Made by a program: the position numbers and the translations under genes
The notes under the pieces: generated by a model
Databases searched by the model: none
What the model saw: only the letters and a program-made list of their open reading frames with translations
What the model was told of the DNA's origin: nothing
Shown: positions 1 to 64,000 of the stretch, piece after piece
Position numbering within the stretch: position 1 is the first letter of the stretch
Layout: the number at the start of each line of letters is the position of its first letter
DNA from: Vibrio artabrorum
GTDB taxonomy: Bacteria; Pseudomonadota; Gammaproteobacteria; Enterobacterales; Vibrionaceae
Direction: 5' to 3'
DNA: 64,000 nucleotides
Assembly (NCBI RefSeq): GCF_024347295.1
Contig: NZ_AP025458.1
Location: 3,038,001-3,102,000 of the forward strand

Positions 1-1
1 T

Positions 2-979
2 GCGATTGAGCGTGCGGACGTGATTACTGCAGAGTTCGAACATATCCCTCACGATGTACTTGAGGTATGTGAACGCAGCGGTAAGTTCTTACCGACCACA
101 GAAGCCATCAAAGCTGGCGGTGACCGTCGCCTTGAAAAAGCGCTGTTAGACGAAGCGAACGTGAAGAATGCTAAATACTACGTGATTAATTCTCGCGAAG
201 ATTTTGACGCCGCGATCGCTCACGTTGGCTTACCAATGGTATTGAAGAGCACACTGGGCGGCTACGATGGCAAGGGCCAGTGGCGCTTAAAGACATTAGA
301 TAATGTCGAGTCAACTTGGACAGAAATGGCTGAGTGCATTGCCGCAACAGACAACCAAGCGATTGTGGCTGAAGAGTTTGTCCCATTTGACCGCGAAGTA
401 TCACTGGTTGGTGCTCGTGGTATCAATGGCGAGATTCAAGTGTATCCACTGGCTGAGAATGTTCACACCGATGGCGTATTAAGCTTATCAACAGCGATTG
501 ACGACATTGAACTGCAAGCGCAAGCGAAAACCATGTTCACCGCCGTTGCAGAACGTTTGAATTACGTTGGCGTACTCGCACTAGAGTTCTTTAATGTTCA
601 GGGTTCACTGCTGGTTAATGAGATCGCACCACGTGTTCATAACTCTGGCCACTGGACACAGCAAGGCGCTGAAACTTGTCAGTTTGAAAACCACCTGCGT
701 GCCGTATGTGGGATGCCTCTCGGCAGCACCAAACTGATTCGCCCAACTGCAATGATCAACATTCTTGGTGAGGATACTCTTCCTGAGGCGATTCTGGCTC
801 AAGGTGGTTGTCATGTTCATTGGTATGGCAAAGAGAAGCGCGCAGGTCGTAAGATGGGTCACATTAACGTGAGTGCTGACTACAACGCAGAGCTGCAAAG
901 AGCGTTATGCTCACTGGCAGACATTCTTGATAAGCAAGCCTACCCAGCTGTGCATGAGTTTGCTGAGCAGATGAAGTAA
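2..979 (+). CDS. purK: 5-(carboxyamino)imidazole ribonucleotide synthase, 5' end outside window
   Basis: ATP-grasp enzyme of purine synthesis that carboxylates AIR to N5-CAIR with ATP and bicarbonate, acting with PurE in the cytosol. The frame is open from base 2, so the 5' end lies left of the window and the GTG at 20 is not the true start. Visible family signatures are the AEFEH stretch at the beginning, the glycine-rich ATP-binding loop [12 protein letters not shown], and the late metal/ATP segment ALEFFN...[14 protein letters not shown]. About 325 codons are present, against roughly 355-380 for the full family. A strong terminator follows. The gene order purE-purK upstream is expected but not visible. 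Confidence 0.95.
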
Positions 980-1022
980 GTCTACGGTGCTTGATAAATA
1001 TAGAACGTTTATTGGATATAGA

Positions 1023-1052
1023 AACGGCGCTCATTGAGCGCCGTTTTTTATT
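1023..1052. terminator. Rho-independent terminator after purK
   Basis: A perfect hairpin (ACGGCGCTC, loop ATT, GAGCGCCGT) is followed by TTTTTTATTT. It lies between convergent purK and the leftward yrdD-like gene. The T tract serves the plus strand; A residues on the other side make partial bidirectional use possible. Confidence 0.85.
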
Positions 1053-1083
1053 TCTGGTCATTCACTTACTTTGATTAGTATTA

Positions 1084-1653
1084 CTACTGAGATTGAATGT
1101 GATGACACTTGCGATCAGCACATTGGGTCTTAGTGCCACTGGCCATTTTCTTCTCCAGCAACAGCGGGAACTGGCACTGTTCACAACGACCTATAACAGG
1201 TGGCTGATTAACAGCGAACTTACACTTAGGGTAGTTATCACACGCATAGAAGGTTTTACCATAGCGAGATTTACGCTCAACCAAGTGGCCTCGACCACAC
1301 TCAGGGCAGGCAACCTGTGGCTGCTCTTCAGGTTGTTCTTTCGGTTGATCCAAAGATTCGATGTGATTACACATTGGGTAACCACTGCAACCAATGAACA
1401 TCCCAAAGCGACCTTGCCTTAATACCAATTCGTTTTGGCATTTAGGACACGGCACGCCCAGCTCTTTCACCACATGACCATCATTTTGATGAAGAGGCTT
1501 GATGTAATCACAGCTCGGATACTGCTTACAGCCTAAAAATGGGCCGTGCTTACCATGGCGAAGCTGAAGCTCCCCACCACACTGTGGACATGGTTCATGC
1601 TCTAACGCATGTTCATGTGCTGAAAAAAGCTGATTATCAATCTTACTACTCAT
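1084..1653 (-). CDS. yrdD: Topoisomerase-type C4 zinc-ribbon protein (YrdD-like)
   Basis: 189 aa made of four successive zinc ribbons like those at the C terminus of topoisomerase I, without any topoisomerase catalytic domain. The CPxC...CxxYPxC pairs are at about residues 22-48, 69-95 and 115-140, and a fourth, divergent CEQC...CADRKC pair is near 157-183. The fingers probably bind single-stranded nucleic acid; the precise function is not established. It is the last gene of the leftward LysM-dprA-smg-yrdD cluster, 12 bp after smg. E. coli YrdD is of similar length and has the same smg/dprA neighbourhood. Confidence 0.85.
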   Translation of the reverse strand: MSSKIDNQLFSAHEHALEHEPCPQCGGELQLRHGKHGPFLGCKQYPSCDYIKPLHQNDGHVVKELGVPCPKCQNELVLRQGRFGMFIGCSGYPMCNHIESLDQPKEQPEEQPQVACPECGRGHLVERKSRYGKTFYACDNYPKCKFAVNQPPVIGRCEQCQFPLLLEKKMASGTKTQCADRKCHHIQSQ

Positions 1654-1665
1654 GACAAGCCTGTA

Positions 1666-2139
1666 TTAATGCAAGATACCTTGCTCTTTGGTGTACAACA
1701 GCTCTTCCATTTGCGTGTAAGCACTTTCATTACCCGGCACATTAAATAGCACCATTAAGATAATCCATTTCAGATCATCCAATTCAAACTCATTGGTATC
1801 AAGCCCCATCACACGATCAATCACCATCTCACGAATCTCCGTCGTGAGTACGTTGATCTGCTCAAGGAAGAGTAAAAAACCTCGACACTCCATATTAATA
1901 CGTGAAATCTCTTTGCTTGTGTAAACACGCATCGAGGTGCTGGAGCACATAGTAATTGCCGCTTGGTTGTCAGTATCTTGCAGGGCCGCAAGATCCTCTA
2001 ACCAATAGAGGGCCTTATAAATATCCTCTTGGTGAAACCCTGCTCGAAGAAGCTCATCTTCAAGCTCATCTTGATCCACCTGCAATTCTGAATCGCTATG
2101 GATATAGGTTTCAAACAAGTACATCAGTATGTCCATCAT
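1666..2139 (-). CDS. smg: Smg family protein (DUF494)
   Basis: 157 aa, the same length as E. coli Smg, and co-linear with it: [14 protein letters not shown] at the N terminus, [11 protein letters not shown] in the middle and [18 protein letters not shown] near the C terminus. The molecular role is poorly known. It is acidic and probably cytosolic, with no signal peptide. It sits 6 bp downstream of dprA in the same leftward cluster. ATG at 2139 is followed directly by a second ATG; the first aligns with E. coli. Confidence 0.92.
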
Positions 2140-2145
2140 CCTAGC

Positions 2146-3258
2146 TTAGCCTCTCACCTTTCGAATATAGCCACCGGAAACTGCAACAACATGCCCAGAG
2201 AGCTCAAGCTCTAAAAGCTGCATCATGACCTCATGCACAGGTATATGGGTTCTCTGTGCCAAAATATCAACGGGTGTCGCCTCTAATCCTACGTTAGCGA
2301 ACAGCTGTGGAAATGGCAATTGTTCATTTTCGCTCTCACTCGACGTCGATTCGAACAAACTGGGCTGCTGATCGATAGACCAGTCTAACAGACTCTTTAT
2401 TTCAACCAACACATCTTGAGCACTCTGCACCAAACAAGCGCCAGTTTTAATTAAGCTATTGCCTCCGCGACTGGTTGGGCTATGAATCGAACCAGGAAGG
2501 GCAAACACTTCGCGGCCTTGCTCCATGGCATAGCGAGCGGTAATCAGAGAACCGCTTTTCTCAGCCGCCTCAACGACGAGAGTCCCCAAAGACAACCCAC
2601 TGATAATACGGTTACGGCGAGGGAAATGTTCAGGTCGAGGTTTAGCGCTTGGACGGAACTCTGAGATCAGCGCGCCATTCTCACAAATTCTATCCGCTAG
2701 ATCTCTATGTCGTGCCGGGTAGATGGAATCTAAACCCGCCCCCAATACGGCAAAAGTTTCGCCACCTTTTTCCAGAGCCCCATCATGAGCGTAGCCATCG
2801 ATACCGAGCGCTAGGCCACTGGTGACAATCAAGCCGTTTTGCACGAACTCTTTGGCAAAAGACTTCGCCGTTTGCAGCCCTTCGAGACTGGCATTACGGC
2901 TGCCAACCATCGCGATTTGAGGCTCAATCAGTTTTTCAATATGCCCCTTAACGAAAAGCACGCTTGGTGCAGAGGCTATCTCGTTCAGCAGTTTGGGGTA
3001 ATGTGAGCAATTCGCGGTAATGATGTGGTGGTTAGGTTGTCTTGCTTGCCACTCTAGGCACGCCTCTACTTCTCTTGGGGCTTGCTCCCTTAGATAGGAA
3101 ATTTGCTTGGCTGACAAACCAAGCGCTTGCAGCTGTTGGCTGGAGTAGCCAACAATATTCGATGGGGAATCAACACTCAATAGACGAGAAAGACGCTTAC
3201 CCCCAAGTTGCGGAACAAAGCTCAGGGAGAGCCAAGCGATCAGCGGTTGCTCATTCAC
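2146..3258 (-). CDS. dprA: DNA-processing protein DprA
   Basis: DprA binds incoming single-stranded DNA during natural transformation and loads RecA. The 370-aa protein has an N-terminal helical region, a Rossmann-fold DprA domain (about residues 75-300, with MVGSRNAS, TSGLALGIDGYAH and PRRNRIISGLS), and a C-terminal winged-helix-like DML1 domain (about 305-370). The start overlaps the LysM-protein stop by 4 bp, indicating translational coupling. It is intact here although comM, another transformation gene in this window, is disrupted. Confidence 0.95.
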   Translation of the reverse strand: MNEQPLIAWLSLSFVPQLGGKRLSRLLSVDSPSNIVGYSSQQLQALGLSAKQISYLREQAPREVEACLEWQARQPNHHIITANCSHYPKLLNEIASAPSVLFVKGHIEKLIEPQIAMVGSRNASLEGLQTAKSFAKEFVQNGLIVTSGLALGIDGYAHDGALEKGGETFAVLGAGLDSIYPARHRDLADRICENGALISEFRPSAKPRPEHFPRRNRIISGLSLGTLVVEAAEKSGSLITARYAMEQGREVFALPGSIHSPTSRGGNSLIKTGACLVQSAQDVLVEIKSLLDWSIDQQPSLFESTSSESENEQLPFPQLFANVGLEATPVDILAQRTHIPVHEVMMQLLELELSGHVVAVSGGYIRKVRG

Positions 3259-4346
3259 TCGGAGTCCTTAACCTCTTCCGTCAAAGCAAGATCCAAAGGC
3301 GATACCGCCAGAATGTCATTGCTAACCGGCTTAGAGCTTTGAGTGATCAACGCCAAGCTAAAATACTGGTAAGGGCGAATAACCATCAAACTTCCGAGTG
3401 AGGTACTTGGCAATTGCACCTTATCGCTCGCTGCTGATTCTTTATAGCTGTATTCACCTTGCTTACCAAACACCACCGCCCCGCTCTCGCTAAGGGTGAA
3501 CATAGAACCCTGGCGAAGGTTGTCCTGTGAGCCTTTATTGATAACGACCACCTGGTTCTTTGCGCTGTATTGGCTACCATCTAATGAACCCAAGATATTG
3601 GCAAACTGCCCCGCAGCACTAGGCGCAGGGTTAAAGGTGGTTGAGAGCTTCACCTGATCAACACCAAGCTCTGGCAGCACAAGATCGTTAAGCAGCACCT
3701 CTTGCAGTTGAGTCTCTATCTGTAAGCTACTGAACTCAGTGTCCACTTCTTTTAGGCTCGCCGTGGCGACCAAACGTAATGAGGTCATACTCGCTTGAGG
3801 TTGCTGTCGTTGGTAAGTTTCGACGGCGCGGTAGATGCCCCACTTTTGATGTTGTTGGTTGCCCGAGATAAACAACCGGTCTTCACCCGATAAGAAGCGT
3901 TTGCCATCACTGGTTCCTAACACGCGTTGAGCCGATTGAATATCTTGCAGTTCAACCAAGCGATCAGATTGTAAATACGGCAAAACCAACCCCTCATTGA
4001 GGGTAGGTACTGCTTTCTTCTTCGACACGCGAATCTTTGGGCTCAGCTTAATGACGGGGATGAGGCTCAATACTGGCTCACCATTAACCCACACCAAAGA
4101 CAACTTATCTCCGGGATAAATCAGATGTGGGTTTTCTATCTCAGGATTGACTTGCCATAACCTAGGCCACAACCATGGGCTATCGAGATACATGGCTGAA
4201 ATATCCCATAAGGTATCGCCCTTAACCACCGCATAAGTTTGAGGCGCATCCTGTTTAATGGTTAAAGGTTGCCCACTATTTTCAGCCATAACGGCAAACG
4301 AAAGCGAGGCACAAATAAGAGAAAAAGTGGAAGAAAAATAACGCAT
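3255..4346 (-). CDS. LysM-domain periplasmic/peptidoglycan-associated protein
   Basis: 363 aa. An N-terminal signal peptide (about residues 1-21, ending near VMAEN) is followed by one LysM domain at about 38-85 (YAVVKGDTLWDIS...NPHLIYPGDKL). The rest is a long, unassigned, mostly beta-predicted region. LysM binds N-acetylglucosamine polymers, so the protein probably sits at the cell wall. It is the first gene of the leftward cluster and overlaps dprA by 4 bp. The same LysM-dprA pairing occurs in other gammaproteobacteria. It is divergent from def. Confidence 0.85.
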   Translation of the reverse strand: MRYFSSTFSLICASLSFAVMAENSGQPLTIKQDAPQTYAVVKGDTLWDISAMYLDSPWLWPRLWQVNPEIENPHLIYPGDKLSLVWVNGEPVLSLIPVIKLSPKIRVSKKKAVPTLNEGLVLPYLQSDRLVELQDIQSAQRVLGTSDGKRFLSGEDRLFISGNQQHQKWGIYRAVETYQRQQPQASMTSLRLVATASLKEVDTEFSSLQIETQLQEVLLNDLVLPELGVDQVKLSTTFNPAPSAAGQFANILGSLDGSQYSAKNQVVVINKGSQDNLRQGSMFTLSESGAVVFGKQGEYSYKESAASDKVQLPSTSLGSLMVIRPYQYFSLALITQSSKPVSNDILAVSPLDLALTEEVKDSE

Positions 4347-4486
4347 GACCTCGGTTCCTTGGTCTGAATATATGACATCTGATTGGATAATTACCTTCAG
4401 GATGCTGTCATTTGACCTCTAAAATGTCTAGAATTGAGCCAACAAGGTTTAAGCTGTTTCGGCACAGTTCAATATTTCGAGTGTAT

Positions 4487-5002
4487 ATGTCTGTATTACA
4501 AGTATTAACATTACCTGATGATCGTCTACGTACCGTGGCGAAACCGGTAAAAGAAGTGACCCCTGAGATTCAAAAGTTCGTTGATGACATGATTGAAACC
4601 ATGTACGACGAAGAAGGTATCGGCCTTGCGGCGACGCAAGTCGATTTCCACCAACGCATCGTTGTTATTGATATTTCAGAAACGCGTGATGAACCTATGG
4701 TTCTGATCAATCCTGAAATTACTGAAAAACGTGGCGAAGATGGTATCGAAGAAGGTTGCCTCTCTGTACCTGGCGCACGAGCTCTAGTCCCTCGTGCAGC
4801 AGAAGTCACAGTTAAAGCACTAGACCGTGAAGGTAACGAATTCACATTCGACGCTGATGATCTACTGGCGATATGCGTTCAGCACGAGCTTGACCACTTA
4901 GAAGGCAAGTTGTTTGTTGATTACCTATCACCATTAAAACGCAAGCGTATTCAAGATAAGCTCGCGAAGATTAAACGTTTCAACGAAAAACAAGAGCAAT
5001 AA
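4487..5002 (+). CDS. def: Peptide deformylase
   Basis: Metalloenzyme that removes the formyl group from nascent N-terminal methionine. All three motifs are visible: GIGLAATQV (motif 1), EGCLS (motif 2, metal Cys) and QHELDHLEG (motif 3, HExxH). The frame is open upstream to 4412, but ATG 4487 gives [11 protein letters not shown], which aligns with the family start, and 171 aa against 169 in E. coli. It is followed by fmt, whose product adds the formyl group this enzyme removes. Confidence 0.96.
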
Positions 5003-5037
5003 TCGTTGCTATTACTCAATTAAGAAGGAAGCCTACC

Positions 5038-5985
5038 TTGAGTCAGTCTTTAAGAATTGTCTTCGCAGGTACTCCGGATTTCGCCGCCCGTCACTTGGCG
5101 GCGTTGTTGTCTTCGGAACATGACGTTGTTGCTGTTTACACGCAGCCAGATCGTCCTGCCGGCCGCGGTAAAAAACTGACGGCGAGCCCAGTAAAAAACA
5201 TCGCACTTGAAAACAATATTCCGGTTTACCAACCAGAAAACTTCAAGTCAGATGAGGCTAAGCAAGAGCTAGCTGAATTGAACGCTGACATCATGGTTGT
5301 TGTCGCTTACGGCTTATTGCTTCCGCAGGTTGTATTAGATACGCCTCGCTTGGGTTGTATCAACGTACATGGCTCCATCCTACCGCGCTGGCGTGGTGCA
5401 GCTCCGATTCAACGCTCTATTTGGGCGGGTGATAAGGAGACCGGCGTAACGATCATGCAGATGGATATCGGCCTAGATACTGGCGATATGCTCAGCATCG
5501 CAACGCTGCCTATCGAAGCGACAGATACCAGCGCGTCAATGTACGAAAAGTTGGCAGGCCTTGGCCCTGATGCGCTTGTGGATTGTTTAGCAGATATCGC
5601 GTCTGGTAAAGCCATTGCAGAGAAGCAAGACGATGAGCTTGCTAACTACGCGAAGAAGCTAAGCAAAGAAGAAGCGCGTATCAACTGGAATGATGAAGCT
5701 GCGCATATTGAGCGCTGCGTTCGTGCCTTCACCCCATGGCCAATGAGCCACTTTGAAGCCGCTGAGAACAGCATTAAAGTATGGCAAAGCCGTGTGGCAG
5801 AGCAAACTTCTGATAAGCCTGCAGGTACCATTCTGCAAGCGGATAAAACGGGTATCTATGTAGCAACAGGACAAGGCGTAATTGTTCTTGAACAGCTACA
5901 GGTTCCAGGTAAAAAAGCCATGTCAGTTCAAGATATCTTGAACTCACGTGCAAGCTGGTTTGAAGTTGGAACTCAACTGTCTTAA
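5038..5985 (+). CDS. fmt: Methionyl-tRNA formyltransferase
   Basis: Transfers formyl from 10-formyl-THF to initiator Met-tRNA. 315 aa, the same as E. coli. The N-terminal formyltransferase domain carries [18 protein letters not shown] (catalytic Asn and His) and [10 protein letters not shown] (catalytic Asp); the C-terminal OB-like tRNA-binding domain starts near residue 207. The start is TTG at 5038, supported by an AAGAAGGA Shine-Dalgarno at about 5022-5029 and by alignment of [15 protein letters not shown] with E. coli. The second gene of def-fmt-rsmB. Confidence 0.96.
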
Positions 5986-6036
5986 CCGCTTTAGAGCGGC
6001 TATAACGCCGCTTAGAAAACCTTTACGAGGGCAGAG

Positions 6037-6078
6037 ATGCCCTCATGTATTCAAATAAAAATTCGGTATCCCTCATGA
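6037..6078 (+). CDS. Possible 13-codon leader ORF coupled to rsmB
   Basis: ATG 6037 is preceded by GAGGG about 6 bp upstream and reads 13 codons to a TGA at 6076-6078. That stop overlaps the likely rsmB ATG (6075) in an ATGA arrangement. This is seen in the sequence; expression is inference. The ATG lies in the loop of a small hairpin (GAGGGCA...TGCCCTC). Conservation is unknown. Confidence 0.3.
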
Positions 6079-7355
6079 ATGTTCGCGCTGCTGCTGCAAA
6101 TGTCCTATTCCAAGTTGTCGATAAAGGCCACTCTCTTTCACACGCTCTCCCTGCGGCTCAAAAAACGATCCGCCCGCGAGACCATGCACTACTGCAAGAG
6201 ATTTGCTACGGCGCACTTCGTTACCTGCCTCGTTTAGAGTCAATCGCTAACGAATTGATGGAAAACCCGTTAAAAGGTAAAAAGCGTGTATTCCACCACC
6301 TAATTTTGGTGGGCATTTATCAACTGAGCTTTATGCGTATCCCTTCGCACGCTGCCGTTGCTGAAACCGTTGAGGGCACGAAAACCCTGCGAGGTCCGAG
6401 CCTGAGTGGCTTGATCAACGCTGTACTACGTAGCTACCTGCGCGACCAAGAAGAACTCGACGAAAAAGCGGTTAGCCACAATGCGGGCAAATACGGCCAC
6501 CCAAGCTGGATTCTTAAAATGCTTCAAGAGAGCTACCCAGATCAATGGGAGCAATTGGTCGAAGCAAACAACAGCAAAGCACCAATGTGGCTGCGCGTAA
6601 ACCGCCAACACCACACGCGTGACGAGTATGTTGAACTGCTTAAAAACGAAAACATTGAATACACTCTGCACCCTGAAGCGGCGGATGCCATAAAATTAGC
6701 TTCACCTTGTGATGTGACGTTACTTCCAGGCTTCGACAAAGGCTGGGTATCAGTACAAGACGCAGCCGCTCAGCTTGCCGTTGACTACCTCACACCAAAA
6801 GAGGGTGAGTTAATCCTCGACTGTTGTGCCGCGCCAGGCGGTAAAACGGCCCACATTCTAGAACATACTCAAGACACTGAAGTGGTTGCAATTGACAGTG
6901 ACATTAAGCGCCTAGACCGCGTTTACGATAACCTTGAACGCCTGCAATTACGTGCTGATGTAATCTGTGGCGATGCTCGCTACCCTGAAGAGTGGTGGAC
7001 AGGCAGTCAGTTTGACCGCATCCTACTTGATGCGCCATGCTCAGCGACCGGTGTTATTCGCCGTCACCCTGATATTAAGTGGTTGCGCCGTGCATCTGAT
7101 ATCGATGCACTAGCAGAGCTACAAAGTGAAATCATGGACGCCATGTGGCGCCAGCTAAAAGAAGGTGGCACCATGGTTTATGCGACATGCTCTATCACGC
7201 CGCAAGAAAACGTACTGCAAGTGAAAGCATTCCTTGGGCGTACTGAGAACGCAACGCTTGTTGGGTCTGATATCGAAAATCCGGGGCGTCAAATACTGCC
7301 TGGTGAAGAAGATATGGATGGCTTCTACTACGCAGTGCTAGTAAAACAGGCATAA
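6075..7355 (+). CDS. rsmB: 16S rRNA m5C967 methyltransferase RsmB
   Basis: Methylates C967 of 16S rRNA with SAM. An N-terminal NusB-like domain (about residues 1-140) is followed by the Rossmann methyltransferase domain: SAM motif [10 protein letters not shown], motif [17 protein letters not shown] with one catalytic Cys, and motif [13 protein letters not shown] with the second Cys. ATG 6075 ([13 protein letters not shown]) gives 426 aa and fits the family. An in-frame ATG at 6045 would add ten unalignable residues. The preferred start has no clear own Shine-Dalgarno but overlaps a short leader ORF. Confidence 0.94.
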
Positions 7356-7360
7356 CAACT

Positions 7361-7395
7361 AACAGCGGCTAAGAATGTATTTCTTAGCCGCTGTT
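7361..7395. terminator. Strong hairpin between rsmB and trkA
   Basis: A perfect 15-bp stem (AACAGCGGCTAAGAA and its complement) encloses a 5-nt loop. Only a poor T tail follows (GCTTCT), so it may be a weak terminator or an mRNA-stabilising or processing hairpin. Confidence 0.55.
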
Positions 7396-7462
7396 GCTTC
7401 TAGTGCATTATCAAAACAAGTGATATCACTAGAATTACCACGGTAAAGAAAAGAGACAGGCT

Positions 7463-8839
7463 ATGAAGATCATTATCCTAGGTGCAGGCCAAGTTGGCGG
7501 TACCCTTGCTGAAAACCTAGTGGGTGAAAACAACGACATCACCATTGTCGACCGAAATGCCGACCGATTGCGTGAGCTTCAGGACAAATACGACCTTAGG
7601 GTTGTCAACGGCTATGCCAGCCACCCAAACACACTCCGTGAAGCGGGCGCGCAAGATGCCGACATGTTGGTAGCCGTAACCAACATGGACGAAACCAACA
7701 TGGCCGCATGTCAGGTTGCCTTCTCTCTGTTTAATACACCGAACCGTATTGCCCGTATTCGTTCTCCTCAATACCTGGAAGAGAAAGAAGCGCTCTTCAA
7801 GTCAGGCGCGATTCCAGTCGATCACCTAATCGCACCGGAAGAGCTAGTCACCAGCTACATCGAGCGCCTGATTCAATATCCAGGTGCACTGCAGGTTGTG
7901 AGTTTTGCTGAACAAAAAGTGAGCCTAGTTGCAGTAAAAGCCTACTACGGTGGTCCACTCGTCGGTAACGCCCTATCGGCTTTGCGTGAGCACATGCCGC
8001 ACATTGATACTCGTGTTGCCGCGATCTTCCGCCAAGGTCGCCCGATTCGCCCACAAGGAACAACCATCATTGAAGCCGACGATGAAGTATTCTTCGTCGC
8101 AGCAAGTAACCACATCCGCTCAGTCATGAGTGAGCTGCAACGCTTAGAGAAACCGTACCGCCGTATCATGATTGTCGGTGGTGGTAACATTGGTGCAAGC
8201 TTGGCAAAACGCCTTGAGCAGAGCTACAGCATCAAGCTTATCGAGCGCAGTTACACACGTGCCGAGAAACTGTCTGAAGAATTAGAAAACACCATCGTAT
8301 TCTGTGGCGACGCAGCAGACCAAGAGCTACTCACCGAAGAGAACATCGATCAAGTGGACGTGTTCATTGCCCTAACCAATGAAGATGAAACCAACATCAT
8401 GTCAGCAATGCTGGCGAAGCGAATGGGTGCCAAGAAAGTCATGGTACTGATTCAGCGTGGTGCTTACGTCGACCTAGTACAAGGAGGGGTCATTGATATT
8501 GCAATCTCTCCACAACAAGCGACGATCTCTGCGCTGCTGACTCACGTTCGTCGAGCGGATATTGTAAACGTATCATCCCTTCGTCGCGGCGCGGCTGAAG
8601 CAATCGAAGCCATTGCTCATGGTGACGAAACCACATCCAAAGTGGTTGGCCGAGCAATTAGCGACATCAAGCTACCGCCAGGCACCACCATTGGTGCGAT
8701 TGTTCGCGGGGAAGAGGTACTGATTGCGCATGATAGAACCGTCATTGAACAAGATGACCATGTAGTGATGTTCCTTGTAGATAAGAAATACGTGCCTGAT
8801 GTTGAGTCTCTTTTCCAACCTAGCCCTTTCTTCTTGTAA
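7463..8839 (+). CDS. trkA: Trk system potassium uptake regulatory protein TrkA
   Basis: Cytosolic NAD/ATP-binding RCK subunit that gates the TrkH K+ channel. 458 aa, the E. coli length, with two tandem RCK_N/RCK_C units. The first Rossmann loop is [13 protein letters not shown] at about residues 7-19; the second is [14 protein letters not shown] at about 239-252. The Shine-Dalgarno is AAGAGACAGG. It is followed by trkH 66 bp downstream, so channel and gate are probably co-transcribed. Confidence 0.96.
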
Positions 8840-8905
8840 TCTTCTAATGAGAACTGCGCTCCAGCATAACGCTGTGGTCTGCTAAAACTATGGTCTATTG
8901 AAGCT

Positions 8906-10351
8906 ATGGTCAACTTTCGTCCAATATTATTAGTGATAGGGTTGGTATTATCAAAACTCGCCCTTTTCATGTACATCCCAACATTGGTTGCCTTCTTTAC
9001 CGGTACCGATGGTTTTCTCGAATTTGGTCAATCGGTAGTGATCACGCACCTCGTGGCGTTCATCTGCTTGAATTTGGGTCGCTCTGCTAAGTTTCGATTA
9101 GGGGTGCGAGACATGTTCTTGATCACCTCTCTGGTCTGGACCATTGCCAGTGCCTTTGCCGCACTCCCTTTTGTGTTCATTAACCACATCAGCTTCACTG
9201 ACGCCTACTTTGAGACCATGTCTGGTATCACCACGACCGGTTCCACCGTGCTCAGTGGCTTAGACAGCATGGCACCAAGCATTCTATTATGGCGTTCCAT
9301 ATTGCAGTGGTTAGGTGGCATTGGCTTTATCGTGATGGCGGTAGCGGTGCTGCCTATGCTTAACGTCGGCGGGATGCGCCTGTTCCAAACAGAATCCTCC
9401 GATTGGTCAGATAAAAGCAGCCCACGAGCGAAAACGGTCGCCAAGAATATCGTGGCGGTTTATCTCGTTCTGACTGGCCTATGCTGGGTAAGTTACGTAT
9501 TGGCAGGCATGAGCGCCTTTGACGCGATCAATCACGCCTTTACCACGTTATCAACGGGTGGTTACTCAACTTCAGATGGCTCAATGAACCACTTCTCAAA
9601 CAGCGCTCATTGGGTGGGGACTGTATTCATGTTCCTTGGTGGCCTGCCGTTCTTACTGTTTGTTAGTGCCCTACGCGGTAGAAAACTCTCGATACTCTAC
9701 AAAGACGCACAAGTGAGAGGTTTCACGTACCTATTCTTAGTCACTAGCGCCGTAATCTCCACATGGTTAGTGACAAGAGATGGCTATAACGTCATGGATG
9801 CTTTGCGTGTCTCAATGTTTAACATTGTATCAATCGTAACGACAACCGGCTTTGGCTTAGAAGATTTTACCGCGTGGGGGGCACTGCCGAGTACACTGTT
9901 TGCGTTTTTAATGATGGCAGGGGCCTGCTCAGGTTCAACCTCGGGCGGCATTAAAATATTCCGTTTCCAAATTGCGATGACCATGCTTCACAAGCAGTTA
10001 ATGAAGTTAATTCACCCATCAGGAGTATTTGTTCAACGCTACAATCAACGGCCAGTAAACGACGATATCGTACGATCTATAGTGGCTTTTGGTTTGATGT
10101 TCTTCATCACGATCATCTTAATTTCAGGCGCGCTGAGTGCCATGGGGTTGGATCCTTTAACCAGTATATCTGGTGCGATTACAGCCGTTGCCAATGTGGG
10201 TCCAGGCATGGGTAGCGTCATTGGTCCAACGGGTAACTTTGCTCCACTGCCAGACACCGCAAAGTGGCTATTAAGTTTGGGTATGCTGATGGGACGACTC
10301 GAAATACTTACGTTAATCGTTCTCTTTTTTCCAGCCTTTTGGCGAAGTTAG
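8906..10351 (+). CDS. trkH: Trk potassium transporter membrane subunit TrkH
   Basis: Inner-membrane K+ channel of the SKT superfamily. 481 aa, hydrophobic throughout, with four M-P-M repeats. The four selectivity-filter loops are visible: GITTTGSTVL, TLSTGGYSTSDGS, VTTTGFGLED and AVANVGPGMGS. The intramembrane gating loop is ACSGSTSGGIK. Start ATG 8906. Works with TrkA directly upstream. Confidence 0.96.
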   Translation: MVNFRPILLVIGLVLSKLALFMYIPTLVAFFTGTDGFLEFGQSVVITHLVAFICLNLGRSAKFRLGVRDMFLITSLVWTIASAFAALPFVFINHISFTDAYFETMSGITTTGSTVLSGLDSMAPSILLWRSILQWLGGIGFIVMAVAVLPMLNVGGMRLFQTESSDWSDKSSPRAKTVAKNIVAVYLVLTGLCWVSYVLAGMSAFDAINHAFTTLSTGGYSTSDGSMNHFSNSAHWVGTVFMFLGGLPFLLFVSALRGRKLSILYKDAQVRGFTYLFLVTSAVISTWLVTRDGYNVMDALRVSMFNIVSIVTTTGFGLEDFTAWGALPSTLFAFLMMAGACSGSTSGGIKIFRFQIAMTMLHKQLMKLIHPSGVFVQRYNQRPVNDDIVRSIVAFGLMFFITIILISGALSAMGLDPLTSISGAITAVANVGPGMGSVIGPTGNFAPLPDTAKWLLSLGMLMGRLEILTLIVLFFPAFWRS

Positions 10352-10377
10352 TTGCGCAAAAACTTAAGGATACCGAG

Positions 10378-10953
10378 ATGAAATCATACTTACTTATTGC
10401 CAGCACACTGCTGAGCAGTTCAGCGTTCGCCAACCAGATAGTGACTCTGCAAAATGGAAAACAGATACAGCTGAACGATGATTTTACTTGGCAATATGTG
10501 GCGCCACAGCCAGCGGAAGAAGATATAACAACATCAGAGATTACTCAGCCTGTTATAGCCGTGCCTGTTGTGCCAGCCCCGGTTGCGACTAACGTGCGCG
10601 GCACAACAATGGTTGTTGATAGCCAAAAGCCAAGCCTGCAGCTATCTCAATCAGGGGTTGATGTGGTACTAGGCGCTAGCCACTATGAGGATGGTGAATT
10701 GATCATCCCTACAGCTATCACCAACCAAGGCTCTCAGGCGGTTATCTTAGTCTCTTTGCAATTAGACGTGTACTCACCGAGTGGCGAACGATTAACAGAG
10801 CAAACGGTAACCGTTTGGAAATCGATTAAGCGGATGGCTGACACCTACCTTCGACCTAAAACGAATGCCGAAGGTACCTCGATCAAGCTAGCAGTAGAAC
10901 AGCACCCTAAGTACCAAATCAAAGCAGAAATCGTTGAAGTGCTGACTCGTTAA
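10378..10953 (+). CDS. Secreted/periplasmic DUF3157-like protein
   Basis: 191 aa starting at ATG 10378, with a clear signal peptide (MKSYLLIAS...SSSAFA, cut near residue 18). It then reads [22 protein letters not shown], a short tryptophan-containing repeat-like segment, followed by a proline/valine-rich linker and a beta-rich domain. The function is unknown. The family assignment is from memory of similar Vibrio proteins. The frame is open to 10264 inside trkH, but the signal peptide fixes the start. The stop overlaps the convergent trhA stop by 4 bp, with no terminator between. Confidence 0.75.
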
Positions 10954-11603
10954 ACCGGAGTTACGTACAAGTAAATTGCCAAGAAATGGCAAGCGCAACC
11001 CGCTAATACAAACAAATGCCAAATGGCATGATTGTATGGGATACGTTTTGCCACATAGAAAATTACACCTAAAGAGTAGATCACACCTCCGAGTGCTAAC
11101 AAGACTAAGCCGCCCATCTCGATGTTCATCGCCAGTTGGTACACCACGATCAACGACAACCAACCCATAGCTAAATACGTCACTAATGACAAACGCTTAA
11201 ATCGGTAGACGAAGAAAATCTTCATGATGATACCCACCAGCGCGATACTCCAGATCACCGCCATCAAACCCATCGCAAGTGGTGTTCTTAAACTCACCAA
11301 TAGAAATGGTGTATAGCTGCCAGCAATCAGCAAATAAATGGCACAGTGGTCAAGGGTTTTGAGTAAACGCTTGGTCTTTTCTGTCGTGATCGAATGGTAC
11401 AGTGTCGAAGCAAGGAAGAGCAGGATAATACTGCTGCCGTAAACCGTCATACTGGCAACGGTCAATAGGTCAGCTTGGGAATCAAAGGCGCGAACCAGCA
11501 ACAAAATCAAGCCAATCACGCCGAGCAAGACGCCCAAGCCATGGGTTATCGCATTCGCGCGTTCTTCGATGTCGCTGTATTCGCTGGCAGATGACGCAGA
11601 CAT
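10950..11603 (-). CDS. trhA: Hemolysin III / PAQR-family membrane protein (YqfA, TrhA)
   Basis: 217 aa with seven predicted membrane segments and the conserved metal-type residues of the HlyIII/PAQR family: [11 protein letters not shown] near the N terminus, [19 protein letters not shown] in the middle, and [17 protein letters not shown] at the end. In E. coli YqfA/TrhA is linked to membrane-lipid energy homeostasis. ATG 11603 has AGTAGGA upstream; a TTG at 11630 is less likely. A perfect 24-bp palindrome lies 46 bp upstream and resembles a FabR operator. Confidence 0.88.
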
Positions 11604-11648
11604 GAGTATCCTACTAGAGTAAATGTTCAATTGACCCAGTATTACACA

Positions 11649-11672
11649 TTAAGCTTACACGTGTAAGCTTAA
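11649..11672. promoter_or_regulatory. Perfect 24-bp palindrome, candidate FabR operator for trhA
   Basis: TTAAGCTTACAC followed by its exact inverse complement. The central 18 bases match 15 of 18 positions of the remembered E. coli FabR consensus (AGCGTACAYGTGTTCGCT). FabR, the repressor of unsaturated fatty acid genes, was predicted by footprinting to bind before fabA, fabB and yqfA in E. coli. The site lies 46-69 bp upstream of the trhA start, a normal operator position. Confidence 0.7.
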
Positions 11673-11754
11673 ATTTATATCACATCAATGATGCGTGCTG
11701 AGACTAGGCTCGCTACAACTCAATAGCCAAAGAGTTGGATTAAAGGTGATAGGA

Positions 11755-12546
11755 CTAAGAGGCATTATCTAAGTATTCAAGTACCCGCTTGCCTGCCTCT
11801 TCTGGTGAGATATCCAATGGCACACTCAATTGACGCTGTAGCTGACCCATTCCGAGTAAGCTCGCCAACATGCCTTTTGCACCGTCGCGATTACGGTCTA
11901 TCTCAAACCACAACTTCAGCTCGGTATCATCTCGATGAGCCACTACTTCCAGCTCACGCCAACGGCCATGATAAGGGCCAGTCGTAGGCACAAATTCGAA
12001 CTCTTGGACAAACGGCAACTCAAAGCCTTCTACCGCTTCACACTCAACTTGGCGAATGCGTAAACCTTGAGCTTCGAGTTCGTTAAAAATGCCATCGAGC
12101 AACGCATCAGGGCGAACCGTCAGAATATCCTTGTCTGATGGATCAATTGACATGGCAATATCTAAACCGGTTTCAAGCCACACCTTTGAGTCACCAATCG
12201 TAATTGGAGTGTTCAACGGCACATCAAATTCGCACTCAAAATTACGGCTTTCTCCAGGCTGAATCACAAAGGCGTACGGCAGACTCCATTTTGCTAAAGA
12301 GTATGTCTGGTGCATTCGGCGTGTTTGACCGCCCTCCTGCCTTTGTGAATTCGTCGTAATTTCTTTGATGTAACGACAACACAAATTGAGATCGATATTA
12401 TCTATCTCCTGCGGTTGAGCGCCACCATACACATGCACAATAATGCTCGCCTTTTGCCCTGGATAAAGCACTTCCTGTTGCAATACAGAATCCACCTTGG
12501 CAGATCCAATACAAAAACTTGCTAGCGTTTTCTTTAAGAACGACAT
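11755..12546 (-). CDS. Spo0M-like arrestin-fold protein
   Basis: 263 aa, belonging by sequence to the Spo0M/SpoOM family. The N terminus reads MSFLKKTLASFCIGSAKVDSVL, then a beta-sandwich (arrestin-like) domain with YPGQKASIIVHVYGG, and the C terminus carries MLASLLGMGQ...EYLDN. Despite the name the family is common in non-sporulating bacteria; its role is unclear (stress or cell-envelope links). ATG 12546 has a near-perfect AAGGAGG 5-6 bp upstream. A GTG two codons earlier overlaps that Shine-Dalgarno and is rejected. Single-gene unit. Confidence 0.85.
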   Translation of the reverse strand: MSFLKKTLASFCIGSAKVDSVLQQEVLYPGQKASIIVHVYGGAQPQEIDNIDLNLCCRYIKEITTNSQRQEGGQTRRMHQTYSLAKWSLPYAFVIQPGESRNFECEFDVPLNTPITIGDSKVWLETGLDIAMSIDPSDKDILTVRPDALLDGIFNELEAQGLRIRQVECEAVEGFELPFVQEFEFVPTTGPYHGRWRELEVVAHRDDTELKLWFEIDRNRDGAKGMLASLLGMGQLQRQLSVPLDISPEEAGKRVLEYLDNAS

Positions 12547-12829
12547 ATGCACCTCCTTTAAAGCATCATCTTAAGCCTGATAGTGGTTCAAACTCAAATA
12601 TACTGCTCACACTATTTTAGCTCTAATATCGTATATTTATCACTCAGGCATCGATCGATAAGTTAGATAGTGATAATCTAAGTTTTGATATGCATGCATA
12701 TCATTATCCTGATTTATTATTCGGATTGGCGAAAGCCAGAGGAGTGACGCTTCAAGTCATTGGGGTAGATCTCATAGTAAATCAGGCCATTAGATTGGCA
12801 ATGGATATGCCTGACCGTTAGGTAACTTA

Positions 12830-12997
12830 ATGCGCCCAACAACAGTCAGGTTCTCGCACACCAACCGCAGTGCGATGCGTCGTCGTAGTGGCTTTGCTGC
12901 CGCTCCAACGGCTAAGAAATTGGCTCCAACAATGACTTTAGTTGAGAAGACTGCTTTATTAGCACCGACTGCAACCAAAGTAATTAAAGCCGCTTAA
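12830..12997 (+). CDS. Small basic Ala/Lys/Arg-rich protein
   Basis: 55 codons from ATG 12830 to TAA 12995-12997. The predicted product is strongly basic near its N terminus (SAMRRRSGF) and Ala/Thr/Lys-rich afterwards. AGG lies about 8 bp upstream, and a good terminator follows only 4 bp after the stop; the latter is the main reason to accept it. An opposite-strand ORF here is judged a shadow. I do not recognise the family; a nucleic-acid-binding role is only suggested by charge. Confidence 0.5.
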   Translation: MRPTTVRFSHTNRSAMRRRSGFAAAPTAKKLAPTMTLVEKTALLAPTATKVIKAA

Positions 12998-12999
12998 CA

Positions 13000-13028
13000 A
13001 AAAGCGCAGTTTTTACTGCGCTTTTTTC
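13000..13028 (+). terminator. Rho-independent terminator after the small basic ORF
   Basis: Stem AAAGCGCAGT / ACTGCGCTTT with a short T loop and a run of T after it. Confidence 0.85.
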
Positions 13029-13129
13029 TTGCACAATTCCCGAATTGAAATGTGTTTACACATTGGTATTCCCGACCTGATTTGATACCTTAGCCACAAA
13101 TCATTATAAAATTTGTGGAGAAATAAAGT

Positions 13130-13393
13130 ATGAAGTGTCACCGCATTGAAGAACTGCTTGAACTGATGGAGCCTGAATGGCAGAAAGATCAAGAGCTTAA
13201 CCTATTAGAGTTTATCATTAAGCTGTCAAAAGAAGCGGGCTACCAAGGCAAGCTTGAAGAACTGACTGACGATGTTCTTATCTACCACCTAAAAATGCGC
13301 AACAGCGAAAAAGATGAAATGATCCCAGGTCTAAAAAAAGACCAAGAAGATGATTTCAAAACCGCGATTCTAAAAGCGCGTGGCCTTCTTTAA
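13130..13393 (+). CDS. yihD: YihD family protein (DUF1040)
   Basis: 87 aa, close to E. coli YihD (89 aa): MKCxRxxELLELMxPxWQK at the start, [13 protein letters not shown] in the middle and [18 protein letters not shown]...ARG at the end. Function unknown; small, acidic and cytosolic. GTGGAG Shine-Dalgarno 9 bp before the ATG. In E. coli yihD lies just before srkA (yihE) and dsbA; here ccoG is placed between, so the linkage is retained. Own terminator downstream. Confidence 0.93.
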
Positions 13394-13440
13394 TCGCTAA
13401 AACGCATTAAAGCTCGATTGCCCATAATATAGCTCAACTC

Positions 13441-13469
13441 TAAAAAGCGACCTCTTGGTCGCTTTTTTG
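13441..13469 (+). terminator. Rho-independent terminator after yihD
   Basis: Stem AAAAAGCGACC / GGTCGCTTTTTT with a TCTT loop. The following 240 bp to ccoG hold its presumed promoter region. A partial FNR-like sequence (TTGATAGCGTTAAA, 13520-13533) is too degenerate to call. Confidence 0.9.
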
Positions 13470-13711
13470 TTTCTATTCGCTATTTTTTTATAACAACTGT
13501 TGCGACTTTTGTTGTTAAAGGTTGATAGCGTTAAAGAAATGAGAACAAATTTATCGTTATAATTACCCGTTATAAGAATCGTCTAAAATAATAAGAACGA
13601 GTGCTACAACGCTGCACCAAGATCTATTTCTGTTGGCCCTCCTAACCATATGTTCAAGCCATGTCGTCATGCCCGATTTAACAGGGAAAACAGCCACAAA
13701 AAGGATAATTC

Positions 13712-15130
13712 ATGAGTCAGGATAAAATCGATATCAAAGATGTGACGCCTAAAACCTTTAATCCTAAAACACATAAAGGTAATGGCGATCGATTTAACCC
13801 AAGTAACCGAATCTATGTTCGAGAAAGCAAAGGTAAATTCCAACAACTGCGTCGCTATGGCGGTTGGTTCTTACTTTTACTTTTTGCGCTTATTCCATGG
13901 ATTCCATTTGGTGAACGGCAAGCGATCTTACTCGATATCGGTAACCAGCAGTTCAACTTCTTTGGCACCACGCTCTACCCACAAGATCTTACCCTACTCG
14001 CGATCGTATTCATGATTGCCGCATTCGGCCTGTTTTTTATCACCACCTTTTTAGGCCGAGTTTGGTGTGGTTACCTTTGCCCACAAACCGTATGGACCTT
14101 CATGTACATCTGGTTCGAAGAGAAACTAGAAGGGGCAGCAAACAAACGAAGAAAACAAGACTCGGGCAAACTGACGAGTTATTTAATCCTCAGAAAAACC
14201 CTCAAACACATTGCATGGTGGGTGATAGCTATCGCGACGGGCTTAACCTTTGTTGGTTACTTTATCCCAATCAAAGAGTTAGTGGTTGGCTTCTTTACCT
14301 TTAACTTGCCTTTCTGGCCGGTATTCTGGGTACTGTTCTTTGCAGGATGTACTTATGCGAATGCGGGGTGGATGCGTTCAATCGTTTGCCTACACATGTG
14401 CCCTTACGCTCGCTTTCAATCTGCCATGTTTGATAAAGACACCTTTATCGTCGGTTACGATACCAAGCGAGGTGAAAGCCGAGGGCCTCGCTCCCGTAAA
14501 GCCGATCCCAAGACACTGGGTCTTGGTGACTGTATTGACTGCAATCTGTGTGTACAAGTGTGCCCTACCGGAATCGATATCCGTGACGGCCTGCAATACG
14601 AGTGCATTAACTGTGGCGCCTGTATTGATGCCTGTGACAACACCATGGAACGCATGGGCTACGACAAAGGCCTGATCAGCTACACGACTGAGCACAGGCT
14701 TGAAGGACACTCAACGAAGGTTATGCGTCCTAAATTGCTTGGCTATGGAACGATATTAATCATTATGCTCGGCTTGTTCTTCGCTCAAATTGCGAGTGTT
14801 GATCCAGCAGGACTGAGCGTACTGCGAGATAGAAATCAACTGTTCAGAGTCAATAATCAAGGACTCGTTGAAAACACCTACACCCTAAAAGTGATCAACA
14901 AAACCCAGCAAGAGCAAGAATATAAGCTTGACGTGAGTGGGCTTCCAGAATCAACCTGGTACGGTAAGCAAACCATCACCGTTGACCCTGGCGAGGTTTT
15001 AAACTTACCGATCAGTTTAGGGGTCGACCCAGAAAAACTGAGCTCACCCGTTTCGACAATTCAGTTTATACTCTCGGATAATGAAGAGTTTACGATGGAA
15101 GTCGAAAGCCGCTTTATTAAGCAGCTCTGA
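13712..15130 (+). CDS. ccoG: Cytochrome c oxidase accessory protein CcoG
   Basis: Membrane iron-sulfur protein (RdxA/FixG family) involved in copper reduction and delivery for cbb3-type oxidase assembly. 472 aa: an N-terminal membrane segment near residues 48-66, further segments to about 230, a FLGRVWCGYLCPQTVW motif, then two [4Fe-4S] motifs (CIDCNLCVQVCP and CINCGACIDACD, about 275-310). One more membrane helix lies near 345-365, and an Ig-like FixG C-terminal domain follows. AAAAGGA Shine-Dalgarno. Not linked here to the ccoNOQP genes. Confidence 0.95.
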   Translation: MSQDKIDIKDVTPKTFNPKTHKGNGDRFNPSNRIYVRESKGKFQQLRRYGGWFLLLLFALIPWIPFGERQAILLDIGNQQFNFFGTTLYPQDLTLLAIVFMIAAFGLFFITTFLGRVWCGYLCPQTVWTFMYIWFEEKLEGAANKRRKQDSGKLTSYLILRKTLKHIAWWVIAIATGLTFVGYFIPIKELVVGFFTFNLPFWPVFWVLFFAGCTYANAGWMRSIVCLHMCPYARFQSAMFDKDTFIVGYDTKRGESRGPRSRKADPKTLGLGDCIDCNLCVQVCPTGIDIRDGLQYECINCGACIDACDNTMERMGYDKGLISYTTEHRLEGHSTKVMRPKLLGYGTILIIMLGLFFAQIASVDPAGLSVLRDRNQLFRVNNQGLVENTYTLKVINKTQQEQEYKLDVSGLPESTWYGKQTITVDPGEVLNLPISLGVDPEKLSSPVSTIQFILSDNEEFTMEVESRFIKQL

Positions 15131-15171
15131 TACCAATCACCTTAGTGTTTGGTATAACACCCCAACAAATG

Positions 15172-15200
15172 GAAAAAGGCTCAGCAATGAGCCTTTTTTA
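15172..15200 (+). terminator. Terminator-like hairpin immediately before srkA
   Basis: AAAAAGGCTCA, a short loop, then TGAGCCTTTTTT. It ends only a few bases before the srkA ATG at 15205, so it occupies the place of a ribosome-binding site. It may end ccoG transcription, attenuate srkA, or both. Confidence 0.75.
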
Positions 15201-15204
15201 TTCT

Positions 15205-16191
15205 ATGACGATGCAAGCCTTTAACTTTGATAAACTGACCCCTGACTTCATGTGGTACGCACTGGAGAGTATTGGGGTGCGCGCTGAATCCGGGCTTCTC
15301 GCTCTTAACAGCTACGAAAACCGGGTGTATCAATTCACCGATGAAGACCGCAAACGCTACGTCGTTAAATTTTATCGCCCACAGCGTTGGAACAAAGCGC
15401 AAATCCAAGAAGAACACGACTTCGCATTAGAACTGATAGAACAGGAGATGCCCATTGCGCCGCCAATGCGCGTGAACGGTGCAACCCTGCATGAATATCA
15501 AGGCTATCTGTTTACGCTGTTTGAAAGCGTTGGCGGTCGACAGTATGAAGTCGATAATCTGGATCAGCTAGAAGGCGTAGGACGTTTCCTCGGCCGAATT
15601 CATAAGGCGAGCGCTGGAAGAACATTTCAACATCGCCCAACCATCTGTCTTGACGAGTATTTGTATCAACCACGTCAGATATTAGAAAACTCTCAATTCA
15701 TCCCGACACATCTAGAAAACGCCTTCTTTAATGACATCGACCTTCTAATCAAAGAGATCGAGAGCCAGTGGCCAACCAACACTGAAAACATTCGACTGCA
15801 TGGTGACTGCCACCCAGGTAATATCTTGTGGCGCGATGGACCAATGTTCGTCGATCTTGATGATTCGCGTAACGGCCCTGCAATACAAGATCTGTGGATG
15901 CTGCTAAACGGTGAACGCCAAGACAAGCTGATGCAACTGGATATCTTGTTAGAGAGTTATCAGGAGTTTTGTGACTTTAATCCATCACAACTGAAACTAA
16001 TCGAACCTCTACGCGGTCTACGTATGGTGCACTACATGGCATGGCTAGCGAAAAGATGGCACGATCCTGCTTTTCCTTTGGCCTTCCCTTGGTTTAATGA
16101 TCCTAAGTATTGGGAGCAACAAGTACTTGCTTGTAAAGAGCAAATTGCTACCCTGCAAGAACCACCACTTTCGTTAATGCCTCAGTGGTAA
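15205..16191 (+). CDS. srkA: Stress response kinase A
   Basis: Ser/Thr protein kinase of the APH/choline-kinase fold (YihE, RdoA), which in E. coli protects against stress-induced death. 328 aa from ATG 15205, exactly the E. coli length, with MTMQAFNF matching the E. coli N terminus position by position. Kinase motifs: LHGDCHPGNILW (catalytic loop) and MFVDLDDSRNGP (metal Asp). An upstream ATG at 15187 has a better Shine-Dalgarno but would add six residues. In E. coli srkA is followed by dsbA, as here. Confidence 0.93.
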   Translation: MTMQAFNFDKLTPDFMWYALESIGVRAESGLLALNSYENRVYQFTDEDRKRYVVKFYRPQRWNKAQIQEEHDFALELIEQEMPIAPPMRVNGATLHEYQGYLFTLFESVGGRQYEVDNLDQLEGVGRFLGRIHKASAGRTFQHRPTICLDEYLYQPRQILENSQFIPTHLENAFFNDIDLLIKEIESQWPTNTENIRLHGDCHPGNILWRDGPMFVDLDDSRNGPAIQDLWMLLNGERQDKLMQLDILLESYQEFCDFNPSQLKLIEPLRGLRMVHYMAWLAKRWHDPAFPLAFPWFNDPKYWEQQVLACKEQIATLQEPPLSLMPQW

Positions 16192-16246
16192 CAATAACCG
16201 CAACATACAACTAGATAAAAATTCAAACATAATGGAGATTGAATAA

Positions 16247-16846
16247 ATGAAAAAGCTCTTCGCATTTTTCTCATTGATCATGTTAAGCCTTTCAGCGCAT
16301 GCTGCGAAATTTAACGAAGGTGAACACTATAAAGTCCTCGATCTGGAAGCGTCAAAGCACCCAGTCGTGACGGAGTTTTTCTCTTTTTACTGCCCGCACT
16401 GTAATAGCTTTGAACCTATCATCCAGCAGTTAAAACAGCAGTTACCTAAAGACGCTAAGCTACAAAAAAATCATGTTTCATTCATGGGCGGTAATATGGG
16501 ATTACCGATGAGCAAAGCTTACGCGACCATGATTGCACTAAAAGTTGAAGACAAAATGATACCGGTGATGTTTAACCGTATCCACAATATGAACAAACCT
16601 CCACGAGATGAGAAAGAGCTTCGTCAAATTTTCCTAGACGAAGGTATCGATGCCAAAAAATTCGATGCTGCATATAATGGCTTTGCGGTAGATTCAATGG
16701 TTCGTCGCTTCGACAAAGCATTCAAAGATAGCGGTCTTTCAGGCGTTCCATCTGTTGTTGTCAATAACCATTACTTGGTTAATGCACAAAGTATCAACAG
16801 TCTAGATGAATATTTTGAGTTGGTTAACTTCCTATTGAAAAAATAA
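16247..16846 (+). CDS. dsbA: Thiol:disulfide interchange protein DsbA
   Basis: Periplasmic oxidase that introduces disulfide bonds. 199 aa: signal peptide 1-19 (ending SAHA), thioredoxin fold with an inserted helical domain, active site CPHC in [11 protein letters not shown] near residue 46, and the cis-proline loop [10 protein letters not shown] near 165. GGAGA Shine-Dalgarno. Partner DsbB is not in the window. Terminated by a UUCG-loop hairpin. Confidence 0.96.
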
Positions 16847-16856
16847 TCTCTTAATT

Positions 16857-16880
16857 AAGGAAGCTTCGGCTTCCTTTTTA
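16857..16880 (+). terminator. Rho-independent terminator after dsbA
   Basis: Stem AAGGAAGC / GCTTCCTT closed by a TTCG tetraloop and followed by TTTATT. Confidence 0.88.
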
Positions 16881-16979
16881 TTGATTCAAAAATCAGAATA
16901 AAGAAAAACCAACAAGGGAACAGATCGCTTCACTCTCATTAATCGCCATTCTAAGAATCGGTGGGCAAGGAGCCCTAAA

Positions 16980-17942
16980 ATGAAAATAAAAATAAAAATT
17001 ACACTGCTCGCAATCAGCACGGCGGCTTCACCAGCCTTTGCTAAACTTGCGGACGAACAAGGTTTTAGTGGTGAAATATCTATCAATACTGGGGTAACCT
17101 CTTCCACCTCAAATTTTAATCCCAACGCTGATAGCACCCTCTTATCCAATACACAAAAAGCCTCTTCAGAGAGAACATTTATTGTCGCACCTTTAGGCAC
17201 AGTGGCTTACACCTTCGGTGAGAAACTAAACCATCAGGTCTATACAGGGACTGCTCGTGACGACGTGGCAACCGGTACTGTCGTGCTAGAGGTTGGCTAT
17301 AAATATCAACGAGAGTCAGGCATGATCATCGACGCTTCCGTTCTGCCAACCATCATGTCAGGAGAAACTTGGGCCGATCCATACAATACGGCATCACCTC
17401 GCACGAAAACCGATGAAACGGGTAATGCCTTTCGTTTGAAGCTCAGTAGTATTGCGGGCTCCGCTTTCTCGTTAGACATGGCCTATGCGACCAAAGATGT
17501 CGACAAGGATGATATTCAAGAGCAAGAGCTCAAACGAGATGCAAATACTCTCTATTTGAAAGGTCAATACCGCCTGCCACTAAGTCGTACCATGATGCTT
17601 ATCCCATCGATCATCTACCAAACAAGAGCTGCCGACGGTAAAGCTGAGTCTTACGACCAATTCGGTGGTGAGGTAAGCTTGTTTGGTGGCTTGGGTCGTC
17701 ATCAGTACGCATTGACGGCAGGATACAACCAACGATATTACGATGCCCGCAACCCAATTTATGATAAGAAACGCAACGACGACAACATCAACCTATTCGC
17801 CGCCTATGAGTATGACCAATTCATGAACTGGGAAAACTGGTCGTTTGTCTCTCTTGCCGGTTACGGCACCAGCGAATCAAATATAACCTTCTACGATGAA
17901 TCACAATACCTCGTTTCAGTCGGCCTGAACTACAAGTTCTGA
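16980..17942 (+). CDS. DUF2860-like outer-membrane beta-barrel protein
   Basis: 320 aa with a signal peptide (residues 1-21, ending SPAFA) and many alternating amphipathic strands rich in Tyr, Gly and Asn. It ends in GLNYKF; a C-terminal Phe is typical of Gram-negative outer-membrane barrels. The DUF2860 name is from memory of Vibrio proteins of this type. Substrate and role unknown. Single gene, with its own terminator shared with the convergent comM remnant. Confidence 0.75.
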   Translation: MKIKIKITLLAISTAASPAFAKLADEQGFSGEISINTGVTSSTSNFNPNADSTLLSNTQKASSERTFIVAPLGTVAYTFGEKLNHQVYTGTARDDVATGTVVLEVGYKYQRESGMIIDASVLPTIMSGETWADPYNTASPRTKTDETGNAFRLKLSSIAGSAFSLDMAYATKDVDKDDIQEQELKRDANTLYLKGQYRLPLSRTMMLIPSIIYQTRAADGKAESYDQFGGEVSLFGGLGRHQYALTAGYNQRYYDARNPIYDKKRNDDNINLFAAYEYDQFMNWENWSFVSLAGYGTSESNITFYDESQYLVSVGLNYKF

Positions 17943-17970
17943 TCACGAGCAGCATCTCGCTCACAACAGT

Positions 17971-17999
17971 AAAAGCCTGCATAATGCAGGCTTCTTTCC
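17971..17999. terminator. Bidirectional terminator between the DUF2860-like gene and comM
   Basis: Stem AAGCCTGCA / TGCAGGCTT with a TAA loop, between convergent genes; T-rich on the right (TTCTTT) and A-rich on the left. Confidence 0.7.
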
Positions 18000-18000
18000 A

Positions 18001-18915
18001 CTACACAGCCTGAGCCGTAAGTTGCTTCAATAATCTATCCATCGCTCGGTAGCCAAGCGCTTCCGATAAGTGTTTTTTTTCAATCTGTTGATTGCCATCA
18101 AGGTCAGCAATCGTCCGAGCAACTTTAATAATTCGATGATAAGCACGAATCGACAATCCCAGTCGATGCAGTGCCGTTTCTAGGAACTCAGCATCTTCGC
18201 GTTTTAATGGACAATACTTTTCAATTTCTCGACTACCAAGCAATGCATTCGACTTATGGTTTCGAGACAACATCAACTCACGAGCCTGCTTTACCCTCTG
18301 TTGAACCTCATGGGTGGTTTCTCCACGATCACCGCCCTCAGCTAGCATCCCTTTGGGTAATAAGGGGATCTCCAAAGACATATCAAAACGGTCAAGCAAT
18401 GGGCCAGACAACCGATTGAGGTAACGTAAAATGATCTGTGGATTAGCACGCGCCTGATTCCCTTCGTAGTATCCCGTAGGGCTCGGGTTCAGTGCCCCTA
18501 TTAACTGAAATCGAGCTGGAAAACGCGTCTTACCTGCCGCACGTGAAATAATGATCTCACCAGATTCCAAAGGTTCTCGCAGTGAATCAAGCACCTTACG
18601 TTCAAACTCGGGCATCTCATCAAGAAACAGCAGACCATTGTGTGCCAAAGAGATCTCTCCAGGGCGAGGGATTGACCCTCCCCCCACTAATGCCGCCATC
18701 GAACTCGAATGATGAGGAGCTCGAAAAGGTCTTTGTTTCCAGTTGTATTGATTGATCTCTTGTTGCGTTAACGAAGCAACGGAGGCCGTTTCCATTGCCT
18801 CTTCGTTGCTCATCTCAGGCAATAAATCACGCAATCGTGAAGCTAACATCGTCTTGCCAGTTCCGGGGGGGCCGAGAAAGAGTAAATTATGGTTACCGGC
18901 CGCCGCTATTTCTAC
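18001..18915 (-). pseudogene. comM: comM (yifB) C-terminal fragment, split by the island
   Basis: 304 codons from VEIAAAGNHN to the stop: the AAA+ core of the ComM branch-migration helicase, with Walker A GPPGTGKT, Walker B LLFLDEMPEF, and the C-terminal Mg-chelatase-type domain. The N-terminal 203 codons are at 37343-37951. The frame stays open a further 18 codons into the island to a TTG at 18969, so a truncated AAA+ protein could in principle be made, but no Shine-Dalgarno is evident. Intact ComM promotes integration of heteroduplex DNA in natural transformation. Confidence 0.93.
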
Positions 18916-18923
18916 ACGTCTAG

Positions 18924-18931
18924 CGTCACCT
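18924..18931 (+). repeat. Left inverted terminus of the element
   Basis: CGTCACCT, exact inverted copy of 37331-37338. Inward of both copies there is a looser shared pattern (AGTTT... then AAGTAT), which could be recombinase arm sites. Confidence 0.6.
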
Positions 18932-19570
18932 AGTTTTTTACTAAAAGTATTATAAATACTGCCAGACAAGGCTTACAAAGAGATAACACAAAAAAGTGTT
19001 ACTTATGCATACTTTATATGTACTGATTTGAGGTTTTATGGAAAATCGTTACCTAAACGGAGGGATTTGAGTATTGAGCGATCACATCAGAAAAACCCAT
19101 TGAATATCAAACATTATATGGAGCACACAATCTAGACAGGTTGCTCTATATTGGTTGTGCCTATCTCTAAGCTATCTCACTTAGCCGTCATACTTTACTG
19201 ATAAATATTTGGTTTGGCCTACCTTTTCTTATCAGTTTGGTGAGAATTTAGTATGCTGGGAGCTTATCACTTTCCAATTAGTGGCAAGCTGCTTTTGCTA
19301 CACCAAAGCCAATTCAAGCATCGTATTGTCGTATATACTATAAATGGTTCAAAGAAGGCAGCTACAACTGATGAATTGATAGGGGTTCTAGTACTAACAT
19401 AAACGTGTCATAACCCCACTATGTGAATAGAATAGGTTTTAAGCAGCAATGAAAGTAAAAATTGAGAAGACTAGTGATGGTGAAGCTTTGCAATAGGGTG
19501 TTTACCGCCAGCTTACAGAGAAGTCCATGTAATGCTCGAGTTAATGTTAAAAACACCAATTTGAGTACCA
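18932..19570. other. Left-end non-coding region of the element
   Basis: About 640 bp with no supportable gene on either strand; AT-rich and interrupted by stops. It contains an imperfect hairpin whose arms, 19522-19537 and 19563-19578, match at 13 of 16 positions and run into the 36-bp repeat. It probably holds recombinase-binding and terminal sequences plus decayed IS material. Confidence 0.5.
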
Positions 19571-19606
19571 CATGGACTGTTTAGTTCCCTATCATGCGAC
19601 AGAGCC
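19571..19606 (-). repeat. 36-bp inverted repeat, left copy
   Basis: Exact reverse complement of 28819-28854 (36/36). Its inner end reads GGCTCTGTCGCA toward the cargo, resembling the terminal repeat of an IS6-type insertion sequence. The two copies bracket cydX through luxS. Confidence 0.85.
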
Positions 19607-19802
19607 GCTTTAAATTCAGGAGAGTGGTTTCTACGTTTTCTAGTCATAATCTGTTCCAATGTTTCTGGGTACTATCACAACAGATCAATCACTTAAAGTC
19701 ATGTCCGAAAATTGGGGGCCACTTCTCCGATCTCACGTTAAACTAAATCAACGGCTCAACATGTGACTAATTTGTATAGATACCAATGCTCAGAACCCCA
19801 GG
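19607..19802. other. Non-coding stretch between the repeat and cydX
   Basis: No gene seen. It includes a stretch near 19698-19730 (GTCCGAAAATTGGGGGCCAC) that looks like insertion-sequence debris but cannot be assigned. Confidence 0.35.
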
Positions 19803-19910
19803 TTACTCACTGTCTTTATCCATCATTTCTGAGTGCTCTAACCAAAGAGCGTTGATGATACCGAATGCACAAGCAAGTAGTACACCTAGAATCCATGCGA
19901 AATACCACAT
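19803..19910 (-). CDS. cydX: Cytochrome bd oxidase small subunit CydX
   Basis: 35 aa single-pass membrane peptide: MWYFAWILGVLLACAFGIIN, then NALWLEHSE and an acidic tail. This is the canonical CydX pattern (MWYFxWILG...). CydX stabilises the haem groups of CydAB. It lies 12 bp after cydB with a GGAGCTA Shine-Dalgarno. In the usual Vibrio core cyd locus cydX is followed by ybgE and ybgC-tol; here there is none. Confidence 0.93.
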   Translation of the reverse strand: MWYFAWILGVLLACAFGIINALWLEHSEMMDKDSE

Positions 19911-19922
19911 AGTAATAGCTCC

Positions 19923-21059
19923 TTAGTATAGTGAGTTTTTGTTTTCTTCGATGAACTGGTCATCCAAGCGGCCAAACATCTTGTAGTAAGTCCAAGACGT
20001 GTAAGCTAGGATGATTGGAACCATAACAAACGCTACGCCTGTCATTAGGTTCAAAGTCAGTTCAGATGAAGTTGCATCCCACATTGTCAGACTTTGGCTT
20101 GGCATTAGGTCTGAAGGCATTACGAATGGGAACATTGCGATACCAGCAGTAAAGATAACACCAGCGTTACCAAGGCTTGACGTTAGGAACGCGATACCAC
20201 ACTTCTCTAGGCGAGATGCCAATACAGCTAGAAGCGGCATAGCAACACCTAGTACAGGTGCAGCCCATAGTAGTGGGTAAGCTTCGAAGTTGTTCATCCA
20301 CGCACCAGCTTCACGGATAACCTCTTTGTTTAGAGGGTTAGAAGCCGCTGCAGTGTCGATACCACCTACGATAACGTAGCCTTCGATGCTTTGGATCCAG
20401 AAACCAGCAACCACAAATGCAACCACTGTTAGTAGACCAGTAAGCTGAGCTACGTTACGAGCACGAGTATGTACTTCGCCAGTTGTCTTCATTTGAAGCC
20501 AAGTTGCACCTTGCATCAGGATCATGAACAAGCTTACTAGACCACATAGCAGAGCAAATGGGTTTAGTAGACCAAAGAATGAACCGTGGTACGTTGGCAT
20601 TAGGAATTCATTCAACTGGAATGGAACACCTTGTAGAAGGTTACCAAACGCTACACCAAAGATGATTGGTGGAACGAAACCACTGATTGAGATACAGATA
20701 TCCCAAGTGTCACGCCATTTTTTATCTTCAATCTTTGAACGGTAATCAAGACCGATTGGACGTAGCCAAAGTGCCGCTAGAGTTAGGATCATCGCTAGGT
20801 AGAAACCAGAGAACGATGTCGCGTAAACCAAAGGCCATGCTGCGAACAATGCACCACCAGCAGTGATAAGCCATACTTGGTTACCATCCCAGTGAGGTGC
20901 GATCGAGTTAATCATTACACGACGTTGCGTGTCGTTTTTACCGATAATAGGTACAAGTGCGCCCACACCCATATCGAAACCGTCAGTAATTGCAAAGCCA
21001 ACTAGTAGAACACCGATCAGTACCCACCAGATGGATCGCAAGATTTCGTAATCAAACAC
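19923..21059 (-). CDS. cydB: Cytochrome bd ubiquinol oxidase subunit II
   Basis: 378 aa, polytopic (about nine membrane helices), starting MFDYEILRSIWWVLIGVLLVGFAITDGFDMGVGAL, a typical CydB N terminus. It pairs with CydA to form the bd quinol oxidase, an oxygen reductase of high affinity that resists NO, sulfide and cyanide better than haem-copper oxidases. It lies 17 bp after cydA. Base composition is like core Vibrio genes, unlike the AT-rich doxX/cfa neighbours. Confidence 0.95.
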   Translation of the reverse strand: MFDYEILRSIWWVLIGVLLVGFAITDGFDMGVGALVPIIGKNDTQRRVMINSIAPHWDGNQVWLITAGGALFAAWPLVYATSFSGFYLAMILTLAALWLRPIGLDYRSKIEDKKWRDTWDICISISGFVPPIIFGVAFGNLLQGVPFQLNEFLMPTYHGSFFGLLNPFALLCGLVSLFMILMQGATWLQMKTTGEVHTRARNVAQLTGLLTVVAFVVAGFWIQSIEGYVIVGGIDTAAASNPLNKEVIREAGAWMNNFEAYPLLWAAPVLGVAMPLLAVLASRLEKCGIAFLTSSLGNAGVIFTAGIAMFPFVMPSDLMPSQSLTMWDATSSELTLNLMTGVAFVMVPIILAYTSWTYYKMFGRLDDQFIEENKNSLY

Positions 21060-21076
21060 CTTTTTGTCTCCTTGTC

Positions 21077-22663
21077 TTACGCTTCTATTTGGCGACTAAC
21101 TTTGTCTTCAACAGAGTCAGCGTTTTGCTCGAAGTGGTAGCGACCAGTTTTCAGGCTGCTTGGACCTTTACGAGCGAATTTCACCATTAGGTATGCTTCT
21201 GCAATTAGGAATGTGGTGTATAGTGCTAGGATTGCAAATAGTGAAGTCCAGATTTCACTTGTTGTCAGTGCTGAAGCAGCAACGTGTACCGGTAGGATTT
21301 CATTTACAGCCCACGGTTGACGACCATACTCAGAAACGAACCAACCTGCTTCGATAGCAATCCATGGAAGTGGAATACTGAACAATGCAGCTTTAAGAAT
21401 CCATGGTTTCTGTTCGATCTTCTGACGACATGTTTGGATGAATGACGCACCAAATCCGAATAGCATGATGAAGCCACACGCAACCATGATACGGAGCGAC
21501 CAGAATAGCGGCCATACTGTTGGGATTGAATCATCCGCAGCGGCTTGGATTTGGTCTTCAGTCGCGTCAACAACCTTGTCTGTGTAACGTTTTAGAAGTA
21601 GACCGTAACCTAGGTCACCTTTCACTTCGTCAAATGCAGTCATGTTTGCTTCAGACTTGTCGCCTGCACGCAGTTTTTCAAGCAATTCGTATGCGTATAT
21701 ACCGGTACGGATACGGTCAACGTGCTCTTCACGTAAGTCATGTAGACCTGTTACTTTCTCGTCAAATGAACGTGTCGCGATGATACCCATTATGTAAGGG
21801 ATCTTAATTACGTAATTGGTGTTCATTGTTTCTTGGTTCGGTAAACCAAACAAGGAGAGAGCCGCTGGTGCTGGCTCTGTGTGCCATTCAGCTTCTACTG
21901 CTGCTAACTTCACTTTTTGAACTTCACCAAGTTCGTAACCAGATTCATCTCCTAGCACGATAGTAAACAAGATTGCTGCCATACCGAAAGAAGCTGCGAT
22001 AGCGAACGAACGACGAGCGAACGCCACATCACGGCCTTTTAATAAGTAGTAAGAACTAATACCTAGAACGAACATTGCACCACACGTGTAACCAGACGCG
22101 ACTGTGTGTACAAATTTAACTTGCGCTACAGGGTTTAGTACAACGTCTGCGAAGCTCATCATTTCCATACGCATAGATTCAAAGTTGAACTCAGCGCCAA
22201 CTGGGTTTTGCATCCAGCCGTTCGCAATAAGAATCCAAAGTGCAGAGAAGTTAGAACCCAGAGCAACCAACCAGGTTACAGCTAAGTGTTGATGTTTTGA
22301 TAAACGATCCCATCCGAAGAAGAATAGGCCAACAAAAGTTGACTCAAGGAAGAAAGCAACCAGTGCTTCGATCGCCAGTGGGGCACCGAAGATGTCACCT
22401 ACATAGTGGGAGTAGTATGACCAGTTCGTACCAAACTGGAACTCCATGGTAAGACCAGTAGCCACACCCAGTGCAAAGTTAATACCGAACAGCTTACCCC
22501 AGAACTTGGTCATGTCCTTGTAGATTTGCTTGTTCGTCAATACGTACATCGATTCCATAATGGCCAAAAGAAAGACCATACCGAGAGTCAATGGTACGAA
22601 TAGGAAGTGATACATCGCTGTCAGTGCAAACTGAAACCGCGACAGATCAACTACGTCAATCAT
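21077..22663 (-). CDS. cydA: Cytochrome bd ubiquinol oxidase subunit I
   Basis: 528 aa from ATG 22663 ([22 protein letters not shown]), with an AGGAG Shine-Dalgarno. Haem and quinol features: the His in the first helix (FALTAMYHF), the HTVASGY helix with the haem b595/b558 His, the long Q-loop near residues 255-370 (L-type, as in E. coli), and GRQPW. It lies in an island, so it is probably a second copy beside the expected core cydAB near tol; the core copy is outside the window. First gene of cydABX. Confidence 0.95.
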
Positions 22664-22717
22664 GGTAACTCCTATGTGTCTGCTGAATGACACTCTCTAC
22701 ATGTTGCAATTTATATG

Positions 22718-22736
22718 CAAGTGTTATTTACACTTG
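22718..22736. promoter_or_regulatory. Inverted repeat upstream of cydA
   Basis: CAAGTGT-TATTT-ACACTTG: perfect 7-bp arms, 55-73 bp before the cydA ATG. Candidate operator. An FNR-like but degenerate TTGTGATAATTCAA lies just upstream. The regulator is not known. Confidence 0.4.
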
Positions 22737-22919
22737 AAAAATATTGAATTATCACAACGCTTTTTTGCAAAAATACGCTTTGTTGGTTGATTGGATCCTG
22801 CCGAAAATATAGGTTTAATCCATCCGACACGAGCCTGAACTATCCACCTATTTCAAACTCATTTCTCTCTTGGAATAGAGTCAAAACCCCCATTGTGATA
22901 TTGTTAAAGAGCTTGCTAT

Positions 22920-23675
22920 TCAGCCTCGCCATCGCTCTAGAGCGACCGCACCACCAACCTTCGGAAGCATGAATGGTATAGTTACCATGAAGTAATAAAA
23001 TGCTAGCTCCCAGCCTCCTCCCGGCAAAATCCACGTATAACCGACAGAGAAGTGACCACCAACGATTTGAGCAACAACTAGGTAAGATGCAGACATAAAC
23101 GCACCGAATCTTGAGAATACTCCCAGACCAAGTGAAATAGCGGTTGCAAACTCAACAATACCGCCCAATACAATTAGAGCATTTGCTGTTGAATCGGTAA
23201 GAGGGTGACCAACCACCAAATTACCAAATCCATTCGCAAAGAATCCAACTAAACCAGCATCATGAGATGATACGAATAGCTTTTCCGTACAGTGCGTCAA
23301 CCAGTTCAAACCGATAAAAATGCGGATCATGCTAAGTGCAGTTTCAGTCGAACCTTCAACCAGATATGTCTTTCTAAAAACAATGAATGCCTGTAGCAAC
23401 AACGGTATATATGTTACTGCTGCAACCCAACCAATTGCAGTCCAATCATGTTGATCGGCGTTTCGAACTACAATCGTGTTGAAAAACAGCGGGATTAAAA
23501 ATGATAGTGTTAAATTGTTCCTAAAAACATAAGCTGCTACGGGGACCAACAATGCAGCAGCAACAGTGGCTATCATTGACCAAGTTCCGTCATACAACTC
23601 AGCGTTGAACACCGCACTGGCCAAAGTAATTAGACCAGTAATGACGACTATCATAGAATAGTTTTTTCTTTCCAT
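22920..23675 (-). CDS. DoxX-family membrane protein
   Basis: 251 aa, about seven to eight membrane helices. The C-terminal half is DoxX-like: RIFIGLNWLTHCTEKLF, FSRFGAFMSASYLVVAQ, and GHFSVGYTWILPGGGWELAFYYFM. DoxX/DoxD proteins are membrane partners in quinone-linked redox or thiol/oxidative-stress systems; the exact reaction here is unknown. An AGGAGA Shine-Dalgarno lies 6 bp before the ATG. It lies between marR and cydA on one strand, so marR-doxX-cydABX could be one unit, though the gap to cydA is 256 bp. Confidence 0.8.
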   Translation of the reverse strand: MERKNYSMIVVITGLITLASAVFNAELYDGTWSMIATVAAALLVPVAAYVFRNNLTLSFLIPLFFNTIVVRNADQHDWTAIGWVAAVTYIPLLLQAFIVFRKTYLVEGSTETALSMIRIFIGLNWLTHCTEKLFVSSHDAGLVGFFANGFGNLVVGHPLTDSTANALIVLGGIVEFATAISLGLGVFSRFGAFMSASYLVVAQIVGGHFSVGYTWILPGGGWELAFYYFMVTIPFMLPKVGGAVALERWRG

Positions 23676-23728
23676 TTCTTTCTCCTATACAACTACCGCA
23701 TGCGCATGTAGCTGACCTTTTTGTTGTA

Positions 23729-24211
23729 TTACGTTATTTTACTCATGATATTAATTAGAGATTTCTTATCATCATCACTTAAGTTAGAGAACTGTTCTGA
23801 CATCACATCAAAAAATATTGGATGGATTTTTTGCACAAGCTCCAAACCAGATTTAGTTAATGCTACTTTTACACTTCTCTTATCACGAATATCATGTCGT
23901 CTTTTGGTCAGTCCTTTTGACTCAAGTCTATCAACGCGATTAGATAGTGCGCCCGATGAGGGTAAAAGTGTTCTCTCTTTTAATTCTTTTGCAGTAAGCT
24001 CATGCTTACCTCCGGATCTGTATAATGTTGCAATAACGTCGAACTCTGAGGTATTTAGACCGTAAGATTTGCAAAAATTACAACGAGTATTAATTATGTT
24101 ATTAGAAAATAAGACAAATTGAGTATTCAACTTAACATCAATATCAGATAAATTTGGATTGATATCCATCCACTCTCTAAATATTTCTTTGTCTTTACCA
24201 TTATTTTTCAT
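23729..24211 (-). CDS. MarR-family transcriptional regulator
   Basis: 160 aa with a winged helix: YGLNTSEFDVIATLYRSGGKHELTAKEL, then LPSSGALSNRVDRLESKGLTKRR (recognition helix) and the wing DIRDKRSVKVALTKSGLEL. MarR proteins are dimeric repressors that release DNA on binding phenolics or on cysteine oxidation. Two Cys in TRCNFCKSYG near residue 47 could be redox-sensitive (inference). ATG 24211 has GAGGTG 5 bp upstream. AT-rich. Upstream of doxX by 53 bp. Confidence 0.9.
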   Translation of the reverse strand: MKNNGKDKEIFREWMDINPNLSDIDVKLNTQFVLFSNNIINTRCNFCKSYGLNTSEFDVIATLYRSGGKHELTAKELKERTLLPSSGALSNRVDRLESKGLTKRRHDIRDKRSVKVALTKSGLELVQKIHPIFFDVMSEQFSNLSDDDKKSLINIMSKIT

Positions 24212-24393
24212 GCACACCTCAGTTATGACGCTATATGTATTTTAAAACTAGCAATTGGAACTTAGTTACTGCTAACTGAAACATCAAAGTCGAGAAGATG
24301 ACGATGCCAGTTGAGATGACACAAAAGTCTACCAAAAAGATTGGTAAATACTTAATGGTTTTCTTAATTAATGTTAATGGATTCAGTGGCATA

Positions 24394-25542
24394 TCACCCA
24401 ACTCTTCGACCGTTTGGTGATTTAGTTCCCACTTTAGTTAATGACATTTGCCACACGCTTAAATCGCGACAGCGAAAGGCGCCAGCACAACTCAATAGGT
24501 AATATTTCCACATTCGATAAAAGCGTTCGTCATAATCGATTTGTTTTGTCGTCCATGCCTTATGAAAATTTTCATACCAAGCACAAAGAGTCAGGTCATA
24601 GCTCTGACCTATATTGTGCAAGTCTTCCATGTTAAAGGCAGGTTCCATTGCAATAGAGAGCTGCGCCAATGATGGAATTTCACCATTAGGGAATATGTAC
24701 TTATGAATCCAAGGATCATTTGTTGTTGTTGACTCAAAAGAACCGATGGTATGAAGCAAAAAAATTGCATCATCTTTCATGAGTTTATTTGCGCATTTGA
24801 AAAAATCAGAATAATTTGATGAACCAACATGCTCTAGCATCCCAACTGAAACTATTCGGTCATATTTTTCATATGGTTCATATAGTCGATAGTCTTTAAG
24901 GATAAAGTTTACTGGAACATTTTTTTCATCTACTAGGAGAGAACCAAGCTTTGCTTGCTCTTCGGATAGTGTCAATCCATCACAAGTTACACCATATTTT
25001 TCAGCAGCATAGATCATAAAACTGCCCCATCCACAGCCGATATCTAGAATTCGCATCCCCGGTTTTAGGTCTAACTTTTTGCAAATTAAATCAAGCTTTG
25101 CCTCTTGTGCATCATCTAGATTATCTGAGTTATCCCAGTATGCACACGTATATGTCATACGTTTATCTAACATTGCTTTGTATAAATCATTGCCAATATC
25201 ATAATGAAATTGAACGTTTTTCTTTGATAAAGATGTTCCTTGAGGATTAAAGAATTTTTTTACTTTGCTTTTTCCGATGTGCGCTCCAAGAACTAATTTT
25301 TTCTTTAGATCTAATTTCTTATCGATTTTAGAAGCAAGTACTCTAGAGATCATTTCAGCAATGTCATCACAATCCCACATTTTATCCATGTAAGACTCGC
25401 CAAAACCAAGAGAGCCATCTGTTAGCACTCGGTTAAATACGGCAGTGTCATGGATTTGAATGTCCCAAGGTCTATTGCCGTTAATTTTTATGTCTGCAAC
25501 AGCAAGCATTTCTTCAAACATAGCGTACTCACCCTCTTTCAT
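24394..25542 (-). CDS. cfa: Cyclopropane-fatty-acyl-phospholipid synthase
   Basis: SAM-dependent enzyme that methylenates the double bonds of unsaturated phospholipid acyl chains at the inner membrane. ATG 25542 (GGAG Shine-Dalgarno) gives 382 aa, exactly the E. coli length. SAM motif ILDIGCGWGSF; bicarbonate-site residues seen in TCAYW, MLEHVG, LLHTIGS and AWYENF. N-terminal lipid-binding region NGSLGFGESYMD-like (DGSLGFGESYMD here). AT-rich compared with core genes. Divergent from the EamA gene. Confidence 0.95.
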   Translation of the reverse strand: MKEGEYAMFEEMLAVADIKINGNRPWDIQIHDTAVFNRVLTDGSLGFGESYMDKMWDCDDIAEMISRVLASKIDKKLDLKKKLVLGAHIGKSKVKKFFNPQGTSLSKKNVQFHYDIGNDLYKAMLDKRMTYTCAYWDNSDNLDDAQEAKLDLICKKLDLKPGMRILDIGCGWGSFMIYAAEKYGVTCDGLTLSEEQAKLGSLLVDEKNVPVNFILKDYRLYEPYEKYDRIVSVGMLEHVGSSNYSDFFKCANKLMKDDAIFLLHTIGSFESTTTNDPWIHKYIFPNGEIPSLAQLSIAMEPAFNMEDLHNIGQSYDLTLCAWYENFHKAWTTKQIDYDERFYRMWKYYLLSCAGAFRCRDLSVWQMSLTKVGTKSPNGRRVG

Positions 25543-25595
25543 TTCTATTTCTCCAAAAGAATTAAATTGAGCAAAGACTTTACTACTCAAGAAGG

Positions 25596-25620
25596 TTTAT
25601 GTAAAGTATATTTACGTAAA
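25596..25620. promoter_or_regulatory. Tandem palindromic 10-mers between cfa and the EamA gene
   Basis: TTTATGTAAA (25596-25605) and TTTACGTAAA (25611-25620), spaced 15 bp start to start in a 96-bp divergent promoter region. TTTACGTAAA is self-complementary. It looks like a two-site operator, possibly for the MarR protein of the same island (inference). Confidence 0.45.
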
Positions 25621-25638
25621 CATTAATTGAGAATTGAA

Positions 25639-26532
25639 ATGAAAATACTTTTGGCGATATTGGCGCCATTGTTATGGGGAACTACTTATGCAGTTTTGAC
25701 AACTTTTTTTAAAGGATGGTCTCCTTTTGCGTTAGCAGTTTGGCGAGCGCTTCCAGCAGGAGTTATTTTACTAGCATTAAGACCGACTCTGCCTACAAAG
25801 CAAGAATTGCCTTGGTTGTTATTGATTGGGTTGCTAAATATAGCGCTCTTCTTTGGTCTTCTTTTTGCTGCTGCTCTTTACCTACCTAGTACTCTGGTAG
25901 GCGTTGGAATGATAGCGCTTCCTGTCATTGGCATTGTTGTTATGGCAGCCGCTCACAAGGTACATCCATCAAAAGTTCAATTTATTTCATCTGCAATTCT
26001 TATTGTTGCGGCTTCATATTTATTCTTAACCTCATCAACATCTATTAGCTTGATTTCAGTAATTTTGCTTATCGGCTCGATGACTGCACTTATTGCAGGC
26101 AGCATTGTAACTAAACATGTAATGAAGACCATAAATTGGTATAAATTATTGACGTGGAAGCTTTTATTTGGTGGGGTAATTCTTCTTCCAATTGCATATT
26201 GGGATGTGAATTTAAGAGGAATTAATTATGTTTCAGCTATTCCTTCATCTCTTCATCAATGGGAAGCAATGGCGTGGTTAGTTATTGGTTTAACTTGTAT
26301 CGCATATGGGGCTTACGTATTCACAATTCCATTGATAACCACTACAGAGTTAAGTTTTTTTGGAACTATCAATCCAATTCTAGCAATGGTTCTAGGAGCA
26401 ACCGTAATGGGAGAACAATTCAGCACAACTCAAATTACGGTAATGATGTGTATGATCGTGTCAAATTTAGCAGCTCAAACATACGAAAGCCTGAAAAAAC
26501 GCCAACCAGAAGCAGTAATAATCGAATATTAG
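25639..26532 (+). CDS. EamA/DMT-superfamily transporter
   Basis: 297 aa, ten predicted membrane helices in two EamA repeats: LLWGTTYAVLTTFFKGWSP in the first and IAYGAYVFTIPLITTTELSFFGTINPILAMVLG in the second. DMT transporters export amino acids, purines or other small metabolites; the substrate cannot be read here. ATG 25639 chosen over TTG 25627. AT-rich. It is divergent from cfa and followed by metK 143 bp downstream. Confidence 0.88.
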   Translation: MKILLAILAPLLWGTTYAVLTTFFKGWSPFALAVWRALPAGVILLALRPTLPTKQELPWLLLIGLLNIALFFGLLFAAALYLPSTLVGVGMIALPVIGIVVMAAAHKVHPSKVQFISSAILIVAASYLFLTSSTSISLISVILLIGSMTALIAGSIVTKHVMKTINWYKLLTWKLLFGGVILLPIAYWDVNLRGINYVSAIPSSLHQWEAMAWLVIGLTCIAYGAYVFTIPLITTTELSFFGTINPILAMVLGATVMGEQFSTTQITVMMCMIVSNLAAQTYESLKKRQPEAVIIEY

Positions 26533-26675
26533 CAAACCCAATAATCATTTTCGTAATTCGAACATGGAAATTGAAAATAGACGTCTAGATGTAGAAATGC
26601 CTACAAAACATATTGTATTTTTCGTGGCAAGCTTGCGTTAGTTAGCCATGAGTAAACCTTAAGATTGGAGCTATC

Positions 26676-27830
26676 ATGACTAAGCACCTGTTCACTTCTG
26701 AGTCGGTATCAGAAGGTCATCCAGATAAAATCGCAGACCAAATCTCTGACGCAGTTCTTGACACAATTATTGAGCAAGACCCAAAAGCACGCGTGGCTTG
26801 TGAAACTTACGTAAAAACCGGTATGGTTATGGTTGGTGGTGAAGTAACGACTTCTGCATGGGTTGATATCGAAGAAATCACTCGTGAAACAGTTCGTGAA
26901 ATCGGCTACGTTCACTCTGACATGGGCTTTGATGCGAACTCGTGTGCGGTTCTAAACACCATCGGTAAGCAGTCTCCAGACATCAACCAAGGTGTTGATA
27001 AGGCAGACCCTAAAGAGCAAGGCGCAGGCGACCAAGGCATCATGTTTGGTTACGCTACAAACGAAACTGAAATTCTAATGCCAGCTCCAATTACTTACTC
27101 TCACCGCCTTGTTCAAAAACAAGCTGAAGTTCGTAAGAGTGGTAAACTAGATTTTCTTCGCCCAGATGCGAAATCTCAAGTAACTTTCCAATACGACCAA
27201 GGTAAGATTGTTGGTATCGATGCTGTTGTTCTTTCAACTCAACACTGTGATTCAGTAACAACACCTGACCTACGTGAAGCGGTAATGGAAGAGATCATCA
27301 AGCCAGTATTACCTTCAGAGTGGATCACTAAAGATACCAACTTCTTCATCAACCCAACCGGTCGTTTCGTTATTGGTGGTCCAATGGGTGACTGTGGTCT
27401 AACTGGTCGTAAAATCATCGTAGATACTTACGGTGGCGCAGCTCGTCACGGTGGTGGTGCGTTCTCTGGTAAAGATCCATCGAAAGTAGACCGCAGTGCA
27501 GCTTACGCAGCACGTTACGTAGCGAAAAACATCGTAGCTGCTGGCATGGCTGACCGTTGTGAAATCCAACTTTCATACGCTATCGGTGTTGCTGACCCAA
27601 CATCTATCATGGTTGAAACGTTCGGTACTGAGAAAGTATCACATGAAATTATCATTGATGCGGTTCGTCAAAACTTCGACCTACGTCCATACGGTCTACA
27701 AGAAATGCTTAACCTGCTTCAACCTATCTACAAGCGGACGGCAGCATACGGTCACTTCGGTCGCGAAGAGTTCCCATGGGAAGCAACGGATAAAGCAGCT
27801 ATCCTACGCGATTTCGCTGACATCAAATAA
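26676..27830 (+). CDS. metK: S-adenosylmethionine synthetase
   Basis: Makes SAM from methionine and ATP; a cytosolic tetramer. 384 aa, complete: [20 protein letters not shown] at the start, [12 protein letters not shown] (signature 1), and [16 protein letters not shown] (signature 2, phosphate loop). TTGGAG Shine-Dalgarno. Sequence and codon choice resemble a highly expressed core Vibrio gene, unlike neighbouring cfa. The normal chromosomal metK is expected elsewhere, so this is probably an extra copy within the island. Supplies the substrate of the adjacent CFA synthase. Confidence 0.96.
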
Positions 27831-27851
27831 CCGAGTCATGCAAGAATCGAT

Positions 27852-27882
27852 AAAGCCCTCGCCTCTGGTAGAGGGCCTTATT
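27852..27882 (+). terminator. Terminator-like hairpin after metK
   Basis: GCCCTC, a 10-nt loop, GAGGGC, then CTTATTAT. The weak T tail leaves termination uncertain. Confidence 0.55.
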
Positions 27883-27888
27883 ATCTGA

Positions 27889-28213
27889 GTCCAGTTAGTG
27901 ATGAAGCAGCGGCCAAAGCCTTTCTAAAATAAGGCGGTAGCTCAAACGGCTTACCAGAGGAAGCGGTGATAGATGACAATGAAAAACAACACTGCTATCG
28001 ATGAATGAAACAGAAAATTCGACAAGTGCTGGGGCTACACACCTCCAACTATATTTGTGACAGAACCCGCGGCGGCTATAAGCGTGGGGCCTATAAAAGC
28101 AAACCTAGCTTAATTAAAGTTGCAACACGCGTGGAGCAAACTACAAAGACGTATGGCGGGCAGTTGAAGCAATGTCGTCAGGAATTAGAAGACTACAGCG
28201 GCTGGCTCTTTTA
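27889..28213 (+). pseudogene. Unrecognised gene relic between metK and luxS
   Basis: A reading frame runs from about 27933 through a TGA at 28002-28004 and continues from ATG 28005 to TAG at 28211-28213 (69 codons). The peptide on both sides of the stop looks coding (NGLPEEAVIDDNEK before; CDRTRGGYKRGAYKSK after), suggesting an eroded basic protein. I do not recognise the family. It could instead be a real 69-aa ORF. Confidence 0.3.
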
Positions 28214-28295
28214 GCCCCCTAATACGTTAAGGGGAATGAATAGAAATGATGACCAATACGTGTAAGTATTGGAGGTTACAATCAGGAGATATGTA

Positions 28296-28814
28296 ATGCC
28301 TTTATTAGACAGTTTTACCGTAGACCACACACGTATGCATGCTCCAGCAGTTCGTGTGGCTAAAACGATGCAAACTCCAAAGGGAGATACCATCACAGTA
28401 TTTGACTTACGTTTTACGGCACCGAACAAAGACATCCTTTCTGAGAAGGGAATTCACACGTTAGAGCACTTGTACGCTGGCTTTATGCGCAACCACTTAA
28501 GCGGTGATAGCGTTGAGATCATCGATATCTCACCAATGGGTTGCCGTACTGGTTTCTACATGAGTTTGATTGGTACGCCTTCAGAGCAGCAAGTGGCGGA
28601 TGCTTGGGTTGCAGCAATGGAAGACATATTGAAAGTAGAAAGTCAAAACAAGATCCCTGAGCTGAATGAATACCAATGTGGTACAGCAGCAATGCACTCT
28701 TTAGATGAGGCAAAGCAAATCGCGAAAAACATTCTAGAAGCGGGCGTTGCAGTCAATAAGAATGATGATTTGGCACTGCCAGAATCTATGCTGAAAGAGT
28801 TGCGTATTGACTAA
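28296..28814 (+). CDS. luxS: S-ribosylhomocysteine lyase LuxS (AI-2 synthase)
   Basis: Cleaves S-ribosylhomocysteine to homocysteine and DPD, precursor of the signal AI-2. 172 aa from ATG 28296 ([14 protein letters not shown]), with AGGAGAT as Shine-Dalgarno. Metal ligands are in [12 protein letters not shown] and the Cys of [20 protein letters not shown] is also present. In Vibrio the core luxS usually sits next to gshA; here it is in island cargo after metK, so probably a second copy. The partner Pfs nucleosidase is not in the island. Confidence 0.96.
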
Positions 28815-28818
28815 ATTA

Positions 28819-28854
28819 GGCTCTGTCGCATGATAGGGAACTAAACAGTCCATG
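28819..28854 (+). repeat. 36-bp inverted repeat, right copy
   Basis: Starts GGCTCTGTCGCA four bases after the luxS stop; exact inverse of 19571-19606. It is cut on its outer side by the IS5-family element that begins at 28855. Confidence 0.85.
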
Positions 28855-29908
28855 GGCTTTGTTGCGTAATTCGATGGAACTAAATCAGAAAGTTACGATC
28901 TGATCGGCTAAATCAGCTAATCTTCGTTGCCTTATGCCGAAACCTCGTTATAAAACAACTAACTGGAAACAGTACAACAAAGCCCTAATAAACCGTGGTT
29001 CACTTACTTTCTGGATTGATGAGGAAGCGATAGCCGAGTGGAAGCAAAACAAACAAGGCAAGCGTGGTAGACCTCGCCGATTCAGCGACTTAGCCATTAC
29101 TACCGCACTGATGGTGAAACGCGTTTTCTCTCTGCCATTGAGAGCGCTGCAAGGTTTTCTAGACTCAGTATTGAAGCTGGCTAACATCCCGCTTGTTTGC
29201 CCGCACTATACCTGTATAAGCCGCCGAGCTAAGGAAGTTGAGGTTTCATTTAAAACCAAAACCAGAGGAACAATACAACATCTGGCCATTGATGCCACTG
29301 GCCTCAAGGTTTATGGCGAAGGTGAATGGAAGGTCAAGAAGCATGGTACTGATGGGAAGCGCAGAGTCTGGCGTAAGCTGCACATCGCAGTAGATACAAA
29401 CACCCACGAAATAGTCGCAGCAGAGCTGAGTTTATCTAACGTAACCGATGCCGAAGTGCTCCCAAACTTGCTAAAGCAGACACGTCGTAAAATCATTGAG
29501 ATATCAGGTGATGGCGCTTATGACACAAGGGGTTGCTATGATGCTATACGGATCAAGCGAGCGGTTCCACTCATCCCGCCACGAGAAGGGGCGGCATTCT
29601 GGGAACGTGGGCATCCTCGTAATTTAGCGGTAGGTTGTCAGAAGCTATACGGCTCCAACAGGACTTGGAAAAAGCAGTATGGCTATCATAAACGCTCGCT
29701 GTCAGAGACAGCAATGCATCGAGTGAAACAGCTGTTGGGTGGGAAACTCAGTCTCCGAAATTACAACGCTCAGGTTGGTGAGACTTACGCCATGATCAAA
29801 GCTCTGAACAAGCTTACAGGACTTGGTATGCCTGAAACTCAGTATATCGTTTAAAAATCAAGCGTGATGGAACGGGCATGTCTTCTCTCTGAATTAAGCA
29901 ACAAAGCC
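28855..29908 (+). mobile_element. Complete IS5-family insertion sequence (1054 bp)
   Basis: Terminal inverted repeats GGCTTTGTTGCGTAATTC (left) and GGCTTTGTTGCTTAATTC (right, inverted), 17 of 18 matching. One transposase gene. The flanking 9-mers (CAGTCCATG and TCACACAAT) differ, so there is no target duplication, suggesting rearrangement or an adjacent deletion after insertion. Confidence 0.9.
28934..29854 (+). CDS. IS5-family (IS903-like) transposase
   Basis: 306 aa, intact. DDE residues are visible: LAIDATGLKVYG (first Asp), ISGDGAYDTRGCY (second Asp), and KRSLSETAMHRVKQLLG (Glu within the Y-(2)-R-(3)-E-(6)-K-like box). It cuts and pastes its own element. The N-terminal region RYKTTNWKQYNKALINRG is typical of the IS903 subgroup. 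ATG 28934; the reading frame is uninterrupted, so the IS may still be active. Confidence 0.93.
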   Translation: MPKPRYKTTNWKQYNKALINRGSLTFWIDEEAIAEWKQNKQGKRGRPRRFSDLAITTALMVKRVFSLPLRALQGFLDSVLKLANIPLVCPHYTCISRRAKEVEVSFKTKTRGTIQHLAIDATGLKVYGEGEWKVKKHGTDGKRRVWRKLHIAVDTNTHEIVAAELSLSNVTDAEVLPNLLKQTRRKIIEISGDGAYDTRGCYDAIRIKRAVPLIPPREGAAFWERGHPRNLAVGCQKLYGSNRTWKKQYGYHKRSLSETAMHRVKQLLGGKLSLRNYNAQVGETYAMIKALNKLTGLGMPETQYIV

Positions 29909-30230
29909 TCACACAATCTACATATTTACCATTGATAATGAGAAATATCACATAAATACAATCACTTCAGGCCTAACTTATTCACGCAACATTTCAATTC
30001 CGTGAGCATATCGAGCTCTATCATTGGATGAATACTTCTCAGGCAACAGTACAACCCTACACCCACACAAAGCCTATGAGTAGCGCGCACGAAGAGAAAG
30101 TAGTAGTACATAACGGGGTATGAAGCCCAATGAAACGTACACGCTTAATTCTCGAAGTTATTCCTATTTAAATTCAAAACTAGGGGGATGTTGTTATAGC
30201 CTTTACCTAAAATAGTCACTTCACTGCGCA
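29909..30230. other. Non-coding stretch between the IS and the recombination module
   Basis: 322 bp, no supported gene on either strand. It is possibly the scar of a deletion adjoining the IS, since sequence matching the outer flank of the left 36-bp repeat is not found here. Confidence 0.5.
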
Positions 30231-30635
30231 TTAAAGCTTCCCATACTTTTCTTTATATTCTAGTAGTAACTCAGATGCATTCTCGTATCTGACTCTCATA
30301 TCATCATACATGCTGTACAAGGCGTTAATGTGTGATAGTAAGGCAGATACGTCATCACCTTTAGCCGACTTACTCAACTGTGATATAGCCTTCTGCTGCT
30401 TCTTATTCTGCTCTGTTAGCTTCTTATTTTTATAGGATAAATCTCTATTATCCCATTGTTTTTTTTGAACTTGCCCCGCAGTGTCAATTTTTGCCAATAG
30501 TTTAGGATAGTTATTGGCAATGTTAGAGCGTTGGCAGCCTAGATATCTCGCGATGGCATTAGCATTTATTTTTCTATCTTCACTGATAAAAAGGGCTAAA
30601 GCCTGCTCGATTTTTTCCTCTGATACTTTACCCAT
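30231..30635 (-). CDS. Small HTH/coiled-coil protein, SRAP-like
   Basis: 134 aa from ATG 30635 (AGAGG 6 bp upstream). N-terminal helix-turn-helix: KIEQALALF...INANAIARYLGCQRSNIANNYP. Then a Lys/Gln-rich coiled coil (LSYKNKKLTEQNKKQQKAIS) and a helical tail. The position as fourth gene of the recombination operon and the size fit the SRAP accessory protein of SE elements, by memory; the role in directing recombination is inferred. It overlaps intB by 8 bp. Confidence 0.65.
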   Translation of the reverse strand: MGKVSEEKIEQALALFISEDRKINANAIARYLGCQRSNIANNYPKLLAKIDTAGQVQKKQWDNRDLSYKNKKLTEQNKKQQKAISQLSKSAKGDDVSALLSHINALYSMYDDMRVRYENASELLLEYKEKYGKL

Positions 30636-32685
30636 TATAAACCTCTTTTGTTCCATTACCTTCTATATCAGATATAGCCTTATCAGCTGATGCTAGCGTC
30701 CTTTTCAAGACACTTAAGAAGGTTTGGTATCTATCAGCTAAGCCAGCATCCATGATTCGGCTAATGCCTCGCTCGGCGCTGTTTTTGGTTGCCGTCCAAA
30801 ATGGTAAGTGCCTTCTAGTCGCAAAATATGTATAACAATAAATACAGCTATCAGGAACGGCCACATTGTGCATTTTACAGCTAGAACCTGCTGCACAATA
30901 ACCATGAGGTAAACCAAGGATTCCATCACTGTTTTTTGTCGCCAAGGCAATTAGCTCTTGAATACTCTCTATATGTTCGTGATGGTCTGTCGAGAATATA
31001 ATTCCTGATTGTCCTTTGTTTAATTTATTGACGATGTTTTTCAGCCGTTTGCCACCGCCGCCACCTATTTCACCTTTTATAGCGCTTTCAACAATATCGG
31101 TAATTACTTCCTCTGTTAAAAGAGCATCAAATCCCTCGATAATATTTTTTAAATCATCAATCGCCTCAAAACCACGTTGAGCATAAACAAATGTGACCAT
31201 CTCGCTCATATGCTTAAACTGTTGGGATATATGATGGATATCGCCTAATTTATTGGCAATAATGAACCACGCAAAACTATGCCTCAACATATGAGGCGTA
31301 ACTCTGAAAATATCTCCTACTTTATATTCAACTCCTCTCATACCAGAGTTTGCACTTACTGATTTATAGTTGCATTTGTATTTTTTTAAAAACTCAATAT
31401 CAGACTCTGTTACTTCAACTTCAATTAAATCTAACGCTACAGCAGTCGAGCCTTGCCCAGAAGTATCAGTTTTAATTGGTTTGGTTGGTTTAGGAAACCA
31501 GAGGTTTCCTTTTTGTGATGCGTAGTTAAATGCGAAGAGATAATTATTTTCAAGAGCTTCTTCAAATAGCTCCTCGTTCCTTTCACTAATTTTTGAAGGA
31601 TAGTATTCTAGAATTAGCTTAATTCTATCATAATAGACAGTATTAACGTCACTTAGTAATTTCATAGCGTCATACACTTGTTTACAGGATACCCAATCAA
31701 GAACAACATCCTCATTGGTATATTTCCTCAATGTTGACTCAATGAAATATTTCACCTTCCCATTTTCTCTTTTACACTTATGAGCGTTGTTTTTTGTTGC
31801 TTTGCCTTCCGATACCCTAAACCCTGTAAGAGCTAGCAACATAGTAAATGCATAAGGAGTTATTCTTCTTATCTTATCCCTTAGCCCCCTATATTCAACA
31901 ACTTCATCTTTACTCAGCATTCTAGGTAATATACTTAAAACATTCTGGTTCACATTTGGGTTTCTTAGTGCATAAGCTTCAAAATTGACATTAACTTTTT
32001 TTCCTAGGGTGATAAACCGCTTTATATCCTTTTTATTTTCAAATAATTTACTACATTCAGAAATTATTTTTTTCTGAATCATCGGTGGAACTAATGGGTG
32101 TTTCAGTCGGTTGACAGTATCAGCTTTAGTTCGTTTGGCTTTAGTGTTAGCCTCAATAACTTCCTTTGAAAACTCTTGATTTATGAAGTTCAGCTCAAGC
32201 AATACGGTCAAGGAGTCCTTAACCACACCAACTGTTGACGGACCATGCTCCTGCCGATAGTTAATATAAGATGAAACAACATCATTAAACTTCAACTTTG
32301 GTAATTCACCTAATTCATGAAATGATTCATAACCTCTGGAGTTAAGATACTTTGAGAGTCTTATCAATTCTTTTATTATTCTTGAAGATGTACTGAACCT
32401 TTTTGTGGCACCTCCTAGTTTAGTACCACGCTTAGCTATTAAGATAAAAATCGTTTTTACTTCAAACTCGAATATAGGAAGCGTCTCTATTACGAGTCTT
32501 TTTTCAGTTTTATTTGGTCTAAATTTATTACCTTTAAAATTGTAAGCTTCGCCGCTCAACTGTGATTCGTAGACAGTAAAATCAGGTATTTTATTGATTT
32601 CTTTCAATGTTAGCCTATTAATTTTATAGCTTCCATCTAGCTCTTGAGACACTAGCTTATCAAACACTTCATCCAATTTATTCAT
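30628..32685 (-). CDS. intB: Tyrosine recombinase, IntB-like
   Basis: 685 aa. The catalytic domain is in the middle: box I ALTGFRVSEG (Arg near 290), box II PHMLRHSFAWF (His-x-x-Arg near 467), FKHMSEM (third His), and TFVYAQRG with the nucleophile Tyr near 501. A C-terminal extension of about 180 aa has Cys pairs (CAAGSSCKMH...CIYCYTYF), possibly zinc-binding. Longer than ordinary integrases (about 400 aa). It overlaps the upstream gene by 8 bp, so translation is coupled. AT-rich. Confidence 0.85.
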   Translation of the reverse strand: MNKLDEVFDKLVSQELDGSYKINRLTLKEINKIPDFTVYESQLSGEAYNFKGNKFRPNKTEKRLVIETLPIFEFEVKTIFILIAKRGTKLGGATKRFSTSSRIIKELIRLSKYLNSRGYESFHELGELPKLKFNDVVSSYINYRQEHGPSTVGVVKDSLTVLLELNFINQEFSKEVIEANTKAKRTKADTVNRLKHPLVPPMIQKKIISECSKLFENKKDIKRFITLGKKVNVNFEAYALRNPNVNQNVLSILPRMLSKDEVVEYRGLRDKIRRITPYAFTMLLALTGFRVSEGKATKNNAHKCKRENGKVKYFIESTLRKYTNEDVVLDWVSCKQVYDAMKLLSDVNTVYYDRIKLILEYYPSKISERNEELFEEALENNYLFAFNYASQKGNLWFPKPTKPIKTDTSGQGSTAVALDLIEVEVTESDIEFLKKYKCNYKSVSANSGMRGVEYKVGDIFRVTPHMLRHSFAWFIIANKLGDIHHISQQFKHMSEMVTFVYAQRGFEAIDDLKNIIEGFDALLTEEVITDIVESAIKGEIGGGGGKRLKNIVNKLNKGQSGIIFSTDHHEHIESIQELIALATKNSDGILGLPHGYCAAGSSCKMHNVAVPDSCIYCYTYFATRRHLPFWTATKNSAERGISRIMDAGLADRYQTFLSVLKRTLASADKAISDIEGNGTKEVYNG

Positions 32686-35600
32686 GGCTATTACCTACAA
32701 TATTAGATAATGGAAATGCAAACTCCCAATCAGGGTGCAGCCCCTTTGTCTCAATTAAAGATCTCGCTTTATTAACAATGTCTGGCTTAGATGCTTCTAT
32801 GAAAGATATAATGTCATCAACTCTCTTTGACAATATGTCAACGAACTCCCTCTGATTCTCAGGATCTTCATTGTTGACTATAGCTCGCTCCATTGATGAT
32901 ATGACATATTCTTTATATGACAATAACTTCCACATATGGTCTGCGTCTTTCACTACTTTAAAATACTTACACCAAATACAAGCAAGAAAATCGCCGCAAT
33001 ACTTATTGTCTTTATCAACAATTTTAGCATTTAATTTATTAAATCGTTTCACTTCATCGCTATCTGGTTCTGATGAGCAAACTCCTACTGGTGTTTCTTG
33101 AGCATTATCAAGTTCATTAATATCATCGATAGCATTTAACTCTTGGCTTATTTCTTTCCCTGAGAAATAGTTAGCCATTATATCGATCCCCCTTGAAAGT
33201 GTTTCCTCGCCCTCAGATTTTGATATCGCCTTGTAGCTTTTCAGGAAAGTTTGAAAGTTATGAGCAGCCAATTCCTCATATTCTCTCACACTCTTGGCTA
33301 TATTTTTGTAAATAAAATTCACACCACCTTTCCTAATTTTTCTTGGGTTATAGTGTATCTCGCACCCCAAGTCTGATATTAATTTAGGTATCCTTCTTAA
33401 ATTACCGGCATCTATCCTTTTTACACCATTTACGTCACATGGCTCTATAAATAAATGACTTTCTATACTGTGTCTTTCCCTTAATTCAGAAGTTAGGTTA
33501 TCTCTGACAAATATAATATCTCTTACAACCGACCTTAAGTCTCGGTCTGCAACTGAACTGCTATCAAAGTCATATTGACTTGACTTATATGAACGCCTAT
33601 TTTTAATCAAAACCAAGTCATAGTTTTCTTGATTAGTTATAGGATTAACTCTTTTGGTTAATCTATCTAGTGATAAGTCCAATAATGGCTGTTGATTCCA
33701 ACCTGTCTTTATTTGTATCTTTGCATAATAGAAATATATTTTATCACGTAAAGAATTATTTTTACATCTTAGTGCTTTCTCTATGTAGAAAGCCAACTCT
33801 CTAACTTCTTCCACTGTATAGTGTTTATTGCTATTACCAGAAATCTTTTTAATTTTCTCATCTTTAGAGTTTGATATAATATACACATCTGGAATCTCTC
33901 CAGCAAACTCGCCAATAATACTCCTAAATGAATTTCTATAGTGCATAATTGTTGTGGAATTTTCGCTCTTATCTTTTACAAGAGATTGAAATATCTCTAA
34001 GCAAGTAACGCCTACATTATATTTTCTATCAACAAAGGCTAATAACCCATTATCTTTTATTGCCTCTAATTGTTTACCGGATAATCTTGGCAAGACTTTT
34101 TTTAAACCAGCTATAAAATTCTGAAGTTTTGAGTGATAGGTTATTTCAGATATATCAATATGGTCTAGATTTCGCATATATTCTTCATGTTTTACTTTGA
34201 AGTCATAGAAAGCCTTTTCTGATAAATACCCTAAGACATCTAGGCTCATAGGTTTAATTTCATCATTTCTTGATATACCGCTAAAATATAACGTATATGG
34301 AGAGTCTTTTATAACAAATACTTCTTTATTGAAATGATGTTTTAGTATTGACAATCCAAGACGATATAGTGACTTTGCTCCGATTAATCTAGCGCGATCA
34401 TTAATCCTATCATTTATATCTTCTTTATCTAAATAATTAAGACCAAATCTACATAACTCATTAAAGTCATTATCAGGTAGTATCTCTTTTAGCAGTGGAA
34501 GACCGATAGAATCAAAGTCTGAAAAATAATGCATGACAGTGGTTCTACTTACTCCCTTAAATTCATGTTTTGTAGCTATATCCGCTAATTCATTGAATAT
34601 TACCTTTGAGTATTTGTAGGTATTTTTTAAAAATACATCTCCTCCTTGTAACTTAAGTGGCACTCTATAATTTGGGTAATAAATACCTAGCTGAGTCAAG
34701 ACTTCAATCATAGTTTTATGATTAAAATGATCTACATTTCCCTTTAAATCTTCTGACAGATCTATATTTTCATTGAATATCAACAGATTTACATCAGTGA
34801 ATATTTCTTTATACTTATCACTACTTTTTATGTATTCAATTGCTTCTAATGCACCAATTATATTCAACCTGACAGTGCATTCTTTAACATCATTACTTAG
34901 TTTCTTAACTTTCCAATCAACAAGTGCATCAAAGAATTCAATCGACACATGGTAAGCACTGTATAACACAGGGGTATCAACCCCTTCATGTTTAGTTGTT
35001 GTAATTAAATCAGCCTGCTTATAAACACCATTAGAGTAATTTATTAAGTTAGTTAGTTGTTTTATTCGTAGCAAAGCTGATTTTTCGTCACTTACATTGT
35101 ATATGGTATACTCAAGATCGATCCAATCCACCTTATTGATTATAAGTGGATGCAAACCTTTTTCTTTTAACTTCTTGATTTGCTGATTATTCAAAAGAGG
35201 TAAGATGTCAAAAAAACCTTTGATAGAGCCAGCAAGCGTTACTGATAATCCACCATGTTTGTAAACAGAGGAAGTTAAGTCTCTTAGATCTTGAAAAAGC
35301 TTTGTTCCAAAAAGTCCATGATTAAAAATGAGATCACTGTGTAATTGAAGTCTGTACTCATTACCTACCAGAGTCTCTGTAGTAACTATTTTAGATGTTG
35401 CATAAATACCATGAGAGTAATTTATGATATTTGCTAAAGCCTTTCTTAACCCTACTGCTTTTTTGGGGTTAGAAGCATGAGCAGCATGAATAAGATATTC
35501 TAACTCAACCCATACATCTGTTTCTTCTAACAAGAAGCTTACGCCAGAACCTCTCAATACCTTAAGGTTTTCATCGGATAAACAGTCCAAGAGTTCAAAG

Positions 35601-35773
35601 AAATAATTTATTGTTTGGCGCTTTGTGTCCCTTGATGCTCCCGCAGGTAAAGAAGTTGTGAGTATGCTATCTAATTGCTTCAGTAGCCTAGAATCTTGCA
35701 AATGATGCCTTTCAATGATGGCTCCATTCTTCTCGTGAAACTTTTTAACCATGTTTGCTTCACTTATTGTCAT
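32678..35773 (-). CDS. tfp: Large recombinase-fold protein lacking catalytic residues, TFP-like
   Basis: 1031 aa, the largest gene in the island. The segment equivalent to integrase box I reads IKTGWNQQPLLDLSLDRL (near residue 690) with Trp where the catalytic Arg should be. A convincing His-x-x-Arg or C-terminal Tyr motif is not seen. The N-terminal 600 aa contain repeated helical units (LINYSNGVYK, IINYSHGIYA). The C terminus has CGDFLACIWCKYFKVVKDADHMWKLL, seen in other integrase-associated proteins. The start ATGA-overlaps the intA stop. Fits 'tyrosine recombinase fold protein' of SE elements. Confidence 0.75.
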   Translation of the reverse strand: MTISEANMVKKFHEKNGAIIERHHLQDSRLLKQLDSILTTSLPAGASRDTKRQTINYFFELLDCLSDENLKVLRGSGVSFLLEETDVWVELEYLIHAAHASNPKKAVGLRKALANIINYSHGIYATSKIVTTETLVGNEYRLQLHSDLIFNHGLFGTKLFQDLRDLTSSVYKHGGLSVTLAGSIKGFFDILPLLNNQQIKKLKEKGLHPLIINKVDWIDLEYTIYNVSDEKSALLRIKQLTNLINYSNGVYKQADLITTTKHEGVDTPVLYSAYHVSIEFFDALVDWKVKKLSNDVKECTVRLNIIGALEAIEYIKSSDKYKEIFTDVNLLIFNENIDLSEDLKGNVDHFNHKTMIEVLTQLGIYYPNYRVPLKLQGGDVFLKNTYKYSKVIFNELADIATKHEFKGVSRTTVMHYFSDFDSIGLPLLKEILPDNDFNELCRFGLNYLDKEDINDRINDRARLIGAKSLYRLGLSILKHHFNKEVFVIKDSPYTLYFSGISRNDEIKPMSLDVLGYLSEKAFYDFKVKHEEYMRNLDHIDISEITYHSKLQNFIAGLKKVLPRLSGKQLEAIKDNGLLAFVDRKYNVGVTCLEIFQSLVKDKSENSTTIMHYRNSFRSIIGEFAGEIPDVYIISNSKDEKIKKISGNSNKHYTVEEVRELAFYIEKALRCKNNSLRDKIYFYYAKIQIKTGWNQQPLLDLSLDRLTKRVNPITNQENYDLVLIKNRRSYKSSQYDFDSSSVADRDLRSVVRDIIFVRDNLTSELRERHSIESHLFIEPCDVNGVKRIDAGNLRRIPKLISDLGCEIHYNPRKIRKGGVNFIYKNIAKSVREYEELAAHNFQTFLKSYKAISKSEGEETLSRGIDIMANYFSGKEISQELNAIDDINELDNAQETPVGVCSSEPDSDEVKRFNKLNAKIVDKDNKYCGDFLACIWCKYFKVVKDADHMWKLLSYKEYVISSMERAIVNNEDPENQREFVDILSKRVDDIISFIEASKPDIVNKARSLIETKGLHPDWEFAFPLSNIVGNSHE

Positions 35774-37245
35774 CCCTGATCCTCACTTCCTAGTTCTATT
35801 ACTGAAGCTTCCACTTCTTGACTTAGCTCCTGTTTTTCCCGAGTTAAACGTTCTTCAACATCCTTGTAAATTTCACTAACCCACAGGTCTAACTTCTCAT
35901 CATATGTAATGCCTCTAGCCACATTAACGTAATGCTGTAATGTGGTATCCCAGTTATTATGACCTAGCAGCTCCATAACCTTCCATTTGATGAAACCTAA
36001 TGGCATCCCCATAGCGAACATAGCTTTAATTAACCTTGTAGCATATGTGGATCTAGAGCCATGAAAGTGCGGCTCATCAAGGATTAAGTTGCCTTTTTTT
36101 CTGAGTTCTGGTCTAGATTTGGAAACAATATTAATAACAGAGCGCTCAGAGATTCTGACCCCACGTTGGTTTATAAATAATGGCTTGCCGTGTGTTTGTT
36201 CGTAGGCTAGTGCATCGGAGTGCTCAGGAAGGCTTTCTAAGTAGGATTTGTACTTAGGCATATGCTTGAGTCGTTTTGCAGAATTCTTATGAGCAAAAAG
36301 ACGTGACATCAGTTTCTTGGGAACTAATACGGTTCTTCGCTTGTCATTTTTGCCAATTATCTCAACATCGAATACTGATTTATCAGAGAGTTCAGGATCT
36401 ACAATTTGTTCATCAGGTAAGCGGGTTATTTCTTTAGCTCTGAGACCCACCTGAAAACCTAAATCAGCCCAGAGGCGCCTTGTCTCAAACTGCATGTATT
36501 GAGTTCCGAAAAAAGCCGTCATTTCAGCTAGTGACCAAGGCTGATTGTCTCGTTTCACCTTATCCGATTTGTGTTTCTTTGGTACCCTTAGGTCAGTTGT
36601 TTGTACTAGGAGTGGTTTCTTATATGCAGAAATAACTGCATCAGGAGCAAAGAGAAAGTCCAACTCATCATCGTCTTTATCCTTGCCCTTGGATACTGAA
36701 ACGTACTTATAATCAAAAGGGATCTTATCAATTCGACCAGTCTTATACATCCATTCGTAAAACTGTTTAACGTGCAAGAGTAAAAGGTTCCCAGTGCTGA
36801 ACTCTATCTCTCTAGATTTCACTCTATCAATGACATGACTTTTAAATCGGTATGGCGGCAGCCATAGTTTCTGGTCAGCAGAGAAAGTGTTTAGTAGGCC
36901 ATCGTAAATATCTAAGCTCTCTTCTTCGCAGAAAGTAAAGTATGCTTTGAGTGAAGCTGCTATCTTATCAAGTGTGACCACCTGAACTGTCTCACCATCG
37001 CTATCTCTATTCTTGTCCTCTATATCCTTGTAATTAACACGACCTGTGTATTTCTGCTGTAAGAACAAGTTAGCATCAAGACATTCACTCATCATAGAAG
37101 TGCTATGCAACACGGGAAACTTAAGTACCACCTCTGGTGCCTGATATTTGATAACTCTCAAATGTTCACCATTCAGCTCTTCTGTCTCTCCATTGAAAGA
37201 ACCTAATGCGCCTACTTCTAATTCGATAGCCTTCTTAAGAATCAT
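35770..37245 (-). CDS. intA: Tyrosine recombinase, IntA-like
   Basis: 491 aa from ATG 37245 (MILKKAIELEVG). The frame is open to 37542, but that upstream part lies in comM. SAM-like N-terminal core-binding domain about residues 60-190, then the catalytic domain: GLRAKEITRLP (Arg near 269), HFHGSRSTYATRL (His-x-x-Arg near 396), LLGHNNWDTTLQHYVNVA (third His and nucleophile Tyr near 438). First gene of a four-gene operon at the right end of the element, transcribed inward. Confidence 0.88.
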   Translation of the reverse strand: MILKKAIELEVGALGSFNGETEELNGEHLRVIKYQAPEVVLKFPVLHSTSMMSECLDANLFLQQKYTGRVNYKDIEDKNRDSDGETVQVVTLDKIAASLKAYFTFCEEESLDIYDGLLNTFSADQKLWLPPYRFKSHVIDRVKSREIEFSTGNLLLLHVKQFYEWMYKTGRIDKIPFDYKYVSVSKGKDKDDDELDFLFAPDAVISAYKKPLLVQTTDLRVPKKHKSDKVKRDNQPWSLAEMTAFFGTQYMQFETRRLWADLGFQVGLRAKEITRLPDEQIVDPELSDKSVFDVEIIGKNDKRRTVLVPKKLMSRLFAHKNSAKRLKHMPKYKSYLESLPEHSDALAYEQTHGKPLFINQRGVRISERSVINIVSKSRPELRKKGNLILDEPHFHGSRSTYATRLIKAMFAMGMPLGFIKWKVMELLGHNNWDTTLQHYVNVARGITYDEKLDLWVSEIYKDVEERLTREKQELSQEVEASVIELGSEDQG

Positions 37246-37330
37246 ATGGATAACCACTGTTAAGTAACACAAACTAAAGGGTAACACTTTTTGCATTATT
37301 TTACAGGTGATACTTCCATAAACTTGATCG

Positions 37331-37338
37331 AGGTGACG
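37331..37338 (-). repeat. Right inverted terminus of the element
   Basis: AGGTGACG on the plus strand, exact inverse of 18924-18931. Confidence 0.6.
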
Positions 37339-37342
37339 GTGA

Positions 37343-37951
37343 TGCTCGCTTACCTTGTTGCTGACCAATAATATCTTGTAGATCACGATTGTTTGACCCA
37401 TCAACCGGATGGTACTCGGTTCGATACAAGCCCAGTTGAGCCTGACCACACAGGTCCGCACAAACCTCCAGCAACGTTTGTGCGGATTTGTGATCGCCTC
37501 TTCCAACCAACGCAGCCTGATCACCATTATGATGAGGAACAACTAAGCCGCGTTCAACACTGTCGGCGGCTAACGTTGCTGGCAACACGCCCTTTACTGA
37601 TCGCAACTCTCCTGACAACGCCAACTCTCCGATGAATTCATGCTGCGCTATTTTTGATGTGGGTAATTGTTCCGATGCCACCAATATACCCAGCGCAATT
37701 GGCAAATCAAAACGACCACCTTCCTTGGGCAAATCAGCAGGAGCAAGATTGACGGTGATTCTCTTCGATGGAAACTCAAAGCGAGAATTGATAATGGCGC
37801 TTCTCACTCGATCTTTAGACTCCTTAACCGTTGTTTCAGGTAGACCCACCAGTGTAAAGCCAGGCATTCCGTTACTTATATGCACCTCAACAGTCACTTC
37901 TGGCGCCTCTACACCCACACTAGCTCGACTGTGAATTATCGCGAGTCCCAT
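37343..37951 (-). pseudogene. comM: comM (yifB) N-terminal fragment, split by the island
   Basis: 203 codons, from MGLAIIHSRASVGVEAPEVTVEVHI-type start to DLQDIIGQQQGKRA: the Lon-substrate-like N-terminal domain of ComM. The frame runs 13 foreign codons into the element and stops at 37301. The rest of the gene is at 18001-18915. The break is at the conserved GQxQ(G/A)KRA-(L/V)EIAAAG junction just before Walker A. Confidence 0.94.
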
Positions 37952-38065
37952 AACTTTCCTTTGTCTTTGATTTAAAAGTATTCACTCTGGATATTCATGC
38001 TTCACCAAAGCGATAAGGTTGTTATATAGCGTGATGGAATGGTATTTTAATGTGAAAAAAGAATG

Positions 38066-38104
38066 ACATTTTCCTTGTCATGCGGCAGATTTGTGTGATA
38101 ACAC
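38066..38104 (+). promoter_or_regulatory. Possible ilv promoter region
   Basis: An inverted repeat ATGACA...TGTCAT overlaps a -35-like TTGTCA, with a TA-rich -10 candidate about 17 bp downstream (around GATAACAC). It is about 60 bp before the ilvL start. Tentative. Confidence 0.3.
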
Positions 38105-38154
38105 TAGAGATGTAGACATTTACTGAAGACAATAAACGAGAAAACTCGAATTTT

Positions 38155-38244
38155 ATGATTTTTAACGCTCGCATTTACGCACTGATTAACCTGATTATCG
38201 TAGTCATTATTGGGACGGCGCGGGGGCGAGTGGGAAAAAAGTAA
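38155..38244 (+). CDS. ilvL: ilv operon leader peptide
   Basis: 29 codons from ATG 38155 to TAA 38244. The peptide is very rich in branched-chain residues (ALINLIIVVIIG), so ribosomes stall when charged Ile, Val or Leu tRNA is scarce. This controls the attenuator hairpin just downstream, as in the enteric ilvGMEDA leader. Confidence 0.9.
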   Translation: MIFNARIYALINLIIVVIIGTARGRVGKK

Positions 38245-38249
38245 CCACG

Positions 38250-38299
38250 AATTAGAAAAAACCCCCGCACTGAAAAGTCCGGGGGTTTTTTCTAATTTA
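38250..38299 (+). terminator. ilv transcription attenuator
   Basis: Long stem: TTAGAAAAAACCCCCG pairs with CGGGGGTTTTTTCTAA around a 12-nt loop. It lies six bases after the ilvL stop, with the T run forming the 3' arm. This is the expected intrinsic terminator of the attenuation system; competing anti-terminator pairing was not modelled. Confidence 0.88.
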
Positions 38300-38423
38300 A
38301 TGATTCGATTTTTATAATTTTGATTATTTTCGGCTTTGCCGATTTACAGGAAGAATGGGAGCACAAGATGTGCAGAGACAATGGAAACAATGACCAAAAT
38401 AAAGGTAATACGGAGGAATTACG

Positions 38424-40070
38424 ATGAAAGGCGCAGAACTTGTCGTATCCGCACTCAAGCAACAAGGCATTGAGACCATTTTTGGTTACCCTGGTGGTGC
38501 CATCATGCCCATCTACGATGCTCTCTATGATGGGGGGGTCGAACACATCCTATGTCGCCACGAGCAAGGCGCTGCAATGGCCGCCATCGGCATGGCTCGA
38601 GCAACACAAGAGGTCGCGGTTTGCATGGCCACCTCAGGACCAGGGGCAACCAACTTAGTCACAGGTCTTGCTGATGCCTTTATGGATTCCATTCCACTCG
38701 TTGCCATTACCGGTCAAGTCGCTAGCTCTCACATCGGCACGGATGCATTCCAAGAAATGGATGTGATTGGTATGTCTCTATCTTGTACTAAGCACAGCTA
38801 CCTAGTGACTGACATTGAAGACCTTGCGCCAACACTCGCAGAAGCGTTTGTGGTAGCAAAATCTGGTCGGCCTGGTCCGGTTATCGTCGATATCGCTAAA
38901 GATGTTCAACTAGCAGAAGCACCCGTTAACACTCTTCCTGAATTTACGCCACCCGCCATGCCTGTTGCAGCCACTGATGCCATTGAACAGGCACAATACT
39001 TTTTGTCTCAAGCGACCCGCCCGGTTTTATACGTTGGAGGGGGCGTTCAACTTGCTAAAGCCACCGATGCAGTTCGTGAGTTTTTACGCCTTAACCCCAT
39101 GCCAGCAGTAAGCACACTCAAAGGCTTGGGTACGATCGAACGTGACGACCCACACTACCTTGGCATGCTGGGTATGCACGGCACTAAAGCCGCTAACCTT
39201 GTGGTTCAAGAGAGTGACCTATTGATTGTTGTTGGTGCTCGTTTTGATGACCGAGTAACAGGCAAGCTCGATACCTTCGCGCCGCATGCTAAGGTTATCC
39301 ATATTGATATCGATGCCGCCGAGTTCAGTAAACTTCGCCTTGCCGATGCACCAATTCGCGGCGACATTAACAAGGTTATGCCTCAGTTAGAACTGACTCA
39401 AGATATCTCCTCTTGGGTTCACCACTCTGAAGGCCTTCGTCGCTCATTCAAATGGCGTTACGACCACCCTGGCGATTTGATCTTTGCTCCACTGCTGTTG
39501 AAGCAACTGTCAGATATGATGCCAGCAAGCTCTATTGTTTCAACCGATGTCGGCCAACACCAGATGTGGGCCGCTCAACACATTCAGCCACGCGATCCAC
39601 AGAACTTCATCACCTCTGCCGGTTTAGGCACCATGGGCTTTGGCTTACCCGCAGCAATGGGCGCCTCAGTTGGCCGTCCAGATGACCAATCAATTCTTAT
39701 CTCTGGTGACGGCTCGTTCATGATGAACGTGCAAGAACTTGGCACGTTGAAGCGTCGCCAAATCCCAGTGAAGATGGTACTGCTTAATAACTCTCGCTTG
39801 GGTATGGTTCGTCAATGGCAATCGCTGTTCTTTGACGGTCGCCACAGTGAAACCATCCTGGATGACAACCCTGACTTCGTGATGCTCGCGAAAGCATTCG
39901 ATATCCCAGGAAAAACCATCACTCGTAAAGAGGAAGTCGAGCCAGCACTGAAAGAGATGCTAGAGAGCAAAACCGCTTACCTCCTTCATGTCCTGATCGA
40001 TGAAGAAGAAAATGTATGGCCACTAGTACCGCCAGGTGCTTCAAACAGTGAGATGTTGGAGAACACATAA
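38424..40070 (+). CDS. ilvG: Acetolactate synthase II large subunit
   Basis: ThDP/FAD enzyme that condenses pyruvate with pyruvate or 2-oxobutyrate, the first common step of valine and isoleucine synthesis. 548 aa, uninterrupted (unlike E. coli K-12 ilvG). Motifs: [14 protein letters not shown] (catalytic Glu in HEQGAA), TSGPGATN, and the ThDP motif [13 protein letters not shown]...[12 protein letters not shown]. Shine-Dalgarno GGAGG. Regulatory subunit IlvM follows within 1 bp. Confidence 0.96.
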
Positions 40071-40071
40071 C

Positions 40072-40356
40072 ATGAAAAGATACCTATTAGACATCAAAGC
40101 CGATGATAAGCCAGTACTACTAGAGCGTGTTCTTCGTGTTATCCGTCACCGTGGCTTCATTGTCAAACAAGTAGCTGGTACTCAAAACCAAGAGAGTAAA
40201 GTGGCAAGTGTTGAGATCATTGTCGACAGTGACCGCCCGATCTCTTTCTTGGTGAATCAAATCGAAAAATTATGGGATGTACGTACCGTTGACGTTATCT
40301 CTATCAGTCGTAATGAGCTACCAAACAACAACCTACAACAAAAGATCAATGCTTGA
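40072..40356 (+). CDS. ilvM: Acetolactate synthase II regulatory subunit
   Basis: 94 aa with one ACT domain (MKRYLLDIKADDKPVLLERVLRVIRHRGFIV). It binds IlvG and is needed for activity. ATG 40072 begins 1 bp after the ilvG stop; an ORF start at 40036 inside ilvG is not needed. In enterics and V. cholerae ilvE would follow; here only its last codons remain. Confidence 0.94.
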   Translation: MKRYLLDIKADDKPVLLERVLRVIRHRGFIVKQVAGTQNQESKVASVEIIVDSDRPISFLVNQIEKLWDVRTVDVISISRNELPNNNLQQKINA

Positions 40357-40428
40357 GGAACCACTGAAGATCAGTGGGGCTGGTTAGACGACGTTTACTC
40401 AGAAAACCATCGACCTATGAATCAGTAA
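40357..40428 (+). pseudogene. ilvE: ilvE C-terminal remnant (23 codons)
   Basis: Directly after the ilvM stop, in the ilvM frame, the sequence reads GTTEDQWGWLDDVYSENHRPMNQ-stop (split here: GTTEDQWGWLDD + VYSENHRPMNQ). This matches the C terminus of branched-chain aminotransferase (E. coli ends GETEDKWGWLDQVNQ). The other ~290 codons are absent. No start codon, so not functional. Confidence 0.85.
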
Positions 40429-40461
40429 GCAATAGCCAAATATTTTATAAGGAATTAAGTA

Positions 40462-42303
40462 ATGCCTATCTATCGTTCAGCAACGACTACCCACGGACGC
40501 AACATGGCTGGTGCGCGCGCTTTATGGCGTGCAACTGGCGTCAAAGATGATGACTTCGGTAAGCCAATCATCGCCGTTGTAAACTCTTTCACTCAATTCG
40601 TACCAGGCCACGTTCACCTAAAAGATATGGGGCAACTGGTTGCTGGTGAAATCGAGAAAGCGGGCGGCATCGCTAAAGAATTCAACACCATTGCTGTCGA
40701 TGACGGTATCGCTATGGGTCACGGCGGCATGTTGTACTCACTGCCATCACGTGAGCTTATTGCAGACTCAGTTGAGTACATGGTCAATGCGCACTGTGCT
40801 GATGCGATGGTATGTATCTCTAACTGTGACAAAATCACCCCAGGAATGATGATGGCAGCAATGCGCCTTAACATTCCGGTGATCTTTGTATCTGGCGGTC
40901 CAATGGAAGCGGGGAAAACCAAGCTTTCAGATCAAATCATCAAACTCGACCTGGTTGACGCGATGGTTCAGGGTGCCGATCCAACCATTTCTGATGAGCA
41001 AAGTGAACAGGTAGAGCGTTCTGCTTGTCCGACTTGTGGCTCATGTTCAGGCATGTTCACAGCTAACTCAATGAACTGTCTAACAGAAGCGCTTGGCCTA
41101 TCTCAGCCAGGTAACGGTTCTATGTTGGCAACGCACGCAGACCGTAAAGAACTATTCATCAATGCCGGTAAACGTATCGTTGAGTTGACTAAGCGCTACT
41201 ACGAGCAAGATGATGAATCAGCACTGCCACGCAACATCGCTAATCGCGCAGCATTTGATAATGCCATGGCGCTTGATATTGCGATGGGGGGTTCAAGTAA
41301 CACCGTTCTTCACCTTTTAGCTGCCGCTCAAGAAGGCGACATTGATTTTGATATGAGTGATATCGATGCAATGTCTCGTCGTGTTCCTCACTTATGTAAA
41401 GTGGCACCGTCAACACCGAAATACCACATGGAAGACGTTCACCGCGCGGGTGGGGTTATGGCAATCCTAGGGGAACTTGACCGTGCGGGACTGATCAATA
41501 ACCAAACTCGTACTGTGCTTGGTCTAAGCATGCAAGAGCAGCTCGCTCAATACGACATCATGCAGACAGAAGACGAAGCGGTACTCAAGTTCTTCCGCGC
41601 GGGACCAGCAGGCATCCGCACCACCAAAGCTTTCTCACAAGATTGTCGTTGGGATCGCCTGGATGACGACCGCGTCGATGGTTGTATTCGTGCCAAAGAG
41701 CACGCATTCAGCCCTGAAGGTGGCCTCGCGGTACTTTCCGGGAACATCGCCGTTGATGGTTGTATCGTTAAGACCGCTGGCGTTGATGAAGAAAACCTAA
41801 AATTCCAAGGCCCTGCGATCGTATTCGAAAGCCAAGATAGTGCCGTTGACGGCATCTTGGGTGGAAAAGTCAAAGCCGGTGAAGTGGTTGTTATTCGTTA
41901 CGAAGGTCCGAAAGGTGGCCCGGGCATGCAAGAGATGCTTTACCCAACCACTTACCTAAAATCGATGGGCTTAGGCAAGTCTTGTGCTTTGCTAACAGAC
42001 GGTCGTTTCTCTGGTGGTACTTCGGGTCTATCGATTGGTCACGCCTCTCCAGAAGCAGCAAGCGGCGGCGTCATTGCCCTTGTGAATACTGGCGATATTA
42101 TCACTATCGATATACCTAACCGTTCAATCACACTTGATGTGCCAGAAGCCGAGTTAGCAGCGCGTCGTGTTAAGCAAGACGCACTAGGTTGGAAACCAGA
42201 AAACCGTCAACGAGAAGTCTCTTTCGCACTGAAAGCTTACGCAAGCATGGCGACCAGCGCCGACAAAGGCGCGGTACGTGACAAGTCGAAACTAGAGGGC
42301 TAA
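40462..42303 (+). CDS. ilvD: Dihydroxy-acid dehydratase
   Basis: Fe-S enzyme that dehydrates 2,3-dihydroxy acids to 2-keto acids in valine/isoleucine synthesis. 613 aa. Conserved motifs: [27 protein letters not shown] (cluster Cys), [18 protein letters not shown] (cluster Cys), and [16 protein letters not shown] near the C terminus. Shine-Dalgarno AAGGAA. ilvA starts 3 bp after its stop. Confidence 0.96.
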
Positions 42304-42306
42304 TCG

Positions 42307-43851
42307 ATGAGTGATGACACTTCCAGTACCCAGAAACAAACTGGCGCAGATTATCTGCGCCAGATCCTGAGAGCACCGGTTTATGAAGCGGCAATTGTGA
42401 CCCCTCTTCAGGATATGCCACGCTTAAGCGCTCGTATCGGCAATCGGGTTCAGCTAAAACGCGAAGACCGTCAACCAGTACATTCGTTCAAGTTGCGTGG
42501 TGCCTATAACATGGTATCAAACCTCACTGAGCAGCAAAAAGCCGCCGGTGTGATTGCCGCATCGGCAGGGAACCACGCTCAAGGTATGGCGCTATCAGGC
42601 TCTAAATTGGGGATTCAAACCACCATTGTGATGCCAAAAACCACTCCGGATATTAAGGTCGATGCAGTACGCGGATTCGGTGGTCATGTGGTTCTGCACG
42701 GCAGCAACTTTGATGAAGCTAAAGATGAAGCCGAGCGCCTCGCTTCTGAACATGGCTACACCTTTGTCCCTCCTTTCGATCACCCATTGGTGATTGCTGG
42801 ACAAGGCACAATGGGGATGGAGATGCTGCAGCAAAACGGTCACATGGATTATATCTTTGTCCCCGTCGGTGGTGGTGGCTTAGCCGCTGGTGTTGCTGTG
42901 TTAATAAAACAGCTGATGCCAGAAATTAAAGTGATTGCGGTTGAGCCTGAAGACTCTTCTTGCTTAAAGGCGGCACTCGATGCGGGTGAGCCCGTGATAC
43001 TGGATCAAGTCAGTATGTTTGCTGATGGTGTTGCGGTTAAACGCATTGGTGAAGAAACCTTCCGCCTTTGCCAACAGTACATTGACGGCCACGTTGCGGT
43101 TTCGAGCGATGAAATCTGCTCTGCGGTGAAAGACATCTTTGAAGACACTCGTGCAATTGCCGAGCCTTCAGGTGCACTTGCTCTGGCTGGTTTAAAAAAG
43201 TTTGCCGAACAAAACCAACTGCAAGATAAGCAACTGGCAACAGTACTGTCAGGCGCCAATACGAACTTTCACGGTCTACGCTATGTGTCTGAACGTTGCG
43301 AGTTAGGTGAGAAACGAGAAGGTCTACTTGCGGTGACGATTCCAGAACGTCAAGGCGCATTCTTAGAGTTCTGTAACTTGATTGGCGGCCGAGCCGTGAC
43401 TGAGTTTAACTACCGCCACAATGACGAAAGCTTAGCGAATATCTTCGTTGGTGTTCGTCTACAGGGTGGCCAAGAAGAACTTGAGCATATCATCAACGAT
43501 CTACGCGAAGGAGGCTATCCGGTTGTCGATCTTTCTGATGATGAGATGGCAAAACTGCACATTCGCTACATGATTGGTGGTAAACCATCAAAACCATTGA
43601 AAGAACGCTTATACAGTTTTGAGTTTCCAGAATACCCAGGTGCATTGATTAAGTTCCTTAGCACCTTAGGGACTCACTGGAACATCAGCCTGTTCAACTA
43701 CCGTAATCATGGTGCCGATTACGGTCGTGTATTGTGTGGTTTTGAGCTTGGCGATGATGATTTGGCTCAGTTTTCAACTCACTTAAGAGAACTGGGTTAT
43801 CAGTGCAAAGATGAAACCGATAACCCTTCTTACAAGTTCTTCTTGTCTTAA
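42307..43851 (+). CDS. ilvA: Threonine ammonia-lyase, biosynthetic
   Basis: PLP enzyme converting threonine to 2-oxobutyrate, the committed step to isoleucine, inhibited by isoleucine. 514 aa, the E. coli length. The PLP lysine is in PVHSFKLRGAYNM; the glycine loop is VPVGGGGLAAGVA; two C-terminal ACT-like domains start at about 335 and 430 (PERQGAFLEFCNLIGGR and PEYPGALIKFLSTLG). Last gene of the operon, ended by a strong terminator. Confidence 0.96.
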   Translation: MSDDTSSTQKQTGADYLRQILRAPVYEAAIVTPLQDMPRLSARIGNRVQLKREDRQPVHSFKLRGAYNMVSNLTEQQKAAGVIAASAGNHAQGMALSGSKLGIQTTIVMPKTTPDIKVDAVRGFGGHVVLHGSNFDEAKDEAERLASEHGYTFVPPFDHPLVIAGQGTMGMEMLQQNGHMDYIFVPVGGGGLAAGVAVLIKQLMPEIKVIAVEPEDSSCLKAALDAGEPVILDQVSMFADGVAVKRIGEETFRLCQQYIDGHVAVSSDEICSAVKDIFEDTRAIAEPSGALALAGLKKFAEQNQLQDKQLATVLSGANTNFHGLRYVSERCELGEKREGLLAVTIPERQGAFLEFCNLIGGRAVTEFNYRHNDESLANIFVGVRLQGGQEELEHIINDLREGGYPVVDLSDDEMAKLHIRYMIGGKPSKPLKERLYSFEFPEYPGALIKFLSTLGTHWNISLFNYRNHGADYGRVLCGFELGDDDLAQFSTHLRELGYQCKDETDNPSYKFFLS

Positions 43852-43867
43852 GAGTGAGTTATCAAAC

Positions 43868-43900
43868 TCAAAAGAGCGAGTGTTTACTCGCTCTTTTTAT
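43868..43900 (+). terminator. Rho-independent terminator of the ilv operon
   Basis: Stem AAAGAGCGAG / CTCGCTCTTT with a short loop and TTTTATTT. Confidence 0.88.
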
Positions 43901-43949
43901 TTGTGCGCTTTCAGATAAAGCCTCATACGATCCGATGTAAATGAGATCA

Positions 43950-44864
43950 TTAAAGTGCTTTGCGATGCTCTAGCCAATCTTGATAAAGCTGCTCACTCGA
44001 TCCTAAATATTTAACCATCCAATCGATCAATTTATGATTGTCGTCTTTACGCCACACTAAGCAGCAATGACTCTGTGGGCTTGGTTCGGGGAGTACTTTC
44101 TCTACCAACAAACCTTGTTCGATGATAGGTGCTGCAATGTGCCTTGGCATATAACCCACCCCAACACCACTCTTAAGACATTCTATAGCGCTATACCAGT
44201 TGGGTAACAACAGACGCCTTTGATTAGAATAATGGCCCGTATGCCGCTTAGGGAGTACGCTAGAAGTATCATCCAAACATATTGCTAGGTACTGACTCAC
44301 AACGGCTTCATTGAGGTTTTGCTCTCGCACACAAGGGTGACCAGGCGACATCACAAACGCCCAGTCTAACCGTCCCATATCTTTAACCTCAAAGTCGCCA
44401 CCGACTGGAATTGCCGAGGTAGCACCAATCACGATATCAGCCCGCCCCTGTGCAATGGCCTCCCAAGAACCGTTAAACACCTCCATGTTGATCTGAAGCT
44501 CGGCAAACTCAAAGGTTTGATAGAACGCTTCAATCATTGGCTTCATCTGGTCGAGCTTAACCACATTATCGAGCGTTAAACGTAAGGTTCTTTTCCAACC
44601 ACGTGCAGCCCGTCGAGTCTGGGCACTGACCTCTTCCATCTGTCTCAGTAATGCACGTGCCTCTTCAATGAACAACTCACCGGCAGGCGTCAACTCAACC
44701 TTTCTCGGTAAGCGCCTGAACAGTAAAACATCCAGCTCTTGCTCAACTTGCCTAACGCCATAGCTGATCGCTGAAGGTACTTTGTGCAATTGTTCTGCGG
44801 CAGCAGTAAAGCTGCCTAATCGAGCGACAGTATCGAGCATTTCTAATGAGGATTTAGAGAACAT
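43950..44864 (-). CDS. punR: LysR-family regulator, PunR-like
   Basis: 304 aa. N-terminal winged HTH: SLEMLDTVARLGSFTAAAEQLHKVPSAISYGVRQVEQEL; then a LysR substrate domain with EVFNGSW, ATSAIPVGGDF, LDDTSSVLPKR and a YLG...L...W tail. These align with E. coli PunR (YdhB), an activator of the purine nucleoside importer gene punC. The divergent neighbour is the matching punC-type transporter, supporting the call. Ligand (adenosine in E. coli) is by homology. Confidence 0.85.
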   Translation of the reverse strand: MFSKSSLEMLDTVARLGSFTAAAEQLHKVPSAISYGVRQVEQELDVLLFRRLPRKVELTPAGELFIEEARALLRQMEEVSAQTRRAARGWKRTLRLTLDNVVKLDQMKPMIEAFYQTFEFAELQINMEVFNGSWEAIAQGRADIVIGATSAIPVGGDFEVKDMGRLDWAFVMSPGHPCVREQNLNEAVVSQYLAICLDDTSSVLPKRHTGHYSNQRRLLLPNWYSAIECLKSGVGVGYMPRHIAAPIIEQGLLVEKVLPEPSPQSHCCLVWRKDDNHKLIDWMVKYLGSSEQLYQDWLEHRKAL

Positions 44865-44970
44865 AAGCCTTCAAATTTTTTGATTGATAACTACATATTT
44901 TAGCGTTTTATTTTACCATCACTGAAAAATAGAATGTCAGCATAGATAAGAAGGGATATGAGTCCCTTAA

Positions 44971-44996
44971 TTATCAAACAATTTTTTTGATGATAA
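44971..44996. promoter_or_regulatory. Candidate PunR site before punC
   Basis: TTATCA...TGATAA inverted repeat around a CAATTTTTTT core in the 163-bp punR-punC divergent region. Another small hairpin (AAGGGA...TCCCTT) lies at 44951-44968. LysR regulators typically bind such spaced dyads; not tested. Confidence 0.4.
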
Positions 44997-45027
44997 AACA
45001 TCACCACCTTCAGTTTAATGGCATCTT

Positions 45028-46239
45028 ATGAATATATCTAAATTTCAATTGATCTACCTTGCGGTACTTTCCATGCTTGGTTTTATTGCGACTGATATGT
45101 ACCTTCCAGCATTTAAGGCAATGGAAGTCGATTTCGCAACGGGCCCAGAGCAAATCGCACTGTCTCTCACCGTATTCCTGGGCGGTATGGCCATTGGTCA
45201 GCTTCTGTGGGGTCTAGCGAGTGACAAATTTGGTCACCGCAATACGCTTGCGGTTGGTCTTGTTATCTTTACTGCCGCTTCATTCGGTTTGGCATTCAGC
45301 ACCGAGGTTTGGCATTTGCTGACCCTGCGCTTCATTCAAGCAATCGGAGTGTGTGCTCCTGCGGTCATTTGGCAAGCGATGGTTATCAAGCGTTACTCTC
45401 AAGGCAGTAGCCAGCAAATTTTTGCAACCATCATGCCTCTTGTTGCGTTATCTCCAGCATTAGCACCTCAACTGGGGGTGTTACTCGCGAACAACTTCGG
45501 TTGGCACAGTATCTTTGTCACATTGACGCTAATGGGCGCATTACTGATCGCAACGACAATGGCTCAACCAAAAGAGACGCCAGAAGTAAAACAAACGTCG
45601 ATCAAAACTGACATTAAAATGCTACTTCAATCCAAGCCATACCTAGGCAATGTGTTGATGTTTGCATCGGCATCGGCAGCATTCTTCGCTTACCTCACGG
45701 GTATGCCGGAAATCATGGCTCAATTGGGTTATGAAGCAAAAGACATTGGCCTTAGCTTTATCCCACAAACGATTGCATTTATGGCAGGGGGTTACTTCGG
45801 TAAGCAAGCCGTCAAAAAGTATGGTGATGGCATCGTATTACGAAACTTGATAGGTCTGTTTAGTGTTGCTGCGTTACTGATTTTCATCGCATCACAATGG
45901 GCGCTGACATCCATTTGGCCTCTACTCGCACCGTTCTGTCTGATTGCAGTCGCAAACGGCGCACTTTACCCAATTGTAGTAAACCGTGCACTATCAAGCG
46001 CAAAACAGAGCCCAGCTACGGCTGCCGGACTACAGAACAGCCTGCAAATAAGTGTTAGTAGCCTCTCAAGCGCACTCGTAGCCGCAATGGCGAGCCAAGC
46101 ATTGAGCGCAACGGGTATCGCTGTGGTGATTTGTTTAGGTACTTTATGGATTGGCTATATCATGTCGAACAAAGAACTGTCTGATCACTTTGTTGCGCCA
46201 GATAATTCACGCGTAGTAGCCGATGAGAAACAAGATTAA
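45028..46239 (+). CDS. punC: MFS transporter, PunC-like (Bcr/CflA family)
   Basis: 403 aa with 12 predicted membrane helices. N-terminal ATDMYLPAF and the motif A loop GLASDKFGHRNTL are characteristic of Bcr/CflA MFS proteins; FIPQTIAFMAGGY and ANGALYPIVVNRAL align with E. coli PunC (YdhC), a purine nucleoside importer. It is divergent from its probable activator punR. Drug efflux is the alternative reading of the family, but the punR pairing favours purine transport. Confidence 0.85.
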   Translation: MNISKFQLIYLAVLSMLGFIATDMYLPAFKAMEVDFATGPEQIALSLTVFLGGMAIGQLLWGLASDKFGHRNTLAVGLVIFTAASFGLAFSTEVWHLLTLRFIQAIGVCAPAVIWQAMVIKRYSQGSSQQIFATIMPLVALSPALAPQLGVLLANNFGWHSIFVTLTLMGALLIATTMAQPKETPEVKQTSIKTDIKMLLQSKPYLGNVLMFASASAAFFAYLTGMPEIMAQLGYEAKDIGLSFIPQTIAFMAGGYFGKQAVKKYGDGIVLRNLIGLFSVAALLIFIASQWALTSIWPLLAPFCLIAVANGALYPIVVNRALSSAKQSPATAAGLQNSLQISVSSLSSALVAAMASQALSATGIAVVICLGTLWIGYIMSNKELSDHFVAPDNSRVVADEKQD

Positions 46240-46260
46240 TTTCTTGTGCAATAAAAACCA

Positions 46261-46290
46261 AAAAAGAGCGAGTTGACTCGCTCTTTTTTA
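46261..46290 (+). terminator. Rho-independent terminator after punC
   Basis: Stem AAAAAGAGCGAG / CTCGCTCTTTTT, loop TTGA; almost the same arm sequence as the ilv terminator at 43868-43900. Confidence 0.88.
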
Positions 46291-46296
46291 GAAGAA

Positions 46297-46325
46297 AAAA
46301 CCAGTCGCTGTGCGACTGGTTTTAA
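46297..46325 (-). terminator. Rho-independent terminator after glmU
   Basis: Stem AAAACCAGTCGC / GCGACTGGTTTT, loop TGT, lying tail to tail with the punC terminator. Serves leftward glmU. Confidence 0.8.
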
Positions 46326-46350
46326 TTAAAATCATCGTTTTATTTCGAGG

Positions 46351-47712
46351 CTACTTTTTCTTAGTCGGGCGCTGCCAGTTGGCAATTTTACGTTCTTTTG
46401 CTCGGCTAATAACCAGTTCATTCTCAGAAACATCACGTGTCACCGTTGAACCCGCTCCGACAGTTGCACCATTACCAATCGTGACAGGCGCAATCAGCTG
46501 ACTGTCTGAACCAACAAATACGTCATCGCCAATGATGGTTTTAAACTTGTTCACACCATCGTAGTTGCATGTGATAGCACCTGCCCCCACATTTACGCGC
46601 TGGCCAATTTCAGCATCACCAAGATACGTTAAATGGTTGGCTTTAGAGCCCTCACCAAGGCGAGTATTCTTCACTTCAACAAAATTACCCACGTGTGAAT
46701 TGTTACGCATATCTGCTCCCGGGCGCAGACGGGTAAATGGGCCAACGGTACAATCTTCACCGACCGTTGCGCCTTCAATTACGCTGTATGGACGAACGAC
46801 AGTGTTATCATCAATCTCACAATCTTTCAGTACACAACCCGTGCCGATAAACACGTTATCACCAATGCTGACACTGCCCTCGATAATAACATTGGTATCA
46901 ATCTCTACATCCATACCACACTGAAGTTCACCACGGAGGTCAAAACGGCTTGGGTCACGTAACATGACACCTTGCTTCAATAACTTATCAGCCTGATCAG
47001 CTTGGTAAGCACGCTCTAGACGAGCCAATTGAGAGCGATCGTTCACGCCTTCCACTTCAATTGGGCTTACTGGATGCACAGCTTCAACCGCACGACCTTC
47101 GTCATGAGCCGCAGCGATAACGTCAGTCAGGTAGTATTCCCCTTGCGCGTTGTCATTGCTTAGGCCTGATAACCAGCGCTTCAGATCGCCACCAGTCGCC
47201 ACCATCACACCCGTGTTGATCTCTTTGATAAGCTTCTGCTCATCGGTTGCATCTTTCTGCTCAACGATCGCAACCACCGGCCCATTACGACGAATGATAC
47301 GACCGTAGCCCATTGGGTTGTCTAACACGACGGTAAGCAGAGCGATGCCACCGTTTGGCTGAGCGTCTAATAGGTTTTCAATGGTTTCTGGAGAGATAAG
47401 AGGCACATCACCGTATAATACGAGTACCTTTTCATCATCAGCGAAATGCGCAGAGGCTTGATCAACCGCATGTCCAGTACCCAACTGTTCAGCTTGCAGT
47501 GCCCAGTTTACAGACTCTTCAGCTAACACCGCTTTCATCTGATCACCACCGTGGCCGTAGACCAAGTGAATGTTCTGTGCACCTAAACCGTTGCAGGTAT
47601 CGATAACGTGTTTCACCATCGGCTTACCAGCCAGCGTATGTAGCACCTTTGGTGTGTTTGAATACATGCGAGTGCCTTTGCCCGCTGCGAGAATCACTGC
47701 ACTAAACTTCAT
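46351..47712 (-). CDS. glmU: Bifunctional GlmU (GlcN-1-P acetyltransferase / GlcNAc-1-P uridylyltransferase)
   Basis: Makes UDP-GlcNAc for peptidoglycan and LPS. ATG 47712 ([18 protein letters not shown]) gives 453 aa; the frame is open 24 codons further. N-terminal nucleotidyltransferase with LAAGKGTRM and YGDVPLI; from about residue 250 a left-handed beta-helix of hexapeptide repeats; acetyltransferase residues in [20 protein letters not shown]. Downstream of the atp operon but separated by a terminator. Confidence 0.96.
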
Positions 47713-47842
47713 TGTTAACCTATCCAACGTTATTTTTATTAAGCCGATATTGTAACCGTTTTTGGTCAATAAATTAAATATCAATCACTCCCAATCATTC
47801 CTGAAACATAACACTGAACAATATCGATATACAAAAATGCAA

Positions 47843-47869
47843 AAAGGCGACCTTTAGGTCGCCTTTATC
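47843..47869 (-). terminator. Rho-independent terminator of the atp operon
   Basis: Stem AAAGGCGACC / GGTCGCCTTT, loop TTTA, with an A/T run on the atpC-distal side (TTTTTGCATTTTTG on the minus strand). Confidence 0.88.
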
Positions 47870-47894
47870 TCATAGCCAATAATCTTACAAAAGA

Positions 47895-48317
47895 TTAACG
47901 GCGTCGCTTCGTCAGTTCGATGACTCGTAACTGAGCAATGGCTTTAGCCAATTCACCAGCCGCTTGTGCGAAGTCCATGTCGCCATGCTGATTTTGGATA
48001 TTCTCCACAGCCTTGCGTTTAGCTTCTTCCGCCTTTGCTGCGTCTAGCTCTTCACCACGGATAGCCGTATCAGCCAGTACAGTTGCAGTACCAGGTTGAA
48101 CTTCTACCATACCACCAGAAACATAAATAATTTCTTCGTGGCCGTGCTGCTTAACAATACGCACCATACCAGGCTTGATAGCGGTCAACAGCGGAGTATG
48201 TCCATGGAAAATACCAAGTTCACCTTCGCTACCGGTCACCTGAAACGTCTCAACAAGGCCAGAGAAGATTTGTTTCTCAGCACTTACAACGTCTAGGTGA
48301 AAGGTTATTGTTGCCAT
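47895..48317 (-). CDS. atpC: ATP synthase epsilon subunit
   Basis: 140 aa; N-terminal beta-sandwich ([39 protein letters not shown]) and C-terminal helical hairpin. Part of the F1 central stalk with gamma; regulates ATP hydrolysis. Last gene of the leftward atpIBEFHAGDC operon, 18 bp after atpD. Confidence 0.95.
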
Positions 48318-48335
48318 ATCGCCTCCTAGTTAGCC

Positions 48336-49757
<1,422 letters not shown>

Positions 49758-49773
49758 TTAGTTTTACCTAAGC

Positions 49774-50640
49774 TTAAACTGCAGCTGCGCCTGAAACGAT
49801 CTCAGAAAGTTCTTGTGTAATCGCCGATTGACGGGCTTTGTTATACACAAGTTCTAAGTCATCAATAATGTCACCAGCGTTATCTGTTGCTGATTTCATC
49901 GCAATCATTCGAGCGGCTTGCTCACAAGCAAGATTCTCGACCACACCTTGGTACACTTGAGATTCGACGTAACGAACCAGTAGTGCATCGAGCAGTGGTT
50001 TTGGCTCGGGCTCATAAATGTAGTCCCAAGAATGACTGCGTTGCATTTCTTCGCTATCTGATTTAGGCAAAGGAAGTAATTGATCGATCGTTGGTTCTTG
50101 AACCATAGTGTTTTCAAACTTGTTGAACACTACGAACAGGCGATCCAATTCACCTTCATCATATTTCTTTAGCATTACGCTTACAGAGCCAATCAAGTCT
50201 TCAAGGCTTGGACGATCGCCCAGACCAGAAACTTGAGCTGCTACTTTCGCGCCGCTGTTATTGAAAAATGCTGTTGCTTTAGAACCGACAATTGCAAGCT
50301 CTATATCAGCACCTTTCTCAGACCAACCTTTCATGTCGTTCATGGCTTTCTTAAACAAGTTAATGTTCAAACCACCACAAAGACCACGGTCTGTAGAAAT
50401 GATGATGTAACCAACACGTTTGGCTTCACGTTCCTCAAGATAAGGATGCTTATACTCAAGGCTACCGTTCGCCAAATGACCGATCACTTTACGCATTGTT
50501 TCTGCATATGGACGAGTCGCTTCCATTGCGTCTTGAGAACGACGCATTTTTGAAGCTGCTACCATTTCCATCGCTTTCGTAATTTTCTGTGTGCTTTTAA
50601 CACTACCGATTTTATTACGTATCTCTTTTGCGCCGGCCAT
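49774..50640 (-). CDS. atpG: ATP synthase gamma subunit
   Basis: 288 aa; the long N- and C-terminal helices of the rotor shaft ([36 protein letters not shown] start; [21 protein letters not shown]...[14 protein letters not shown] end). Transmits rotation between Fo and F1. Confidence 0.96.
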
Positions 50641-50688
50641 CGTTACTCTCCGTTAACGGTATGAGGTGGCCCTAAGACCACCTACCAA

Positions 50689-52230
50689 TTACCAGGTCTG
50701 GGTTGCCTTGAAATCGTCAACAAGCTTCTGCAGCTCAGCTTCGATTTCTTTATTGAACGCACCCGTAGTGTCGATCTGTGTGACTAGATCGGCATATTGA
50801 CCATGAGCAAACGACAGTAAAGCAGCTTCAAAGTCTAGAACTTTTGAAAGTTCAACGTCTTGAAGGTAGCCTCGCTCTGCAGCGAAGATGACTAGAGCTT
50901 GGTCAAATACAGACATAGGAGCATATTGTTTCTGCTTCATCAGTTCTGTCACTTTTTGACCATGATCGAGTTGCTTCTTAGTCGCTTCATCAAGATCCGA
51001 TGAGAACTGTGCAAAAGCAGCAAGTTCACGGTATTGAGCTAGAGCAGTACGGATACCGCCAGATAGCTTCTTGATGATTTTAGTCTGCGCCGAACCACCT
51101 ACACGAGAAACTGAAATACCAGGGTCAACAGCAGGGCGAACACCCGCGTTAAATAGCTCAGTTTGTAGGAAGATCTGACCATCAGTAATCGAGATTACGT
51201 TGGTTGGTACGAATGCAGATACGTCACCCGCTTGCGTTTCGATGATAGGAAGAGCAGTTAAAGAACCGGTCTTACCTGTCACTTCACCATTAGTGAATCT
51301 CTCTACGTAAACTTCACTTACGCGAGCAGCACGCTCAAGCAAACGAGAGTGAAGGTAGAAAACATCACCAGGGAATGCTTCACGGCCAGGTGGACGTTTC
51401 AGTAGTAGTGATATTTGACGGTAAGCAACCGCTTGCTTAGATAGATCATCATAAACAATCAGTGCATCTTCACCGCGATCACGGAAGTATTCACCCATCG
51501 CACAACCAGAATACGGCGCAAGATATTGCAGCGCTGCAGATTCAGAAGCCGATGCAACAACAACAACCGTGTTAGCCAGTGCACCGTGCTCTTCTAGTTT
51601 GCGAACTACGTTGGCAATAGTCGACGCTTTTTGGCCGATCGCTACGTAGATAGAGAAAATACCTGAATCTTTTTGGTTAATAATCGCATCGATCGCCATC
51701 GCTGTTTTACCAGTCTGGCGGTCACCGATGATAAGCTCACGTTGACCACGACCGATAGGGATCATTGAGTCAACAGACTTGTAACCAGTTTGAACAGGTT
51801 GATCTACCGATTTACGGTCGATAACACCCGGTGCGATAATTTCTACAGGCGAAGTCAGTTTCGCTTCGATAGGCCCTTTACCATCAATTGGCTCACCTAG
51901 CGTGTTTACAACACGACCAAGCATTTCTGGACCCACTGGTACTTCAAGAATACGACCAGTACCTGTAACTTTCATGCCTTCCTGTAGGTCAGCATATGGG
52001 CCCATAACAACAGCACCAACCGAATCACGGTTCAAGTTAAGTGCGAGTGCGTAACGGCCACCCGGTAGTTCAATCATTTCACCTTGCATTACGTCCGCTA
52101 GGCCGTGAATGCTAAGGATGCCATCGCTTACCGAAACGATGGTACCTTCATTACGAGCTTCACTAACAACGTCGAAAGATTTAATGCGTTGTTTAATTAG
52201 ATCGCTAATTTCAGTGGAATTAAGTTGCAT
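50689..52230 (-). CDS. atpA: ATP synthase alpha subunit
   Basis: 513 aa from ATG 52230 ([16 protein letters not shown]), the usual length; a start ten codons upstream would lie inside atpH. Walker [14 protein letters not shown], arginine finger in the [14 protein letters not shown] region. Non-catalytic nucleotide-binding partner of beta. ATG overlaps no gene but starts 14 bp after the atpH stop region. Confidence 0.97.
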
Positions 52231-52243
52231 GCTCCAATCCCCA

Positions 52244-52777
52244 TTAAGACTGCAATGCATCGCTCAGGCGGTCTAAACGACTGCGCGCTGAGTTATCGAT
52301 GACTAGGTCTCCGGCTCGAATAATAACTCCACTAAGTAGAGTCTCATCTATACTGCAATTCAGCTGAACTTTGCGCGCAAAGCGCAATTCCAATTTGCTG
52401 ATGATATTTATGCGTTGTTCTTCTGAAAGTTCAACCGCTGAAATCACTTCAACGTCGATCTCTTTCTCATACTCTTTTTTAAGTATGAAGAACTCTTTAC
52501 AAACATCAGGAAAGGCCATTAATCGACCGTTCACAGCCATCACTTTAATTAAGTTCTGACCGAATTCATCAAATTGTTCGCCACAAATGACAATGAATAT
52601 TTCAGCTAATTTATCAGCGGTCATAGAACCACTTAATAAATGGTGAACATCATCATTTTGTGCCACTTCGGCAGCAAAAGTAAGCATTTGACCCCACTGG
52701 TCTAGCTCACCTTTATCTACCGCAAAGTCAAACGCTGCTTTAGCATAGGGGCGTGCGATTGTAGTCAAATTAGACAT
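52244..52777 (-). CDS. atpH: ATP synthase delta subunit
   Basis: 177 aa, with [23 protein letters not shown] at the start and [17 protein letters not shown] at the end, the delta/OSCP pattern. Links the F1 head to the b-subunit peripheral stalk. Confidence 0.95.
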
Positions 52778-52792
52778 ATTCAGCCCCTTGCT

Positions 52793-53263
52793 TTAAAGCT
52801 TTGCAGAAATATTATTAAGAAGATCATCGTGTACATCTTTATCGATTGTACGCTCAAGGATTTTCTCAGCACCAGCTATAGCCAGAGTTGCGACTTGTTT
52901 GCGCAGGTCATCACGGGCTCGTACGCGTTCAGCTTCAAGTTCAGCTTCCGCTTGCGCTAAGATCTTCTGGCGTTCTACCAGAGCCTCTTCGCGAGCTTCT
53001 TCAATAATTTGAGCCTTACGCTTATTCGCCTGATCAATAACCTCAGTTGCAGTGCGCTTTGCTTCTTTCATTTGCTCAGAAGCATTGGCTTGTGCCAGGT
53101 TTAAGTCTTTACTAGCGCGTTCAGCGGCTACAAGACCGTCAGCGATTTTCTTCTGACGCTCTTCAATTGCTTGCATAATTGGCGGCCATACATATTTCAT
53201 GCAGAACCAAACAAAAAGAGAAAAAGCAATTGCTTGACCTAGCAGAGTTGCGTTCATATTCAA
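52793..53263 (-). CDS. atpF: ATP synthase Fo subunit b
   Basis: 156 aa: one N-terminal membrane helix ([17 protein letters not shown]) followed by a long charged coiled coil rich in Ala, Glu, Lys and Arg. Dimer forms the peripheral stalk. Confidence 0.96.
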
Positions 53264-53324
53264 AACAGCTACCCCTCGTTAAGAATCAACTACAAAAATG
53301 TCATTAACTACTAAAATGAGTTAA

Positions 53325-53582
<258 letters not shown>

Positions 53583-53631
53583 TTACGTTCTCCGATTAAC
53601 ATTTATAGTTAGAATAAAGCTTAAAAATTTT

Positions 53632-54432
<801 letters not shown>

Positions 54433-54437
54433 TCATC

Positions 54438-54827
54438 CTATTTTTTATTGTTAATGAAAAGCACTGGCGCAAAGATATTAATACCGAGTACCAGTAAATA
54501 GGTCAGTTTGAGGGGAATTAACTCCACCTGCATATACATGTAGACAATAGAGAATAGTAGAACTGTGATAAGGATTTTTAGTGCTTCACCTGTGTAGAAC
54601 GATGCCGCAACTAACTTAGTCGCACGAGCTCCGCAAAATAGGAAAGCACTCACACAAAACACTGCATTTGCAATGACAAAAATACCGCCACCGATTAACG
54701 CAGAAAAACCCCAATCAAAATTAACAGCTAAACCTAACCCTATCGCCACTAATATAACCGCGCTAAGCTCGAGCAATAACATCTGCTTTGCAAGCACTCG
54801 CCCTGGTCTTGCTAACGCTGTTATCAT
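54438..54827 (-). CDS. atpI: ATP synthase-associated protein AtpI
   Basis: 129 aa, four predicted membrane helices, first gene of the operon and 8 bp before atpB. AtpI proteins help c-ring assembly or Mg2+ supply; not a part of the finished enzyme. N terminus reads MITALARPGRVLAKQMLLLEL. Confidence 0.92.
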   Translation of the reverse strand: MITALARPGRVLAKQMLLLELSAVILVAIGLGLAVNFDWGFSALIGGGIFVIANAVFCVSAFLFCGARATKLVAASFYTGEALKILITVLLFSIVYMYMQVELIPLKLTYLLVLGINIFAPVLFINNKK

Positions 54828-55016
54828 GTATTCGTTCCTCTTTTAAGCCCAATTAACTACTCGCTTAAAAGCGTTCTGAGAAGCTGTCAAAATTATACGT
54901 TCAGGCAAACCGATTTCAATAATACTGCAGCAATTGCTTACACTTTTGCTTACAAGCTTACAACTTTAAACGATATTACTGTTTCTAACATAATTGACCT
55001 AAATCAATTATGTCAC

Positions 55017-55898
55017 TTAGCATTCTAATTTCGCAATAAGTTGCTCTAATTTGTGAGGTTCATCAAGAGTAATTACTACTTTTGACTTACCGCTAACAGA
55101 ACGAGTAATTGAAACATTTGATTGCAATTTTTCTGAGAGTCTTTGGGAGAGTTTGATGGCTTCTGCGTCCTCCGGTTTTGATTCTGGTTCAACGTCCGGT
55201 TTTAAGCACTTTTTGACGAGTTGTTCGGTTTGACGCACGGTCATTTTTTTGCTTGCAGCCACATTTGCGACTTCAACTTGGGTATCTCCTTCAAGCGCAA
55301 GGAGTGCTCGTGCATGACCCATTTCTAGCTGCTTTGATATCACCAAAACCTTGACAGGTTCTGCCAACTGGTTCAGGCGCAGTAAATTACTCACGGTTGC
55401 TCGTGATTTACCGATCACATCAGCGACCTTCTGGTGCGTGAGTTCAAATTCATTTTGTAAGCGCTCAAGCGCTTGCGCCTCTTCGATAACATTAAGGTCT
55501 TCACGCTGAATATTCTCAATCAATGCCATCGCTATCGCGGCTTTGTCTTCAACCTTTTTAATCAAGCACGGCACTTGCTTTAAGCCGGCTTGACGAGCCG
55601 CCCTCCAACGACGTTCTCCAGCGATAATCTCGAACTGATTCTGCGTTAATGGACGCACAACGATTGGCTGAATAATACCTTGAGATTGAATAGACGCCGC
55701 CAACTCTTCTAAAGCTTCAGGCGCCATATCCTTACGCGGTTGGTAGACACCAGGCTTTAAGCAGCCGACAGCAAGTTCAATGAGTTCACCATCAACCGAT
55801 AACGACTGACTATGAGAGGCGACTTGTTGTTTTTCACGAGCCAACGAGCTAGTTGCAAGTAATGCATCTAACCCTTTTCCTAAACCACGCTTAGACAT
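55017..55898 (-). CDS. parB: Chromosome partitioning protein ParB
   Basis: 293 aa. ParB/Spo0J family: MSKRGLGKGLDALLA start (ParA-contact peptide), CTPase/arginine patch IIAGERRWRAARQAGL near 95-110, HTH ELTHQKVADVIGKSRATVSNLLRL near 158-180, and a C-terminal dimer domain. Loads on parS and, with ParA, positions oriC. A perfect parS (TGTTTCACGTGAAACA) was not found in this window by eye. Confidence 0.96.
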   Translation of the reverse strand: MSKRGLGKGLDALLATSSLAREKQQVASHSQSLSVDGELIELAVGCLKPGVYQPRKDMAPEALEELAASIQSQGIIQPIVVRPLTQNQFEIIAGERRWRAARQAGLKQVPCLIKKVEDKAAIAMALIENIQREDLNVIEEAQALERLQNEFELTHQKVADVIGKSRATVSNLLRLNQLAEPVKVLVISKQLEMGHARALLALEGDTQVEVANVAASKKMTVRQTEQLVKKCLKPDVEPESKPEDAEAIKLSQRLSEKLQSNVSITRSVSGKSKVVITLDEPHKLEQLIAKLEC

Positions 55899-55921
55899 TG
55901 AGCGAATTCCTTTTGTTATAC

Positions 55922-56695
55922 CTATACAGGGACTTCTTCACGACGTAACATTTCTCCAGCAAGAGCAAGATATGCTTTGGCACCTGCGGAGTATTTGTCG
56001 TAGTACATTGCTGGCTTACCATGACTCGGAGCTTCCGCCAGACGCACATTTCTAGGGATAACCGTTCGGTATACTTTACTCCCGAAGTGTTTTTTTAATT
56101 GATCCGATACTTCATTTGATAAACGGTTACGAGGATCGTACATCGTACGCAGAAGACCTTCGATCTTCAGATTATCGTTGACCACCGCTGCAAGTTTACT
56201 GATGGTATCCATCAATGCAGTTAAACCTTCCAGAGCAAAATATTCACATTGCATCGGAACCAATACTGAATCGGCCGCCGCCATCGCATTGATGGTAAGA
56301 AGGTTTAGCGAAGGTGGACAATCGATAAAGATAAAATCATAGCTATCACGAATTGGTGCCAACGCATTCTTAAGTCGAACTTCGCGGGCAAACACTTCCA
56401 TTAGCTTAATTTCAGCGGCTGTAACATCACCGTTTGCGGCAATGAGATCGTAGTTACCGGATGTACTCCGGCAAACTACCTCATCAAATGGGGAATCTTC
56501 AACTAATAAATCGTAAGCAGTTGCTTCAACTTGATATTTGTCGACACCACTTGCCATAGTGGCGTTACCTTGTGGATCAAGGTCAACAACCAAAATCTTG
56601 CGTTTTGTTGCTGCCATCGATGCTGCTAAATTTATGCAAGTTGTTGTTTTTCCTACACCACCCTTTTGGTTGGCAATTGCGACTATTTTACCCAC
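55922..56695 (-). CDS. parA: Chromosome partitioning ATPase ParA
   Basis: 257 aa with the deviant Walker A KGGVGKTT, A' VVDLDPQGNAT and Walker B FIFIDCPPSL. Its DNA-dependent gradient pulls ParB-parS, i.e. the origin. Operon mnmG-rsmG-parA-parB, gaps of 14 and 23 bp. Confidence 0.97.
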   Translation of the reverse strand: MGKIVAIANQKGGVGKTTTCINLAASMAATKRKILVVDLDPQGNATMASGVDKYQVEATAYDLLVEDSPFDEVVCRSTSGNYDLIAANGDVTAAEIKLMEVFAREVRLKNALAPIRDSYDFIFIDCPPSLNLLTINAMAAADSVLVPMQCEYFALEGLTALMDTISKLAAVVNDNLKIEGLLRTMYDPRNRLSNEVSDQLKKHFGSKVYRTVIPRNVRLAEAPSHGKPAMYYDKYSAGAKAYLALAGEMLRREEVPV

Positions 56696-56709
56696 TGTGG
56701 CCTCGCTGA

Positions 56710-57342
56710 TTATCCTTGACGCGATAAAGTAACTAGATGACGCTCTCCATCAAGCTCTGGCACTTGCAAAGCTTTAATGTCTGTCACTGAACACCATTCA
56801 GGTAACAAATCTATTTCGTCTCTAGGATGTTGTCCTTTAAGAGCCAAAAATACACCGGATGACTCTTTAGGTAGATGGTGACACCACTCGACCATATCTG
56901 TCATTGACGCAAACGCACGACTGAGGACTGCATCAAACTTTTCTTCAGGTTGAAACTCTTCAACACGGCTTTGAACCGGCACCACATTGTCGATCCCCAG
57001 TTCATGAATCACTTGTTTAATAAAACGAATACGTTTACCTAAACTGTCTAACAAGTAAAACTCGCAGTCTGGATTCATGATTGAGAGCGGAATCCCAGGA
57101 AGACCAGGTCCCGTACCTACATCGATAAAGCGCTTGCCTTGTAAGTGAGTGCTCACAATGATGCTATCTAAGATATGTTTCACCATCATTTCAAGCGGAT
57201 CTCGAACCGACGTTAGATTGTAAGCTTTATTCCATTTGTTAAGTAACTCAACGTAACCAACTAATTGGCCACGTTGTTTTTCCGATACTTCAAGTTCCGT
57301 CTGGCCAATCAGGTGATCCAGTTTTTCGCGTAATACGCTCAT
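56710..57342 (-). CDS. rsmG: 16S rRNA m7G527 methyltransferase RsmG
   Basis: 210 aa. SAM motif [17 protein letters not shown], and [15 protein letters not shown]. The start overlaps the last base of the mnmG stop region, so translation is coupled. Methylates 16S G527. Confidence 0.96.
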
Positions 57343-59237
57343 TATGCTTCCTCACCTTTTTTCAACAGGCCGTGTTTTTTCAGATAAACCAACAGAATAG
57401 AGATTGCAGCAGGCGTAATTCCAGAGATACGAGAAGCAATGCCAATTGAGTCAGGTTTCGCGGTTGTCAGTTTTAAAACCACTTCGTTAGAAAGTCCTTT
57501 TACCTTGCTGTAATCGATATCAGCAGGCAGTTTGGTATTTTCATGACGCAGTGATTTCTCAATTTCGTCTTGTTGACGCTGAATATAACCATCGTACTTT
57601 ACTTGGATCTCTACTTGCTCAGACGCTTGTTGATCGTCCAGCGCAGGGCCAAAACGATCCAATGCCGTTAGCTGTGAATAAGTCATTTCTGGGCGACGAA
57701 GAAGATCCTCACCGCTCGCTTCACGTGACATCGGTGTTTTAAGAATTTGGTTCAGTTGATCAATATCTTCCGATTTTGGATTAATCCAGGTCTCTTTCAG
57801 ACGTTGACGCTCCTTCTCCATATTTTCTACTTTCTCGTTGAAACGAGCCCAACGAGTATCGTCGATAAGACCAAGTTCACGTGACTTCTCTGTCAAACGA
57901 ATATCAGCGTTGTCTTCACGAAGCAGCAAGCGGTATTCCGCGCGAGATGTAAACATACGGTAAGGTTCTTTGGTGCCCATGGTTGATAGGTCATCAATAA
58001 GCACGCCCATGTAAGCTTGGTCACGACGTGGGCTCCAGCTTTCTTTGCCTTGAGTAAACAAACTTGCATTCAGACCCGCCATCAAACCTTGTGCAGCCGC
58101 TTCTTCGTAACCTGTGGTCCCGTTGATTTGACCGGCAAAGAACAGACCTTTGATAAACTTAGTTTCGTAAGTCAGCTTAAGGTCTCGAGGATCAAAGAAG
58201 TCATACTCAATGGCATAGCCTGGACGAACGATATGCGCATTTTCAAAGCCCTTCATCGACCGAACAATTTGAACCTGTACATCAAACGGCAGACTGGTAG
58301 AGATACCATTCGGGTATAGCTCATGGGTCGTTAACCCTTCAGGCTCAATAAAAATTTGGTGGCTGTTCTTATCTGCAAAACGCATCACTTTGTCTTCAAT
58401 TGAAGGACAGTAACGAGGGCCAATACCTTCAATCACACCCGCATACATAGGGCTGCGATCAAGGTTGGCACGAATTACGTCATGAGTATTTTCATTGGTA
58501 TGCGTGATGTAACATGGAATCTGACGAGGTTGTTGAGCTCGGCTGCCCATAAACGAGAAAACAGGCGTCGGATTATCACCGTGCTGAACCTCAAGCTCAG
58601 AAAAATCAACGCTGCGAGCATCAATACGAGGAGGAGTACCTGTTTTTAGGCGATCAACCCTAAACGGAAGATCACGCAGACGTTCAGCTAGCGCGATCGA
58701 AGGAGGATCTCCCGCTCGACCGCCTGAAGAACTTTCCATGCCGATGTGGATCTTTCCACCAAGAAATGTGCCAACGGTTAACACAACTGCGTTAGCATGA
58801 AATTTAAGGCCCATCTGTGTGACGACACCCACCACTTGATCCTGTTCAACGATCAAATCATCAACGGCTTGTTGAAACAGAGTTAAGTTTGGTGTGTTTT
58901 CGAGAACATTACGGACAAAAGCTTTGTAAAGAGCGCGATCAGCTTGCGCGCGAGTTGCACGGACCGCTGGACCTTTTGATGCATTTAATGTTCTGAACTG
59001 AATACCTGCATGATCAATAGCTTGCGCCATTAATCCACCCATTGCATCGACCTCTTTTACCAAGTGGCCTTTACCGATACCGCCAATCGCTGGGTTACAA
59101 GACATCTGCCCCAATGTATCGATATTATGAGTTAGCAATAACGTACTTTGACCAGTACGTGCCGATGCGAGTGCAGCTTCCGTTCCTGCATGGCCACCAC
59201 CAACAACGATGACGTCAAATTTTTCGTGATAAAGCAT
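57342..59237 (-). CDS. mnmG: tRNA-cmnm5U34 synthesis protein MnmG (GidA)
   Basis: 631 aa FAD protein. N-terminal [17 protein letters not shown] (FAD), [22 protein letters not shown], and C-terminal MnmE-binding domain ([18 protein letters not shown]). With MnmE modifies wobble uridine. Transcribed away from oriC, as in other gammaproteobacteria. Confidence 0.97.
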
Positions 59238-59718
59238 GAACCAACCTCAGGTATTCAAACGTTTCTAGACTGACAAAAAGGAGCGATATTCTACCTGTTT
59301 TCATAGCATGAGAAAACGTTTTTGAAATTTTTAGAGAAAGCGGTTTTTAATTAATATAGATAAGATCTTTAAAGAGATCTTTTATTAGATCTATTATTAG
59401 GATCGAGGGTATCTGTGGATAAGTCAAAAATGATCAACAAGATCATGGATCTTTTTTGGATCAAAGCATGTGATCTAACTTTGATCATGATGAGGATTAG
59501 CTGGGATCAAAATAGCGACTTATTCACAGGTGAAAATCAGAAAAAAACTTATTATTTGGATAACTATAGGTTAATCACCGTATATGTATGATCTTATCCA
59601 CAAAGGAAATTGAAAATTGTTTGTATTTTTTGATGTTTTTTAAAAAAAGTTATTCACAATCACGATATTGAGAGACAAAAAAAGCGGCCTAAGCCGCTTT
59701 TTGAGGTAAACGAGGGGG
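59238..59718. other. oriC: Chromosome 1 replication origin (oriC)
   Basis: 480 bp between mnmG and mioC, the standard gammaproteobacterial position. DnaA boxes: TGTGGATAA 59414-59422, TTATTCACA 59520-59528, TTATCCACA 59594-59602, TTATTCACA 59650-59658. About 12 GATC Dam/SeqA sites are packed in 59360-59600. An AT-rich unwinding region is on the mnmG side (about 59320-59400). Confidence 0.95.
59677..59704 (-). terminator. Rho-independent terminator of mioC, at the oriC border
   Basis: Stem AAAGCGGC / GCCGCTTT, loop CTAA, with a T run on the minus strand. It should stop mioC transcripts before they enter oriC. Confidence 0.82.
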
Positions 59719-60153
59719 TTAAAACTGGTCGCTATGATTGTTAAACCACGCTTCTGCAGCGTCTTCGGGTACCGGAGTTTCTAGTACATCGATGGTTAAA
59801 CAGTCAGAAATAGGCTGAGCGCAGAGCTCTTTTAGCTGGCTGTGGATTAATTTACCCGCCAAACAGAAAGTATCGTAACTCGAATCTCCAAGCGCCACGA
59901 CAGCAAAGCGAACCTGACTTAAATCTGGAGATTGCTGAGTTAATGCGTCGATAAACGGCTTAATATTGTCAGGAAAGTCACCTGCACCATGTGTTGACGT
60001 TACGAGCAACCAAGTGCCGTGCTGCGGAATGTTGTCGTATTCAGGCTGATTATGAAGGGTTATCTCGGCCCCTTGGGTCTTGAGAAGATCATGGAGGTGA
60101 TCGCCAACGTATTCAGCGCCACCTAAGGTGCTACCTGTAATAATGTGGATCAT
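59719..60153 (-). CDS. mioC: Flavodoxin-domain protein MioC
   Basis: 144 aa flavodoxin fold: [20 protein letters not shown] (FMN phosphate loop), [13 protein letters not shown] and [11 protein letters not shown]. In E. coli linked to biotin synthase electron transfer; transcription of the gene runs toward oriC. Confidence 0.94.
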
Positions 60154-60171
60154 GAAACTGTCCTTACAAAA

Positions 60172-60197
60172 GTAAAGGCTAGCCTAAGCCAGCCTTT
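60172..60197 (-). terminator. Weak hairpin between mnmE and mioC
   Basis: AAAGGCT / AGCCTTT arms around a 10-nt loop; weak T run on the minus strand. Confidence 0.45.
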
Positions 60198-60201
60198 ATA
60201 A

Positions 60202-61563
60202 TTATTTACCGATACAGAATGAAGAGAATATGCGGCCTAATAAATCATCTGAGCTGAATTCGCCTGTGATCTCATTGAGGTATTGTTGGGTGATTCGCAG
60301 CTCTTCCGCCAAGATTTCCCCTGCCATATAGCCTTCGAGCTGTTGCTGACCAATATCGAGATGCTCAGATGCGCGCTCTAGAGCATCTAAGTGGCGACGA
60401 CGTGCCATGAAGCCACCTTCATGACCACCAGCAAAGCCCATGCAATCTTTTAAGTGATTACGCAGTGCATCAACGCCTTGTCCCGTCTTGGCTGATAGTC
60501 GAATCAGAGTTGGATCATTAACATGGCAGATCCCGAGCTCTTCACCGGTTTGATCGGCTTTGTTACGAATTACGGTCATTCCGATGTTATTCGGCAGACG
60601 ATCAACGAAATCGGGCCAGATATCTTTTGGGTCGGTAGCGTCGGTAGTGGTGCCATCGACCATAAATAAAACGCGATCGGCTTGGGCTATTTCTTCCCAA
60701 GCGCGTTCAATACCGATTTTTTCGACTTCATCGGAGGCTTCTCGCAGGCCTGCGGTGTCAATAATGTGCAGTGGCATACCATCAATATGGATATGTTCAC
60801 GCAGTACATCACGCGTGGTACCAGCAATATCAGTCACAATCGCGGAGTCTTTACCCGATAATGCATTCAGCAAGCTCGACTTACCGGCATTAGGACGACC
60901 TGCAATCACCACCTTCATGCCTTCACGCATGATGGCACCTTGATTGGCTTCTTGGCGCACTGCTTCGAGGTTGTCGATGATAGCTTGTAAGTCTGCACTG
61001 ACTTTACCGTCAGCAAGGAAATCAATCTCTTCTTCAGGGAAGTCGATCGCGGCTTCAACATAGATGCGTAAGTGAATCAGAGAGTCCACCAGCGTATTAA
61101 TGCGTTTTGAAAACTCACCTTGTAACGATTGCAGGGCTGATTTCGCCGCTTCTTCTGAACTGGCATCAATGAGGTCGGCAATCGCTTCTGCTTGGGTTAA
61201 ATCCATCTTGTCGTTCAAGAAGGCACGCTCCGAGAACTCGCCTGGACGTGCTGCGCGTAGCCCTGGAATAGCAAGGATACGTTTGATGAGCATATCTATG
61301 ACCACAGGACCGCCGTGGCCTTGCAGCTCTAACACATCTTCACCTGTAAACGAGTGTGGGTTAGGGAAGTAAAGCGCGATGCCTTGGTCTAGCTCTAAAC
61401 CATCGTGAGATTTAAAAGGGGTATACTCAGCGTAACGTGGTTTGAGTACTTTGCCGGTAACTTCAAGCGCAACTTGGGCTGCTTGTGGGCCTGAAACTCG
61501 GATAATACCGACGCCGCCACGGCCGGGTGCAGTCGCTTGAGCGACAATCGTGTCTGTGGTCAT
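60202..61563 (-). CDS. mnmE: tRNA modification GTPase MnmE
   Basis: 453 aa from ATG 61563 ([25 protein letters not shown]). G domain at about 215-380: [32 protein letters not shown]-terminal FCIGK supplies the Cys motif (C-(I/L)-G-K). Partner of MnmG. Confidence 0.97.
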
Positions 61564-61643
61564 AGTTGTGCCTGCTAGCATGTGAAAGCCAAAAGGGGGC
61601 ATTCTCGATTAATCAATTAGCTGAATTGTAATCAGCTAAAAAC

Positions 61644-61671
61644 AAAAAGGCGACCTTTTGGTCGCCTTTCT
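61644..61671 (-). terminator. Rho-independent terminator after yidC
   Basis: Stem AAAGGCGACC / GGTCGCCTTT with a TTTT loop and a T-rich minus-strand tail. Same arm sequence as the atp operon terminator at 47843-47869. Confidence 0.86.
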
Positions 61672-61693
61672 TTATCTCTTTCTATTATCGAAC

Positions 61694-63313
61694 TTACTTA
61701 GAATGTAAGCCTTTCTTTTCCAGCGCTCGGTAGATAAGCGTTTGCTGAATCAGAGTTACAATGTTCGATACTAGCCAGTAAAGAACCAGACCTGACGGGA
61801 AGAACAGGAAGAAGAATGTGAACATAACCGGCATAAAGGTCATGATCTTCTGCTGCATTGGATCCGTTACGGTCGTAGGGCTCATCTTCTGGATTAGGAA
61901 CATTGAAGCACCCATCAGAAGTGGCAAGATGTAGTAAGGGTCTTGTGCTGAAAGGTCTGTAATCCAACCGAAGAACGGTGAATGACGAAGTTCAACTGAC
62001 TCCATTAGTGCCCAGTATAGCGAAATGAATATAGGCATTTGTAAGACGATTGGTAAACAGCCACCAAGTGGGTTTACTTTCTCTTTCTTGTACAATTCCA
62101 TCATTTCTTGACTCATGCGCTGGCGGTCATCGCCAATACGCTCACGCATCGCTGTCAGTTTAGGCTGAAGCATGCGCATTTTAGCCATCGATGTGTACTG
62201 AGCTTTTGTCAGTGGGTACATAGCACCACGAACGATAAACGTTAGACACATGATCGCTAGACCCCAGTTCACAACAATACCTTGAATAAATGAAAGCAGT
62301 GTGTGAAGTGGTTTAGCGATGAACCATAACCAACCATAGTCAACAACCAAATCTAGGTTTGGCGCCACTTCAGCCATTTGGTTTTGAAGTTTAGGACCGA
62401 CCCAAAGTGTTGCTTTGAAGTTTGCTTCATCACCTGCTGCGATGGTTTTGTTTGGCATGCGAACACCAATATCACCAAGGTTACCAATGACACGAGTGTA
62501 AAGGTTGCTGCCTGCTTCGTCGCGCGGGATCCATGCCGTAGCAAAGTAGTGTTGAATCATCGCTGCCCAACCTTGACCATTGGCTAGGTTAAGAGACAGG
62601 TTGCGATCTTGCATGTCTTTGAAGCTGTATTTTTTGTAACGTGTGTCTTCCGTAGAGTAAGCACCACCACGATAAGTTGGCATAGTTAGACTACCACCGT
62701 CGTCCATTACGTTTTGACGAAGGTGAGCATACATGCCTAATGTTGCGTTATTTCCAGAGTTGTTCACGACATCGTATTCAACATCCAATGCGTAGCTGCC
62801 ACGCTTAAGGATGAATGTTTTGGTGTAATTAAGGCCGTTCGCTTGGAAAGTCATTGGAATGCGCAGTTCGTCCTGACCATCAGCAAGTGTAAAGCTGTCT
62901 GCTGAAACTGTGTAACTAGGACGATTTGTGCTGCTTAGATCGATACCTTGAGGACCCACTAGACCGCTTTGAGCGATAAATTGGTGACCTGGTTCGTTCT
63001 TCAGAAGAACGAACGTATCCTTAGAATCGAATTCTGCAGAGTAATCATTTAGGTTTGCCTTAACTACATCACCACCAACTGTATCAATTGACAGAGTCAG
63101 TACATCAGTTGTTACTGTGATCGTTTTTGCAGAAGCGACTTGGCCCGGAGCTGGGTCTAGATCATCTGCATAAGATGGCGCTGGTAGAGTGCTGTCAGAT
63201 TGTGCCTGCTCAATCGCTTGTGGAGCTGGGTTCTTCGCTACATTCCATTGTTGGAAAAGTAGGAAAGAAACCAAAGCCAGTGCGATTAACAGGATATTAC
63301 GTTGAGAATCCAT
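61694..63313 (-). CDS. yidC: Membrane protein insertase YidC
   Basis: 539 aa. N-terminal anchor ([17 protein letters not shown]), a large periplasmic beta-domain (about 55-330), then five core helices with [19 protein letters not shown] (hydrophilic-groove Arg), [21 protein letters not shown] and the C-terminal [17 protein letters not shown]. Inserts membrane proteins such as AtpE. Confidence 0.97.
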
Positions 63314-63315
63314 CG

Positions 63316-63573
63316 TTATTTATCTCTGTCTTGTTTTTGGACTGGTGGAATGGGGTCAAAGCCCCCTTCGTTCAAAGGATGGCATTTTAATAGACGTTTG
63401 CCTGATAACCAACACCCTTTTACAAAACCGTGAGCTTTCAACGCTTCTATCGCATATAAAGAGCAGGTCGGAGTAAATCGGCAGCGTGGGCCGATGAGTG
63501 GACTAATAAACCATCTATAAAAATAGATGGGTATTAGCGCTATCCACGCGAAGGGCGAGACAGGCGAAGCCAT
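63316..63573 (-). CDS. yidD: Membrane protein insertion efficiency factor YidD
   Basis: 85 aa: [28 protein letters not shown] and [11 protein letters not shown] are diagnostic. Overlaps rnpA by 34 bp and is 2 bp before yidC. Assists YidC-dependent insertion. Confidence 0.95.
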
Positions 63574-63896
63574 AATTTGTCGAGTAGCTTAAACATTTCA
63601 TCATTGCTTAAATCTTGCGCGCTCTTTTTAGCAATTACAACAAAATCTTTGTTTGGAAGTTTATGTTGAATGTTACGAAAGCTTTCACGAGTAAGACGCT
63701 TGAATCGGTTACGACCCACGGCGGTTTTTATCTGCTTTTTCGGAACAGCTAATCCAAGACGAGGATTTGAAAGAGAGTTATTTCGGGCAATGATGGTGAA
63801 ATGAGGGGAGCCTGCTCGATGAGCTTGCTTGAAGACGTTTTGATAATGTTCGGGAGTTAACAAGCGTAACTCCCGACCGAAGGCTAGCTTATTCAA
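63540..63896 (-). CDS. rnpA: Ribonuclease P protein component
   Basis: 118 aa from a TTG at 63896 (then [17 protein letters not shown]); another TTG at 63905 is possible. RNR signature: [18 protein letters not shown]. Binds the M1 RNA for tRNA 5' maturation. It starts 12 bp after the rpmH stop. Confidence 0.94.
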
Positions 63897-63908
63897 AATA
63901 ATCAAAGA

Positions 63909-64000
63909 TTACTTAGAAAGACGCTTACGGCCTTTTGCACGACGTGCATTGATTGTTGCGCGACCGTTCTTAGTAGCCATGCGAGCACGGAAACCGTGAG
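63909..64000 (-). CDS. rpmH: 50S ribosomal protein L34, 5' end outside window
   Basis: C-terminal 30 codons: HGFRARMATKNGRATINARR then AKGRKRLSK-stop, the invariant L34 tail. Head of rpmH-rnpA-yidD-yidC. Confidence 0.96.
   Translation of the reverse strand, partial: HGFRARMATKNGRATINARRAKGRKRLSK

Follow-up and report, generated by a model that had tools for sequence, protein, structure and literature searches.

The window, a stretch of 64,000 nucleotides of the Vibrio artabrorum genome, contains a comM (yifB) gene that is split after about codon 203 by an integrative element of approximately 18.4 kb (18922..37341, no strand assigned). The N-terminal part of the gene (37343..37951, minus strand) carries a ChlI domain and corresponds in tblastn to residues 1-203, and the displaced C-terminal part (18001..18921, minus strand) matches the YifB family at model positions 200-501 and residues 202-507 in tblastn. 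Alignment of intact comM genes from relatives is confined to 18004-18921 and 37343-37951, and the alignment of a related recombinase module from a V. harveyi plasmid covers 30221-37341, ending at the last base of the element. The best ungapped inverted match between the element ends (13-19 bases) is 11/14, with CGTCACCT identical, the end on the C-terminal side of comM being placed to a few bases. comM is a competence gene. A Tn7-type insertion into comM was considered and dropped, since tyrosine recombinases are present and no Tns-type match was obtained among the scanned proteins; the same proteins include no conjugation genes. The initial annotation had delimited a mobile island at 19803-28814: this interval does lie inside the element but is too narrow, and the reading of it as a mobile island is supported, as is that of most of its enzymes as extra copies.

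Four genes on the minus strand occupy one end of the element in the order intA-tfp-intB-srap. The first (35770..37341) encodes an IntA-like tyrosine recombinase (Phage_integrase, 9.9e-12) with HGSR and GH...Y motifs, and the third (30628..32685) a large, 685-aa IntB-like tyrosine recombinase (Phage_integrase, 3.1e-6) with HMLR and KH...Y motifs; the integrase domain is found in these two only. The listed reading frame of the IntA-like protein extends to 37542, into comM. Between them lies a gene for a 1031-aa protein (32678..35773), assigned as Tfp-like by position and size, which is 87% identical at the amino-acid level in V. rhodolitus, matches no Pfam family and lacks the HxxR motif that both recombinases possess together with H...Y. 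The fourth gene (30231..30656), assigned as srap-like by position, encodes a 141-aa protein, also without a Pfam family, with amino-acid identities of 93% in V. rhodolitus, 99% in V. tasmaniensis and 63% in Colwellia.

This organization is that of the strand-biased circularizing integrative elements (SEs), including SE-6283 and SE-6945, whose members were gathered by 11 rounds of PSI-BLAST, according to the accessible part of their description (PMC10214605). In both cases four co-directional genes at one end encode an ordinary tyrosine recombinase, a large motif-less protein, a large tyrosine recombinase and a small protein, and insertion is site-specific; SE ends are imperfect inverted repeats of 13-19 bp, to which the 11/14 match in the window may correspond (PMC10214605, in part). 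The size is also comparable (18.4 kb versus an SE median of 15.7 kb), and the likeness to SE-6283 and SE-6945, the two SEs studied experimentally, is one of gene order, size, domains and motifs rather than of demonstrated sequence similarity (PMC10214605, same portion). The GInt islands and Tn554 likewise combine several tyrosine recombinase-type genes, a small protein and target specificity; however, as far as the text available to us goes, GInt genes have no blast similarity to SE genes and carry the catalytic motif in ginA and ginB but not in ginC, whereas in the window the motif-less protein is second, and Tn554 is without a tfp counterpart (PMC10214605). On these grounds the element would be an SE-type vehicle, presumably mobile; SEs themselves form circles without an empty site and show a strand bias of the 6-bp spacer (PMC10214605, in part). 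Two differences are apparent: a comM target is not noted in the SE text at our disposal, and its cargo section covers resistance genes, present in 4 of 37 SEs, whereas the cargo here consists of core metabolic genes (PMC10214605). Among the listed matches of a search of open-licence literature, by titles and abstract openings, no entry deals with such a combination of genes or with an SE inserted into comM.

Related modules, which lie within comM in V. rhodolitus and V. tasmaniensis and on the plasmid pVH3 in V. harveyi, each diverge from the window at position 30221. The insertion place in comM is identical in the window and V. rhodolitus, and in V. tasmaniensis, where the element is also in comM, the alignment is continuous over the junction. 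The V. rhodolitus element carries Thoeris ThsA/ThsB and other genes as cargo, and a ThsB-like gene is found in the visible part of the V. tasmaniensis element. The relatives thus have the vehicle in common and differ in cargo wherever it is readable, suggesting that the defence genes of related elements and the metabolic genes of this one ride on a single comM-targeting vehicle. V. alfacsensis does not appear among the 52 IntA-matching records, nor among the 15 records listed out of 153 matching Tfp and the 15 listed out of 23 matching IntB, in a collection that may omit the plasmid bearing SE-6283 and SE-6945.

The cargo comprises nine genes, all with open frames. The minus strand encodes a CydX-like frame (19803-19910, a reading frame within the cydABX block), CydB (19923-21059), CydA (21077-22663), a DoxX protein (22920..23675; DoxX domain, 1.6e-6), a MarR regulator (23729..24217; MarR_2, 6.9e-12) and the cyclopropane fatty acid synthase Cfa (24394..25590; PRK11705, above cut-off). 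An EamA exporter (25627..26532; EamA, 1.2e-22), MetK (26676-27830) and LuxS (ORF 28269-28814, likely start 28296) are encoded on the plus strand; CydA, CydB, MetK and LuxS were assigned by Pfam/NCBIfam, and the gene identities and positions given initially are confirmed throughout. The island copies of cydABX, metK and luxS are, judging from their sequences, apparently working. A match of the CFA synthase to the defence model mad2 was attributed to the common methyltransferase fold.

The initial annotation had proposed that cydABX, metK and luxS, normally single core genes, are present here as duplicates. The host genome (2 contigs, 99.98% complete) does contain separate core copies of cydAB (C1:1842306-1845215, 77% nucleotide identity to the island copy), metK (C1:2609310-2610536, 87% nucleotide and 96% amino-acid identity, open and full-length) and luxS (C1:2503882-2504386, 80% and 89%), as well as paralogues of doxX (C1:1517236, 74% and 70%) and eamA (C1:681282, 66% and 64%). 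A DNA-level search found no second match for cfa or marR in the host, and duplication is therefore shown only for the other genes. The host core copies refute the notion that the genes simply moved, and since cydAB, metK and luxS are merely 77-87% alike in nucleotide sequence, both relocation from the host core and local duplication are rejected. Singularity holds for metK, for which a second near-core copy (≥90% amino-acid identity) occurs in 1 of 226 Vibrio genomes, that of the host itself, but is too strong a claim for cydAB: a second cydAB-like locus, 67-69% identical in nucleotide sequence, is present in at least 5 of 14 compared genomes (G066, G078, G087, G088 and G021), and also in G213 and G180. 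The cfa cluster has three member sequences on three contigs, which suggests at least one further carrier genome, and its best relative outside the cluster is in V. barjaei (76%). The initially proposed look for the same neighbourhood elsewhere covered a single genome of each species, and none of the other genomes examined has the full set. Among plasmids, a search for near matches to 19607-28818 returned, at the listed places (20 of 31 records), a 121-bp insertion sequence (IS) end, and a more distant search with marR-cfa-eamA returned 16 records at 60-80%, every listed place being inside cfa.

Three segments of the cargo are similar to core loci of other Vibrio genomes. Block 1 (19800..22788, minus strand) comprises cydA-cydB-cydX with 125 bp upstream and is 95% identical to the core locus of genome G066 and 96% to that of G107; block 2 (26553..27868, plus strand) comprises metK with its own promoter region (96% and 95%); and block 3 (28068..28818, plus strand) comprises luxS with the 3' end of its upstream gene (95% and 85%). 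All three are thus 95-96% identical in nucleotide sequence to G066, and the similarity is lost abruptly at both ends of each, while that between block 2 and the host core metK extends to 27882. These values come from 14 hand-picked genomes out of 227, the true donor lying outside the sample. In the two-contig genome G072, the cyd, metK and luxS loci lie on one contig at 1.01, 2.72 and 2.80 Mb. By these comparisons the cydABX, metK and luxS blocks appear to be separate pieces, taken from widely spaced core loci of a single foreign Vibrio lineage, for which accretion is a better fit than an inherited pathway. The lineage match is inexact: cydB is nearer to G107 (dS 0.081, versus 0.136 to G066), and luxS is far nearer to G066 (dS 0.108, versus 0.845 to G107). 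A MetJ-type box (AGACGTCT) is present at 26579 upstream of the island metK, and in the donor too.

The borders of the cargo carry remnants of insertion sequences. A 36-bp IS end at the left border (19571..19606, minus strand) is a perfect inverted copy of one at the right border (28819..28854, plus strand), and these are the only two copies in the genome at up to three mismatches. Next to the left copy lies the end of an ISVpa4-like element of the IS3 family (19607..19727, no strand assigned), 91.8-97.5% identical in the 20 plasmid records of Vibrio type that were listed (of 31), several of them annotated as IS3 transposase; it ends 72 bp before the cyd block. The right copy directly adjoins a complete IS5-family element (28855..29908, plus strand) whose transposase (28934-29854; IS5_2, 6.7e-115) and ends could be read. 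An IS6-like remnant (27878..28067, no strand assigned) is 76-81% identical over 27878-28009 to repeats in eight Vibrio plasmid records, three annotated as IS6 transposase, and its segment 28038-28067 also matches a repeat in the host genome; we take position 28067, by resemblance, to be an IS6-type end. The luxS block is therefore abutted by the IS6-like remnant at its start and by the 36-bp IS end at its finish. Further out, 19171..19489 (plus strand) is the remnant of an antitoxin-type cassette, 80% identical in nucleotide sequence to a stretch of pVH3 overlapping a gene annotated as an MbcA/ParS/Xre antitoxin. A composite IS transposon spanning 19607-28818 was rejected, as its borders have just 36 bp in common, in inverse orientation, and there are no two complete IS copies. 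No IS remnant could be recognised where the cyd block meets doxX (22788) or where eamA meets metK (26553), and the 36-bp end belongs to no assigned IS family, so that assembly by insertion sequences is an interpretation of the remnants.

Among the cargo genes, only marR-cfa-eamA behaves as a unit, and this part recurs on other Vibrio chromosomes. cfa, marR and eamA are linked in G088 and G021, where marR lies between the other two; amino-acid identities to the island are 76, 60 and 65%, respectively. In that chromosomal locus the three genes are co-stranded and have an MFS-like gene and a distantly related DoxX (36-38%) in their vicinity; the island arrangement differs, with a divergent eamA and with doxX next after marR. 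marR and eamA are also linked on a 3930-base contig of G082, while cfa of G087 and the host eamA paralogue stand without the other two genes as neighbours. A 21-bp operator-like box (GTAAAGTATATTTACGTAAAC; 25601..25621, plus strand) between cfa and eamA has counterparts upstream of eamA in all five eamA loci compared, including the G088/G021 locus, the pattern having been derived from those same loci without a chance control; in the window it occurs only here and at none of metK, luxS and cyd. The box suggests putative control of cfa and eamA by MarR, which would bind there.

Taken together, these data make it probable that an SE-type element in comM accreted its cargo piecewise via insertion sequences and now carries foreign core genes beside a MarR-controlled cfa/eamA unit. 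The four-gene module would move the whole element, by analogy with SEs (PMC10214605, in part). The cargo region, reaching from 30221 at the srap end to the far end of the element, would have been built stepwise, most likely by insertion sequences, from the MarR-controlled cfa/eamA unit with doxX and three core fragments of a G066-related lineage. As the upstream region of every fragment was retained, the extra copies should be expressed, presumably as additional doses under their usual controls, MetJ in the case of metK. The MarR unit, by which some ligand would turn membrane-lipid cyclopropanation and an exporter on or off, is the likeliest selected part, the housekeeping copies being mostly passengers that would also raise dosage. 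The cargo, in short, looks like scavenged material borne by a vehicle of known type, and not like a single pathway designed as such.

How far the core genes are passengers bears on the alternatives. dN/dS relative to G066 is 0.046-0.066 for metK, luxS and cydB, and these low values, with the open frames, are more than pure passengers need. CydA shows relaxed constraint: its island branch has 24 non-synonymous and 35 synonymous changes, where G066 and G107 jointly have 1 and 48 (Fisher p 5.5e-7). This speaks against the spare oxidase being under strong selection. Pooled metK, luxS and cydB lean in the same direction, not significantly (p 0.056). If DNA uptake and IS recombination had left nothing but decaying foreign fragments, with no selected unit, the IS remnants, the broken antitoxin-type cassette, the relaxed cydA and the pooled trend would be accounted for; but nine open genes, the low dN/dS and the box conserved upstream of eamA make such neutral debris rather unlikely. 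MetK, CFA synthase and LuxS are connected through the methyl cycle, and the initial annotation had read the cargo as one stress- or inhibitor-tolerance module, in which CFA synthase uses SAM made by MetK, LuxS works downstream of SAH breakdown, respiration is protected by bd oxidase together with DoxX, and EamA exports the agent. The open frames, the recurrence of cfa, marR and eamA with a common box and the retained MetJ-type box agree with this, yet the latter box is the one for metK's own regulator, the 21-bp box is missing at the core genes and cydA is relaxed; the absence of the full set from the other genomes examined and the mosaic cargo leave the single module unsupported, and we consider it unlikely.

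The passenger view gives no explanation for a single-lineage origin of the three core genes. Their retention for a joint value, either as a spare methyl cycle and oxidase supporting a MarR-switched membrane change or as a spare metK hindering loss of the element, appears to us quite unlikely. metK is essential in many bacteria, and a working island copy would make the element indispensable if the core copy were later lost; its open frame, closeness to the core protein and own promoter region, and the open luxS and cydABX, are compatible with such a hold. The host core metK nevertheless has an open full-length frame, and luxS and cyd are not known to be essential in general. G213 and G180 lack a MetK family match, but their contigs stop at the metK locus, which indicates missing assembly and not replacement of an essential gene; the hold is very improbable.

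Under the favoured reading, piecewise accretion on an SE-type vehicle, the locus bears on what mobile elements carry, as their cargo is usually viewed as niche genes, for example for resistance or defence. Normally immobile core genes with open frames, from one Vibrio on an element in another, make a case for asking how core genes mobilise, whether mobile DNA can alter the gene dosage of enzymes for SAM and AI-2, and whether carrying an essential gene lets an element bind itself to its host. As to minor features of the window, tRNA and Rfam scans (gathering threshold) gave no matches and promoter-like sites (22, with 26.5 expected from shuffling) are not above expectation, while terminator-like sites are slightly more frequent than in shuffled sequence (13 versus 8.7 expected, sd 2.9).

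The island carrying cydABX, doxX, marR, cfa, eamA, metK and luxS is inserted into comM: relative to comM of two related genomes, residues 1–203 align at 37343–37951 and residues 202–507 at 18004–18921, with no alignment between 18921 and 37343. To the right of the cargo lie four genes on one strand, encoding proteins of 590 (intA-like), 1031 (tfp-like), 685 (intB-like) and 141 (srap-like) amino acids. The 590- and 685-residue ORFs have integrase domains and retain the HxxR and H...Y catalytic motifs; the 1031-residue protein between them is domain-less, and a motif scan found no HxxR in it. This module in a split comM has the same layout as the strand-biased circularizing integrative elements (SEs), as these are laid out in PMC10214605. 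The likeness is one of gene layout; protein similarity to the two SEs studied was not seen, no record of V. alfacsensis occurring among the 52 matching IntA or among the matches listed for Tfp and IntB. By this analogy, the element is a vehicle of a known kind, and the observation made in the initial annotation is right and somewhat remarkable, in that such a vehicle carries unusual, foreign and open core genes. The coordinates given there span the cargo but not the four-gene module. In another Vibrio, comM is also interrupted, by approximately 6.1 kb at a different position (G114:C1:3149332-3156344), so that this gene looks like a repeated insertion site.

Any match to the 1031-residue protein is found in 51 of 226 Vibrio genomes, distant or short in 48 of the 51, and near relatives (>80% identity) in three, including the host. 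The identity is 87% in V. rhodolitus G98, 95–96% in V. tasmaniensis 1F-187 (two contigs) and 62% in a Colwellia assembly; the V. harveyi plasmid pVH3 has a copy of the module at 98% nucleotide identity, with recombinase genes annotated as fragments. The V. rhodolitus and V. tasmaniensis elements are likewise inserted in comM. All three Vibrio relatives lose similarity to the window at 30221, immediately after srap, and in the sequence compared none of them has cyd, metK, luxS or cfa next to the module. For V. tasmaniensis that sequence covers the cargo in part, because contig ends interrupt it, and likewise for pVH3, for which the comparison was with the window only. The V. rhodolitus element encodes Thoeris ThsA (2.6e-200) and ThsB (3.9e-59; locus L135:7130-9026, G131:C13), and the far end of the V. 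tasmaniensis 1F-187 element a ThsB-like TIR protein (1.4e-13; locus L134:585-1133, G213:C197), which suggests that comM-targeting SEs can carry phage-defence genes.

Pfam and NCBIfam bear out the gene identities originally named. The host genome is 4.44 Mb in two contigs and 99.98% complete (the window being G000:C1:3038001-3102000). A DNA search of it with 19500–29900 located second copies, at distant places, of cydAB (77%), metK (87%), luxS (80%), doxX (74%) and eamA (66%). For cfa and marR, this search gave no second copy. At the protein level, island and core versions share 87% (CydA), 73% (CydB), 96% (MetK) and 89% (LuxS) identity.

With one genome sampled per Vibrio species, the host is the only one of 226 with a near-core second metK. 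By table reading, ten genomes have two MetK matches; besides the host, five have a paralogue of 56–60% identity, one a 44% paralogue with a stop, and three a single gene in two pieces. The 56–60% paralogue (G138, G081, G182, G089 and G028; loci L064-L068) is unexplained. G180 and G213 have no MetK match at all, probably reflecting missing assembly, since contigs end at the metK locus (the start of G180:C1; G213:C69 and C87). The stretch 23680–26660 matches 194 of 227 genomes, but most of the matches listed fall in its terminal segment, which lies upstream of metK; outside the host, the listed matches longer than 100 bases within marR, cfa and eamA reach at most 73%.

Comparison with 14 chosen Vibrio genomes (eight selected because they match the stretch upstream of metK, and six others) delimits three foreign core blocks: cydABX (19800–22788; 95% nucleotide identity to genome G066 and 96% to G107), metK (26553–27868; 96% and 95%) and luxS (28068–28818; 95% and 85%). 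Donor similarity stops abruptly at either end of each block: it breaks off 3 bases past the cydX stop, within the metK terminator, and, for the luxS block, within the gene that precedes luxS on one side and 4–5 bases past the luxS stop on the other. The end of the metK block is less clean than the others: similarity to the host core metK continues for another 14 bases, to 27882. On dS, cydB is closer to G107 (0.081, versus 0.136 for G066), and metK and luxS are closer to G066. Because the nearest genome differs by gene, the donor would be related to both genomes and may comprise more than one strain. In G072, a genome of two contigs, the three corresponding loci are far apart on one contig.

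An IS3-family end (19607–19727) lies 72 bp before the cyd block, an IS6-like remnant abuts the luxS block, and both cargo borders carry inverse copies of a 36-bp IS end that has no further copy in the host genome; no IS remnant was recognised at the junctions 22788 and 26553. We infer that the core blocks were captured by IS activity, although the remnants do not prove capture or the order of events. IS5-family copies, 66–82% identical in nucleotides to the island IS5, are densely clustered on the second host contig (G000:C2:720825-783485) and occur elsewhere. A broken antitoxin-type cassette at 19171–19489 is 80% identical to the V. harveyi plasmid and to G213:C121.

All cargo frames are open. 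LuxS retains H54, H58, C83 and C128, and CydA all eight positions checked (H19, E99, E107, H186, K252, E257, R391 and M393), with roles and numbering as in E. coli. Against G066, dN/dS is 0.046–0.066 for luxS, cydB and metK and 0.117 for cydA. With changes polarised by G066 and G107, the non-synonymous and synonymous counts on the island branch of cydA are 24 and 35, versus 1 and 48 in these two relatives together (p 5.5e-7); the corresponding counts are 6/17 versus 3/32 for metK (p 0.13), 2/10 versus 3/31 for cydB (p 0.59) and 1/3 versus 7/51 for luxS (p 0.43), with p 0.056 for the last three genes pooled. Since the true donor is outside the sampled genomes, part of the island-branch changes may predate the transfer. 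A fair reading of these sequences is that the island copies are working and that constraint on cydA is relaxed.

The proposal of a single stress- or inhibitor-tolerance module is unsupported beyond a marR–cfa–eamA unit. Genomes G088 and G021 have cfa, marR and eamA grouped on one strand (76, 60 and 65% amino acid identity to the island); in G082 a short contig carries marR and eamA, and G087 has cfa without either. Among named genomes, V. barjaei has the cfa closest to that of the island (76%). A 21-bp box, GTAAAGTATRTTTANNTAAAC, stands just upstream of eamA in all five loci compared (island, host paralogue, G088, G021 and G082), a count without a chance control, the pattern being derived from these same loci. 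A shorter form precedes cfa in the island and in G088, with no exact match upstream of cfa in G021 and none in G087. The 21-bp box is taken as a putative MarR operator. The island would thus add a regulated unit for lipid modification and export, and at the DNA level the host has no other copy of cfa or marR. The host eamA paralogue (G000:C1:681282-682117; locus L050), which an IS5-type gene adjoins, bears the same 21-bp box, so that a gene of the host could also be a target of the island MarR.
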